A DNA stretch of 64,000 bases, taken from assembly GCA_963920705.1 (NCBI GenBank), contig OY987234.1, forward strand, positions 8,404,600 through 8,468,599, read 5' to 3'. Origin of the DNA: Odiellus spinosus (taxonomy: Eukaryota; Arthropoda; Arachnida; Opiliones; Phalangiidae). How positions within the stretch are numbered: the stretch's first letter is position 1; every line of letters starts with the position of its first letter. A program made the translations under genes and the position numbers. Under the pieces are notes generated by a model, which had not been told where the DNA came from, did no database searches, and worked only from the letters and a program-made list of their open reading frames with translations. This document shows, piece after piece, positions 1 to 64,000 of the stretch.

Positions 1-584
1 TCAATGAAAAAAAAAGATAATAAGAAAACAAAAACTCATTATTCATTGTTAAAGAAAAGACAAAAGGCAGGTCCAAGAATTTATCTTTTTTGGATTTGTT
101 TTCATTGTAGATAAAAACCGCACATTAATTGAATGATAAAAAAATAAAAAAACTTAAAACATTGAAACATTTTTTAATAGGTTCATTTTAGGTATAAGAA
201 GTGAAATTTTGCTTTTGGACACAGTTTACTATAAAAAAATGGACCTTGGAATTTTTAGTGGAAAATAACCTGAAAACTGGCCTTTGTACAGTAACCAATT
301 CAAAATTAACCTTTAACTTTTGAACATCCAATAAATTTACTAATATGGGCAACTTTCTTATAGACAGAATAATATAATAATAATGCCTTTGTACATGAAA
401 TATCATGCGGGGAGGAAAGTACAGTTATGGCAGTGATTCATGCATGGAAATAAATTCAAATAATATTGTATCCAGCAACCAGTATCTCAAATTCCAGTAA
501 GTCCTGTGCTTAATTCCTATGAGGTTTTCTATAGAAACATTTTTTAAAGGGTCTGTCTGTCTGGGATTTTTGAAGTCCCTTTAA

Positions 585-770
585 AGTCGTCTTCTTTTCA
601 AGCTAAGCAGATGTCAACTGTAACAAATTGTGCATTCAAAGCTAAGCTGTGCGAAAGGGAAGAGGCAGATAATTTACCCCTTCCAGATTATTTTCACTAC
701 ACACATAGCCTAGCTTTGACTGTGCAATTTGTTACGTACAACTTCGTCAGCTAAGCAAGAAAAGAAGGCG
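585..770. mobile_element. Palindromic MITE
   Basis: Inverted arms 585-652 and 703-770 share AGTCGTCTTCTTTTC-AGCTAAGCAG and TAACAAATTGTGCA with their complements. A single arm of the same family lies at 21585-21695, next to the same CCTTTAAA motif. Confidence 0.75.
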
Positions 771-894
771 CCTATATAGGGGCTACCAATAGTTTTGTAT
801 TCCATTTGATTGCTTGCAAAATTTTATTTGGACACAAAAAATACATCTTTTTGTTTGAATAATTTAATCTTGGATGAGAATAAAGATATAGCCT

Positions 895-1160
895 AGTATC
901 ATAAGTTTATAACTTATCTTCCGAAAAACAAGTTTTAAACTTTTCTTCCAAAAAACAAGTTATAAACTTATATTCGAAAAAACAAGTTATAAACTTATAT
1001 TCGAAAAAACAAGTTATGAAGTTATATATATTCGAAAAAATGAGTTATGAACTTAGATTCCAAAAAACAAGTTATAAACTTAATTCCAAAAAACAAGCTA
1101 TAAACTTATATTCCAAAAAACAAGTTATAAACTTATATTCCAAAAAACAAGTTAAACTTA
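895..1160. repeat. 27-bp minisatellite upstream of Nup155
   Basis: About nine units of ACAAGTTATAAACTTATATT followed by CCAAAAA or CGAAAAA. Each unit contains the self-complementary AAGTTATAAACTT. Confidence 0.85.
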
Positions 1161-1671
1161 TGGTAACATTTATACACCAAGATTTAATGGTGCAAAAAAG
1201 AAAGCCTAATTTTGCGACGACTTGTTTTTAATTTGCATAATTTATGTGCAGAAAATTTGAAGAATACCTTTTTTTGCGACGTCTTGTTTTAAATTCGAAT
1301 AAGTGTGGGCGGAGCTTCCGATGCTTAACGATTTCCCGCGTTTGTGAAGTTATAAAGGTTTTGATTGAACTATTTCTAAAATTTTTACGCTTCAGTTTAT
1401 TAATAAGATAGCTATTAATAAAACATATTCCCTTTTTGGAAACTTCGTAATAAATATAATTAAGTTTTGACCGCTTGAAAAGTTGAAATTGAATTCGGAC
1501 GGCGATGGCATGGTTGTAACCAAGGCTTAGGGTGAAGTCCTCCAATCATCGAATAGTTATAGCTGCGCCTGCTAGAAAGTAAAACACGAGGTAAGAATTA
1601 GAGAGAAGGATTTTACAGATTTACTCAGTTTCTAAATTTATAATTAAATGTCTTAAATTAATGACTTAGAC

Positions 1672-4600
1672 ATGGTATTAGTCCATCACCCAAATTTGTC
1701 TTCCAACGTTTCCCAAATTCCTACGAACATGGCTTATCGGAGCGGAGATCCTATAAGTTTGGAAATTGCAGCAAGAACTGTTGATCAGTTCATTCAAGTA
1801 GACAATACTAACCCTACTTTGTTGGATTATTTCAAATCTCTTGGAGGTTAGGTGTAATTACGAATATTTAATTTCTATGAGATTTCAAATCTAATTTCTC
1901 TTCAGATCTCCCAAATCAAAGCGGGCAACATGATCCCGATTATCCTGGGTTGACTCATTTGAGTCGCAGTTTGAAATCCCTTTCCCAGATTGGCCCTATC
2001 AAGAAAGTTCCATTGCCTGCGGAACTAGTGGAACAGTTTGGTCGTATCCTTTTTGGCGTTTTAAACTAATTGTTGTAGGTTGGAGTTTTTTAATCTTTAA
2101 CTTAATGCTGGTAGACATGCAAAGTTATTGCGAAATGGGAATCTTTCCTGAAATAGGCAGAGCTTGGCTCACAATTGATAAAGATATATTCGTTTGGACT
2201 TACGAAGAAGGGTAATTTACCTGTTTTAAATCCTTTTGTATTTCAAACCCATAATTTTAATCATTTTCAGAGGAGACCTAGCTTATTTTGACGGTTTGAG
2301 TGAAACCATTCTCAGCGTCGGTCTAGTCTATCCCAAAACAGGAATATTTCAACCTCACATTCAATTTCTGTTATGTTTGGCAACCCCCATAGAAATAGTT
2401 TTATTAGGAGTCAGTTTTACGAGAAAACGGGAAGGTACAAGTTAAACGATATTGAGGTTGTTTTGCACAAACTTCTTTAAACTAAATTATTTTTCAGATT
2501 CCCCACCTTACGAAGAGATGCATCTTTTAGGAGAGCCCCTTTTCACTCTAGCTACCGATAATGCCCACATGGTTTGCATTAATAGCTCAAGATCAGGACG
2601 TATATTTATGGGAAGCAAAGATGGTTCCGTTTTCGAACTAATCTATCAGGTAAACGATGTGATTGAGGATTAAAGCTCTTACAGTTTCATTTTATAAATT
2701 AATTTCTCTGTTTCTAGGCTGAAGATGGCTGGTTTCGTAGAAGATGTCGAAAAGTCAACCATTCGAGTAGTTCCTTATCATTTCTAGTCCCGCAGTTCAT
2801 TAACATGGCATTTTACGAAGAAGGTATTTTAAAATAATGGGAAAGCAGTGGCATTTTTACTCACTTAGGTAGCTGATCTTTTTCAAAGGTCTGCTCGACA
2901 GTAATTTGAGGCCCCGTTTGAGTGTATTTTTGATCCCCATTGAAATTTATATTTATACTATAGCCTTCCACTAGCGCCGCGACTTTGGGAAAGGTCAGGG
3001 AAAAATATATACCGAAAGGTCAATTAAATTTATGGTCAAAGAAATTGAATAATAGACCAGATTGGTCATGGAAATTGAATAGTTGACCATATTGATCATG
3101 CAAATTGAATAGTAGATCAAATTGGTCATGGAAATTGAATAGTAGACCAAATTGTTCCTGTTTATTGAAAAATAGACTTAAATGCAAATAAAGTAATTAA
3201 ATACACCAAAATAGTCTAGGAAATAAAGTAATACACCAAAATAGTCTAGGAAATAAAGTAATACACCAAAATAGTCAAGGAACTAAAGTAATAAACCAAA
3301 ATAGTCAAGAAATAGAGCAACAGACCAAAATGATCAATGAAATAAAGTAAAATCCAAAATGGTAAGGGAGATAAAGTAATAAATCCAAAATGGTCATGGA
3401 AATAAAGTAATAAATCCAAAATGGGCAGGAAAAGAAAGTTATAAAACCAAAATTGTCAGGTGAATCGAAAAAGAGACCAAAATAGTCCCGGAAGTTGAAA
3501 ATTGGCCTATAATTAATGATATTTCAAATTTCCATTTAGATCCGATCGCACAAATTGAAATTGACGAAACTAGGAATATTCTTTATGCCAGATCAGAAAA
3601 AGGTGGAATTCAAGTTTTTGATCTGGGTTTAGATGGTTTACAGATGAATAAAGTAGTTTCTGTCCCCCCTTCGTCCGTAATCGATGAAATAGTCCACGTA
3701 GCCAGGTAATTAAATATTCAACCTAAGCAAGTTTAGAATTTTTAACCCTCATTTTCCAAATCCATTCCATCTAATCTCGTGTTCATTCACTTTTTTTTTT
3801 TTCTTTTTTTAAGAACTGGAGACCGATCAGCTTTCAAATCTATTGTTCACATCAGTATGGTGGAACTGTCTGAATCGCCTCACATTCATTTGGTAGCATT
3901 TACCCAATCGGGGGTCAGGATTTTTTTCACTACGACGCCCATGTTGCAACCGGCTCGTCCATACGCTTTGAAAATTGTTCATGTTCGGTTTCCACCTGGT
4001 CATTCAGTCGGGGGATCTCCTTTGCAACCCAACCAAGTACATCACGCTCATTACAGAAGAGGTGCGCTAAGCCTACTTTTAAATTAAGTAAGTAAACGTA
4101 CCTTAACATAATTTGATTTTGTTTGTTTCCAGGAACGGCGTTATTGGTCTCATCAAAAGGTGATAACGATCTTCTTTGGGTTATTAGTAACGATACGTTT
4201 CCTACACAGCCCAGGTTAATAGAACTTCACGTAAGATTTACAATTACTGATTTCTGTTAAATTTCTAAAGGAAGTTAATTAGTTTTGAATAAGAAATTCA
4301 TGATTATTTTTATCTTATGTTTAAAAATTCATGGATTCTTAGATTTAATTTCAAGGATTTTATTATCTTTGATTTAATTTCAAGGATTTTATTATCTTTG
4401 ATTTAATTTCAAGGATTTTATTATCTTTGATTTAATTTCAAGGATTTTATTATCTTTGATTTAATTTCAAGGATTTTATTATCTTTGATTTAATTTCATG
4501 GATTTTATTATATTAGATTAAATTTCATGGATTTTATCATCTTAGATTTAATTTCATGGATTTTATCATCTTAGATTTAATTTCATGGATTTATCATTTT

Positions 4601-7600
4601 ATATTAATACTTGTATTACTTTAGGTTTATAAATTCATGGAATTTATTATAAGTAGAAAAATTCATGATATTGTCAAATTATTATATAAGGTATGAAAAA
4701 TCACGATAATTTTAGGCAAATTATTTTAAACTCATGGAAATATCATGGAAATTATTATAAACTATTGGAAATGTTAGGAAAATTTTAAACTCATGGAAAT
4801 ATCAGGGAATTTATTTTTAACTCGTGGAAATGACAGGAAAATAATCTCATTGGTATGAAAGTGGAATAATTTTATACTCATTGGAATGTAAGTGGAATAA
4901 TTTGATACTCATGGAAATGCAAGCGGAACTCTAAGAAATATGAAGGGATTTTTAAACATGAAAATATTGGTATTGTTAAACTCATGGAAGTATTGGGATT
5001 TTTAAACTCATTGAAATATTGGGATTTTTAAACTCATTGAAATATTGGGATTTTTAAACTCATTGAAATATTGGGATTTTTAAACTCATTGAAATATTAT
5101 GATTTTTAAACTCATTGAAATATTGGGACTTCTAAACTCATGGAAATATTGGAATTTTTAAACTCATGGAAATTTTGGAATTTTTAAACTCATGGAAATA
5201 TTGGAATTTTTAAACTCATGGAAATATTGGAATTTTTAAACTCATGGAAATATTATGGGAATAAGGATCGGCCCCATAAGAATTCATTCAATTATGTGGA
5301 AAGTTATTAAACTATAGTGAATTAAATTAATTTTTACAGACTGTAGTATCATTATCTGGGAAAGCTTGGGCATTAAGAGAAATTCCACCGTATCCCAAAC
5401 TACGAAGCCCTCCACCTATTGCTGCCGATGTTGGGGCGATCGAACCTCCAGTTTTAGTCACGCAACATAGCGAACCTCCGCAGAAATTCGTTTTAATTTC
5501 TCCCCAAGTAATTAATATTATGTAAAATTGTTAAATTTAATCTTTAAAATCTTGGATGTCATATAAAAATTTATACCCTAAGGGAAGCCATATCGTTACT
5601 AAACTACAACCGTGGGAACAATTAAGTCAGTTACTAATCGATCACCAAGGACCCGATTGCGACGCCGTTAAATCGTTCTTTTCATTACTAAGAGAAAGTC
5701 AAGCTTGCGCCGTATCTTTAATCTTGGCGTGTTCTCGTCAACTGCACGATAAGAGAGTCAATGATTGGGCCAGCTTGGCTTTCTTCATGTACGGAGGTGA
5801 GGGACCCGCCATTCAATCTATGTATGGCCAACAAACCCCTCATTCTACTGCCTTGATGCAAACTGGAGCTCTTCAACAGTCGCGTAAGTTTTTTATATTA
5901 GTTAAAGAGACAAAGCAGCTGCCAAATGATTATCTGCCCTAATCCGCTTGTTAAAAAAGTTAAACTTAACAAGAATCTTACTCTGAAAGTAGGCGTAGTT
6001 TGGATCTTACTCTGAATGTAGGCTTAGTTTGGATCTTACTCTGAATGTAGGCTTAGCAAGGATCTTACTCTGAATGTAGGTTTAGCAAGGATCTTACTCT
6101 GAATGTAGGTTTAGCAAGGATCTTACTCTGAAAGTAGTCCTCAACTCAAAGTAGGCAACATAGTAGGCTGGTTTAATCAGATTTAACTGTGGTTTTCATA
6201 GCCTTCTTAGTTCAGTAACCCTCAGTTAAATTGGATTAAACCTGGGTTAATTAATGCCTCAAAGTAGGCTAGAATTTTAGTGAAAGTAGGCTAGAATTTT
6301 ACTGAAAGTAGTCTTAGCAAGGATTCATGGATAGTTTTAAGTCTTGTCTTGTGGTCAATCGTCGTAAGCCTAGTTTGAAACTATTTACTGTCAGAATAAA
6401 AGACTCCTTTCTCATGTGATTTTGTTTTTAATTTGAATTGCAGCATGGACTTCATCTCCTATTGGTCATTCTTCTGCCTTAGGGCCTCCTTTGCAAGCTT
6501 CGTCTCCGATCCAGTCCCCTATGAATCAAAGTAAGAGAGAATAAACTGGTTTAATATTTTGTCACTCTTATTTAATAAATCAATTTTAGCTACAGCTTAT
6601 AAAACTTTAAGTTGGGGAAGTCAGGGCAGTCAAATTGACCCTATGCAACAATTACAATCGACGCAATATCAAATGCAACAGCAACAACAGCAACATTCGA
6701 TGCAACAAGGAGGAGGAATCGACGGATATTTCTCGGCAAAACATAATGGACTTTATCTCTATTTTGGAAGAATCGTACGATCCATTTGGAATACGAGATT
6801 GGTTTACGATCCCAGTGGTTTACCACCAAATAGTCAACCTGATCTTGTAAGATAACATTTTATTTCAATTAAATTGTATATAAATACTAGGAAAACCTGA
6901 ATATGATTCAGAAATATCCTAAATTAGGGCAAGTGATGAAGGAAATTTATAAATTAGGGCAAGTAATGAAGGAAATTTGTAAATTAAGACAAGTGGTCAG
7001 GGAAATCCTTAATTTAGGGTGACTAAACAAGGAAATTCTTAAAGCAGGTTTAGTGAACAGGAAAGTTCTCTTAAACTAGGAAAATACTTAAATTAGGACT
7101 ACTTATCACGAAATTTCTTAAGTTGTGACTGGGAAAATTATATTAGGGCTAGTGATCAGGAAAAATTATAAACTCGATTAAATTATCAGATAATTGTCCA
7201 ATGATCAGGAAAAATAATAAATTTAGTCTAATGATCACGTAAATTAAAAAAAAATGGAATTTTAATCAAAACTTTATCCTTGCTAGCTTGTTAGCAGAAT
7301 AGGTTCGGAGAAACTAAGCGAATTTCTGGATAAATTAAAATCTCTAAATCATTTCATCGAAATTAATTCTCAACATATTCTTAACACGCCAACGACAACG
7401 TAAGATTTTTAGGAAACTTTATTTTCTACGTATTTAGGCGTCATTCTAATTGGTTATCATTAATTTCAGTTGTAAATCAGACCCATTAAGCCCTCATTTA
7501 AGCGGCAGTTACATCAGATCGGAAGATATCATGCATTCGGAAATTCAACGCAGGAATCAAATTGAAGTGCAAGCTCAAGAAAAATTGTCTCTTTGCAATT

Positions 7601-10600
7601 TGCGCAGTTTGATCAAACATACGGTAGAAGTTTTGGGTTTATGGAAAGTTCTTTGCGATCATTCGTTTCACGTTGTGGCAGCTTCTCTGGCTAAAGATGT
7701 TCAATCCCAACTACGAGGATTTACTTTTAAAGATTTGATCGTGACTGGAGGGGACGTAAGTCGGAAAATCTTATTAATCTCAAATCAAAGTTAAATCTTA
7801 ACGCATTTTGGGTGTAGATTTGTAACGCGTTGGTCACGGCGTTAATTCATCATTATCTAGATGATAATGCAACGATAGACGCCATTAGTGGACGTTTACG
7901 AGAAGTTTGTCCTTCAATTTTTAGGAACGAAGACGCTGTTTTCTCTAAAGTAATTATAAAATGGAAAGTAAATCAAGATTGTGTTCTTTCATGAATTATG
8001 ATCATATTTTTTTAGGCCCATGAAAAATTAGTCATGGTTAAGACTGTGCAAAACAAAGCCGAGAAAGAAATTATTCTTAAAGAAGCATTGCAGGTAAATA
8101 TAAAATTATTCCTCTTAAGACAATTTTTTTTTTTTTTGATAAGGGTAATAATAGAATTTGTACTTCATACTCATTGCCAAATCTTTAAAATTATTGAAAT
8201 GTAAAAAACTAGCCTCAAAAACACTGGGGAAATCAAAAATTTATTGAAGAAATCTGTGGAAAGCTAACAAGTAGCTAAAAATTAGGAAAAGGTGAAAAAG
8301 TAGGCTTGAAGCTAGAGATTGAAAAGTAGACCAAAAAAATGGGAAGGCTAAAAATCTTATGCCAAAAAGTAGATGAAAATTTGGAAAGGTTAAAAAGTAG
8401 CTGAAAACTGTGTCAGGATTGAAAAGTAGGTTAAAAACTAGGGCATTGTTTAAAAGTAGGCCAAGAACTAGAGGAAGGTTAATTTAAAAAGTAAAAATAA
8501 TGTTTTATCTGAAATTAATCTACTTGTAGTTGTGCCAAGAAATCAGTCCGCAGCTTCAACTTCCTGCAGTTTGTCGACTATTTTGCAGCGTCCATTATTA
8601 CGAAGGTGTGGTGAATCTGTGTTTAGGAGCTGCCGAGAAAAGGGACCCCCAAGGTTTAGCCGTCCATTTTTATCGTAATGGAGAACCTCAAGAAGATCGA
8701 CAAGGTTTGCAAGCGTATGCCAGCAGAATGGATTGTTACAAAGCCATTCTGGACACGCTCGGTCATCTAATGAGTTTGAGCGCCTCCCATCCTCAGTCAC
8801 CCAGTATTCCCAAAAGTCCTGGACCTCTACCTCCACCCATACCTGACACTTTGGCCCCTGAAGAAGGAAAAACTTACGTGAGTTAACCCTCCAATTTTAT
8901 AGATTGGGACACGTCTGTTTACATAATTTAATAAGAAAGGTTTATTTTTTTGCCACAGTTAGAAATGGTTTTCAAGCAAGCGATACAGTCGCAAGATGAA
9001 TTATTTCACGTTGCCCTTTATAATTGGCTTATCGATAAGAAATTAACCGAAAAACTTTTAGAGGTACAGTAATTTATTATCTTGAATAGTTTATTTTTTA
9101 GTATAGCTATAATGTTGAATTATTTGTTAGTGTAGAGAGAATAATTTGTTAGTGTATAGAAAATATAGAATTTGTTATTGTAGATAGGATGGAGAATTTG
9201 TTAGTATAGATAGAATAGTGAATTTACAAATTATCCTAAATAGATTAGTTTTTCTTAGTGTAGATAGAAAGTTAAAATAATTTGTAATACTAATTAGCCT
9301 AGATATGTTAGACAGTTAACCTATAATATTTGACTTCTAATTAATCTAGAGTAATTGTTAATTAATCTAGAATAGTTATTGTTAATTAATCTAGAATAGT
9401 TATTGTTAATTAATTGAGAATAGTTATTGTTAATTAATTGAGAATAGTTATTGTTAATTAATTGAGAATAGTTATTGTTAATTAATTGAGAATAGTTATT
9501 GTTAATTAATTGAGAATAGTTATTGTTAATTAATTGAGAATAGTTATTGTTAATTAATTGAGAATAGTTATTGTTAATTAATTGAGAATAGTTATTGTTA
9601 ATTAATTGAGAACAGTTATGGATAATTAATTTTAATATGTATATTAACTTTTTTCAGATAAAAACGAGTTATTTAGAATCTTATTTGAAACGAAATATGG
9701 AACAACACTCTGATAATTTGTCAGCCATTGATTTGATGTGGAAATATTATGAAAAGAATAGAAATTTTTCGGCCGCTGCTAGAATCCTTTTAAAGTTGGC
9801 AGAACGTCACAGCCCCGAAGTAAATCTCCAGCAACGATTGGAATTTTTATCTCGAGCCATAATTTGCGTTAAAAGCTCAGAGATCAGAATATCATCTTCG
9901 GCCACGGAAGGAGAATTTCTACATGAACTCGAAGAAAAGATGCAAGTTGCCAGAATTCAACTTCAAATTGCCGAACAATTGAGTCAGAAGCCGCAATCTC
10001 CTAGCGTCGTTAACGCTTTGACTAGACTTAATTCCGATTTACTAGACATAACCCAAGTAAGTATATGTTATGACTTTTAAAAAGGTGTTAGAACTAAAGA
10101 TTTTTTTTTTTAATTTAGTTATACGAACTTTTCGCCGATCCGTTTGATCTCTATGAAGCAAAATTATCTATTATTCATTGTGCTGAACATTACGACCCTC
10201 TATTAGTCGAAAATTTATGGAAAAACATCATTGATACATTATTACAACACACGGTTGGAAATCGACCCGATTTGCGAATGATGGAGCTTAAAAATAAGAT
10301 TGTTAGTCTCGGAAGAATTTATTTTACTTCACAGAAGTACTTTCCTGTTGGTACAGTAATTTTTTTTTATTCATTATGATTATAATTCTCGCTTGTCTGC
10401 AAGTTTCTTAATCAAAAAATTTATTCTAATTTCCAGCGTTTCTTATAAAACATCTTGAATTTCGATCTTGCGCGGCACAATTCGATATCGAATGGGTTTC
10501 GCAAACTTTACTGGCCGTTGGTGTTCCATTCCAGCAATTATTGGAACAATACAATAAATTGCATCGTCTAAGAGACCCTTGCTGGCGTAGTGTAAGAAAA

Positions 10601-12010
10601 CCTCATCATTTGCTCACCGTTTTATGCCAACTTATCATTCATTTTGCCGTTAATCCCAAAATTACCAGCCAGAATGAAAGGTAAGCGATACTTTTTATTT
10701 TCCAAGGCTAGAAAGTGTTTTAGTCGTGGTTCATACTCGACACAGTAAAGAACGAGAATTTTAAAATTGACCTCTAAACTTCAAAAGTTTGGGAAATTAA
10801 TTCACATATGAAAACAGAAGATTTATTTTTTAACCAAAGTCTTCAGTTTTTCATAACATCTGCCCAGACAAAGCTTTTAAATAGTCATGGGTCCGAACCA
10901 ATGTGGTTCAATATTGTATCAGTGTATGCTTATAAACAACCTATATTACGTCAGTGTTTGCAAATAAACAACCGATTTTCTCAGATAGATAGTAACAAAT
11001 GTTTCGGCGTTGTAAATTAGAAGTTTTAATTTTTTGTGCCAAGTATACTGAGGTTTTATAATATTGCAATTGGTTAAATTGCAATATTGGCTAATATTTT
11101 ACTACTCAAATATCAGGGAAAACCCGGTAAAGTCAGGGAAATTTACTACAAACCATATTGTAGATTAAAAACAGTTAAGATCATGAAAGCATAGAAACTA
11201 CACTGGGAATGCTTATATACCCCATTATAGACGTAGTATTATGGGATGTTTTTAGAAAAATGGCTGGCTACTCTTGTATTACTATCTGTCATCTTTAAAC
11301 CATCAAGCGACTCACCGTCTCCTAATTGGTTGCCTAGCATCAAAGATGATCAATAGATTTTGCCAAAATTTACGCGGCATTAAATCCTTTGCCTTGCATA
11401 AAGGAGTGGTTTTCAATCGTGAGGAAAAATAAAGGCTTTATCGCATAACTTCTTATTATTCAATGAAATGTCTAAAGTACCGAAAATATATACCCACATT
11501 TCTCTCAGTCTAGTTATGTTTCGTTAAGCCTTGGCCATTAAAAGTGGATAAAATTTGAAATAACGGCCACTTGAGGAAGGAAACGCTTTATGATAATGTA
11601 TTTGGTGATTTTCGTCAATGATATTCCAAAGCATTTTGCAAGCCACTCCCATATTTGGAAGCTGAACACGGCCAAATCAGTCCCTTAAGAATTCCCTGTG
11701 TAACTTCTATACTTTCTTGTTATGACTTTTGCCATTATAAAACATCCTTAATCCAAAGAAAAACTAAAAAACTTGATTGATAAACCTATAATAAATAAAT
11801 CAATCTTATCGGTCCTTATGAGAAACATAAAGTTTTTTTTTTTTTTTTTATGTTTGGTGTTTGTGGAATAGAAGAGCGTTGGCGTCTCATTGTTTGGACC
11901 TGGTGGCGTCGTACTTGGTTGATTTACAAACTGATAGTGTGACGGACGGTGTGCCCGAATTAATTTTAAGGTTTCGCGAAGTGCAACGCAAACTCGAAAG
12001 GAATGTTTAG
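1672..12010 (+). CDS. Nup155: Nucleoporin Nup155 (Nup154/Nup170 family), 23 exons
   Basis: Scaffold nucleoporin of the inner ring of the nuclear pore. Exons: 1672-1846, 1906-2040, 2115-2211, 2271-2434, 2498-2649, 2718-2823, 3540-3705, 3814-4061, 4133-4230, 5340-5507, 5583-5883, 6444-6530, 6590-6846, 7287-7399, 7470-7755, 7818-7949, 8016-8093, 8530-8877, 8959-9063, 9658-10056, 10119-10350, 10437-10680, 11872-12010. They join in frame to 1409 residues, close to the vertebrate length of about 1390. Recognisable family blocks are [25 protein letters not shown] and [14 protein letters not shown] in the N-terminal beta-propeller, and [17 protein letters not shown] and [20 protein letters not shown] in the helical C-terminal half. 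A Gln-rich stretch lies near 6650-6710. The start is the first in-frame ATG before the first splice; GTAAGA at about 1591 may be the donor of a non-coding 5' exon. Most introns are under 90 bp; the long ones (exons 6-7, 9-10, 11-12, 17-18, 19-20) are filled by tandem repeats. The intron 2 donor (gtcgta) is weak. Confidence 0.97.
2990..3520. repeat. Diverged repeats in Nup155 intron 6
   Basis: Two sub-arrays: GGTCATGGAAATTGAATAGT units, then AGGAAATAAAGTAATACACC units of about 31 bp with variable ends. Confidence 0.75.
4310..5270. repeat. Two minisatellites in Nup155 intron 9
   Basis: First a 29-bp unit (GATTTAATTTCAAGGATTTT plus ATTATCTTT), then degenerate units, then a 26-bp unit (TTGGGATTTTTAAACTCATT plus GAAATA). 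Together they make up almost all of the 1.1-kb intron. Confidence 0.9.
5975..6320. repeat. 29-bp minisatellite in Nup155 intron 11
   Basis: Units of TCTTACTCTGAATGTAGG plus TTTAGCAAGGA, fading into copies of GAAAGTAGGCT. The GAAAGTAGGCT word recurs in other introns of the window. Confidence 0.85.
6895..7240. repeat. Degenerate repeats in Nup155 intron 13
   Basis: Loose units of about 30-35 bp built on TTAGGGCAAGTGATGAAGG and GGAAATTTATAA; strongly diverged at the right end. Confidence 0.65.
8210..8500. repeat. Degenerate AAAAGTAG repeats in Nup155 intron 17
   Basis: Short irregular units of AAAAAGTAGGCTGAAAA type with many insertions. Confidence 0.65.
9330..9625. repeat. 24-bp minisatellite in Nup155 intron 19
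   Basis: About ten almost identical units of ATAGTTATTGTTAATTAATT plus GAGA, preceded by diverged units with CTAGA. Confidence 0.9.
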
Positions 12011-14579
12011 CTTTTATTTATATCAAATTTTCGGAAATACCGTTTTTCAACATTTATACAAAATTCATTGAACCGCGTAAAATAATTACAACTTTTTAAG
12101 GAAAATAGGCCATTACGATAGTAAAAAGACTTAACATAATAAAAAAAAATTAGACGTTTCTAATTAACACACCTCAATTTGAATACTAATTAATACTGTA
12201 CTAAAAGTGTGTCTATTCCAGAGTATTACCCAAAAATGTCTAAATCCTTTATGTGTAGTATCAGAAGTATATGATACTTATAATTTCCAAAAATTGCGCT
12301 AGTTATCGTATTATTTTGTTTCCAAAATTATTATTATTCTATCCAGATCTGCGCTATAATTTTAGCGGTAATAGGATTTAGGCATGGAACTGTCAAATTA
12401 GCCGCAACATTCTTTACTCATAGGTTTATAGAACTTATGACTTATGTTAGGTACATTTGTCATAGATATTTTTCACAGCCTAGCAGTTTTTTCTATCCTT
12501 TTAGGTTATAACTTTTAATTGATGAATTATTAAGGGTTACATTCTATTATTCCAATCACAAAATGACTCTATAAAATCTTATAATTTGAATAATTTCCCC
12601 AGTAAAATTATAAGGCAAGATTTTCTGTATTTGTGCTTGAAATGTCATACTGTTCATTCTCCCTTTAAAATGGAGCTGGGCAAAAGCCTGTACACAAAAG
12701 TCCAGTCACGGTGCTGTACATAAGTAAAACGTTCCTTCTCACTTTGGATATGGGATATGTTTTATACAACTAGCCTAATTTTACAATTTTCTTCGTAAAA
12801 ATTTGCCTTTATTTATTAACAACCTACCGTAATATTATACTTATGAATCGTCAGCTCAAATGTAGCACCCCTACCATTTAGCGCCATTTTTTTCTTAATT
12901 CCCAAACCCACGTCGGTTTCGTGGGATTTCTATTACCATTGTGTGTAAAGAACTAAAGATATAATTTAAACACCTGTTCTTTTATTCAAGGACATTTTAT
13001 CAGAAAAATAGCTTAACTTAAAATCCCGAAATAATTACCGTAATATAAATCGACCTTCCACATTTTTAGCACATAGAAATCTTAGAGATATAGTATCACA
13101 GCCAAAAATCGACTTTCCAATTTCGGAATATTACAAATTTTATGATGTCATAGCATTGCCATTCGTTATAATCATAACTGTGAGCTTTTCTTTGGCTTTA
13201 TTTTTTTACTATTATTATAATTATTTTTATCAGGCTTTAGTGGGTACGCGTCATAGTGTAGTTAAGAGGAGGCGGGTCTTATTATACTTAGGCAATCAAA
13301 TATGTGTTTTTTTTGTTTTTTTGCCACTCCCGTCAGCAACATTAATTCAAGTGAGCCACTAAAATATACATTTTGGTTATAGGCGTTGAGGGGTGGAGCT
13401 CTTCCTTGGGCTGTGAGTCGGAATACAGTAAAACCAAAAAGTCAGATATTTCTTCTATAATTACAAATTAATTCTTGTTATTATTATGCCTAAGATGCGC
13501 TGGATGGGAAAACTTTTACTGACAATCTTGGGATAGATTTCTAGTAAAAGTATATTTTGTTCAAAAGAATTAAATACCTCGGTGTTCCCGGTGAAGTATT
13601 TTTTTTTATTATTATTATTATTAGATCGTGCTACTTTCCCTTTAAGTTTCTTTTAACACACTAATCATTTGGCTTCGAAAACCCCTTTTCTCCCCTCTAG
13701 CTGTATTTGTTTTTGGTTTTAGGGCGTAGTCAAGAACTTTTCCAAGTACTTCTAAAGTTACCCGTAAAAGGTTCCTTTTTTGATGATTATGTAGAAAAAA
13801 TTCCATTGTAGTATAATTAATGATTTCGGAAGAGACGATGGAGCGATTTTTTTTTTTTAAATAAGTAACTTTAATTTTCTTTTAATTTAAATGAGTAAGG
13901 GGTTGAACAATGAGATGGTTGTAATCTTTGGCGTACTTATACTAAAATGACCTTTTGACCCGAGGCAGGATGTATAGAAACATTGGATAGAGAGAAAAAA
14001 ACGCCCTTACTCCCGAGAAATCTTTGAAATTGGCCGAAAACTCATAATAGCATTTTCGTGTCTCATCTCAGCACTTCTGTATTATGCCATTATCCATTTT
14101 CTCACACGTTTTTGAGGAAAATTCATTAATTTTTCTCTTAAATTTACCTGTGGAAATAACCCTGAAATTATGAGGAAAATTGCATCTCGGGTATTTTTAA
14201 TTCTTGGGTAAATTAAAATGCAAATTTTGGCCTACTGTATTCTTAAAGGTATGAAAAAAACCAAACTCAACTCAAGGCAATCCAGTGCATGATTAATGTA
14301 ATGACAATTTGATAATAGTTTCAAATATCATGCCCCTAGAACCACGTTGTACATGTTTATCAAAATGGGTTTTGGCATCATAAATTGTAAGGAGAAAATC
14401 AAAAGAAACTTTGCAAAATTCATAATTTGATTTGGGATTTTAAAGGGAACATGAAATGTAAAGAGACTAATTCGAGCGCAGAAATGTCCCACCATTATTG
14501 TACCTGAATTAAAAATGGCCGTCATATGTCTGGTTTCTAGCCCACGACGTCTTCTATTTTATACTTTACAAGTCGAAGC

Positions 14580-14713
14580 ACCTGGTTGGGTTTTGTAGCC
14601 TTAGTGCCTATCGCGTGGAGTAACGTTAACGAAAGGTGTTGGGTTCAACCCATAACATGTAATTGCTCGAAGAAAAAGCTTTCCTCTGTCCGTGGCATCA
14701 AAAATATATAAAA

Positions 14714-14754
<41 letters not shown>

Positions 14755-14755
14755 A
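14580..14755 (+). mobile_element. SINE-like unit with A-tail
   Basis: A GGGTTCAACCC segment like an RNA polymerase III B box lies about 45 bp after a possible A box (TAGCCTTAGTGCC), and the unit ends in 38 consecutive A (14716-14753). This order fits a tRNA-derived SINE. No target duplication was identified. Confidence 0.45.
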
Positions 14756-15044
14756 GGTGACATTCAGCTAGTGTAATTTTCTATCATATTCTTGCCAGAG
14801 ACTAACTAGATTTTTATTATTACTGCGTAACTGCCCCTTCAATGTCTAAATATTTGATCCCCTGGCCTTCCATTAGCATCTTTATGTCGCTCTTGATGTT
14901 AAAGATCATATAGATTTTTATATTCTAAATGGGCGTTTCTATATAAGCTTAATACTAATATCCCAAGTTAAAAAGTGAAATAATCTTTTACTTTTCATTT
15001 TCTCTTTAATAAGAACTAATTTTGAAATATATACAGTGTGGTTC

Positions 15045-15206
15045 AGATTAAAAAAAAAAAAAAACAATAGTTTCTATGGAGGGATTAAATTAACTTTGAG
15101 CGCGTGTTAATCTAATTTATTTTTTTCAAACTCACGCTAGTTTTAAAAAAAATGAACACGCGCTCAATGTTAATTTTATCCCTCCATAGAAACTATTTTT
15201 TTTTAT
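15045..15206. mobile_element. Foldback MITE, long perfect stem
   Basis: AATAGTTTCTATGGAGGGAT at about 15066 is complementary to the sequence ending near 15197; the stem extends through GAGCGCGTGTT/AACACGCGCTC over about 43 bp with few mismatches. The loop is about 46 bp. No coding capacity. Confidence 0.8.
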
Positions 15207-15456
15207 CTGGTAGGTAGGATTATCTAAGGATATTCCGTAATACCTATAATATATTTTAACTATTCATATTCCACTTAACTTGATGGTTAGTGTAGTGGGT
15301 TTCGAGTTCGTTTACTTATAATAGTCAGCGGGTTAGGCTAAGAGTAACCGGGCCAAATAAGTTTACTCAATAGCCGCTCATTTTCCATCTTTTTAAACGG
15401 AGGGTGAAGAAGAAATCGAAGTGATGTTTTTGTTGATTCCGCTTCTCTGAATTGTA

Positions 15457-15500
<44 letters not shown>

Positions 15501-15502
<2 letters not shown>

Positions 15503-16027
15503 TATGAATTTGGCATAAAATTAAAAGGAGAACCTCTAACTAATCGAAAGACAGGTTAAGCAGACTCTGTCAAGCCACGTGACTGTTTAGAATCCGGCTT
15601 TGATTTCCAGAGCGCGGTCATTTTAATTTCTTCTGACAACTGAATAGATGCCCTCCGAGAAGTATGATGTTTCCTATTGAATGCGACAGTGTCAGTAGAA
15701 CAGAATGAAACAGTCACGTGCACAGTGCGATTTGTCAGTAGATCTTAAAATGGCAACGCTTTGGAAATCCAGTCCCGGATTGCAAACAGTCACGTCACTT
15801 GGCAGTCTGATTAACCTGTTTTTTTAGTAACCTTGGTTTAATTAAATCCCCGCGACACGCGCCGCGGCATTCGCTCTTTGAATCACGCTATATCTCGTTC
15901 TTGATTATTTTCACGCCCACAATCGTGCGTATAACAGCGCGTGTCGCGGATATTTTACGAAGCCAAAGATACATGAGTCTTTTGATTAGTCAGAGATTCT
16001 CCTTTTAATTGAATGCCAAAATACGAA
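15501..16027. mobile_element. Nested inverted-repeat element
   Basis: Outer arms (TTTGGCATAAAATTAAAAGG near 15510 and its complement near 16015) enclose a second pair (GACAGGTTAAGCAGACT, CGTGACTGTTT and complement near 15800) and a third, CCGCGACACGCGC/GCGCGTGTCGCGG (about 15849 and 15938). A related reversed copy lies at 43984-44130. It is preceded by 43 consecutive A at 15458-15500. Confidence 0.7.
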
Positions 16028-16590
16028 TCTTTTATTTTTTGAGCAATTCTTAGACATTTCCCGAATGTTTTAAAATGCGAACAAGTCTTATTTTTAATAG
16101 TAGGATCGATAAAGAAATAATTTCATTTTGTTCTTCAGCCTCCCTTTAAAACAAGCGAAAAATAACGAAATCGGGTTCTCTTCCCCGCTTGAAAAATTGC
16201 CGCCTTTTATTTACCCAAAGTTTAATCATTTTAATTTCAAGTCGCGTCGGAAAGTCTTAATAAAAAGGGAACGTTTTATTATTGACAAAAAGCCTCGGAA
16301 AATAAAAGGAATTCACTAGAGGTTAGATTATCTCATTGTCCCAACCCCTTTCCATACCGAGAGCGGACAAAAGAACCGAATTTCTCATCTTAAAAGTCCA
16401 TCAAAATAGCGTAAAATCGAGTTTCGAGGGCGGTAACTTTTTTCGCGAGTTCGTGTCTACCCGTCTGTGGGTCATAATTAGGGACTCACACTCACTCGGG
16501 AAAATCACTTTCCCAAAGTTATTCGACTTAAATCCCAGGCGACCGAGGACTGTAAGACTACTCAGTACTAGAGTCTCCATAGACAACGTC

Positions 16591-19500
16591 ATGTCGTCAA
16601 GATTAATAGCAATTATATGCTGTTTGATAATTACGGTACTGGTGGTAGCCAATGCTCAAGAAAAAGATGGCAACAATAATCCGGAAATAGAAATATCAGC
16701 CGTAGCAACGAAAGAAGATGAAAATGATGAAGTTGAAAAACCGAATGTGATTAAATCTAAAGAAGTTGATGGCGTGAAGAAAACGGAAGCTCAGGAAGAT
16801 GTAGCAGGTATTTAAAAAGTTAAAAAAATTAACAGAACCTTTTAGTGTTGTCGCTACGTGAACTATAGCTTCCACAGTGCTTTGCTTTTTGGATGGCGTA
16901 CTTGTTACAATTTCAATAATATATTCTATCTCTAACAATTTCTTTATTAAGTGAGTTATGGTTATCATAAAAAACCACTAACTAATAAAAATCTTTCATG
17001 CTTACGGGGACGCGATGAAAATTAGAGCCCGTTTTACTTTTTACTTCGCCAATTTCGGTGTGCGTTGGGCTTGATAAGAAATTCAGTTTAACTTAAGAGT
17101 CATTTGGTTAGTTCAACAAGTACAGTTCTTGGCTCTATTGCATATATACGATTCTATTTCATAGTTAAGAAGGGAAGCCCATCTTTGTTAACTCTGAAAT
17201 TATATGAAAAATTAAAACTTCCTTCTAAATTCAAGTTCATGAACGCGATTTACTCCTGCTACTTTTTAACGTTCATGTATTCGAGGAGAAAAAAACATTT
17301 TCTTTTTTAAACTATACCGGTTTTGTACCGATAGTGATGGGCTTGCACCCTCCCGTCGGCTTCCGCTATCTTTGGTTAGTTTCAGTTTCAGATTGAACCT
17401 AATTTCTCATTAAAGAAACCTGTTATTCAATAGTAATTTTGATGGATTTCGAGGCTGTAATCCTTTATAGTTTATTCGCGCTAGATTCATGAATGGTAAG
17501 AAAGGCTCAAGTGGGTGGATTACTAATCAATCGTCCGAAAGGCGTTCTTGATTGTAGAATAATCACCTTCATTCGGGGTTGAAGGACGTACAAACTAGAA
17601 CAAATTAGTGTTGGTTCACACTATAGCTATTTTGATACCTTTGAAAATTGGTACAAACGCTCTGTAAACCCGGAACCCATTGATGAAACCATACTCTCTT
17701 ATCTCTTAGAGGTAAAGCTGGTAAATGGAAACCGTTCTTTCAATTCGTTTTAATTTCAAGGACATAATATATTCTCGGGTCTAGTCAATTTGTTCTTTCG
17801 CAAACTCTGTTTCAATGTGCCTAATGTGAACGTAGCTTTTTCTTATCTGTTTGAGCCTAAATAATTCACCCTCACAGTGGCGGGCGGTAAAACTTGAAAG
17901 CGAAGTAACTCGGGTTCATGTACCTCGACTATATGTAACCGTATTTTTGGCCTCCTCCCGCCGCGTTATCGCGAACAGGGGTAGAAACGAGTAGCGAAGG
18001 TAGTAATCCAACAAGATGTTACGGCAAATGGGGCTGCATGGCCTTCGGGGATCCTTTTCTTTCCGTCCTGCGACCCGTCAACCTCTTCCCCTTCCATCCG
18101 GACATACTCAAGGTCCATTTCTTGCTCATGACCCGAAAGAACACCGAACAGTTCTTGAAACTCAAGACCAGCGACAATACCAGCTTCTCCTCTTCGCCCT
18201 TTGATCGCACTAAACCCGTGACTTTCATAGTTCACGGTTACTTGGAGCACGGAAATCAGAAATGGATAAAAGTACGTCCAAGATCAGGGGTCAGATACGT
18301 AAGGATTTAGTCGACAATAACTTTCAGTATCTACCCCTTGGTCCAAGATAATCCAACTCAAATTTAAACCCTGTGTCAAGTTATGATAATCAACGATGTT
18401 ATTTTAATTTTAAGGACATGATACAAGAACTCTTGACTAAAGACAATTACAATGTAATTAGCGTCGATTGGGTGTTCGGGGCGGCACCGCCCTATACGCA
18501 AGCGGTAGCCAATGCTCGAATGGTTGGCGTAGTTTTGGCCGATTTCATTAAATACCTTCAAGTAATTAGACTTATATCTGCTAAATACTTTTGTTCGAAA
18601 GGCAATTCGCAAACTGTCCTTGAACAGAAGTATTTGTAAGTTGGTTTTCAAGGCTTAACATCATCTCGTATCTTGTATAGTCTAACTACAGCGTTAGCGC
18701 AGCCAACATCCATGTCATTGGACACAGTTTAGGGGCTCACGTGGCTGGATATGCCGGTGAAAAAATAGAAGGATTGGGTAGGATCACGGGTCTTGACCCG
18801 GCTGAACCGTACTTTCAAGTAATATTTCATTGAGGAATTGACTGGCCGAAATTAGGCGCGCATAATAACAATTTTTCTACTATTCCTTTCGACAGTACAC
18901 CGACCCCAAGGTCAGATTAGATCCGACAGACGCTGCCTTCGTTGACGTCATCCACACTGACGGAGGAAGTTTACTTCGAGGAGGTGAAGAAACTTTATTC
19001 TTATCAAATCGAACGAAAATAAGGAAAAGTAACTTTAGGTCTAAATTAAAATTTGCATTCAATAATAGGCTTAGGGATGATTCAAGACTGCGGGAACGTC
19101 GACGTCTACCCAAATGGAGGGGTCCGTCAACCCGGGTGCGACAACGGCGTGATTGGTTCCATTGAAAAAGAAGGAATCTTCCACGGTAAGTAACCACGGT
19201 AATTACACAATCTTATCTTCAAATAAGAGGAAAGAGAAAGCTAAGGTTAAAGGAGGAAATACTATTCCGCAATTTGTGTTTTTTCTTCGGACGTGTCAAG
19301 GTGAACACAATTATCTTACACAAGTTAAAGGTTCGGTAAACAAGTTTGGTTTCGGGCTAAATTTTGATGGTTAAATGATGCCTGAGGTGGTTTTAAGGAC
19401 CTTGTGTTTATGTTACTCCTATTTTGTGAATGTGACCACTGCCATTGATTTAACAAAACATGGGTCCCATTTTTATCGTCCTCTTTTTTTACCACTTTGA

Positions 19501-22500
19501 GTTTCCTTTAAAGGGAGTATAAAGCTCTGACCCCAAGTAACCGGTACTGCTTCACCAAGGAGGATCAGAGAAGGAGAGGAAATGTGGGGACGGCGCGGTT
19601 CCTACTGCGTCGGCCTAAACTCCCACTCTGGGAGAACGGGGGTAGAGACGTTTCGTGGTAAAATGTTGTCGCGTGGGTAAAACGAATCCTTTATGAGACG
19701 CGCTAGCTAGCGACCACGTGACAACAGTTTACCTCGAGAATTTCCTATCCCCCCTTTCCACCCGAGTGGGAGGTTGGCTCTTCTCTCTCTAACTCAACGC
19801 AGCCCCACATTTCTTCTCCTTCTCTGATCCTCCTTGGCTTCACATTCATGCCACTACGTCTAATAGCAGAAGCCGATGAAACCCTCCTTTGAAGTCTATT
19901 ACTCCCGGGTCTTGTCTACCCCTCTCTGTATGGGTTATTCTCAAAAGGCGCGATTCGTACGCCTCCTAACGGTAGATGTTTTCGGAGCGGGAGTTCGTCG
20001 AGCGAATATCTCTAACAGCCTTGGAGTTCGTCCAAAAACGTCGTCGTTTGTGGAGAGAGAGAATTTCCAATTTTCCGTAGACAGGGGGGATGAAGTAGGA
20101 CCCCTTCTAACTCGTAAAATTGGGAATTTTACCCATACAGAGAGGAGCGCTATATGGAACATTGGAGTAGTAGACTTCAAAGGAGGGTTTCATCGGCTTC
20201 TGCTAATAGTTGTTCTCTAAAATCGTCGCCATTTAGCAGATTATTTTTCGATGCGGTTTATACTCCCTTTAAATTGGCTTCGTATAGGATAAGCTTAAAA
20301 GGTATAGAAAAATACACGCAACTCTAGGCCTATTATACAAAACAATGACGCAATCGAGTCTCGATAAGGGCGAATACCATACCTTGTTAGCGTATTTTGT
20401 TCGCGTATCACTTTGCACTAAATGATACATTAAATATAGCCCGCGATATACTTCTGCTTTATGGTCAATTCATCCATGACTGGAGTTTTAATGAGACTCG
20501 TCACGGTGACGAAATCGTTTATAAGTCAAATCATATCTAATTGGTCGTGAATATTATGATATAATAATGAGATTTCCGAAGTTAGGTCTAGAAAATCGTA
20601 GTTTTTTAGACTCTTCGGACTCTTGATTTTTGTACGTTTAAAATTGTTCAAGGGATAAAATGTATTAGTACTTCATTCATTTGGACCTAGAATACGTTTT
20701 AATCGGGAATTATTAATTAAGGTATAGTAAACTAGTTATGTTCGACTCTAATGCGGTTTTTCATTAGTAATCTTCTACCGCAACCCTGGAGCAATAAAAT
20801 CAGGAGACTAAGGGTACTTCATCATTCCTTGGTCTTCCATTGTTATTGCTCTATGATTGAAAAATTATTTTTCCAATGGAAAACGCCATTTAGTTTTCTA
20901 TTGGAAAACTAGGCTTTCTTAGTGATACAAGAGGAAACTTAGAAGGGACCAATATTCCTGCATAGAAATCGATTTATAATGGGAATTTATGTCACTTTCA
21001 AGACTGGAACTTACGAATATTCTAAGTTGCAGCCTTCGAAGTGACATAAATTCCCATTTCAAACTGGTTCTTTTGTTCCGTCTTGTTCCATATCTTCTTT
21101 TTAATAAATTTGACCAACTCAAATTGAATTAAATTGATTATTTAATATTTTCCTTGAAAGCCTCTGCTTTGCGAAAATAATCAAAAATTATTTAATTTGG
21201 ACACGGTTGAGATGCTTAGTCAAAATGTTTCAAAATATTTATTTTGACCGTGTAAATTGTTTTATTATAAAACCTTTAGATATTTCGGAGCTGAACTTTA
21301 TTAATGGCCTCCATTACGTCCATTAATAAAAAACGGACCGTTTTTCCTGGGAACCCTTTATTTAGTTGAAATTTTCTACAATACAGATTATAAATATATG
21401 CAACTATTATAATTGTATACACCAATTGTACTAGCATAACATTGATTTTATCTTCTGGTTAATAGCGTCCTCCACTCGACAGTAATTGACAAAAAGTCGA
21501 TATTGAACTATGTATTTATTATTTTGCATGTAAATAACTTTGTTGAAAATCAAAATGGTGAATTAGACACTAGATATCGGAGTCTCCCCCTTTAAAACCA
21601 TCTTCCCTTATACGCACAGCCATGCTTTGACTGTACAATTTGTTATGGTCAACGTCGTCTGCTAAGCAAGGAAAGAAGTCGACTTTAAAGGGGAGCCCTT
21701 CAAAAATCGCAGATATTCCCTTTACTTTGTTTGATCCTTTGTGTTTAATCACTCGCATACGTTATGGTGCCGTTGTAGAAGTTTCATGTTCAGTGTATGT
21801 TTAATAATAATTTTAAAGTTAACTTCCCTTCAGTTGTGCCCACTAGAATTAAATTTCTGCAAGGTCCGGTTTTTTGGAAGGGGTCCAAAAATGACGAAAT
21901 TTCAGCTTTTTCGTTTATTTTTATTTTGAAGGTTCTAGAGAATATGCCTCCTAACTTTTTGCTACACTTCGATTTAACCCGTGAATTAGATTGCTAGAAT
22001 CATACCTTGTCAACCAATTAAATGTCTAGTTTGTAGATGTTGAACTTCTATGGAGTCTAAACATTGCTTGTTGTTCGGACTTCTATAGGTATTCGACGAT
22101 ACATCGGTTGTAATCACCTTCGTGCGTACGAACTCTTCACGGCTTCCATCAATACGGAATGTCCTTTCTACGGATTCTCTTGCGACAGTTACAGAAACTT
22201 TACAGACGGTCTGTGTACCGAGGGTTGCGGGCCCGATAACAGGTTATGCGCCCCGACCGGTTTCAGGGCCGATACTTGGAAAGGTTTCGCCGGACCCGAG
22301 TCAGTAAAGATGTTTCTACAAACTGGCAATGCCCAACCATTTTGCCGTAAGAATTAAATATTTCCCCGCTTGTCACCGAAGTTGATGACTGACTGTATTT
22401 TAGAATACCATTACGTCATAAATGTCAAATACGCCAAAACCCCCTCTGCCAATAAGCGATCGGGAGAGAAGGGCAGACTATTCGTTCATTTCTCGGGTTC

Positions 22501-23067
22501 CAGGAGACAATCTCAAGTTTTTGAAGCGAAAAGACAGTGAGTTTGATGTGAAACGTTAAACAACCGTTAGAATATGTTCCCTAACACGATATTTCATTTA
22601 AATTAGCGTCATCAACTTCGAGGCTGGTGGTGAAACTAGGTTCTTAGTTAGCGACATCGACTTGGGAAAGCTACTAAGATTGGACATTCAATGGATATCC
22701 CACGCCGGACATTTTTTCAATCCTTTGTCTTGGAGGATTTTCGACCCACCTGCTATTTACATCAACACTGTCACCGTCACTACCCTAGAAACCGGAGTCG
22801 TGTAAGTACCAACGAAACAAAAAAAAAAAAAAAAACATTAGGCTTAAGTTTAATCGCCTAAGGCCTAAATGGGACTATGACGTTTCGTTTAGTACCAAAT
22901 TTTGCGGTCGTAACGAACCCCAAGCCCCTGAAAGAATTCGAGTCCTGTTCGCCGATTCCGTGGGTGACATTTGCCCCGAAGAATCGCAAGAACCGGAAGT
23001 TGAGTCGGCTACCCCTTCTTCCGGTGGTACTAGATCCACGGCCCCTGAATCGGATGACGAACCTTAG
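16591..23067 (+). CDS. Secreted pancreatic-lipase-like enzyme, catalytic triad intact
   Basis: Neutral lipase of the pancreatic family (alpha/beta hydrolase plus a C-terminal PLAT-like beta-sandwich), expected to cleave ester bonds of acylglycerols or phospholipids outside the cell. Exons: 16591-16807, 17979-18271, 18415-18561, 18681-18818, 18896-18983, 19069-19185, 22089-22346, 22404-22536, 22607-22801, 22893-23067; 586 residues. Residues 1-22 form a hydrophobic signal peptide, followed by an acidic low-complexity linker. The family block RCYGKWGC precedes FIVHGY (oxyanion region, His158-Gly159), the nucleophile elbow GHSLGAH (Ser235), GLDPAEPYF (Asp258) and CNHLRAYE (His343). The lid loop between Cys318 and Cys341 is 22 residues, like the classic enzyme. 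The C-terminus adds a Glu/Ser/Pro-rich tail. The 2.9-kb intron before exon 7 contains two complete MITEs and a hairpin. The start is the only ATG that gives a signal peptide in frame. Activity is inferred from residues only. Confidence 0.94.
19555..19837. mobile_element. MITE family D, copy 1 (in lipase intron)
   Basis: 283 bp bounded by CCAAGGAGGATCAGAGAAGG and its complement, flanked by CTTCA direct repeats. The centre contains the palindrome GCTAGCTAGC between CACGTGACAAC-type motifs. Another copy in reverse orientation lies at 30487-30775. Confidence 0.85.
19865..20204. mobile_element. MITE with 38-bp terminal inverted repeats
   Basis: Starts AGCAGAAGCCGATGAAACCC and ends in the complement; arms stay paired through the AAGTCTA-ACT blocks. 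Direct flank AAT. The 114-residue plus frame and the 79-residue minus frame within it are non-coding by-products of the palindrome. Unique in this window. Confidence 0.82.
20978..21060. repeat. Short hairpin
   Basis: AATGGGAATTTATGTCACTT pairs with its complement 37 bp on (about 21037-21059). It may be a short MITE or a remnant of one; it sits in the lipase intron. Confidence 0.6.
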
Positions 23068-24027
23068 ACCGAGCTAACTAGATTTAGCCTGAGGAACATG
23101 ACGTCACCACCATTTTATACCCCAACCCATTCATGATGGTCACGTCATGTACCCATAAGTCTGAAGACGACCAGTCCTTCGGCCACTTGACGCATCGCCA
23201 TTAACGAGTAAGAATACTTGTAATAATGGAAATATGCTTAAGTAATCAAAATATGCTTAACAAGCAACCGTTTTGAAATATCTTTGTGGCATAATTTTAC
23301 GTAATAACATTTTATATTTATATAATTCGTTATTTAATCGGCCATTTTTTCCTAAAACATAACTCCTTCCCCCAAACCTTGCGTAACTCAACCATTCGGA
23401 ACTGTTACAAATTAAGTTAAATTGTGTCTTTTTTTTAAATCTTGTTTGTTTGATTAATATTATTAAATCATTATTCCATTAGTATTTTTTTGTAAGTTGA
23501 TGTTAATTCATGGGAAAATTAGACTGCAATCCTCTTAAGGTCGTTCGTCTATTTTATGGAGGCAAGTCATCGGCTCTAACTTCTAAAACCAAAATGACCA
23601 CTTGTTATTTTATTTTTGACCGGACGTCTCCTCATTGTCTCTCTACAGATGAAAAGTTAGGGGTTGGAAACCCTAATTAGGGATAATCAGCTTTGGTTTT
23701 ATACCTTGAAATTGAGTAAGAATAAAAGCAACCTTGACGATATGCTTGGCTAAACTCTTAGCGCATGCGCCTTGCCCTTATAATACCCGAACCTAGGGGT
23801 ATTGTTCTATAGCTCCAAAGAAAACTGGGCTGGAACTTTCCCGAATTCTCATTCATAAGAGCTGTTGGCGGGGGCGTTTTTAAAGTAGGCAGGCAGCCCT
23901 CTTGTCCAAATATCTTTATTTTCAATCTCAAGTTTGTTTGTTCCTGTCTTTAGAGAGCGAGTGTTTACTACATAGATCTCGCGCTGGCCATAGATAGGTC
24001 CATTCCCGGCTTAGTTTTTGTCCGAGG
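23068..24027. other. Spacer between the two lipase genes
   Basis: 3' UTR of the first lipase and promoter of the second. TATAAT-like sequence near 23778 is the only basal element candidate. Nothing else seen. Confidence 0.4.
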
Positions 24028-27000
24028 ATGGTGGACTTCAGAAGTTTGGTCGGTACTTGCGCTGTTTTCGTCTTTTATTTAAGCGCGGGACTTGTAAGTT
24101 CCCAAGGACCGGTTGACAGGGATTTCAGGGTTAATAGAAGACAAGACAATAATAATGGTAATTATAATCCTTTTTATTTTGGTTGTGTTTGTTAATTTTA
24201 TGTGTAATTTCGTTCTCGAGAAACCTTATCTTACGTGTACATTGATGATTGACGTGAAATTCTGACCGTAAAATAGTCTTCTTGTTGTTATAGACTTTTG
24301 ATATTAGGTCTTGGGTAGGTGCATTTGTAAAATCTAACGGGTACTAACCAACCCTAAAATTTGGTTAATTAAAGTCGTCTTTCGAAATCAGGCAACCGCA
24401 TAATTGAAGCCAAGTTTTTAAGGTGTTAGTACCAGATTTGAATCTCAAAACAGTTGAAAATCTAGTTGGATTTTAATAATCATTTAATAATAATGCATTA
24501 TTAGATAACTTATGCATGTAGAATAGTTTTATCCTTGATAGAAATATGATGTAGCAAAACATGTTTTAATGAGTCTTTAGCCAAACCAATTCTGAAACTT
24601 ATATAATTATACACTTTTGTTTATACCAGCTATGAGTTGAATAGATTCACGTTTTACTTGAAAAGTAGAAGTATTTGAACACTTTTTTTTCTTATGATTT
24701 TAATTAATCCAATATCCCTTATTATTTTATGACACAAATCGTGATAAATTTCGAAATACCCCACCATTTTTCACGCCTCAAAAGTAAATAATACAAAAGA
24801 TCTTGCAAGATAAATTCGTATCTTCAAATGTTTTCGTTCTTGGAAAGGGGTTAATTACATTTGTTTAGTTAGAAATGAAAAATATATTGCGAATTTTTCG
24901 TGATACCATAATACATGACGCAATTTTTAAGTATTCACTTTCAACATGACCTTATCATTACTATCTTTAATGCGCGGGTCACGAAAGCCGCCAGTAACAT
25001 GTAGAATCGTATCTCTCCTAATGAACTTAGAGTACAAAGTAGGAAGCGAATAGCGAAACCACATCGCGGTCTCCCCCATATCACCCCAAGGTAACAATCA
25101 TTCACGCGTGAAACCTTTTTATTTTTTATTATTTTCGCTTCGTGTCTTCACTCTCTCTCTCTTTATTTCATATTAAATTAGGGAAAGTAGGTCTATGTAA
25201 ACTTTGTCAATTAAGTATAAGTTTCTTCGAGTATTCTTTGGCTTCGTGACCAACGCAATACCGATTTTGACATTGGTTGTCGTAGGATATTTGTCAATCT
25301 ATAATGGATAGAAAACCGTGAAAATTTCGACCAAAGTAGGCCAATGTTTCCTTCCCTATAATTATTTATCCCGGAATCGCAACTTCCTTTGTAATGTCCG
25401 TGAATTATCGTTTGTATTGTCACCTGTCGTCGAAGCAATATAGTGAAAGGCGGTGCGAAAAAAAAAAAAGGTCCAGACATCATTAGCCACTTCACTATGT
25501 CCTTGCATCTTTCACATTACTACTTTAAAAGCAATAAATGGGTTAAATTGAAAGTTACAATCTTAGAAACAGCTTTAAAAACGATGTTTTGTTTAAGAAT
25601 TTATGTATTTCTATGAATGCAGTTAACGAACTGGGGGGAAGAAAGTTTAGTATTTCTGTTGTTAATTTGCTTGACTTTATTACCACACTATTTAGGGAGA
25701 GTCGGCAGATTATGTTATTTTAAAATTTGAATTAATACAGCCAAAGGCAGGGGCTGCCGATTACGCATATTCAAATACTTTCGAAACTTATCCCATCGGA
25801 TTGATATTGTTAAGCATAATTATTTTTTTAATTACTCTGGCGTAGATCCCGAAACGTTATTGATAAGATGTTACGGGCGTTGGGGCTGTCTGTCGATCGG
25901 AGGACCTTTCTTCGCTTCCGGTAGACCAGTTAGTGTATTTCCGTTACACCCCGAAGTCCTTCATATCAAATTTTTACTATGGACACGAAGAAACCCCGAC
26001 TCCTTTCATATTCTGAAGTCACGTGACAATGGTACCTTCGCCCTGTCCAGTTTCGACTCTTCAAGGCCCATTAAATTCATAGTTCACGATTATAAGGGTA
26101 GCGGGACTATGTACTGGGTTGAGGTAAGGTGACGTCGTAATAAATAATCTGTGGCCCTGAACGTTGTTTGTTTGTGTTTTGTATAGGAAATGGCCAAGGA
26201 ACTGTTAACCGCTGACAATTACAACGTTATAGCCGTTGATTGGCAAATAGGCGCTGGTCCACCTTACAGCCAAGCAGTAGCAAATGCTAGGATGGTTGGT
26301 GTAGTGATAGCCGACTTAATAAAATTCGTGGAAGACCGTTATCGCGTGTCTACGTCAGATATGCATATCATAGGTCATGGGCTAGGAGCTCACGTAGCTG
26401 GATATGCTGGAGAAAATGCTAGAGGACTTGGAAGAATTACTGGTAAGTGATAATATATGACCTTGATCACCCTGATACTCAAGAGCTTCGGCTCATTTCT
26501 ATAGGATTAGATCCTGCTTCGGCTTATTTCGAGGGAACATCTTCTGAAGTCCGTTTAGACCCAACTGACGCTCAACTCGTTGACGTCATCCACACGGACA
26601 TTGGAACTTCAAGGTCGCCCGGTGAAGGCATTTTCCAAGAAAGCGGACATCTAGATTTTTATCCTAATGGCGGTAGAATTCAACCTGGATGTTACGAGGG
26701 AATTATGGCTACTCAACCTTTGCATAATTCCTTGCATAACTACGGTTCGTTATTAATTCTACAGTCGTCATATGATTGGTCCCAAAGTAATTGGGATATA
26801 TCTAATTAAAACAGCTGCCCCCGTGGATTATGATTACTTCAATTACGAAGGGGACTCGTCATATGCCCGAAGACGAAGACGACGAGAAGCTATTGGTAGT
26901 GGTGAGTCACCTGGACACAATTAAAAATAAAAGGCTATTTGACCATTGAAAGTACCGTGTTTCCCTCGATAGAAGGTCGTAGATATATAAATTGCAATCA

Positions 27001-27821
27001 TGTGCGCGCCTACGAAATATTTTTGGAATCCATCAATTCGGATTGTTCTTTCTACGGTTACCAGTGCGATTCCTTCCGAAATTTCACATCAGGTTCTTGT
27101 AAGGAAGGTTGCGGGAATAACCAAGCTCTCTGCGCCCCTATCGGAATGCACGCCGAAGAGTGGAGGATCAACGCCATTGGATCGACCTCTGTTAAAATGT
27201 ATTTGGAAACCGATTTTGAGGAACCTCTTTGTCGTAAGATAAATTTCCATTCAATTATATGCATAAGCTAGTATAGTCAAATTTAAGTATATTTTCCTTT
27301 GGATTATTACCAGGACATCATTTCCACGTTGAGATCTTTATGTCCGATGGGGTGGAAGCTGTTCGTCATGGAAACGAAACCGGAAATGTTGTTATTCGGT
27401 TGACTGGTTCCAAAGGAAAGACCGAATACTTGGAAACAACCACTTACGGGTAATTTCTATACACACTTATTTTTCGAAACTTGTGATATTTAACATTTCG
27501 TCAATTAGGCCGGCCTTCTTTAGTCCCGGACAAAGTTACGCGTCTTTGATTTCGGGACCAAACTTGGGTCGCCTTTTGAGGCTGGATATGCAATGGTTGG
27601 CTGTAAACATAGCCGGTCATCATCTACCAAACACGGGAGCCCCCTTAGCGACAGGACCTTCCAATTCCTTTAGATTTCCCGAATTGTATCTCGATAGAAT
27701 CGTTATATCTAATCTCGAAACTGGAATTAAGTCCACGTTTTGCGGCGACTCTGAGCCGGTTAAACCAGCAACCACGAAGTCCATTTTTGTCGGAGGTACT
27801 TGCAACGCCCTGTTTAAGTAA
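24028..27821 (+). CDS. Lipase-like secreted pseudoenzyme: nucleophile Ser replaced by Gly, long Arg-rich lid
   Basis: Tandem paralogue of the upstream lipase. Exons: 24028-24157, 25846-26123, 26187-26442, 26505-26744, 26815-26901, 26973-27233, 27314-27449, 27509-27821; 566 residues. A signal peptide (about residues 1-25) leads into RCYGRWGC and the hydrolase fold, then a PLAT-like C-terminal half. The nucleophile elbow reads GHGLGAH, so Ser is Gly201. The usual HG before the oxyanion turn is HD (124-125). Asp224 (GLDPASAYF) and His340 (CNHVRAYE) remain. The lid between Cys284 and Cys338 has 53 residues instead of 22: exon 26815-26901 inserts a Tyr/Asp-rich stretch ending in six arginines then Glu, a furin-like site. 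The frame is open throughout and splice sites are intact, so it looks like a maintained protein rather than a dead gene. Loss of hydrolase activity is inferred; dipteran yolk proteins are a known precedent for lipase-fold binding proteins. The donor of exon 4 (gttcgt) is weak. Confidence 0.92.
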
Positions 27822-28902
27822 TTTTGCTTTCGAACTTGTTAAATATTGTTTTGTTTGTAATGTTTTAATCTCGCAGTTCTTAATAATAATAAATTTACTA
27901 TTATAATTTTTTTTTTTTCACAATTCAATTATGTTTTTCTATATATATATTTTTTAATTCAAACCTATTTGGTTTAGCCAAGGCCTTAAACCATTTAGAA
28001 ATTCCCGCCATGAAACGCACGTGTACTGGTAAAAAGCTAAAACCGGCAGCCATGCATCCGATTGGTGCTGCCACCTTACATCATCCGCTGTCCTTAATAA
28101 TATCGGAAGAAAAACGGAAGCAGCAGCCCGTGTAGTTAGGGCTACGTTTTAGGCTAGTTTTCTTTTGTTTTATCGTTTTATTTAGTTTTAATCATTTTGT
28201 TTTGAAAATCCACAAAGAAACACCACCACTAATGTAAGTAACGAAACATTTATAAATTGTTTTGAAAAATATTTAGTTAGAAAAACAGCCTGACTAAAAG
28301 TTAGGCTTGGGCTTGGCGTTCGTTAATTGTTAGGCCTTTGCATTAGCAAAGGGCTTCTTTTCTAGCCTTTTTTCATTAACGCCCAAATCTTTATATTACT
28401 AAAGCATTACAAGTTGATTTCAAGATTTTCAAGAAAATGTGGTGTATTGTTAACCTATTTAAAAGCCATACATTCAACTCTTAGGTTTGCACAATCTGAA
28501 TCAGATTCGGTTAGGCTTAGAGCCTCTAAAAATTGTGAAGTAACGTTAAAGCTTGGTTAAAGATCATAGGCCGAAGGGCTAGGTAGTGCACCCAGGCTAA
28601 GTAGCTTATAGGATAGGGATTTAGGGATAATGTATTTACTAAACTTACTAAAAATAAATGGTTAAATATGCTATTAGCCTCGCGATTTAGTAAATTATTC
28701 ATTTAGTTCTTTCATCATGAAATTAATTGCACTTTATCTTGTGGTAAAATTACTTGAAACTTTTGCTGCCTTGTTAGTGCTACTCAACTGTATAACTAGT
28801 TATGCCTACTACTGTTAACCAATACTCAAATGTTTTAAGACTTGATCCAATAGTTTCGGCTAGAAATTTAGACTTAAAAATTCAATTTTGTGTTTATTAA
28901 AG
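27822..28902. other. Lipase 3' end and G-gamma 5' region
   Basis: Contains a GC-richer patch at about 28000-28150 with GATTGG (reverse CCAAT) and a likely 5' UTR exon ending before GTAAGT at 28234. Confidence 0.45.
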
Positions 28903-29241
28903 ATGTCGCAATTACAACAACAAAGGAAGGTTGTTGAACAACTCAAACGAGAAGCGGCGTTGAAACGAATCAACGTGTCTGTGGCTATCGAAGACCTAAA
29001 GGTGATATAAGTGTAATTCATCTCAGGGATAGGAAGGGTTTAGACTTAACATCCAAATTATTGTAGAAATTAGTATTGGTAAAACGAGTATTAGGTTTAA
29101 AATTAGTTTTATGGTTGTTCATTTTTGTGATGAATTTAGAGATACATTCAAGACCATGAAAATGACGATTACCTATTAGTCGGCTTTCATTCCCAAAAGG
29201 CAAATCCGTTTCGTGAAAAAACCACTTGCGCCGTACTATAA
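28903..29241 (+). CDS. Heterotrimeric G-protein gamma subunit (G-gamma-1 type)
   Basis: Small coiled-coil partner of G-beta in membrane signalling from heptahelical receptors. Two coding exons (28903-29001 and 29140-29241, phase 0 junction) give 66 residues. The N-terminal helix reads LQQQRKVVEQLKREAALKR, and the C-terminal half carries the family signature NPFREK and ends in Cys-Ala-Val-Leu. A CaaX box with Leu at the end predicts geranylgeranylation and membrane anchoring after removal of the last three residues. The glutamine-rich start and the REAA block resemble insect G-gamma-1 more than vertebrate gamma subunits (recalled similarity). A likely non-coding first exon lies upstream, ending at about 28233 before gtaagt. 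Too small to be found by length-based ORF calling, but family and prenylation motif leave little doubt. Confidence 0.95.
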
Positions 29242-30177
29242 ACTCTCTTTACTTTTAACAACTAACCCGACAAAAAACAGCTTTTTCACCGTAAAAGAGT
29301 TATTTAAAAAACGTATAATACGAACTGTGGTTCCACAAGTCAAAACGGAAATTTAAAAAACACCGCATTTTTAAAAGAAAGCGAAACCTAATGCTATTTA
29401 TGATGTTAATGTATAATCACACAATTTAAAGAAATTATTGCATTCTCAAAATATATTTAATGTTGTCGTACTAAATAATAATCATAGGTTTTGTCACCGC
29501 GTAGTAAGATTTACTCGGAAAAAAATGAAAAAACCCAAAAAAAATTACAATGTGTTATAAGTAGTTGTCAAAATATCTTCTCAACTCTAAAATTTATTCG
29601 TGAGAAATGTTAATGTTATAAAGAATATATATGAGAAAAATAACCCTCCATTAAAAATCTATGGTTACGCGACCTCTGTTCACAAAAATGTGACCGAACA
29701 GAAATTTAAAACTTAAGATCTAAAATTTAAAAAAGTCGTGATTAAGCGCCTGTGTTATTTGGCCGCATACGAGCCCCTTTGTGACCTTCTAACCAGTCGC
29801 GCTTGTTGCGAGCTTTTCATTAAACCCGCCATATATTTCAAGCCCCGTTACTATGGTATATAATTAAAGTTTCCGTAAAATTTGTGGAAACTATATTATA
29901 CCTACATATTTATCGCTGTGTAGACGAATGTAATGTCAATTCTTTAAATGTCATTAAAAATAAATTTAGAAACGTCAGATATTAAGCGCTATTTTTATTA
30001 AAAACCATAAAATGTATACCCATATTGTTACAAAAACAAATTACGTTAGAAAACAGGTATTAAAATAAGTTAGACTAGAAAAAAAAATTGGTTAAAAAAA
30101 ATTCAATAATACCAGATTTGTTTGGCTTATTTAAATAATCCCCTGGATCCTCCATTACTTGGAATTGGCTCCCTATA

Positions 30178-30831
30178 TAAAGGGAGAATGCAACCTAACA
30201 AGTGATTTTTTTTTTTTTTTTTTTTTTTTTATCGAATTCCTTATCGTTTAAATTGGCCTAGTCCAGCATTAAAAAAATTTACAAACAAATATTAAAATAT
30301 AAATAAATTTAAAACTTTCCATCAAAATAGGAACTCCCCATATAAGGACTAGCAAACAATTGATCAATGGCCCTTATATGGCGAATGTAGGATCTCTATG
30401 AATTTAGCTAAGCCTAGTTCTTGGGTAAGTTTTAAATTTATTTCTAGTTTAATATTTGTTTTTAATTTTTACTGGTGGATTAGGCCAAGAAGGATCAGAT
30501 AAGGAGAGGAAAAGTGGGGCTGCGTTGAGTTAGAGAGAGAAGAGCCAACCTCCCACTCGGGTGGAAAGGGGGGATAGGAAATTCTTGAGGTAAACTGTTG
30601 TCACGTGGTCGCTAGCTAGCGCGTCTCGTAAAGGATTCGTTTTACCCACGTGACAACAATTTACCACGAAGCATCTCTACCCCCGTCTGTCCCCCGTTCT
30701 CCCAGAGTGGGAGTTTAGGCAGACGCAGTAGGAGCCGCGCCTTTCCCACTTTTCCTCTCCTTATCTGATTAGGCCTAGTTAAAGGATAAGGAACTGATCA
30801 AAAATTGTTGTTAGGTTGCTTTCTCCCTTTG
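30178..30831. mobile_element. MITE with AAAGGGAGAA ends, hosting a nested MITE
   Basis: AAAGGGAGAATGCAACCTAA at the left end pairs with TTAGGTTGCTTTCTCCCTTT at the right. A 25-bp T run follows the left end. The family-D MITE at 30487-30775 sits inside, so this element is older. Confidence 0.75.
30487..30775. mobile_element. MITE family D, copy 2 (inverted relative to copy 1)
   Basis: Over about 280 bp it is the reverse complement of 19555-19837 with few differences; both show GCTAGCTAGC in the centre. TTAGGCC repeats on both sides fit a target duplication. Confidence 0.85.
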
Positions 30832-31113
30832 AAGTTAGGCTTAGCTTTTCCTTCAATCTAGTAGTAAGGAATGACTATTACTTTAGATTTCATTTATTAT
30901 ACGTTGTTATAAAATATTGGGTTTGTATATTTTAATTTTGTTATTATTATTATTATTATATCACAAAAGCAAGGCAGCTTTAACCCTAAAAATGGCGCCA
31001 CTTTGTCTCACTAAGCCTTGCCAAGGTCAAAGGTTACATTGAAGCGGATGATGGATATGAACCATCTTATAGGGTAAAGATATTCCATTTCTTGTATATT
31101 TTAATTTTAAAAG

Positions 31114-33358
31114 CTAGTTATCAGTGTTTGGTGACCAAATCGTTATATCACAACCAGTTTTCAATGAAGAGATCAAATAGTTGTCGTAGCTTTCAAACTA
31201 GAAGGTAATATATTTATTAATTTGGTTCAAAACATCATACTTAAAGGGAGAACTCAACCTTTATATTAAATGGGTCTAATCCATTAGAGCCATTTCGGCT
31301 ATTTAGTAGTAGTTTGGGACCCCCTCCTGGTTTTAAAAGTTCTTAGTCTTTCCAGAATTTCCCAAGCTACTAAATTGCCATTTCTACAAACCTCAAATAA
31401 ACCTTGGAAAGTAGGCTTAACAGGGATCCAAGTTTAGGATTAAGTTCATTGGCCAGAGACTCATCAAACTCTTAAGCCTACTTTCGGAATAAAAACTGCG
31501 ATCTCCCTTTAAGTTTATTTGCAAATTAACGAGATTAATTACACCAGGTATTTCCATTTTGGATTCGTGCTGAATTCTTGCAATTTCTTTGGGTTTCAAA
31601 GTTGGTTGTAAAATGCAAATTGTGCCATCTTTTGATGATGTTTTTAAACAACCTTTTGAGTTTGAGATTTCTGTTATAAGATTCTGATGAATTTTAGGGT
31701 AAGTCTACGAATATTTAAGATTACTATTAGTTTTTAAATGAATTTTGTAGGGAATTTTATAATTAAATTTACCAAAATATGTTTAAAAGTGGCTGTATTA
31801 ATTAAATGCGCATTGCCTCCTTTATCCCCAATCCACAACTGATTATTTTGGTATGATAAACTGGATGGATAATTGTCAAACTAAAAACAATCCCAGTTTT
31901 TATTTTCTAAATTTGAATTAAAGTAAAACCTCGTTAAGGGAAAGAATCCATGGTAAAGTCAAGATCAAATTTTATTATAACCAAAACCGTCTGCTAAATT
32001 TGAACTACAGTTAACTTAAACCTTGTTAAAGTGAAAAACCTTTTCCATTTCCTTTTATAAGATATAGTCAAAGTCACTGGTTAATAGGAAAAAGCTACTT
32101 TTCTATAATTTTGGGCCTATAAAATTTTCTCTGTAAATTTAATTATAACCAAAAGTCATCTGCTAAAACTAGCCATGTATAATAATATAAAAAAATATAA
32201 AGCAATGTTACATATAATGCTTTGTTTTTCAGTAAAACCAATTTAATTTTGGCAGGAAATTCAAAACTTTTTGTTATAACGAGGTTTTACTGTAAGGGGA
32301 AATCTAAAATTGCAATTCAAAATGAAAATAATACCTTTTGAAAATGTAATACTTTCTCAGCTCGCCAATCAACTACGCTTAAAGAGCCATCTTCAGATAT
32401 TGAACACAATTGGTTCTCGTTAATAACGGCTAAACCAAGTATGGATTTTTTATGGAAGTTGTACTTTTTCTTTTTGGTTTCAGCCGGTTCTCTTAAATCA
32501 AAACGTAAAATCGAATGGTGATAACAACCTACGAATAATGCCCATTCATCTCGAGCCAAACTTAAAATTGGTGAGTTGCACCTAAATTTTGTACATTTTT
32601 TAAGTTAAGAAGATAATTTAAGAATTTTTAATATAATCTACATGCATTACTTTATGGTATTCAAATTTGTAAAGGTTTCAGAATCCCATGTTTTGATCGA
32701 CATATCCCATGAACCTGTTAAAAACTTGTTTTTTGACCCTAAAATACACCAAATCCAGCCCTAGATAACGAGTTAAGTAACTATTATCTTTTAACATCAA
32801 GGGATTTTAAGCTGCGTATTAACTTGAGAGTTGAACTTGAGACCAACCTCGTGAGCATCTTGTTGGTGATGAACTAAAACTTCAGATTCATTATCTAGTT
32901 TATCCATATTCCAAATTGAAAAGCTTCTATCTCGGGAAGCCGCTGCTAAAAGCGTAGTATCTTCTAATATTTTAAAAGAATCTATAGTTGACAGATGATT
33001 CTCTCTTAATGTTCGACAGTTCATAAAATTCAGACGATTGGACCAGTATTTATAGGATTCTTCTCGTTCAACGCAGGCTTCTTTCCAATCAACTTCTACA
33101 TCTAATGGAGGGAATTTTAAGCATTTAAACTAGAAAGATAGCCTGAGCTTTACCTTCGAGGGTGAGGTACTTTTCGGACCATTTTGATAACATCCTTGAT
33201 TTCCAAACTGCGCTATCGTTTATAAGGTCCGAAAACCTTTGGCATACTTTACTCAAAACTTCTACAACGTAACGAGCATCCAAAAAATTGTAAATATGTA
33301 ATATAATTTCCGTGGGCATTTTATCCAATGTTAAAAGTGGTGCCTTTTTCATAGTCAT
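31114..33358 (-). CDS. F-box and WD40 repeat protein (FBXW9-like)
   Basis: Probable substrate receptor of an SCF ubiquitin ligase. Exons on the minus strand, 5' to 3': 33358-33154, 33101-32848, 32760-32651, 32581-32335, 31880-31773, 31704-31543, 31197-31114; they sum to 389 residues in frame. Residues 14-55 form an F-box (MPTEIILHIYNFLDARYVV, then WKSRMLSKW). A linker (DWKEACVEREE) leads to WD repeats: LLAAASRDRSFSIWN, FLTGSWDMSIKTWD, LCSISEDGSLSVVDW, LKTSSKDGTICIL and a final LISSLKTGCDITIW. The order F-box, linker, WD40 fits FBXW9; the paralogue assignment is from memory. The start at 33358 is the first in-frame ATG; upstream in-frame codons have only TTG. Intron 1 is about 52 bp, intron 4 carries a pogo-like MITE and intron 6 a MITE of the TTAAAGGGAGA type. 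Confidence 0.8.
31240..31513. mobile_element. MITE with CTTAAAGGGAGA ends in F-box gene intron 6
   Basis: Terminal CTTAAAGGGAGA and its complement TCTCCCTTTAAG bound about 274 bp. Its insertion lies between the last two coding exons of the F-box gene. The frame reading past the exon 6 donor into it is not real. Confidence 0.75.
31922..32292. mobile_element. Pogo/Tc1-like MITE in F-box gene intron 4
   Basis: AGTAAAACCTCGTTA at the left and TAACGAGGTTTTACTG at the right form terminal inverted repeats. The same ends bound the 92-bp element at 43242. Similarity to pogo/Tigger ends is by motif only. Confidence 0.7.
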
Positions 33359-34116
33359 TGTGGAAGGAAAACCAAAATCCAAACGCAATCCGAAATAATA
33401 AACAATTTATTATTATAATATTAAGTTTTAGGGTTTAATTTAAAATTCGCTAAAACCATATAAAACTAAACGGAAAATATTCAAATTTCGAACTTCAAAA
33501 TTCAAAATACAGCTGTCATGACCCGTATTTGGAATTTTAATGAATCATGTCAAACCACGTATAGGCATAGAAGCCCTAACGGATAAAGTTCAAGTGAAAT
33601 TTTCATACGGAATAATACTTGAGCTACAAGGTTTACCTGAAAACATTACAGGTTTAATTTCAGGTTCCCGCCTTTACAAGTATAAATTATTCTGAGTGAG
33701 ATGGATTTTGTAGACAATCCTTTCCCTATTTCTGATTGGTCAAGACGATGGAAGATTCCACTGTAGACGCAGGGGTTACCCGCTATTTTTTACAGCGATT
33801 TCGTCGAGAAAAGTTCAAATCTGCGAACCGAAGTGACCCTCCATTTTGTACCGATTTTCTGCTTCATCTAACGTTATTTTCTAATGGAAAATTTTGGTAA
33901 ATAAGAGCCAATTTTATATCGTTTCTCCAACATAATTGAAAAGGTAACGAATCTTTGGTCTCATGTAATTAAAACGTGGGGAAAGTAACCGGCATTTAGG
34001 TCTAGCCTTGCCGCCCTGGAGCCGCCACGACGAGTGTTCAAACTTCAAAGGCTTAATACATTTTTGCTGGATCGCGTTGTGATTTATCCCGCAGGTTGGC
34101 GAAGTACCACCGGAAA
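33359..34116. promoter_or_regulatory. Divergent promoter of F-box gene and transportin-1
   Basis: Head-to-head start codons are 758 bp apart. The right half is richer in CpG. No TATA box at a convincing distance from either start; a bidirectional promoter is inferred from the arrangement. Confidence 0.5.
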
Positions 34117-37100
34117 ATGAAAGAAAATATGGCGCTATTATCATGGCAGCCTCAAGACGAAGGATTACGGCAAATTTTACTTCTTTTAAAAGAATCACAA
34201 TCTCCTGATACAGCAACTCAAAGATCCGTACAACAAGTATCCTTTTCACTGCTTTCATTTAAATATATTTTTAGGTTAAAAATCTCTTAAAACCAGTTTT
34301 ATATAAGCCTTGGTCAGACAATGCAATTGTATTTAAGCCACTAAGCCAGAATTGGTTTTCCATTCTAAACAAGTAGTTGCACCTGCTAATAAGAAGAATA
34401 TCAGTTTATTTTGGTTTTAATTCTCACGAATCTGTCCTGTATTTTGTATGATCTAATCTGCCCCATTTTTTTCTTGCCAATTGCCACAACTTTTCTCCAT
34501 TGTAAAAAGCTATAATTTATTAATTTCTTTCGTTCCGTAAACTTTAATGCAGCAAATTTTTTTAAACAAATTTGTTGTTGTTTATGGAAAGTAGATCAAA
34601 ATGAGAACTACCCATTTCCGTTTAGTTAAATCTATCTACTCTGAAAGAATTCGCGTAACACTTAAATATGTCAAAAATTCCTTAATATTTTATACCAGAA
34701 ATTGGAAGAGTTAAATAAATATCCAGATTTTAGCAACTACCTCATATTTGTTCTTACAAAGCTAACGACGGAAGGTAAAAATAACCATCCATCCTTAAAA
34801 AAAATTTCTTACCTACTACAAAATGCACCAATGTGTTCTTTTCTAGATGAACCAACTAGGTCTCTCAGTGGTCTCATATTAAAAAACAACGTGAAGGCTC
34901 ACCTTCGTAAATTTCCAGGGGAAGTGACAGAATTTATCAAATCAGAATGTTTAAACAGCGTCGGCGATCCTTCTCCTTTAATCAGAGCCACTGTTGGAAT
35001 TTTAATCACGACGATAGCGACCCAAGGCGATCTCACAAATTGGCCAGAACTTTTACCTAGGCTTTCTCAATTATTAGACTCCGAAGATTATAATGTCTGC
35101 GAAGTATGAGATTAAACTTCAAATATTTGTAATTTCAGTGTCTCTTTTAACAAAATCTTTTAATAACAGGGATCTTTCGGAGCTCTTCAAAAGATATGTG
35201 AAGATTCTGCGGAAGCGTTGGACAGCGACGCCTTGAGTCGACCGTTAAACTTCCTAATTCCAAAATTTCTACAATTCTTTAAACACACTAGCCCAAAAAT
35301 TAGGTCTCACGCTATCGCCTGCGTTAACCAATTTATCATGAGTCGAACTCAAGCTTTGATGTTGCACATTGATTCTTTCCTAGAGGTATTTTTCACTAAT
35401 TCTTTATCATTTTTCTTTTCACGTCCTTTCTAACATTAGACAGTCAATGTCCTTATCGTTACTACGTGAAAAGTAGAAAGAAATTCGAGAAAATACCCAT
35501 TTCTGTCATTGCATCTTGCTTTAGACCGAAAGAATTCTCGAAACAATTTTAATTTGAGCTCTTTCTTCGTTTCTTACGTTATATAATATTTTTATTTTCA
35601 TAGAATTTATTTCATTTGGCTTCTGACGAGGATCCGGAAGTGAGAAAAAATGTTTGTCGAGCTCTAGTGATGCTTCTAGAAGTTAGAATGGACAGGCTCG
35701 TTCCACATATGAACAGTATTATTGAGGTAAAAATTTGACTATTTAATAGAGAGTTTGAAAGTTTTCAGAGCTTTAGTAAGAGAGTTTCTTTCCCTTTATA
35801 GTATATGCTTATGCGCACTCAAGATTCGGACGAAGGAGTGGCATTAGAAGCCTGCGAATTTTGGTTAGCCTTGGCAGATCAAGACGTTTGCAAAGAAGCT
35901 CTCTTCCCGTACCTTCCTCAACTGATTCCGATTCTAGTCAGGGGCATGAAATACTCCGCCATTGATATCATTCTACTGAAAGGAGACGTTGAAGAGGATG
36001 AAATGATCCCCGATCGAGAGGAAGATATCAAACCCAGGTTTCACAAGTCCAAAACCCACAGTCAGAAACACATGGATGATAACGCTGAAGTAAGAATACT
36101 AATAGCATTTTAACAAGGTTTCAAATTAATTTTTTATATTTTAGAATGATAGTGATGATGAAGATGGACTAGATGATGATAATACGTTATCAGATTGGAA
36201 TTTAAGTATGGTTTTTGCTTTAGAACTGGTTTTATCGCCTTGGAGCAATGACTCATCTTTTTTTTTTTGTGTAGGAAAATGTTCGGCAGCTGCTTTAGAC
36301 GTATTAGCTAATGTTTTCCATAATGAACTATTACCAGTTTTATTACCAATCTTAAAAGAAACACTCTTTCATTCGGATTGGGAAATAAAAGAATCTGGAA
36401 TATTAGCATTAGGCGCTATTGCTGAAGGTAAACACCTATATTAAGTTATTAACACTTGGTTTGATTTTAAGCCTTGGATAGGTACTTTTTTTTTTCCAAG
36501 ACTTAAATTTGTTAATTTCAACTTGAGACATTTTTGTTTATTCTCAGGTTGCATGGGTGGAATGGTTCCACATTTACCCGAGTTAACTCCTTATTTAATT
36601 CAATGTTTATCTGACAAGAAGGCGCTGGTGCGTTCCATCACTTGTTGGACGTTGAGTCGTTACTCTCATTGGGTAGTAGGTCAACCTCACGAACAATATT
36701 TGATGCCCTTGATGACGGAACTCTTGAAAAGGGTTTTAGACGCCAATAAAAGGGTGCAAGAAGCGGCTTGCAGCGCGTTTGCCACTTTAGAAGAGGAAGC
36801 CTGCACCGAACTAGTTCCCTATTTGGGTTTCATTTTAGAAACGTTAGTCTTCGCCTTCAGCAAATACCAGGTTAGTTCCTTCCGAGTCTTCCTTTCCATC
36901 TTTAAAATCACTTAGATGAATTTGTAGTAGTCTTATTTTCTATTGTTATTTGTTTTTTTACATTTCAGCACAAAAATCTTCTGATTCTATATGACGCCAT
37001 TGGTACTTTAGCTGATTCAGTTGGACATCATTTAAATAAAGAGGTAAGCCTAATTTATTGGGCTCCTGGGGGTTTAAGACTACAGGCCTGAAAAATCTGG

Positions 37101-40100
37101 GTTCAAGAATTTTAGTTACTTTTGGATAAAACATCAAGTTTGGTTTTAAATAGATCTATTTGGTGTCCAAAGGTGATTTTTGTCATTTTGAAAAGCAATT
37201 CAATATCCAACCACAGAACAGGGTTAATCACACTCGAGCTTAACAAGTTATCACCAGAAGAAGATATCTTCTTCTGGTTATCACTTAGGCCAGTTAATTT
37301 CTAATGTATAATTTTAAATAAACAATGATTATAATAAAATGATATTATCTTAGCTATTACCCATAGAATAATTCATAAAGCATTTTTGGGTTGATTTTAT
37401 TCTAAGCGTAATTTGGGCCCAATTCTGTTAGAAAGTAATGAACATTGGGAGCCCAGTGTTGCCATGGTTACACCATGGGCCAAGAAAGGATGAATCAAGG
37501 ACATGACTCTAGAGTCTACTAAGAGAAATGGGCTAAGTCATCACCATGCCATGATGACGCGTTTTTGGGGTCAATTTTCTACAGGCAAAGCTGTTGCGTT
37601 TTGGTAGCCAAGTGACGTCATATGACGTCACACGCTGTATGAAGGCTGTTTGTTTGGCCGACCGATAATTTACTCCATCAAACAGAGAAGAGTCATGTCC
37701 TGGATTTATCGTTTCACTCTGATGAAGCAGCATGAATCTTTAATATGCTGCAAATTCAGTTTTAATGGGGATTGGAATGAGTTGCTTAGAAATTTAAAGT
37801 AATCTTATGGATTAGGTTTTGAAGTAAGCCTAAGTGTCAAGGAATTAAGTTTTACGTCAAGTCGATGGAATATATTTCTGAAAGTCAAAAGATAGTTTTA
37901 TAAAGCTCCTTTAAGATTTTCATTGAAAACCAGGTCTTTCTACCTTATTTCTAACGTTAGACAGTCATTGTCTGTATCGTTACTTTGTAGAAAGTAGATA
38001 AATACTCGTGAAAATACCCATTTCTGCCATTGCATCTTGCATTAGACTGAAAGAATTCCCGAAACAATCTGGAAATTTGATTTAGCATTTCTTGTTCTGC
38101 TCCAATTGGAAATCTAAGAAATTTAATAGTAAATTATTATTTTAGGAATACATTAACCTTCTAATGCCACCCCTAATTCGAAAATGGAATGATTTAACGG
38201 ACGATGATAAAGACCTGTTTCCACTTCTCGAGGTAAGTACCTGTTTTTGCGAGTTTAATTTCTTGTTAATTGGAACAGGCCCACTTTTATTAGAACAATT
38301 CAAAATTATTCATTTTAAGACAATTCACAATATTCAAAATTCTGAGATTTAAAAGCAATGTCTTAGGGGGAAAGTGTAGAATGTTGAAAAGTTACAGCTT
38401 TTTATCTCAAAATGGCAGCTTTCTTTATCCCCTTATTTCACTAGATTTTATAATTTAATGAAGGTTTAGGCCAAGATCGTATTAGTGTACCAGGTTTGTA
38501 TGCGTCAGGAAAGCTCAATTGTTGGGGGATTTAAATGCAGTCCCCCTCCATCTGGTTGGGGACATTTAAATATACTAATATAGTGCCCTGAAGCTTGATT
38601 TGAGGGATTTAAATGCAACAGTCCCCCAAGGCAGGCTTGGAAATAAGGCACTAGTCATCGCATTTGATTACTAAAATTAATAGAAATCAAGGGATAACTA
38701 GTAAAACATTTACCAAAATTTTAATATTCAAACCCAAAATGGGGAAAAACGAGATTATACGCGAATAGGAAAAGCTTAAATTCAGTCCTCGCCAATACGA
38801 CTTACGAGTCAATATGGTGACATTGGGGGCCCATAGGTCACCAGGCTGTTCTAAGGAGGAGCGTACCTGCCCAGGGCAGCAATGCAGCACGCAAAGCTCC
38901 CGCACAGCGCAGTAGTGGGTTAGCACCTGTGAGCTCGCGTATGCTGAGATGGGTAAAGCATAATATTAATACGGTCTTTCCTTCTTGTTTCATACCCTTA
39001 TTTTTACCCCCAGTAGTCAGCGACTACCAAAATAAATAAATTATTATTAAATCAGTCTGACTACCAAATAAAATATCCTTATTTCCAAGCCTGCCCCAAG
39101 GATGGGAAATTTAAATGCAGTTTCCCCCTGGTTTGGTGAGATTTAAATGTAGTTTCAGCCCTGGTTTGGGTAGATTTAAATGTAGTTTCCCCCCTGGTTT
39201 GGGTAGATTTAAATGTAGTTTCCCCCCTGGTTTGGGAAGATTTAAATTTAGTTCTCCCCCTGGTTTGGGAAGATTTAAATTTAGTTCTCCCCCTGGTTTG
39301 GGAAGATTTAAATTTAGTTCTCCCCCTGGTTTGGGGAGATTTAAATTTAGTTTTCCCCCTGGTTTGGGAGATTTAAATTTAGTTTTCCCCCTGGTTTGGG
39401 GAGATTTAAATTTAGTTTTCCCCCTGGTTTTGGGGAGATTTAAATTTAGTTTTCCCCCTGGTTTTGGGGAGATTTAAATTTAGTTTTCCCCCTGGTTTGG
39501 GGAGATTTAAATTTAGTTTTCCCCCTGGTTTGGGGAGATTTAAATTTAGTTTTCCCCCTGGTTTGGGGAGATTTAAATGCAGTTTTCCCCCTTGTTTGGG
39601 GAGATTTAAATTTAGTTTTCCCCCTGGTTTGGGGAGATTTAAATGCAGTTTTCCCCCTTGTTTGGGGAGATTTAAATGTAGTTCCCTCTCGTTGGTTAGA
39701 TTTAAATGTGGTTTCTGTACAGATTGGGGAGATATAAATTCAATCGCTTGGGGTTGTTGAATCTGAAATCCAGGGTGGGAGAAGCTCTAATCCAGAAAAA
39801 GAAAGGAGCTTAAGTGTACACAAAGATTTTGGGCAAAACTATAACGTAGACCAAGACATTTGATTGGTTTTTGGTTGTAAGTTAGGGAACACTTGTCCTT
39901 GGCCATTTTGGGGTAATGTATTGTTTAATTGTGGAATTTTCAACATTCTACCGCAATTTTCCCATATTGTGGCACCTTAAATAACAAGCTTTTTATCAAT
40001 ATTTAACCCTTTTGGCATTTATTTTAACTCCGTACCTTTCGTAATTAGAAAGTAAATCAATTATATATCCCAGCTTTAATTTTTCTAAAAGTGTATGTTA

Positions 40101-43100
40101 CTTAGTTCATTTAGTTTTGTCTTTAAAAAAGTTAATTTTAATATTTTTATCGAAAGAAAAATACCTTATTTTTTGATTTTATTTTTTACAAACGATATCT
40201 TTTTGGTTTTTTCTTTTTTTTTCTTTCCGTTCCTTTCTTTTGTTTTTTTTTTTCTACCGTGTACGTTTCCAGTGTCTGTCTAGTGTGGCCACTGCACTGC
40301 AGTCAGGCTTTCTGCCCTACTGCGAGCCTGTCTTTCGACGTTGTGTTTCCTTAGTTGAGCAGACTTTAAATCAGAATATGGTATGTCCATGTTCCGTTTA
40401 TTTTTTCCATTTTCATTATTATTTTCTATCGAAAGTCCAGAAACTGAGTTTTTTCAATTATATCTTTGGGGTACAAATGTAATCAGAATCGTCACGTACC
40501 AAACTATAGTTCTCTTCTAAGGGGTGACCATTTGGCATTTTTTTCTCTACACTTTGCGTACTTTCCTAGGTTTATAATTGTTGTAAAAGAACATTCAAAT
40601 TAGTATACATTCTAACCAACAAAGGGAGGAACTTTATCTGGGGAAGATGAAGTTTCTAAAGATTAAATTTGCGAGATAATCAGTAAACTTGCATGTCTAT
40701 CTAAATTTTCCCTAAAAAAGTGAATTGTTTTATCAATAATTCCTCATTACCAATTTTATCTAAAAAGCGAGCCCTTACGGGTCTGTAATGGTCACCCCTG
40801 TTTTTGTTTATTTAGAGCGTAATTTCTAACGTGTTGAAAACTCAAGCTGATTCTGACTATAACTAAGATATGTTTTCATCAGATTTTTAATGGTTGTTTT
40901 TAGATCTAGCTTAGAATAATGATAGATTGATGATTTTTCTGGGGAAAATATTTAGAAAACATTTTATCCGTATAATTTTAATTCTATCTTAATTTTCCCT
41001 AGTTCCATATACACTTAGTTTTGTTACACGCATCCAAAATTTCTATGCGATATTTATTATCTGTGTGCTTCTTTTAGTTAAAAAATTATAAATTTTTCTA
41101 CACACTTAGCGGTTAAAAATATCAAAATATTTTGTAAATTATTTACATTGCATGATGCACACTGTAAACCGCTTTTGTCCATTGACCACATTTGATACCA
41201 ATTCGAGCGTTTTTAATATTAATTGGTTTTAAAATTTTAATAACCACTTTTAGACGTATTTATATTTAATTTATCCCCTATTTCCATAAAAATAGATGTG
41301 GTCAACATTAGTCTTAGATAAATATAAAATTGGAAGTTTTAGGCTCTCATTTAACTCTTTACTTATATTTCGCGTTTCTTACATGGGTAGGCGACTCGTC
41401 GCTATCTTGAAGCATCTTAGTCTAAATAGGGGATGCAAAAACAGTTATGAAAACTAAGTCTGGGAATTAAAATGAACTTGGTCTAACTCTTAAAAAACTC
41501 TAAAGGGAGAGTGAAGCCTATTACCAAATTATTTTCTATTTATTCCTTATTGTTTAAATAGGCCTAATCCCACTAACAGGGATTCCATCTAATTCCTAGA
41601 GTTCCCTGAAGTTCCTATTTAGATACTAGGTCCATAAATCACCCTAAAATCAGTATTTGGTTGTTAAATCATCCTTTTTTCCATATTTTGGGGCTAAATG
41701 TCTGTCTAGGTGGCCTGAGTAACTTTAAGGAAATTCTAGTCTAGAGTTAATGCACTCCTCAGGAGTACAAAGTGAAGGAGAGGAAAAAATTGCAGGACTG
41801 GTCTCCACCTGATCTGTCCTAAAAAGTTTCACTAGCTAGAAGTCCATTTTCCCCTTCACTAGTAAAACAATTTAGAAACAAAATTAAGCTAGAAATCAAT
41901 TTTCTCTCAAAGTAGGCTTAACAAAAGTTTACCACTGTGGTATAGTGAAAAATTGAAAGTATTTTATTCAAGATGATAGACAAAATGACTAGTTTTGAAG
42001 CTTTATCATCAGGTATGATTCTAAATATTGAGGGGAAGTTACAAACCAAACTCAGAGCCTTCCCTCAACCTTTAGAACTACACCTGTTTGTTCATTTTGA
42101 ATAAAATATTTAATTTTTCACGTAAATTAGTTTTAAAAATAAGCTAGAGATCAATTTTCTCTCAAAGTAGGCTTAACAAAAGTTAACCACTGTGGTATAG
42201 TGAAAAATTGATGAAAGTACTTTTTATTATTAACATGGATTTGTAGTGATTCCAAAAAATATATTTCTAACTTAAATTGTTTTTGGAAAAATTTGCAACA
42301 AGTAGATTGTGTTTATTTTAATAAGGTAAAAATCATCCTTCGTTAGGCTTCATTCTCACTTAAGAGAATGTTTAAAGAATGGCTTAAATCATTGTAAGTT
42401 AAACTTAACAAAGGATAATCTAAAAAGAACTTTAAATTTGCTAGTTAACCTAGTAGAAATGACTTGGTTGGTGTGATTATAAATCCCTCTAAATTAACTC
42501 TGAGTAAAGTCACGGAACTAACGAGTTGATATAATGGAATGATTAAGAAGTTTTGTCAGTGCTAATATGTTTACCTCAAACTAAATAAAACCAGGCCAGC
42601 GCGGCTCACCCGGATCAGTTTGATGTCCCTGATAAAGATTTCATGATTGTGGCGCTGGATTTGCTGAGCGGTTTGGCCGAGGGTCTGAACGGTCATTTGG
42701 ACTCTTTAGTCATGTCCAGCAATATCATGCAACTTCTGTATCAATGTATGCAAGATCCTATGCCCGAAGTTCGTCAGAGTTCCTTCGCTCTCTTGGGGGA
42801 TTTGACCAAAGCCTGCTTTCATCACGTTAATCCATGTATATGTATGTCTAACTTTTAAAAATTGTCCTTGTTCGCTCAATCTTCCGTAAAAACATTTTTA
42901 TTTCAGCCGATTTTTTGCCCATTCTTGGTCAAAACTTGAATCCCGAATTTATTTCCGTTTGTAACAACGCCACGTGGGCCATTGGAGAGATAGCAGTTAA
43001 ATTAGGTGTGGTATTTCGCTTCTTCACTGAAATTTATGTCAAATGTACTTAATTTGTTTGAATTTCAATCGCAGGACGAGATATGAAACCGTATATCCCA

Positions 43101-46100
43101 ATCGTACTCAATCAATTAATATCAATTATAAATCGGCCAAACACTCCTAAAACTTTACTCGAAAACACGGGTAAGTTATATTTTTCAGGTAGCCTTATCT
43201 AGTGGGGTAAAAATATATATTTCATCTTGAACTTAAAACTACAGTAAAACCTCGTTATAGCAAAATTTTGCCCAGGCCCAAAAAGACTGGAGTTGGTCTG
43301 ACCTAATTCTTAATGAATAAAAAGGTTTTACTGTAGTAAGATTCTCGTAGTTTATTTTAAATGGGCTTCTCCAGGTTTGACAAATATTTTTATTTTTAGA
43401 GTAGATAAGTGAAGATGTTAGTACGTTATAGGCTCTTAGTTTAGTCTATTTTCTTCTCAAACGCTTAGCCCAGACAAGTTTGATGTAGTATTTGTCCCAA
43501 GCGCATGATTATAATTTGATTAAACTTTTCTTTTTTATTATATATATGAATCCCAAGCCGCTTTTTTAAAACTATTTGTCCGAATCGAGACTAATCCCAC
43601 ACATTCATTAACATTAATAATCTTGATATGAATTTGACAGTGAGAGAAGAATTTGAATTATAATTTTATAACTTGTCTCGGTTGGGTGGAAAATAATAGT
43701 GAAGTACATTTTTGGATAACAATGGATTTGGATATCACTTTGATTTAATGCGAACTTTCATAATGGTGAAGAACCATAAATTTTAGTTACCGTAAGGAAT
43801 GATCCAGAGGGGCTACTCAATATTTTTTATTACGCTTAAAAAGCATTGTGAAACTTGTAACAAAAACAAAAATCTAAGGATTAACATTCTTTAAAAGAAG
43901 GGTGAAGAGGAAAATCAAGTGATTTTATAACTTTAACGATTATAATATTGAAAAAAGAATTGTTTGCTTATTAAAACATTCTTGAATTGTGCCAAAGAAA
44001 TTCAGATTTTGGCATTCTATTCAATTAAAAAGAGATCATCCAACTAATCAAAAGACTCGCCTGTACCTTTGGCTCCATAAAATATCTGCAATTGTGCACG
44101 TGAAAATAATCACGTGAGTTAGTGTGCCATGTACAGGGTTCGTACACAACCTGGAAAAGTCAGGGAAGTATAAAATGGGTCCAAAAGGTCAGGGAACAGT
44201 CAGGGAAATATATTTTTTGGGTGAAAGTCAGGGAAAACGGTGATGATTTGTAGGAGTTGCAACGTGTGTAATATGTTTAGCTGAAATGTTTTATACGGAA
44301 TTTTATTTCTCTCAACACTTTTCAATTTAACGCGCAATTTCTTTTTCTACTAGGCTTAGTCATCCCCATCATTTGAATTGATTCCCACCTGCATATAATA
44401 TAGAGTGCATGTTGGTGGTCAGGGAATTTATTGAAAAATGGTCAAGGAAAACCTGGAAAAGTCGGAAATTCAATTCTTGCGGGATTTTATTAAGATAAGA
44501 TAGTCTTTTGATTAGATGGAAGTTCTACAACTTAGCAAAGAATCGTAATTTTACTGTAGTTAAAATAAGTTTCAATTCTGGTCAAATTTGCCCAATATTT
44601 TTATTATTTTTCTATTTTGAAGCTCTTATTAAGCAAGATATCTCTCCAATCATCCAACGTTACTCAAAAATTATTTTTTTCACTGGACCCATAGCTCGTG
44701 ACTGTTAAAATATTTTTTGGGGGTATAATTTTTTTACGTTTAATTTTTTTTCATCTGAGTTGTCTTTTTTGCTTCTCTCTCTTCTTCTCTTTTCCAATCT
44801 TTTTCCTTTTCCCATTGAAAAAAAAACCAAAAAAAAAAACTAAAAACTGTCACGCAAAAACCACGTACCCAACTTGTGAACAAAACCGTACAATTTTTTT
44901 AAAAAAAATTGGGTCTACGTCTACCTTGTACCTCCTTTTTCTCACATTCTCTCTCTTTCGCTCGGTTTATCCCGCCGTTTCGATAACCGACCAATATCCT
45001 TTAGCCATAACAATCGGTCGTCTTGGTTATGTTTGTCCTGAAGAAGTGGCCCCTATGTTACAGCAATTTATTCGCCCTTGGTGTGTAAATATTTTTTATT
45101 TTTTTTTTTTTTTAATCTCAATTATCTTTTTCATTAACTTCTGGATTAGAAAGTTTTAATTTTAACATTTTTTTCGTAAAGGGCATCTAGGGGGTTGAGA
45201 GTCGAGGTTTTTATTGTACAGTTCGTATATTTTAAGAATAACATGGGAAGCAAATTGTCAGAAGTGAACCCATTGATGACCAAGAATGAATTGGACTTCG
45301 GTGCTAAGACCTTAGGTTTTTTTATATACCTCTTATCTCGATCCTCCCTGTAGACAATCTTATGCAGCAGGGTCGCCACAATTCGAGAAATTTTAAAATT
45401 GAGCTTAAAATAAGTCACGAAATAAATTGTAGTTCAAATCCCATCTCCTTCGCCCTTGTAGTGTTTATTGGCTGAATATTATTTAGTTTAGTGGTCAATT
45501 GTTAATTTATTATATTGTATGGGTTCAAATCCCATCCTCGTTGCCATTGTAATTTTTTGTAGAGTTGTTTCAAATCTCGTGACAAAATCCCTTTTTAAAT
45601 AAGGTGCTTTGCTTTTTCTAGCATTCCTAAGTTCGCATGCGTTTTCAAATTTGAATTTATAGAATAAAAATTCAAATTTGTAAGGATATTTCAGAGCGTA
45701 CCAAATGATATCAATGTAGAAAAGGAAATATATTGTTATTTAATCAGAGAAAATGCTCAAAGAAAGGTCAGGGAATTAAAAAATTGCGATTGTTGTGGCA
45801 ACCCAGCACAGTATTTGAAGAGATAATGAATAACATATTATGTTAGACAAAAAGTCATATTATTCATGTAAACATTTTTAAAGTTCATCTAAAATTTCTC
45901 GTTTGTTGTTATCAATATGAAAATGATGTAAGGCTTAGTCGGTTCAAAAGTTTTTCATTGGGAAAGTTTAAAAGTAGGAATATACAGTCATTGGGATTGT
46001 TAAAAAAGTAGCCCTACAGTCTTAGGAATGTTTGGATAGTAGGCCTAAAGTTCTTTTCACATTCTTCTAACGCTAAACAATCATTGTTTTTCGTTGATTC

Positions 46101-46746
46101 GTGGAAAGTATAAAAAAATTTAAGAAAATACCCATTTCTGCCATAGAGTATTTTGCTTTAGGTCGAAAGAATTCTTTAAACAATTTTTATTTTACGGGGT
46201 TTCATTAACATTACAATTTTCGGGGGGATTCGCTTCTGACGATTTGCTTTTATAGTTTAAACTAAAGATAATTCTGGTCAAATTCCTTTTGCCGTCAAAT
46301 GTTAAATAAGAACTTTAATGAAAAAGGCATATTATCTTAACTTTTAACAAAAGCAATGAGTTTTTAAGTATTTGACCCCTCCTTTAAAAGGTGTTCTTCA
46401 TTGCGTAACATCAGAGACAATGAAGAAAAAGATTCGGCATTCAGGGGCATCTGCAATATGATTACTGTTAATCCCGGCGGAATTGTACAAGATTTTATCT
46501 TTTTCTGCGACGCCGTAGCTTCTTGGGTCAGTCCCAAACCAGACTTGAAGAATATGTTTCAAGAGGTACCGAAATATTGTTTAAAATTTTGGGCCATTTA
46601 ACCATTTTGAAATCTAACTCGATATCCACTTTCGTTAGATACTTAATGGCTTCATGACTCAAGTTGGAGAAGAAAATTGGCGTCAATTCTCTGAACAATT
46701 TCCCCAACCGTTAAAAGAACGACTCCTAGCATATTACGGCGTTTAA
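34117..46746 (+). CDS. Tnpo1: Transportin-1 (karyopherin beta-2), 18 exons
   Basis: Nuclear import receptor of the importin-beta superfamily, binding PY-NLS cargo and RanGTP. Exons: 34117-34236, 34699-34774, 34847-35103, 35170-35385, 35604-35726, 35802-36089, 36145-36205, 36275-36427, 36548-36870, 36969-37043, 38146-38232, 40273-40380, 42595-42841, 42907-43005, 43075-43170, 45005-45080, 46391-46565, 46639-46746. They give 895 residues; the human protein has about 898. HEAT repeats run throughout, with near-invariant blocks such as [56 protein letters not shown] and [17 protein letters not shown]. The acidic H8 loop ([13 protein letters not shown]) that lets RanGTP release cargo is present at exons 6-7. 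Intron 2 (34775-34846) is 72 bp, in frame and stop-free, so retention would add 24 residues. Introns 1, 4, 10 and 16 hold snoRNA-like RNAs on the same strand. The start ATG precedes [12 protein letters not shown], which aligns with the family N-terminus. Confidence 0.97.
34526..34663 (+). ncRNA. Box H/ACA snoRNA-like RNA, transportin-1 intron 1
   Basis: Most diverged member of the four-copy intronic family. A first hairpin (CTTTC with GAAAG at its base, then CGTAAAC with GTTTATG) is followed by an H-box match AGATCA and a second hairpin. The shared segments TACCCATTTC and GAAAGAATTC lie on the two sides of the second hairpin, and ACA ends 3 nt before the proposed 3' end. The stem and box order is seen; the snoRNA identity is inferred. 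Confidence 0.55.
35425..35548 (+). ncRNA. Box H/ACA snoRNA-like RNA, transportin-1 intron 4
   Basis: About 124 nt. Hairpin 1 closes with CTTTCTA and TAGAAAG; its upper stem pairs GACA with TGTC. The hinge AAAGAA fits the H-box consensus ANANNA. Hairpin 2 closes with the perfect pair TTCGAGAA and TTCTCGAA, followed at once by ACA and three more bases. Position inside an intron on the sense strand fits the usual biogenesis of metazoan snoRNAs by exonuclease trimming of the debranched intron. The rRNA or snRNA target was not worked out. Confidence 0.7.
37936..38069 (+). ncRNA. Box H/ACA snoRNA-like RNA, transportin-1 intron 10
   Basis: About 134 nt and the clearest copy. Hairpin 1 closes with CTTTCTAC and GTAGAAAG (8 bp) and contains AACG/CGTT and AGACA/TGTCT upper stems. 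The hinge AGATAA is an exact H box. Hairpin 2 has CGTGAA opposite TTCCCG at its base with one mismatch, and the conserved internal segments TACCCATTTCTG and GAAAGAATTC. ACA sits three bases from the end. It ends about 75 bp before exon 11. Confidence 0.72.
38520..39735. repeat. 33-bp minisatellite in transportin-1 intron 11
   Basis: Main array 39100-39735 of GATTTAAATTTAGTTTTCCC plus CCTGGTTTGGGGA; outlying units near 38520-38625 are cut off by the inserted element at 38630-39094. Because 33 is a multiple of three, the array reads as an 11-residue protein repeat, which is spurious. Confidence 0.9.
38630..39094. mobile_element. Element with 20-bp terminal inverted repeats inside a minisatellite
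   Basis: GGCAGGCTTGGAAATAAGG and its complement bound about 465 bp that are more GC-rich than the neighbourhood. Units of the same 33-bp minisatellite lie on both sides, so it interrupted the array. No coding frame of note. Confidence 0.7.
40520..40799. mobile_element. Short MITE, AGGGGTGACCATT ends
   Basis: AGGGGTGACCATT at 40520 and its complement at 40787-40799 bound 280 bp in transportin-1 intron 12. AT-rich inside; no coding frame. Confidence 0.6.
41886..42218. repeat. 75-bp direct repeat in transportin-1 intron 12
   Basis: AAGCTAGAAATCAATTTTCT to GTGAAAAATTG at 41886-41961 recurs at 42141-42218 with few changes, about 256 bp apart. The unit contains TCAAAGTAGGCTTAACAAAA. Confidence 0.8.
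43242..43333. mobile_element. Short pogo-like MITE with TA target duplication
   Basis: CAGTAAAACC at the left and GGTTTTACTG at the right, flanked on both sides by TA. It lies in transportin-1 intron 15. A half copy (TAATGAGGTTTTACTG) lies near 55225 in the REDIC1-like gene. Confidence 0.75.
43875..44135. mobile_element. Fragment of the nested inverted-repeat family
   Basis: Contains TTTTGGCATTCTATTCAATT and ACTAATCAAAAGACTC, followed by CTTTGGCTCCATAAAATATC, which match the reverse complement of the right arm of the element at 15501-16027. Only one side is present. Confidence 0.6.
44145..44470. repeat. GTCAGGGAA-rich dispersed repeat
   Basis: GGTTCGTACACAACCTGG, then repeated AAAGTCAGGGAA motifs and a complement-like end near 44460. 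Fragments of the same kind appear near 2990, 11115 and 45760. I recall similar GTCAGGGAA repeats in several invertebrate genomes, but the family is not identified here. Confidence 0.5.
45435..45546 (+). repeat. tRNA-like (SINE-type) double unit
   Basis: TAGTTTAGTGGTCAAT resembles an A box and GGGTTCAAATCCC a B box 40 bp later, ending CTCGTTGCCA. The expected acceptor stem does not form, so this is a tRNA-derived repeat or pseudogene rather than a working tRNA. A second AGTTCAAATCCCATC lies 90 bp upstream. Confidence 0.45.
46053..46185 (+). ncRNA. Box H/ACA snoRNA-like RNA, transportin-1 intron 16
   Basis: About 133 nt. Hairpin 1 closes with CTTTTCAC and GTGGAAAG (one G-T pair); upper stem AAACA/TGTTT replaces AGACA/TGTCT of the intron-10 copy, a compensatory change. 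The hinge ATAAAA fits ANANNA. Hairpin 2 closes with AAGAA/TTCTT where the intron-4 copy has GAGAA/TTCTC, again covarying. TACCCATTTCTG and GAAAGAATTC are unchanged, and ACA plus three bases ends the unit. Confidence 0.68.
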
Positions 46747-49700
46747 CGCTAGACTAATACTAATGAAAAATTAAGAAAAGGTAAATATAAATTTGAACAA
46801 TTCTTTCAAGGGGGTTGGACACTTGGCATTTTTGTGTACAGGATTTTGAGTCTCAAAATCTGTTTGAAGATTTTGATTCAGATTGCAGGAAATTGAAAAA
46901 TCTTTATTCTAGCACTATATTTCATTTTAAACTGTCATTTTGAGAGGATTTAAACTCCTTTTTTGATTGAGATTTATTTAGATTTTGGAAAATTTAGGTG
47001 TAATGTACATGCTTTTTAAGAGTATCCAACCCCTTAGTTCGTATGGAATTGGAAAAAATCTTTCATTTGTTAACTTCCAATTGTAAGGCTCAGTTTTTCC
47101 AATTTTAACACGAACCTTAGGGTCTATTTTCACCGAGCTAGGATCTGTGTTGGCTCGCTACACTGCTGCGATTTTAAGTGTTTAGTGGAAAAAGACCCTT
47201 ACATTAATTTTTCTTCAAGTTCTAAAATCTAAAAAAAAACTTGTTTCCTAGAAATTATAGTAACGACTAATGAGAACTTACGTAAACAAGCGGATACAAA
47301 AACGGGGGGGTTGATTAACTACTCGTGTTAAGTTAATCGTATCGCGTTCCTGCACCGGGCAGGGGAGGGAGGGAAAGGGGGAGTTAACAATCATATAGTG
47401 TGTTTCAAACCACCCAAAAAAACAGCACCGGGACATTAAATAAAATGGGAAACAAAATCGAAACGAAAGTGGAATAAGAAATTTCTAATCCACTTTTTCT
47501 TTGATGATCAATTAAAACTCGTTCGAGCCTTGTCGCCCGAAATAACGCGGAAATAATTCAGATAGAAGCGTACACTCAATGATTTACTTTCAAGGGGGGA
47601 GAACAATAACTGATTTAATCACATCAATTTGATGTTCTAAAAAAAGTTTAAATAAAACTTTAATCATTACTTTTTAGGGTTTAATTTCAATGATCGTGGA
47701 TATTAATTTTTTGGAAAAACTAGAGTTCATTGATGGCTTCAAAATCGGAATGGTTACATAATTACTCCAACCTCTGTTTTTGAGCACTCGTAATGTTTAA
47801 ATTAGTGATGGTTTTGGTTACATATGCCAAATATTTAGCATCTAAATAACCAATGTTCTAAACAAAATCGCAGCAAAGTTTTGGGAAGAATTTGGTCACT
47901 TTTGATTGATTTGAACATTTAAAACATTATCGGAGACTGTTAGTGTTATCATTCCCAAAATTACTGGAATTTTTAGTTAAAAACGCCACTGTTAGGTTAT
48001 ATCTTAAAGGGGGACTGAAATAAATTAAGTTTAAAAGGAACCTGAAGGAAATAGTGTGATTACTTCATTTTTAGATTTCTTAGGCTCTAAAATATGATAT
48101 TTAGTTTAAAAAAAAGTGCATCTAAAAGAGATAAATTGAAAGAAATGGTATTTAAATAAGCATTTTAAAATTTTGCACTTCCAAGTCGACCACCATTTTG
48201 AATCACGCTCCGGAAATAAAGGGATATGAGCCAATCAAATCTTTTAAGCTGATATTCTAATATTATATATACAAGTGGCAAGCCCCAAAAGGTGGCGCCA
48301 CATTTCCTATAAAGAAAATGATATTGAAACAAAAAAAGACATGGGCTGGGGAGTAAAAGGTGACTTTAACACTAAATTTTAGCACAATTAAGTGAAGTAA
48401 AACATTTTTGAATGGAGGAAGGGACTTTTTTTCTTACCGTTTTATCAACAAAATTGGGATTTTTTTCCTTCAGGCTTCATTTGAATTTCTTAATATTCAG
48501 GGGGCTATGTAGAAATAATATCATTCCGATGTGAAATAAAAGTGGAACCCTGGTATTTTGGATGTAATTGCTTTCATTCTGACGCTTTCATTGAGCTCTA
48601 TTAGAATTCACGAGACCTTAACTTTAATTATTAAAGATTACATCTTTCCCATCGGGGAGAATTCGTAAACCCTTAAAAATATTGAGCTGAGAACTTTTAA
48701 TCCTCGCTTTCCTCTCAAACGAGTCGATGTTGATGTACATATACATCTTATATGATGGATTAAAGGATTTAAAAGAGTAAGTTTTAACTAATTTAGTTAA
48801 TTAAAACAATTCAGTGATAAATATTAGGCTTTGTTACGATAATTAAAAAACTTTATTTTTAATTGAAAAATAACCAGTTAATTTTCACTTTATAAAATTT
48901 TATTATATATATTATTCGTCTATTTGACAATTAAGTATCTTTTTAAAATTCGGGAAAATTTTAAAACTGTCTCTCGAGTCTCCTAAACACCAAAGATATG
49001 AATTTACACCTTCCCCATTTTTGTTCATGTTAAAATTTCAAATATGTCTAGCAATGATTATAAAATTAACAATTTCAAGCTGATTGATAGAGATATTTCT
49101 TAATACTTCTTCGTATAAACTGTTCCATTTATATTTTAAGTAGTAATCTGTCCGAACCGATATGATTGTTTTTATCCATTACCAATATTGAGGCTTTATT
49201 CATATTTTAAGATATAGGAAGCTTGCCATGTTGGTTTTCTCGGAAAATTTGACTTTAGAACTAATTTTGGGTCAAAAACTATCTATATAGAGGTTTTACT
49301 GATATTTTAAGATAGCTGGCGCTCGCTACGTTAAAGTTTTGGCACAAAATTGGTTTTACCAATATTTTAAGATTGATGACGCTCGCTTTGTTAGTACTTT
49401 GCAGCGAAAATATGAATTTTGCAACCAAAAAACCATAAAATATTGGTATAGGTTTAAACTTATCAAGTTTATCATCGGTATATCGGCCAAATATAGTTTT
49501 TATTGTGAATTTTACGTCCGATATTGTTTCTTTGGGGGAAAAAATTCTGTTTAATTAAAAACACGCATCGCATTAAAACTTTACAAAAAACATCCTGGGC
49601 TAAATTTAGTATTTAAGCGCGCTCATGTTTTATTTTACTACTAAAACCACAAATTATAAAAAAAAAAAATGATAATAATCATATGCAAAGCCATTAGTAA

Positions 49701-49843
49701 AGTATACTTTTTGGGTTATAGAACCAAACATCTGATAATATGCACTTTTAAAGTCTTAACGATAAGCCGCATGACAGTTTGTCATTTGAAATTATTGATT
49801 AACATAATACAGGCTTTAAAAATAAATGCTTGAGGCATGGTTA

Positions 49844-49879
<36 letters not shown>

Positions 49880-52778
49880 CAAAACCTATTGGGCATTAAA
49901 CAAAAAAATTAACAACACCGAAACTCTTCAAAAAAAAAAAGTGCCTTAAATTTTACGTCCCGCTCTCGGTGGTCTTAGCCCAGGTATCGCGAATTAAAAT
50001 AAATGATAAAATCTATCATTATCGTGACGGAAAATTGGGGTTTGGTGGGGTGGGTTTCTCTTGGTATTTAGAAAAATTTTTAACTCCAGAAAATTTACAG
50101 TACTTTTGTAAAATTTCCAACCATAATTCAGTTAATTCTGATTAAACAAGTGGGTTTTTATCGAGAATGAAATGATTTCCAATTTTTTAACCATGTTTTA
50201 TAACTACTTAGAACATTGGTATTAGAGGGAAAGTCGGAACTACTCCCAAGGAATGCCTTTAATTTTATTGATTTTAAAGGTATAATTGCGCAATAAATTG
50301 TCTTGCGCAATGAGGAAAATTTTCTAAAAAATGGTTCAAATTGTAAAATTCGACCCAAAATAGACCAAATGAAAAAACTGGGATGAAATAAAAGTGGACC
50401 AAAGGGATTTTTCATTCTTATCCACTTATGTTGAATTCAGGTTTTGTAAATTGCTCGAATACTGTTGAAATTTGAACCATTTTTGACCAAATTCGGTTTT
50501 TTTTTCATGCTTGAGTAAGCCAATTTCTTTGGCTATTCTTCATGTGCACAGTAAAATTAAAAGCAAAATCGTCGTTTTTCGTATATAAAAGCCTCGGCAA
50601 TTTTTTATCAATTTATTTGCAAACTTGGCGAGAGATTGATTTGGTTTCTTGTCTACTTTAAGTTAGTGAATTAAGTTTTAAAAGTTCAATATCAGATGAA
50701 AGGACTCCTTAAGCAAAGAACTTCTTGCTCTAAACTTTTGAACCCTGATTAATTTTCTTGCAAAAGCTAAGGGAGATTATCTCTAAGGGAGTAGTTCACG
50801 AGTAAATAGAATTTTTACTCTTTAAACTTTATAAATCATAAAAATTGGGACCCAAAAGATGAACTTCAGTATTTTTCAGGAATATTCATACCTATAATCT
50901 AAATACTTGTAAAACTATAAAAAAATTGGTCATTCATTTATTCCATTGATTCCAAATTTAATCATATTTATAAAATAAACAAAAAACAACCCTTTCCCCA
51001 TGAACTATGGTGATAATACTGTGATTTTTTCTTTTTATAGTCAGGTACAAATATTTTTTTTTTTTATCTAGACCAATTTGTTCCTAAAAAAAATGTTAAA
51101 AATTAAAATAATTAAACAATCGCGTGAATGTGCATGAAGAAAAATATTCTCAAAGAGGGATGGGTGGGTGGGTCTTCTGCGTGTCTTTTTAATTAATTTT
51201 TTATTAAAGTATGATTCGTGGAACGTGAATGCATGAAGCTTAGGTTAAACCATAATTAAATAGTTAAAAAAATGACTGGATATCGTCATAAATTTTAAAA
51301 TTAGTACTTAAAGTTAAGTATTCTGCAAAATATTGTTTTTTTTTTAGGATAAAATTTAGATTGATGAAGAGAGTTTGAAAGTAAGATTAACTTTTTTACA
51401 AATTCTCGATTGAAACCGAGGATCTTGAACAGTTTTTTATCAACGCTTAGAATCATCAACTAAAAAATGAAAATTTACAATTAGATAAAAGCTCAATTGC
51501 TCTAAAATTTTAGCCGTTTTATCTTTTGATCAGAAATATAATTTGGTTCATTTTCAAACTCCAACTCCATCTAAATTTTAAAACGGCATTAAATATCAAT
51601 ATTTTTGCAAAGATCATCCTCTAATTGTAATAATCTGATTTGAAGAAAATTGGTTTAAACTGTTTTTAAAGAGAGAATTAAGTCAAACAGGTGGTTTTTA
51701 TTGATTCTGCTATTGAAATTAAGATTTTTTCTTGTGGTAAAAACTTTAACGAAATTGTCACTTGTGCAATAAATATTAAGATTTTGAGAACTAATACCAT
51801 GCACAAGAAACACAGAATTGGTCAGATACTTGCCAAAATCCCATAAACTTATGTCAAAAACTCTGCATCTCTGAATGTTCTCCTATGGGAATTTGACAGC
51901 ATAATGCCGAAAATCCAGTATCTCTGAACATTCTTTCAAAACTAGCATTTAAATTATTAAAATTGGCAAGAGTCCGACCCTTCGGAGACACCTCACTCTT
52001 GGCTTAATAAAATCGTCGCTATGCTTGCACATATAACCATTCTTTCGAGACAGAGGTGTGCTAAGTTACTTCCTGAATATTTTACTATGCAAAGAATTAA
52101 TCTTTATTTTTAATTGTAAAATCCAAAAAACTGTGTGGCTTCATTATCCCTTTAAAAACATTGGCAGAGGTAAAAAAATTGGGCAGCTTAACGGTATTTA
52201 TGTTATTTTAGGAAAATTTATTAATTTTTAAACTTATTCGTGTATAATTAATTAAATAGTAAACTTTATATTCTTTCTTTATAGTTTTAGGAAAATTGAA
52301 CTTAATTAGTAAAACGAATGCGAAACAAATGTATTTACTCGTCCTTGAAAACAAAAAAATAAATATCGTGCCATCTAAGTGAAAAAAAATTTAAACAATT
52401 CTCACCAGTAACAAAATTGAAGATAAAATTAGTTAAACTTGAATGTTTTTCCGAACAAAAGAACAGCGGATTAGTTTGTAAGACTCGAAAAGCAAACCAT
52501 ATCTCTTTTTCTTTACCATGCGGGGGCCATTTTGCTGATTGTAAAGTTAAAAAATAGTTTTGCGCTAAATGGTGGACCGTTCATAACTTTAAGTGTAAGA
52601 TTACGAAAAAAAAAAAAATTGTTTTTGTACCAGTGTACAAATGTAATTAAAAAAGCTGATAATGTAAGAAGTTAAAAAATTGCATGTTAATGAAAAAATA
52701 TGAAATAAAGATTGAGTGTCCAATTTTTATAAATAATTTATTTACAAATTCAATATATTTGTAAATATGATTTGAAAT
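46747..52778. other. Six kilobases without a supported gene after transportin-1
   Basis: AT-rich, with few clear tandem repeats compared with the introns. A T run lies at 49846-49879. AATAAA occurs near 47440 and near 52700. It could be partly a very long 3' UTR, as I recall for vertebrate TNPO1, or plain spacer. Confidence 0.4.
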
Positions 52779-53463
52779 TTATTGAGAAGACCATGGAAGT
52801 GTCATTGGTTGAGGATTTTGTAAATAAGACATCACAACTGCGGATATCGATAACCTACATCGGGTCAAATGTTGTGGTAAGATGTTAGATGTCTACTTAT
52901 GGTTGTATAATTTCTGGGATTTTTTTCTTTTCTTACATGAAACTGCTTAGGATTTGTTTAGTATCGTCACTGACTCTGGAATTAGCGAAACTGATGCTGG
53001 AGCAATACAAAGCCACCCATGCACACCATTTCAGCTGAAAAGAAATTATTAGAATTAACGAAAGTGAGTTTGTAGTTTATGTTCATTATGCATACTTTCA
53101 TCATTAGACCACACATTGAAAATATCATGCTCAAAACATTCATATAATCAGCTGTTGGGTCATCCGCAGCTCCAGTTGTTGGAGTTTTATAGCTACAAAT
53201 CGGATATGGTTATACATTTCAATAATGAGCGGAATATACCAGATTATTTGCTTATGGTGTTTTTTTTAGTACGTCCAGAATGTGGGTCATGGGTTTAGGC
53301 TTAAGTAAAATAGAAGTTATTGTGGTATAACTAGGATATATAAATTAATCTAAAACAAATTTTGAATTAATAACTCGATATATTATGAATATTTTAAGTC
53401 TTACCGGGTTATTTTATCGCATTTCTTTTGCTCTGAAGAAACAGACGCAGTGGGAGCCGACAT
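52779..53463 (-). CDS. Asterix / WDR83OS (PAT complex subunit), 4 exons
   Basis: Small three-helix ER membrane protein; in vertebrates Asterix pairs with CCDC47 in the PAT complex that chaperones nascent multipass membrane proteins. Minus-strand exons, 5' to 3': 53463-53405, 53192-53096, 53034-52937, 52854-52779, with phases 2, 0 and 2, giving 109 residues. Nearly invariant family blocks are visible: [58 protein letters not shown] and [13 protein letters not shown]. The N-terminal 20 residues are poorly conserved, as usual in the family. The start ATG lies in the short divergent promoter shared with the plus-strand gene to the right. An open frame on the plus strand over exons 3-4 is its antisense shadow. 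Confidence 0.95.
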
Positions 53464-53810
53464 TTTCGCTTTATTATTAATGTTTGACCTTTGCTGTTTG
53501 CCCTCTCTGAGATGGCGCTTTTGGCCGCAGACCGCAGTCACCGCCCGGCTCACCGCACTTTTGTTTTCATCTTTCAAGTAAGAGCCGGCGCTTATGTTTT
53601 GGGACGATCGTGAATCAGCGTTAATATTCGGTAAGAATATCTTAATATTTAAGTTAAATTTAGTTTAAAATCAAAATATATGTTATGGCAAATACTTTAT
53701 ATTCTAAATAAACGATTGACAGGCGTAGATTGTTTTAAGCTATCGGAAAATCGGTTTTTTTTTCATGACCAAGGCTTAAGGAAACAAGGCTCTTAAGCCT
53801 CGGCTAGGAA
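53464..53810. promoter_or_regulatory. Divergent promoter, Asterix and REDIC1-like genes
   Basis: The two starts are about 350 bp apart. The stretch 53500-53590 is markedly GC-rich (CCGCCCGGCTCACCGC) in an AT-rich setting. A spliced 5' leader with GTAAGA at 53631 serves the plus-strand gene. Confidence 0.55.
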
Positions 53811-55954
53811 ATGAATTGGATGGGTGGTTTTCGGAAACCAAGCCGTCTAAGTAAGAAAGACAAGGAAAAACAAGATCAATTTTTCGCGCGTAGACGTTTC
53901 GAGAAACATATGACTGGAAACCATAATCCATCAGGTACGACACCTTCTATTCCAACTCCAGCTGATATTTTCTTCGCGTCTAAGATGGGATCCGCTCTTC
54001 CCCATGCTGGATTAAGCGGTATATATTAGAAAAATCTACAAATTTGAGTAAATCTGTTCAGTATTTAACCTAGCTCTACTCGTACCAGGTATCTCGTCAT
54101 TAACTAGAGGCTCCCACGCTACTTCTGATAGACCGCAGCTTCCTCATCTACATCGCGAAAGAAATGCTCATCCTATTTCAAATAATGAAAGACAAAGGTA
54201 AAGTTTTAAACTAATTGATACGTAAAATTTTACCAAAAATTAAATTTAATCATCAAAGATAATCATTATCTTTATCTTCTAACAGTGATTCTCCTGATGC
54301 CCTGACTAAATGGTGCGCAGTTTTGCAGGAAGATTCTAAGACAAAGTCAAATTCCAATTACTGGGGAGAAAGAGAGAAAACAAATGTGGAATTTAACAAT
54401 AAAATACCAGCATATTCTAGTTCTTTGCGAAACCAAAACATAATAGAACCATATCCAGAAAGCAACCAAACAAATAAACATCTCGCTGGCAATTTCTCTA
54501 ATTATGACGATAAATTTAAATTTATGGATCCACCTACTCAGTTTAGATTCAATTTTAATGAAACTCCAAAAGGCGATTGGAACTCTACTTTAAACCGTCC
54601 CAAAGTCACTCAAACCTTTTTTGATGATCAGTGTGAAGAGGATAGTGAACTTGGTTACATTTCGTGTGTGGAAAATGAACAAGGACCAGCCTTCTTTAGA
54701 AAGGAATGTAATGAGGAAAATCCTTTCATCGAAGAAGTTGTTGAAATGAGGTACAAAGAGAAATTTATCAGCACGATCACTGCTACAAGGTAAATAATTT
54801 GGGAAGCAAGCGATATCAAATTATCATATTTAAATTTAGACGCAAAATACCAACTTCTAAAATGTTAACTCCACCTTCATCTGCATCTTTGAAAGGAGGA
54901 TACCAACCTTACACACGGAATTTAGTAATTTAAAAAATTTCTTATTAACTATTAACTAACTGGAGGGAAATAAAGTTTTGTTTAAATTTCTTCAAGGAGT
55001 CTAATGAACAAAGTTCATCTTTTCAAAAGGGAAATTCAAGAAACTCTGGCAACGAAGGATTCTCATCTTTGTCCAGAAAGATGCCAATACAAAGATCATC
55101 TATGATTCAAAACTCGATAAGTTCACAAAAAATCAATGAAGTTTGCAAATCTCCAGTAATAGAGGTTTATTTTTCAAATAGGCTTAGATATAGCTTTGAT
55201 TATAACTAGTGACCTGATTGTTATAATGAGGTTTTACTGTCAATAAATATCCTTTTAAATTATTCATAGACTTTTAAATCTCAGAGTGCTCACGACTCGA
55301 ATGAAAACAGGAAAAATCTGCAGAAAAAAGTATGGTGATTAATTTGGTTTAATTTTCATAATTTTAAAGTTTTAATTAACTTAGGAAATAAAGACTGCAG
55401 TTATTAATCTAGAAGACTACCTTGCTACTCGATATCAAGAATGGTTAATGACTAAAATAATGGACGAACTGTACTTTGAGCTTCCGTCTGAATTGAAACA
55501 ATCATCATTAGAATGTACAGAGTCTGTCTCGGAAGTCTCATCGTACGAGGAATATACTCAAGAGTCAAACCTCAACGTATTGTGCCACGTAACCCAACAA
55601 AGTGAAGCTTCTGGAGTTAATTTACATTCCCGAATGAAAATTGTAGAAATTACAACCATGGAAACTTCAGTCCAAACTGACACAAATTCGATTCAAATGA
55701 TGAAAGAAGTTTCAGTGCAAACTTCTTTCAAATCTCCTAAGATTAAGAAAGATTTTGCAAAAGCAGGAACAACCATGGAAACATTGGCTCAAACTGACTC
55801 AAATTCGAGTCAAATGATGAAAGAAGTTTCAGTGCAAACTTCTTTCGAGTCTCCTAAGACTAAGAAAGATTTTAAGGAAACAGGAATTCAATACAATGAG
55901 TTTGAAATGGCTTCCTATTTTCATCCGTACAAAAGGATATGTTATTCAGTCTAA
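53811..55954 (+). CDS. Putative REDIC1/C12orf40-like meiotic protein with C-terminal QT motif array
   Basis: Exons: 53811-54018, 54089-54197, 54286-54789, 54840-54924, 54997-55164, 55270-55329, 55385-55954; they join in frame to 567 residues. The N-terminus (MNWMGGFRKPSRLSKKDKEK, then QDQFFARRRFE) resembles what I recall of vertebrate REDIC1 (C12orf40), a meiotic crossover factor, which starts MNW-GG followed by a basic Lys/Gln-rich helix. This is memory, not a search. The rest is low-complexity and probably disordered, rich in Ser, Asn, Glu and Lys. The last exon has VQT at 474-476, 489-491 and 528-530, AQT at 513-515 and GIQY at 545-548, patterns like those bound by dynein light chain LC8. 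Part of this array is a 117-bp in-frame tandem duplication. Exon 4 uses gtaatt as donor; without splicing it would stop at once, so a short isoform is possible. An upstream exon (53594-53630) looks untranslated, or carries a short uORF. Confidence 0.6.
55652..55885 (+). repeat. 117-bp in-frame tandem duplication in the REDIC1-like gene
   Basis: 55652-55768 and 55769-55885 start with ACAACCATGGAAAC and share AATGATGAAAGAAGTTTCAG; each encodes 39 residues with one ETxxQTD and one EVSVQTS motif. Confidence 0.9.
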
Positions 55955-56033
55955 CTTAAAAAAAAAAAAAAATACACTGGTCACTCGTAAAGTTACTTTT
56001 AAACCAAAATATTTTATTTACATCTTAAACTCA

Positions 56034-56768
56034 CTAAAATACAACTACGGAATTAATTTCGTTAGTTACATTTAAGTGTAAATTTTGTTTAGTACCTTCG
56101 TTTTTTAATATTAAATTATCATACCATTTCTTGATAATAATCGGAAATTTATCGGCGTAATTTAAGGGATAACTAAAACTATACAGTAAATGTTGAAAAG
56201 GAACGAAACAATTGATATTTATCTTCTCGGATAAAGTATTATCAATTTTTAAGTACACTTTATGGTTTCTCAACTCCGGAACTATCTTAGGATCAGATTC
56301 GGTTTGAATTAATACGACGGGAAAGCCCAAAATGACACCCCATACGAAAGTAAGTGACCAGTTGAGCTCAGTTTCTAAATGGAAGATTTGTGGCTCCAAT
56401 GTTTGGTCCTTTTGAAATTGTACAAAATATTCTCGTAGTAAATTTAAAGTTAGTTTAGCTTGAGCTAATTGGGTAACTTCAAGTTCGCAGAAACTAAAAT
56501 ATTGTTCAGGGGATAAACTATCGATATTTTCGATAAGAGAATCAAAACATACTGTAAAAACCTCATCACGCAGAGTTAAAATGTTTAAATTCCTGCGGAT
56601 AGCGATTTTATTTTCACATAAGCCTTCTAATACTTCCACCAAAAATGTTCTCGCTTCTTCCGGGGTTATTTTACATTCGTCCCACATATATCCTGGTTTC
56701 AAATTTAACGCGATCGAAGTTAAATCGACCCGAACTTTCTTTCTCCACGTGTTTTTTCGTTTTCCCAT
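56034..56768 (-). CDS. C1orf74-family (UPF0739) protein, single exon
   Basis: Uninterrupted 244-residue frame starting with a basic N-terminus (MGKRKNTWRKKVRVD). The segment LKPGYMWDECKITPEEARTF and the later ELNWSLTFVWGVILGFPVV match my recollection of the UPF0739/C1orf74 family, whose human member has about 269 residues and no known function. The protein looks globular, with alternating helices and strands and no signal peptide or clear membrane segment; the hydrophobic stretch near residues 138-152 is too short and polar-flanked to be a confident helix. It is convergent with the REDIC1-like gene, leaving only 79 bp between stop codons, so the 3' ends probably overlap. The coding call is strong from length and composition; the family name is less sure. 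Confidence 0.7.
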   Translation of the reverse strand: MGKRKNTWRKKVRVDLTSIALNLKPGYMWDECKITPEEARTFLVEVLEGLCENKIAIRRNLNILTLRDEVFTVCFDSLIENIDSLSPEQYFSFCELEVTQLAQAKLTLNLLREYFVQFQKDQTLEPQIFHLETELNWSLTFVWGVILGFPVVLIQTESDPKIVPELRNHKVYLKIDNTLSEKININCFVPFQHLLYSFSYPLNYADKFPIIIKKWYDNLILKNEGTKQNLHLNVTNEINSVVVF

Positions 56769-57607
56769 TTGAAATAATCGGTTTATTTAAATCAAAACCA
56801 ATATTTTCCTAAACCAAATTGCTAAATAGATTATCTAGCCAATAATCTATAGCAGACCACTGTAGAGTGCAGACGATGCAAAGTCATAGCAAATTTGACC
56901 TTTTAGAGTGACTCATTGTCTCATTCCATTCTAGGCTGTACATATAGATTTTTTTTTATATATCGTAGACTTCTTGACCAGTAAACCCCCCCTACCGGCA
57001 ATATTTTTTTAAAAGGATATTCCTTTCATCAGGAGTTCATTACAATCTACTCATGGTAGCAATTTTGTAAGTAGTTTAATGCCTTGACATGGTGCATTAT
57101 GTACAGCCCTGATCCATTAAAGTATTGGTATGGTAATGCCCTCCGGCGGAAAAGTTTATTAATTTTGGCGGTTTATTTAAATGAAATTGTGTGTTATTTT
57201 TACTTGTACAAGTAGTGGGTAGGAGGTGCAGGTGCTCGTTAATCCTATTTCAAATATATATCACTGTAACACTAGAAGATGCTTCTCATGACATATTTAA
57301 TTCGCGGCGTCGCAGGAACAATATAGGCCTTAAAACTCAGCAAGTGCCTGTTAATAGAAAACTAAATGGATTGTGTTTCAAAGTAATTTAATGAGTAAAA
57401 TTATTTTTGCCAAGGTATGTAGGTTAGTTTTTGTATCGTAATTTACTGACCCAGTTCCAGTTACGAAGGTTTACACGGAGAATCGACGTTCGTATGTAGG
57501 GTTTTAAAAATAATCATTATTCGCGTTAAACGCAAAAGCTGCAACTGGCAGGAGCGTATTATTTGTTCCCAGAAAACAACCCTGTACAGTGTACACACTC
57601 CTGACGT
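56769..57607. other. Spacer before the foldback element
   Basis: Promoter side of the C1orf74-family gene followed by unremarkable AT-rich DNA. Short frames near 57191 have no recognisable content. Confidence 0.4.
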
Positions 57608-57989
57608 TTAGCCTATATCGTCGTCAATTTGGCAGAATCGGTCGTTCATTCGGCCAGAGGAATCGGCCCAAAAAATTTCCCAGATTCTGCCAGACTCGCG
57701 ACTCGAGATATGGCCTAAAACCATTTTCAGACCTACCTATCAAGATTTAGTTTTCGACGAATTTTACGGTAAAAACGTTAAAATTAGGGGTAACTGAAAT
57801 CATTTATGATAATATTCATTATTTTTAATATTTTAACTACAAAAATATTTGTAGAAAAAAGCATTTAAACTAAAATTAGCAAAATTTTACGTAATCCCCT
57901 CACAATAGATGGCGCCTTGATGACGAATAAAGCGTCAAAATTCAAACTGGCTTTTTCACATATACTGTATATTTCTCAAGGGGGTGCAT

Positions 57990-59612
57990 AAAAAGCCATA
58001 TATCTCGGCTCAAAAACGGTCAAAGTTTTTTAAATAATTCTCAATTATTCTAATTAAACTCCTCTTTCGAATGAGATAGGTCTCGTTAAAAACATGTCTT
58101 TCCTTCATAAGGAAATAAAATTATGAAAATTAAGAAAAAACTAGTTTTTTTTGACATATTATATACTATATAAATATCAGGGGGGGTACATAAAAAGCCA
58201 TATAACTCGGCTCAAAAACGGTCAAAGTTTTTTAAATAATTCTCAATTATTCTAATTAAACTCCTCTTTCGAATGAGATAGGTCTCGTTAAAAACATGTC
58301 TTTCCTTCATAAGGAAATAAAATTATGAAAATTAGGAAAAAACTAGTTTTCTCACATATTATACACCATATAAATATCAGGGGGGGTACATAAAAAGCCA
58401 TATAACTCGGCTCAAAAACGGTCAAAGTTTTTTAAATAATTCTCAATTATTCTAATTAAACTCCTCTTTCGAATGAGATAGGTCTCGTTAAAAACATGTC
58501 TTTCCTTCATAAGGAAATAAAATTATGAAAATTAAGAAAAAACTAGTTTTTTTGACATATTATATACTATATAAATATCAGGGGGGGTACATAAAAAGCC
58601 ATATAACTCGGCTCAAAAACGGTCAAAGTTTTTTAAATAATTCTCAATTATTCTAATTAAACTCCTCTTTCGAATGAGATAGGTCTCGTTAAAAACATGT
58701 CTTTCCTTCATAAGGAAATAAAATTATGAAAATTAGGAAAAAACTAGTTTTCTCACATATTATACACCATATAAATATCAGGGGGGGTACATAAAAAGCC
58801 ATATAACTCGGCTCAAAAAAGGTCAAAGTTTTTTAAATAATTCTCAATTATTCTAATTAAACTCCTCTTTCGAATGAGATAGGTCTCGTTAAAAACATGT
58901 CTTTCCTTCATAAGGAAATAAAATTATGAAAATTAAGAAAAAACTAGTTTTTTTTGACATATTATATACTATATAAATATCAGGGGGGGTACATAAAAAG
59001 CCATATAACTCGGCTCAAAAACGGTCAAAGTTTTTTAAATAATTCTCAATTATTCTAATTAAACTCCTCTTTCGAATGAGATAGGTCTCGTTAAAAACAT
59101 GTCTTTCCTTCATAAGGAAATAAAATTATGAAAATTAAGAAAAAACTAGTTTTTTTTGACATATTATATACTATATAAATATCAGGGGGGGTACATAAAA
59201 AGCCATATAACTCGGCTCAAAAACGGTCAAAGTTTTTTAAATAATTCTCAATTATTCTAATTAAACTCCTCTTTCGAATGAGATAGGTCTAGTTAAAATC
59301 AACTCATTCCTTCATTAGGAAATAAAATTATGAAACTTAGGAAAAAACTGGTTTTTTCACAAATTTTATACTGTATAAATATCAGGGGATTACATAAAAA
59401 GCCATATATCTCGGCTCAAAAACGGTCAAAGTTTTTTAAATTATTCTCAATTATTCTAATTAAACTCCTCTTTCGAATGAGATAGGTCTAGTTAAATTCA
59501 ACTCATTCCTTCATTAGGAAATAAAATTATCAAACTTAGGAAAAAACTAGTTTTTTCACAAATTTTATACTATATAAATATCAGGGGGGGCATAAAAAGC
59601 CATATATCTCGG
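57990..59612. repeat. Left-arm array of about 200-bp monomers
   Basis: Eight copies of a unit containing GCCATATAACTCGGCTC and ACTCCTCTTTCGAATGAG. Monomers come in types distinguished near the unit end: TTTTTGACATATTATA (A), TTCTCACATATTATACACC (B) and TTTCACAAATTTTATAC (C). The order from left to right is A-B-A-B-A-A-C-C, so part of the array was amplified as A-B dimers. Confidence 0.9.
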
Positions 59613-60513
59613 CGGGTTGAGAAAGAGTTGAGACGGGTTGAGAAAGAGTTGAGACGGGTTGAGAAAGAGTTGAGACGGGTTGAGAAAGAGTTGAGACGGG
59701 TTGAGAAAGAGTTGAGACGGGTTGAGAAAGAGTTGAGACGGGTTGAGAAAGAGTTGAGACGGGTTGAGACGGGTTGAGAAAGAGTTGAGACGGGTTGAGA
59801 AAGAGTTGAGACGGGTTGAGAAAGAGTTGAGACGGGTTGAGAAAGAGTTGAGACGGGTTGAGAAAGAGTTGAGACGGGTTGAGAAAGAGTTGAGACGGGT
59901 TGAGAAAGAGTTGAGACGGGTTGAGAAAGAGTTGAGACGGGTTGAGAAAGAGTTGAGACGGGTTGAGAAAGAGTTGAGACGGGTTGAGAAAGAGTTGAGA
60001 CGGGTTGAGAAAGAGTTGAGACGGGTTGAGAAAGAGTTGAGACGGGTTGAGAAAGAGTTGAGACGGGTTGAGAAGGAGTTGAGACGGGTTGAGAAGGAGT
60101 TGAGACGGGTTGAGAAGGAGTTGAGACGGGTTGAGAAGGAGTTGAGACGGGTTGAGAAAGAGTTGAGACGGGTTGAGAAAGAGTTGAGACGGGTTGAGAA
60201 AGAGTTGAGACGGGTTGAGAAAGAGTTGAGACGGGTTGAGAAAGAGTTGAGACGGGTTGAGAAAGAGTTGAGACGGGTTGAGAAAGAGTTGAGACGGGTT
60301 GAGAAAGAGTTGAGACGGGTTGAGAAAGAGTTGAGACGGGTTGAGAAAGAGTTGAGACGGGTTGAGAAAGAGTTGAGACGGGTTGAGAAAGAGTTGAGAC
60401 GGGTTGAGACGGGTTGAGACGGGTTGAGAAAGAGTTGAGACGGGTGGAGAAAGAGTTGAGACGGGTTGAGAAAGAGTTGAGACGGGTTGAGAAAGAGTTG
60501 AGACGGGTTGAGA
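59613..60513. repeat. 21-bp minisatellite, left copy
   Basis: About 43 copies of GAGACGGGTTGAGAAAGAGTT with rare variants (four consecutive AAGGAG units at 60070-60150). Starts abruptly inside a monomer after ATATCTCGGC. The period is a multiple of three and lacks stops, so several frames stay open; none is a credible gene. Confidence 0.95.
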
Positions 60514-60967
60514 AAGACCGGTCCAAGATTGGAGATTGGATGCGAATCCGCTGACAATGAGGTACGATTCGACCCGTTTCCGTCACCTTGGCCTTTCCTC
60601 TGGAACAAAGCTGAATGCCCTACATTTAACTACTCCACTCAGATACACTAATCCCATTGAACGCATTTCGTAAACGATGCTTCATCAAAAGTTTGCTTTT
60701 CAAAAAAAGAGCGCTAATATAACAAAAAAATCTAAAACTTTTTTGGAGAAAAAATCCCTTATTTCTCAGCTGAAAAACGGTAAATTTTTTGGAAATAATA
60801 ATTACTTATAGTATTTAAACTAATCTTTCCGATGAGATAAGTCTAGTTAAATTCAACTCATTGCTTCAAAATCAAATATAATTATGAAAATAAATCAATA
60901 CCACTTATTTCACATAATGTGGGAGTAGTTTTTGAAATAATTATTACTTGTAGTAACTAAACTCCTC
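60514..60967. other. Central spacer of the foldback element
   Basis: About 230 bp of unique sequence, followed from about 60760 by a diverged monomer in left-arm orientation (AGCTGAAAAACGGTAAA, then CCGATGAGATAAGTCTAG). No coding frame seen. Confidence 0.7.
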
Positions 60968-61283
60968 TTTCTCAACCCGTCTCAACTCTTTCTCAACCCG
61001 TCTCAACTCTTTCTCAACCCGTCTCAACTCTTTCTCAACCCGTCTCAACTCTTTCTCAACCCGTCTCAACTCTTTCTCAACCCGTCTCAACTCTTTCTCA
61101 ACCCGTCTCAACTCTTTCTCAACCCGTCTCAACTCTTTCTCAACCCGTCTCAACTCTTTCTCAACCCGTCTCAACTCTTTCTCAACCCGTCTCAACTCTT
61201 TCTCAACCCGTCTCAACTCTTTCTCAACCCGTCTCAACTCTTTCTCAACCCGTCTCAACTCTTTCTCAACCCGTCTCAACCCG
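60968..61283. repeat. 21-bp minisatellite, right copy, inverted
   Basis: About 15 copies of the complement of the left minisatellite unit (TCTCAACCCGTCTCAACTCTT is one unit and a base short of shared phase). Its outer junction is GGGTTGAG/GCCGAGATAT in complement, the same breakpoint as on the left. Confidence 0.95.
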
Positions 61284-62900
61284 CCGAGATATATGGCTTT
61301 TTATGCCCCCCCTGATATTTATATAGTATAAAATTTGTGAAAAAACTAGTTTTTTCCTAAGTTTCATAATTTTATTTCCTAATGAAGGAATGAGTTGATT
61401 TTAACTAGACCTATCTCATTCGAAAGAGGAGTTTAATTAGAATAATTGAGAATAATTTAAAAAACTTTGACCGTTTTTGAGCCGAGATATATGGCTTTAT
61501 ATGTAACCCCCTGATATTTATATAGTATAAAATTTGTGAAAAAACTAGTTTTTTCCTAAGTTTCATAATTTTATTTCCTAATGAAGGAATGAGTTGATTT
61601 TAACTAGACCTATCTCATTCGAAAGAGGAGTTTAATTAGAATAATTGAGAATAATTTAAAAAACTTTGACCGTTTTTGAGCCGAGATATATGGCTTTATA
61701 TGTAACCCCCTGATATTTATATAGTATAAAATTTGTGAAAAAACTAGTTTTTTCCTAAGTTTCATAATTTTATTTCCTAATGAAGGAATGAGTTGATTTT
61801 AACTAGACCTATCTCATTCGAAAGAGGAGTTTAATTAGAATAATTGAGAATAATTTAAAAAACTTTGACCGTTTTTGAGCCGAGATATATGGCTTTTTAT
61901 GTAATCCCCTGATATTTATACAGTATAAAATTTGTGAAAAAACCAGTTTTTTCCTAAGTTTGATAATTTTATTTCCTAATGAAGTAATGAGTTGATTTTA
62001 ACTAGACCTATCTCATTCGAAAGAGGAGTTTAATTAGAATAATTGAGAATAATTTAAAAAACTTGGACCGTTTTTGAGCCGAGATATATGGCTTTATATG
62101 TAACCCCCTGATATTTATATAGTATAAAATTTGTGAAAAAACTAGTTTTTTCCTAAGTTTCATAATTTTATTTCCTAATGAAGGAATGAGTTGATTTTAA
62201 CTAGACCTATCTCATTCGAAAGAGGAGTTTAATTAGAATAATTGAGAATAATTTAAAAAACTTTGACCGTTTTTGAGCCGAGATATATGGCTTTTTATGT
62301 AATCCCCTGATATTTATACAGTATAAAATTTGTGAAAAAACCAGTTTTTTCCTAAGTTTCATAATTTTATTTCCTAATGAAGGAATGAGTTGATTTTAAC
62401 TAGACCTATCTCATTCGAAAGAGGAGTTTAATTAGAATAATTGAGAATAATTTAATAAACTTTGACCGTTTTTGAGCCGAGATATATGGCTTTATATGTA
62501 ACCCCCTGATATTTATATAGTATAAAATTTGTGAAAAAACTAGTTTTTTCCTAAGTTTCATAATTTTATTTCCTAATGAAGGAATGAGTTGATTTTAACT
62601 AGACCTATCTCATTCGAAAGAGGAGTTTAATTAGAATAATTGAGAATAATTTAAAAAACTTTGACCGTTTTTGAGCCGAGATATATGGCTTTATATGTAA
62701 CCCCCTGATATTTATATAGTATAAAATTTGTGAAAAAACTAGTTTTTTCCTAAGTTTCATAATTTTATTTCCTAATGAAGGAATGAGTTGATTTTAACTA
62801 GACCTATCTCATTCGAAAGAGGAGTTTAATTAGAATAATTGAGAATAATTTAAAAAACTTTGACTGTTTTTGAGCCGAGATATATGGCTTTTTATCCACC
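61284..62900. repeat. Right-arm array of about 200-bp monomers, inverted
   Basis: Eight inverted copies, nearly all of type C (GTATAAAATTTGTGAAAAAA), unlike the mixed left arm. The arms therefore appear to have been homogenised separately. Confidence 0.9.
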
Positions 62901-63275
62901 CCCTTGATAAATATACAGTATATGTGAAAAAGCTAGTTTGAATTTTGAAGCTTTATTTGCGTCATCAATGCGCCATCTATTGTGAAGTGATTACGTAAAA
63001 TTTTGTTAATTTTAGTTTAAATGCTTTTTTTACAAAGCATTTATAGTTAAAATATTAAAAATAATGAATATTATGATAAATGATTTCAGTTACCCCTAAT
63101 TTTAACGTTTTTACCGTAAAATTCGTCGAAAACTAAACCTTGATAGGTAGGTCTTAAAATGGTTTTAGGCCATATCTCGAGTCGCGAGTCTGGCAGAATC
63201 TGGGAAATTTTTTGGGCCGATTGTTCTGGCCGAATGAACGACCGATTCTGCCAAATTGACGACGATTTAGCCTAT

Positions 63276-63977
63276 GACCTCGAAATATCACCAAATTGCA
63301 GTTAAAAAATTAAATTTTACAAAAGGTCAAGAATGTCGAGTCAGGTAATTTTCAAATATGCCAAATAGTGAGCGAACGGTGGCGTGCACCCCCCCCCCCC
63401 CTGTTCGAATTGAAATCGAGTTAAGAACTGCCTCTCCAAGGTGGTTTTTCATTATCTTCTGATAAAACGGAACGTTGTTGTGAAAATATATTTAATGTGT
63501 GAAATAATGTAAAGTAGAGCAATTCAATTGATCTGGCAAAAAAACTGTAAAAACTTAAAAATTAGAATTTCCCTTCAACCTTGTCTAGCTGACGTCATAA
63601 CTGATAATTCTGTTTTGTATGAGTAAACAAATCGTTCCGCCGTTACCAACCCCTCCCACTCCCGCTGAAGCTAGTATCTCCTGCTGTCAGAAGCACGCAG
63701 AGGGGATGACAAAATAAAATGTAGAAAAACTAAGTTAACGATTGAGAACAAACGCGCCGCCGCTGCGCACAGATATAGACAGAAACGTAGCGTGTCTTTC
63801 ATCGACTATTTCTCGGGCGTTATTCGACCAGTTAGCGGCGTGGCGGTAAGGTAGCTAGATTGCCTCGTGTTTTCTCCCCTCATGAGGAAAGTTCGCGAAA
63901 CAATGATCAAAGTTTAGTTCGATTAAAGGAAAATCGTTTGTTATTTTAATTACGTAACGAATTTAATTTATTTCAAA
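63276..63977. other. Spacer and putative promoter at the right end
   Basis: A C run (63390-63402) and, from about 63640, a CpG-rich stretch (GCGCCGCCGCTGCGC) typical of a promoter. Its gene would lie mostly outside the window. Confidence 0.4.
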
Positions 63978-64000
63978 ATGCACGGAGGAATCGTCGATAG
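63978..64000 (+). CDS. Possible first codons of a gene running off the window
   Basis: ATG followed by an open frame (MHGGIVD) to the window end, in a context of CAAA before the ATG. The preceding 300 bp are richer in CpG than the surrounding DNA, as expected of a promoter and 5' UTR. Only seven codons are visible, so this is a guess. Confidence 0.25.

Follow-up and report, generated by a model that had tools for sequence, protein, structure and literature searches.

The window (the whole 64 kb stretch of DNA that was analysed) carries on its plus strand the gene for transportin-1 (karyopherin beta-2), whose coding exons were found between positions 34144 and 46743. Three of the seven scanned open reading frames match the Pfam families IBN_N or HEAT, one exon reading frame matches karyopherin beta-2/transportin-1 in the PDB (E 2e-62), and the exons were ordered by tblastn with human TNPO1; on these grounds the host gene named by an earlier, sequence-only reading is upheld. 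Human TNPO2 hosts SNORD41, and transportin imports ribosomal proteins, a role that makes sense of transportin-1 as a snoRNA host. In a literature search (snoRNA, transportin, intron and host gene), no report of such a host was evident in the titles and abstract starts of the best 20 of 74 records. A study of fly snoRNAs, according to which 95% of those expressed lie in host-gene introns, many of them clustered, contains neither "transportin" nor "Tnpo" in its main text (PMC13228274).

Four candidate box H/ACA snoRNAs occupy four different introns of this gene, all on the sense strand and each in an intron with GT...AG ends, confirming the placement first proposed for them. Unit 1 (34526-34663, plus strand, intron 34237-34698) has the H box AGATCA at 34593-34598, a 3' pocket formed by 34609-34618 and 34643-34652, and its ACA box at 34658-34660. 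Unit 2 (35415-35548, plus strand, intron 35386-35603) has AAAGAA at 35477-35482, pocket arms at 35494-35503 and 35528-35537, and ACA at 35543-35545; its start had been placed at 35425, which we correct to 35415, the 10 nt omitted being the 5' arm of the closing stem (CTTTTCACGT/ACGTGAAAAG). The corresponding elements of Unit 3 (37936-38069, plus strand, intron 37044-38145) are AGATAA at 37996-38001, pocket arms at 38015-38024 and 38049-38058, and ACA at 38064-38066, while Unit 4 (46053-46185, plus strand, intron 45081-46390) has ATAAAA at 46110-46115, pocket arms at 46129-46138 and 46165-46174, and ACA at 46180-46182. All four H boxes follow ANANNA, a motif that is loose in A-rich DNA; in Unit 2 the conserved position holds AGAAAG, and the proper ANANNA begins 2 nt downstream. 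The ACA box is intact and lies directly 3' of the closing stem in every unit, and homology among the units fades soon past ACA+3, the presumed 3' end. From the right pocket arm to ACA there are 13 nt in all four (14 counting the target base), which is slightly short against the 15-16 nt given for the pseudouridine-to-box distance in eukaryotes (PMC7991803).

The units are paralogues. Exact search of the 64 kb confirmed the two blocks described as common to them: TACCCATTTC occurs exactly four times on the two strands, always on the plus strand and inside a unit, and GAAAGAATTC exactly five times, again all on the plus strand, with four occurrences inside the units and the fifth at 22930. These two 10-nt blocks constitute the 3' pocket, which is identical at 20/20 positions in all six unit pairs; outside it the pairs are 50-79% identical (54/108 to 88/111). 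Units 2 and 3 share 84% ungapped identity over the unit with borders within 1 nt, and homology stops near the unit borders (best blastn E value between flanks, 0.056). Unit 1 differs over half its length, having a 5' hairpin unlike those of Units 2-4, and a covariance model built from Units 2-4 alone ranks it next, at 31.1 bits and an E value of 7e-5 that is rough owing to a short calibration. The six further matches of that model run from E 0.012 (13737-13848, which holds neither exact block) to 7.6, and covariance models found no fifth credible copy within the window. Rfam gave no match at the units, either at gathering score over the whole window or at E values up to 5 over 34450-38200 and 45900-46350. 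A C/D-type snoZ101 match at 36161-36259 (26.6 bits vs a cutoff of 44) was rejected because, by eye, it straddles an exon-intron border, and the one match to the double block in a search of viral contigs appeared by eye to lie in coding DNA and was taken as chance.

Each unit had been said to fold as hairpin, hinge, hairpin and ACA; this is true of the 5' hairpins, all of which fold well (z-scores of -4.14, -2.50, -2.67 and -4.05 for Units 1-4), but not of the 3' hairpins of Units 1 and 3, which are at shuffle level. For the 3' halves the z-scores are -0.16, -2.97, +0.26 and -1.43: Unit 2 has a clear hairpin, Unit 4 a partial one, its minimum-energy fold forming the inner and not the closing stem, and Units 1 and 3 a weak one. 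When the whole of Unit 1 is folded, the H/ACA form does not appear. The two-hairpin form is present in the consensus of Units 2-4, and RNAalifold on all four units returned no two-hairpin structure. Three two-sided changes quoted earlier for the closing stems proved correct on re-examination. In the alignment of Units 2-4, where 101/108 cells are paired, 6 of the 36 pairs change on both sides (shuffle mean 3.0, with 9/500 shuffles reaching 6), and sliding the partners by 1-3 columns lowers pairing to 35-49% and two-sided changes to 0-1. The compensatory changes had been taken to mean that RNA structure was kept, and the six pairs favor this, although with three to four sequences they are supportive and not decisive. 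The poor 3' folding of Units 1 and 3, the breaks in the 3' closing stem (T-C and C-A in Unit 3, T-T in Unit 4) and the divergence of Unit 1 would also suit an explanation that we consider unlikely, namely that some units, Units 1 and 3 likeliest, are decaying snoRNA pseudogenes or near-pseudogenes; a pseudogene free to drift, however, would hardly keep an intact pocket in four copies that have diverged so far elsewhere, and the intact ACA boxes and well-folding 5' hairpins of all four argue in the same direction.

The pocket, with left arm UACCCAUU and right arm AAG, is complementary to a real eukaryotic 28S rRNA, pairing in all four units with the conserved site CAAACUU[U]AAAUGGGUA through 8+3 bp, Watson-Crick only. 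This 28S comes from another eukaryote than the animal: the target uridine is L012:3374, on a eukaryotic 18S-5.8S-28S contig inside a bacterial MAG, one of two genome-contig matches to the 28S search. The other match had no counterpart in Rfam and was set aside, as were viral contigs: these gave 10 matches to a 28S 16-mer, but the sequence examined around them contained not one of six further large-subunit words, and two more rRNA patterns and a 21-nt SNORA7 pattern had no match there. In the 3,278 nt of rRNA scanned, TACCCATTT is the sole 9-mer common to all four units that has an exact complement, and the same uridine is the top match for all four 3' pockets, with a score of 26 vs at most 20.5 elsewhere. 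Among control pockets, 11/2000 sampled from introns and 9/2000 shuffled from the Unit 2 pocket (about 0.5%) attained the Watson-Crick 8+3 bp, under a strict threshold chosen after the match was seen. With wobble and free trimming the target score was equalled by 83/500, 22-42/300 and 53/400 controls and is not significant alone, and in the first of these scans an 18S match rich in wobble pairs scored slightly higher for Unit 4. The right side contributes only 3 bp, although the conserved right block is longer; for yeast snR81, pairing may have to reach 8 bp, no fewer than 3 of them on either side (PMC8096250), which the 8+3 pairing of the units does.

Pseudouridines are reported at human 28S 1768, 1769 and 1779, with 1766 and 1779 listed as separate sites (PMC6182160), and at yeast 25S 1042, 1052 and 1056 (PMC8307265). 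In L012, human 1768/1769/1779 and the three yeast positions fall, correctly spaced, on uridines, human Ψ1766 falls on an A, and the predicted target uridine fits human 28S Ψ1779 and yeast 25S Ψ1052. The units might instead be H/ACA snoRNAs whose 3' pocket guides another RNA (the rest of 28S or 18S, or an snRNA) or nothing, which we regard as improbable: the wobble-permissive scans, which are not significant, leave room for it, as does the use of provisional sequences for the snRNAs, the 5' half of 18S and the 3' part of 28S, but even with those sequences included none of the four 3' pockets has another site that comes near, and the predicted uridine fits a published pseudouridine in both human and yeast.

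For the 5' pockets, no target common to Units 2-4 was found in the rRNA and snRNA scanned, in part as provisional sequences. The best match of the Unit 2 5' pocket, with a score of 26, is in the 18S part of L012, and what tells against it is that we take this stretch to vary between species. The 5' pocket of Unit 1 fits 18S GCGUA[U]AUUAAAGUU, the equivalent of human Ψ649 in a provisional 18S sequence, through 8 Watson-Crick bp on the left and 3 bp (2 of them wobble) on the right, its right arm lying 14 nt upstream of the H box. Human 18S Ψ649 is a listed site (PMC6182160). Among shuffled pockets, 8/2000 reach such a match in the rRNA of L012, which lacks this 18S stretch, and against the Ψ649 reading the pocket is mostly closed in the minimum-energy fold of Unit 1. 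It is conceivable, if rather doubtful, that transportin-1 is a dosage and backup array for one 28S pseudouridine common to yeast and human, an array in which Unit 1 is a hairpin-swapped chimera, with the same 3' guide and another 5' hairpin; if true, H/ACA guide hairpins would recombine as modules.

That a transposable element (SINE, MITE or snoRNA-derived retroposon) sits four times in one gene by chance would account for multiple copies whose flanks lack recognisable homology, as after insertion, but is most improbable given four sense-strand copies in introns of one gene, conservation centred on the guide pocket, two-sided stem changes and a window in which covariance models found no fifth credible copy. 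Taken together, the sense orientation in four introns, the box positions, the two-sided changes, homology confined to the units and a frozen pocket matching a conserved rRNA site, whose uridine fits published human and yeast pseudouridines, support the original interpretation as intronic H/ACA paralogues, against which stand two weak 3' hairpins, the lack of an Rfam match and the 13-nt pocket-to-ACA distance. We consider it likely that the units are four paralogous box H/ACA snoRNA genes in transportin-1 introns, guiding the equivalent of human Ψ1779 and yeast Ψ1052. We infer that four snoRNAs would be transcribed and processed out of four introns of the transportin-1 pre-mRNA and assembled into RNPs, in which the common 3' pocket (UACCCAUU/AAG) would pair with the 28S site and direct Cbf5/dyskerin to the bracketed uridine, converting it to pseudouridine, while the 5' hairpins would probably be mainly the second RNP-assembling half. 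The locus would then supply a specific pairing of guide and target at an rRNA position modified in yeast and human, with a guide that matches no Rfam family, and copies that drifted except at the pocket constitute a natural experiment on which H/ACA parts are kept by selection.

The four-copy set would be a new instance of a well-known guide-RNA class, not a new kind of system. Because the units do not match the Rfam SNORA7 model, whether at its gathering score or with E values as high as 5, and differ in this from human SNORA7, we do not file them as SNORA7; what they share with it is, in our reading, no more than a probable target site. Human SNORA7A, in a provisional sequence that may contain errors, carries the arms CACCCAUU/AAG, ends at ACA+2 and, like the units, has its right arm 13 nt from ACA. 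SNORA7A/SNORA7B (ACA7) are assigned 28S Ψ1569 and, as predicted guides, Ψ1779, the site of the units (PMC12931454); PMC9941101 gives them for 1582 (1569) only, and PMC7862062 names 28S 1771 as target, in conflict with the other numberings. They lie in RPL32 and RPL32P3 (PMC7862062, PMC6509762), whereas the units lie in transportin-1. SNORA47, a candidate Ψ1779 guide through the entry "Psi 1779 (Psi1766)" (PMC9941101), was set aside, as the paired numbers of that entry seem to follow a different numbering, 1766 and 1779 being separate in PMC6182160. In yeast, the 3' hairpin of snR81 targets 25S U1051 (PMC8096250; Ψ1052 in PMC8307265), by spacing the same position as that of the units. The 5' hairpin of snR81 guides U2 snRNA U42, whereas the 5' pockets of Units 2-4 share no target in the RNA scanned. 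In being intronic near-copies of one guide, the units resemble the multi-copy H/ACA snoRNAs of Drosophila, which are likewise intronic and comprise several near-copies of a single guide.

Four H/ACA snoRNA candidates, units 1-4 (34526-34663, 35415-35548, 37936-38069 and 46053-46185), lie on the + strand, the sense strand of transportin-1, and each occupies a different intron of this gene (34237-34698, 35386-35603, 37044-38145 and 45081-46390, all starting with GT and ending with AG). Strand and intronic location thus agree with the sequence-only reading, as do its coordinates for units 1, 3 and 4; unit 2 starts at 35415, which replaces its earlier start. Judging from its coding exons (34144-46743), the host gene is transportin-1: one exon ORF matched the PDB karyopherin beta-2 (E 2e-62), three of the seven ORFs scanned had a Pfam IBN_N or HEAT match, and the exon order, 34144 to 46743, came from tblastn with a human TNPO1 query.

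The surrounding DNA holds several other features. F-box and WD40-like ORFs (32317-33406, - strand) adjoin transportin-1 and are directed away from it, and a 250-aa ORF at 56034-56786 (- strand) has a Pfam DUF4504 match. Between transportin-1 exons are a 33-bp tandem array (39104-39683, 17.6 copies, 94%) and, between two of them, an 88-nt direct repeat (41869-41956 and 42124-42211, 91%) with TCAATTTT...AAAAATTGA ends. Near unit 4, a repeat at 45432-45466 and 45523-45557 starts with GTTCAAATCCCATC, which we take to resemble a tRNA B box; it is perhaps a tRNA-derived SINE remnant, and ARAGORN found no tRNA. At 57980-62922 are two satellite arrays, one with 8.1 copies of a 202-bp unit and the other with 8.2 copies of a 199-bp unit. 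Each adjoins a 21-bp minisatellite, and the two form inverted copies of about 93% identity over 1973 nt, a large palindromic satellite structure and possibly a mobile element. A match to the C/D snoRNA snoZ101 at 36161-36259 (26.6 bits against a cutoff of 44, E 0.094) spans an exon-intron border and is probably due to chance.

The four intronic units are genuine paralogues of one another and of H/ACA type. Units 2 and 3 align over 134 nt without gaps at 84% identity, with repeat borders no more than 1 nt from the unit borders, and units 2-4, as one ungapped repeat, share a 3' end extending a few bases beyond ACA plus three nucleotides; among the 250-nt flanks on either side of the units, the best mutual match had an E of 0.056. 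A covariance model built only from units 2-4 and searched over the 64 kb recovered these three and, next, unit 1 (31.1 bits, with a rough E of 7e-5), followed by six lower matches (E 0.012 to 7.6), two of which are units 2 and 4 read on their opposite strand. The strongest of these lower matches, 13737-13848, has neither shared block exactly and carries GAAAGAATTC with one mismatch. When a model of sequence alone was built from all four 3' halves, it matched just the four units in the window, as expected by construction. No Rfam family matched the four units.

Two 10-nt blocks previously noted as shared are present on the + strand in all four units. Across the window, TACCCATTTC has exactly four copies, all + and all inside units, and GAAAGAATTC exactly five, all + and four of them inside units. 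In an H/ACA RNA, the positions of these blocks correspond to the left and right arms of the 3' pocket, the guide. Together they are identical at 20 of 20 positions in all six unit pairs, and identity outside them ranges from 54/108 to 88/111, a pattern from which we infer that the blocks are the part of the units kept by selection. The right arm lies 13 nt from the ACA, versus the pseudouridine-to-box distance of 15-16 nt given in PMC7991803.

An H/ACA structure for units 2-4 was written by hand and then scored for pairing, which left 101 of 108 cells paired and six of 36 pairs changed on both sides (two in the 5' closing stem, one in the 5' inner, one in the 3' closing and two in the 3' inner stems). 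Shuffled 3' letters averaged 3.0 such changes and reached six in 9 of 500 shuffles, supporting the compensatory stem changes that had been proposed; sliding the pairing partners reduced them to 0-1. RNAalifold gave two-sided changes in 6 of 35 pairs for units 2-4 and did not recover the two-hairpin form on all four units. For units 1-4, folding z was -4.14, -2.50, -2.67 and -4.05 for complete 5' halves, -0.16, -2.97, +0.26 and -1.43 for complete 3' halves, and -3.60, -2.03, -0.68 and -2.20 for whole units; unit 1 folded whole takes a form other than H/ACA. Of the two hairpins claimed for every unit, the 5' one therefore holds in all four, but the predicted 3' one is weak in units 1 and 3, and the structural case consists of the 5' hairpins together with units 2-4 taken jointly.

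A target was sought in L012, an rDNA contig from another eukaryote, in which Rfam places a partial 18S, 5.8S and the beginning of 28S; L012:1-4241 is filed in a Rhodobacteraceae MAG, where it is contamination of the bin. TACCCATTT is the only 9-mer common to all four units with an exact complement in the 3,278 nt of L012 rRNA (background from the host introns, 90 of 7,149 9-mers), and this complement adjoins the uridine at L012:3374, within AUUCUCAAACUU[U]A-AAUGGGUAAG. Pairing there comprises 8 bp in the left arm and just 3 bp in the right, all Watson-Crick, and part of the conserved right block lies outside it. In a scan that scored wobble low and took in further rRNA and snRNA sequences, this site ranked first for each of the four 3' pockets; a scan of the entire contig, including spacers, with a higher score for wobble put it first for three and second for unit 4. 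When wobble and free trimming were allowed, the target score was common in controls (83/500; further controls 38, 42, 22 and 22 of 300, and 53/400). Under a Watson-Crick-only threshold, chosen after the match had been seen, 11 of 2000 intron-sampled pockets and 9 of 2000 shuffles of unit 2's pocket reached it. The 28S uridine at L012:3374 is a plausible guide target of the four units. By analogy with H/ACA biology, from which every step beyond the sequence is drawn, splicing of transportin-1 pre-mRNA would excise the unit-bearing introns, an RNP of Cbf5/dyskerin, Nop10, Gar1 and Nhp2 would assemble on each unit as the intron is trimmed around it, and the 3' pocket would bind 28S for the enzyme to isomerise the uridine.

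Human SNORA7A has arms nearly those of the units and likewise 13 nt to its ACA. We take L012:3374 to be human 1779 and yeast 1052, a tentative alignment to human and yeast 28S, and the position of human 1766 (-13), an A in L012, is presumably U in human. So set, a UU at -11/-10 coincides with human 1768/1769, -10 with yeast 1042 and a U at +4 with yeast 1056; this -11/-10/+4 pattern is found at 4 of 370 uridines in the 28S part of L012, so the spacing is consistent, not unique. The target site fits the known pseudouridines listed for human 28S (1766, 1768, 1769 and 1779; PMC6182160) and yeast 25S (1042, 1052 and 1056; PMC8307265). SNORA7A/B is the predicted guide of human 1779 (PMC12931454), and the yeast uridine numbered 1051 (PMC8096250) or 1052 (PMC8307265) is guided by snR81, for which the requirement may be 8 bp with three on each side (PMC8096250).
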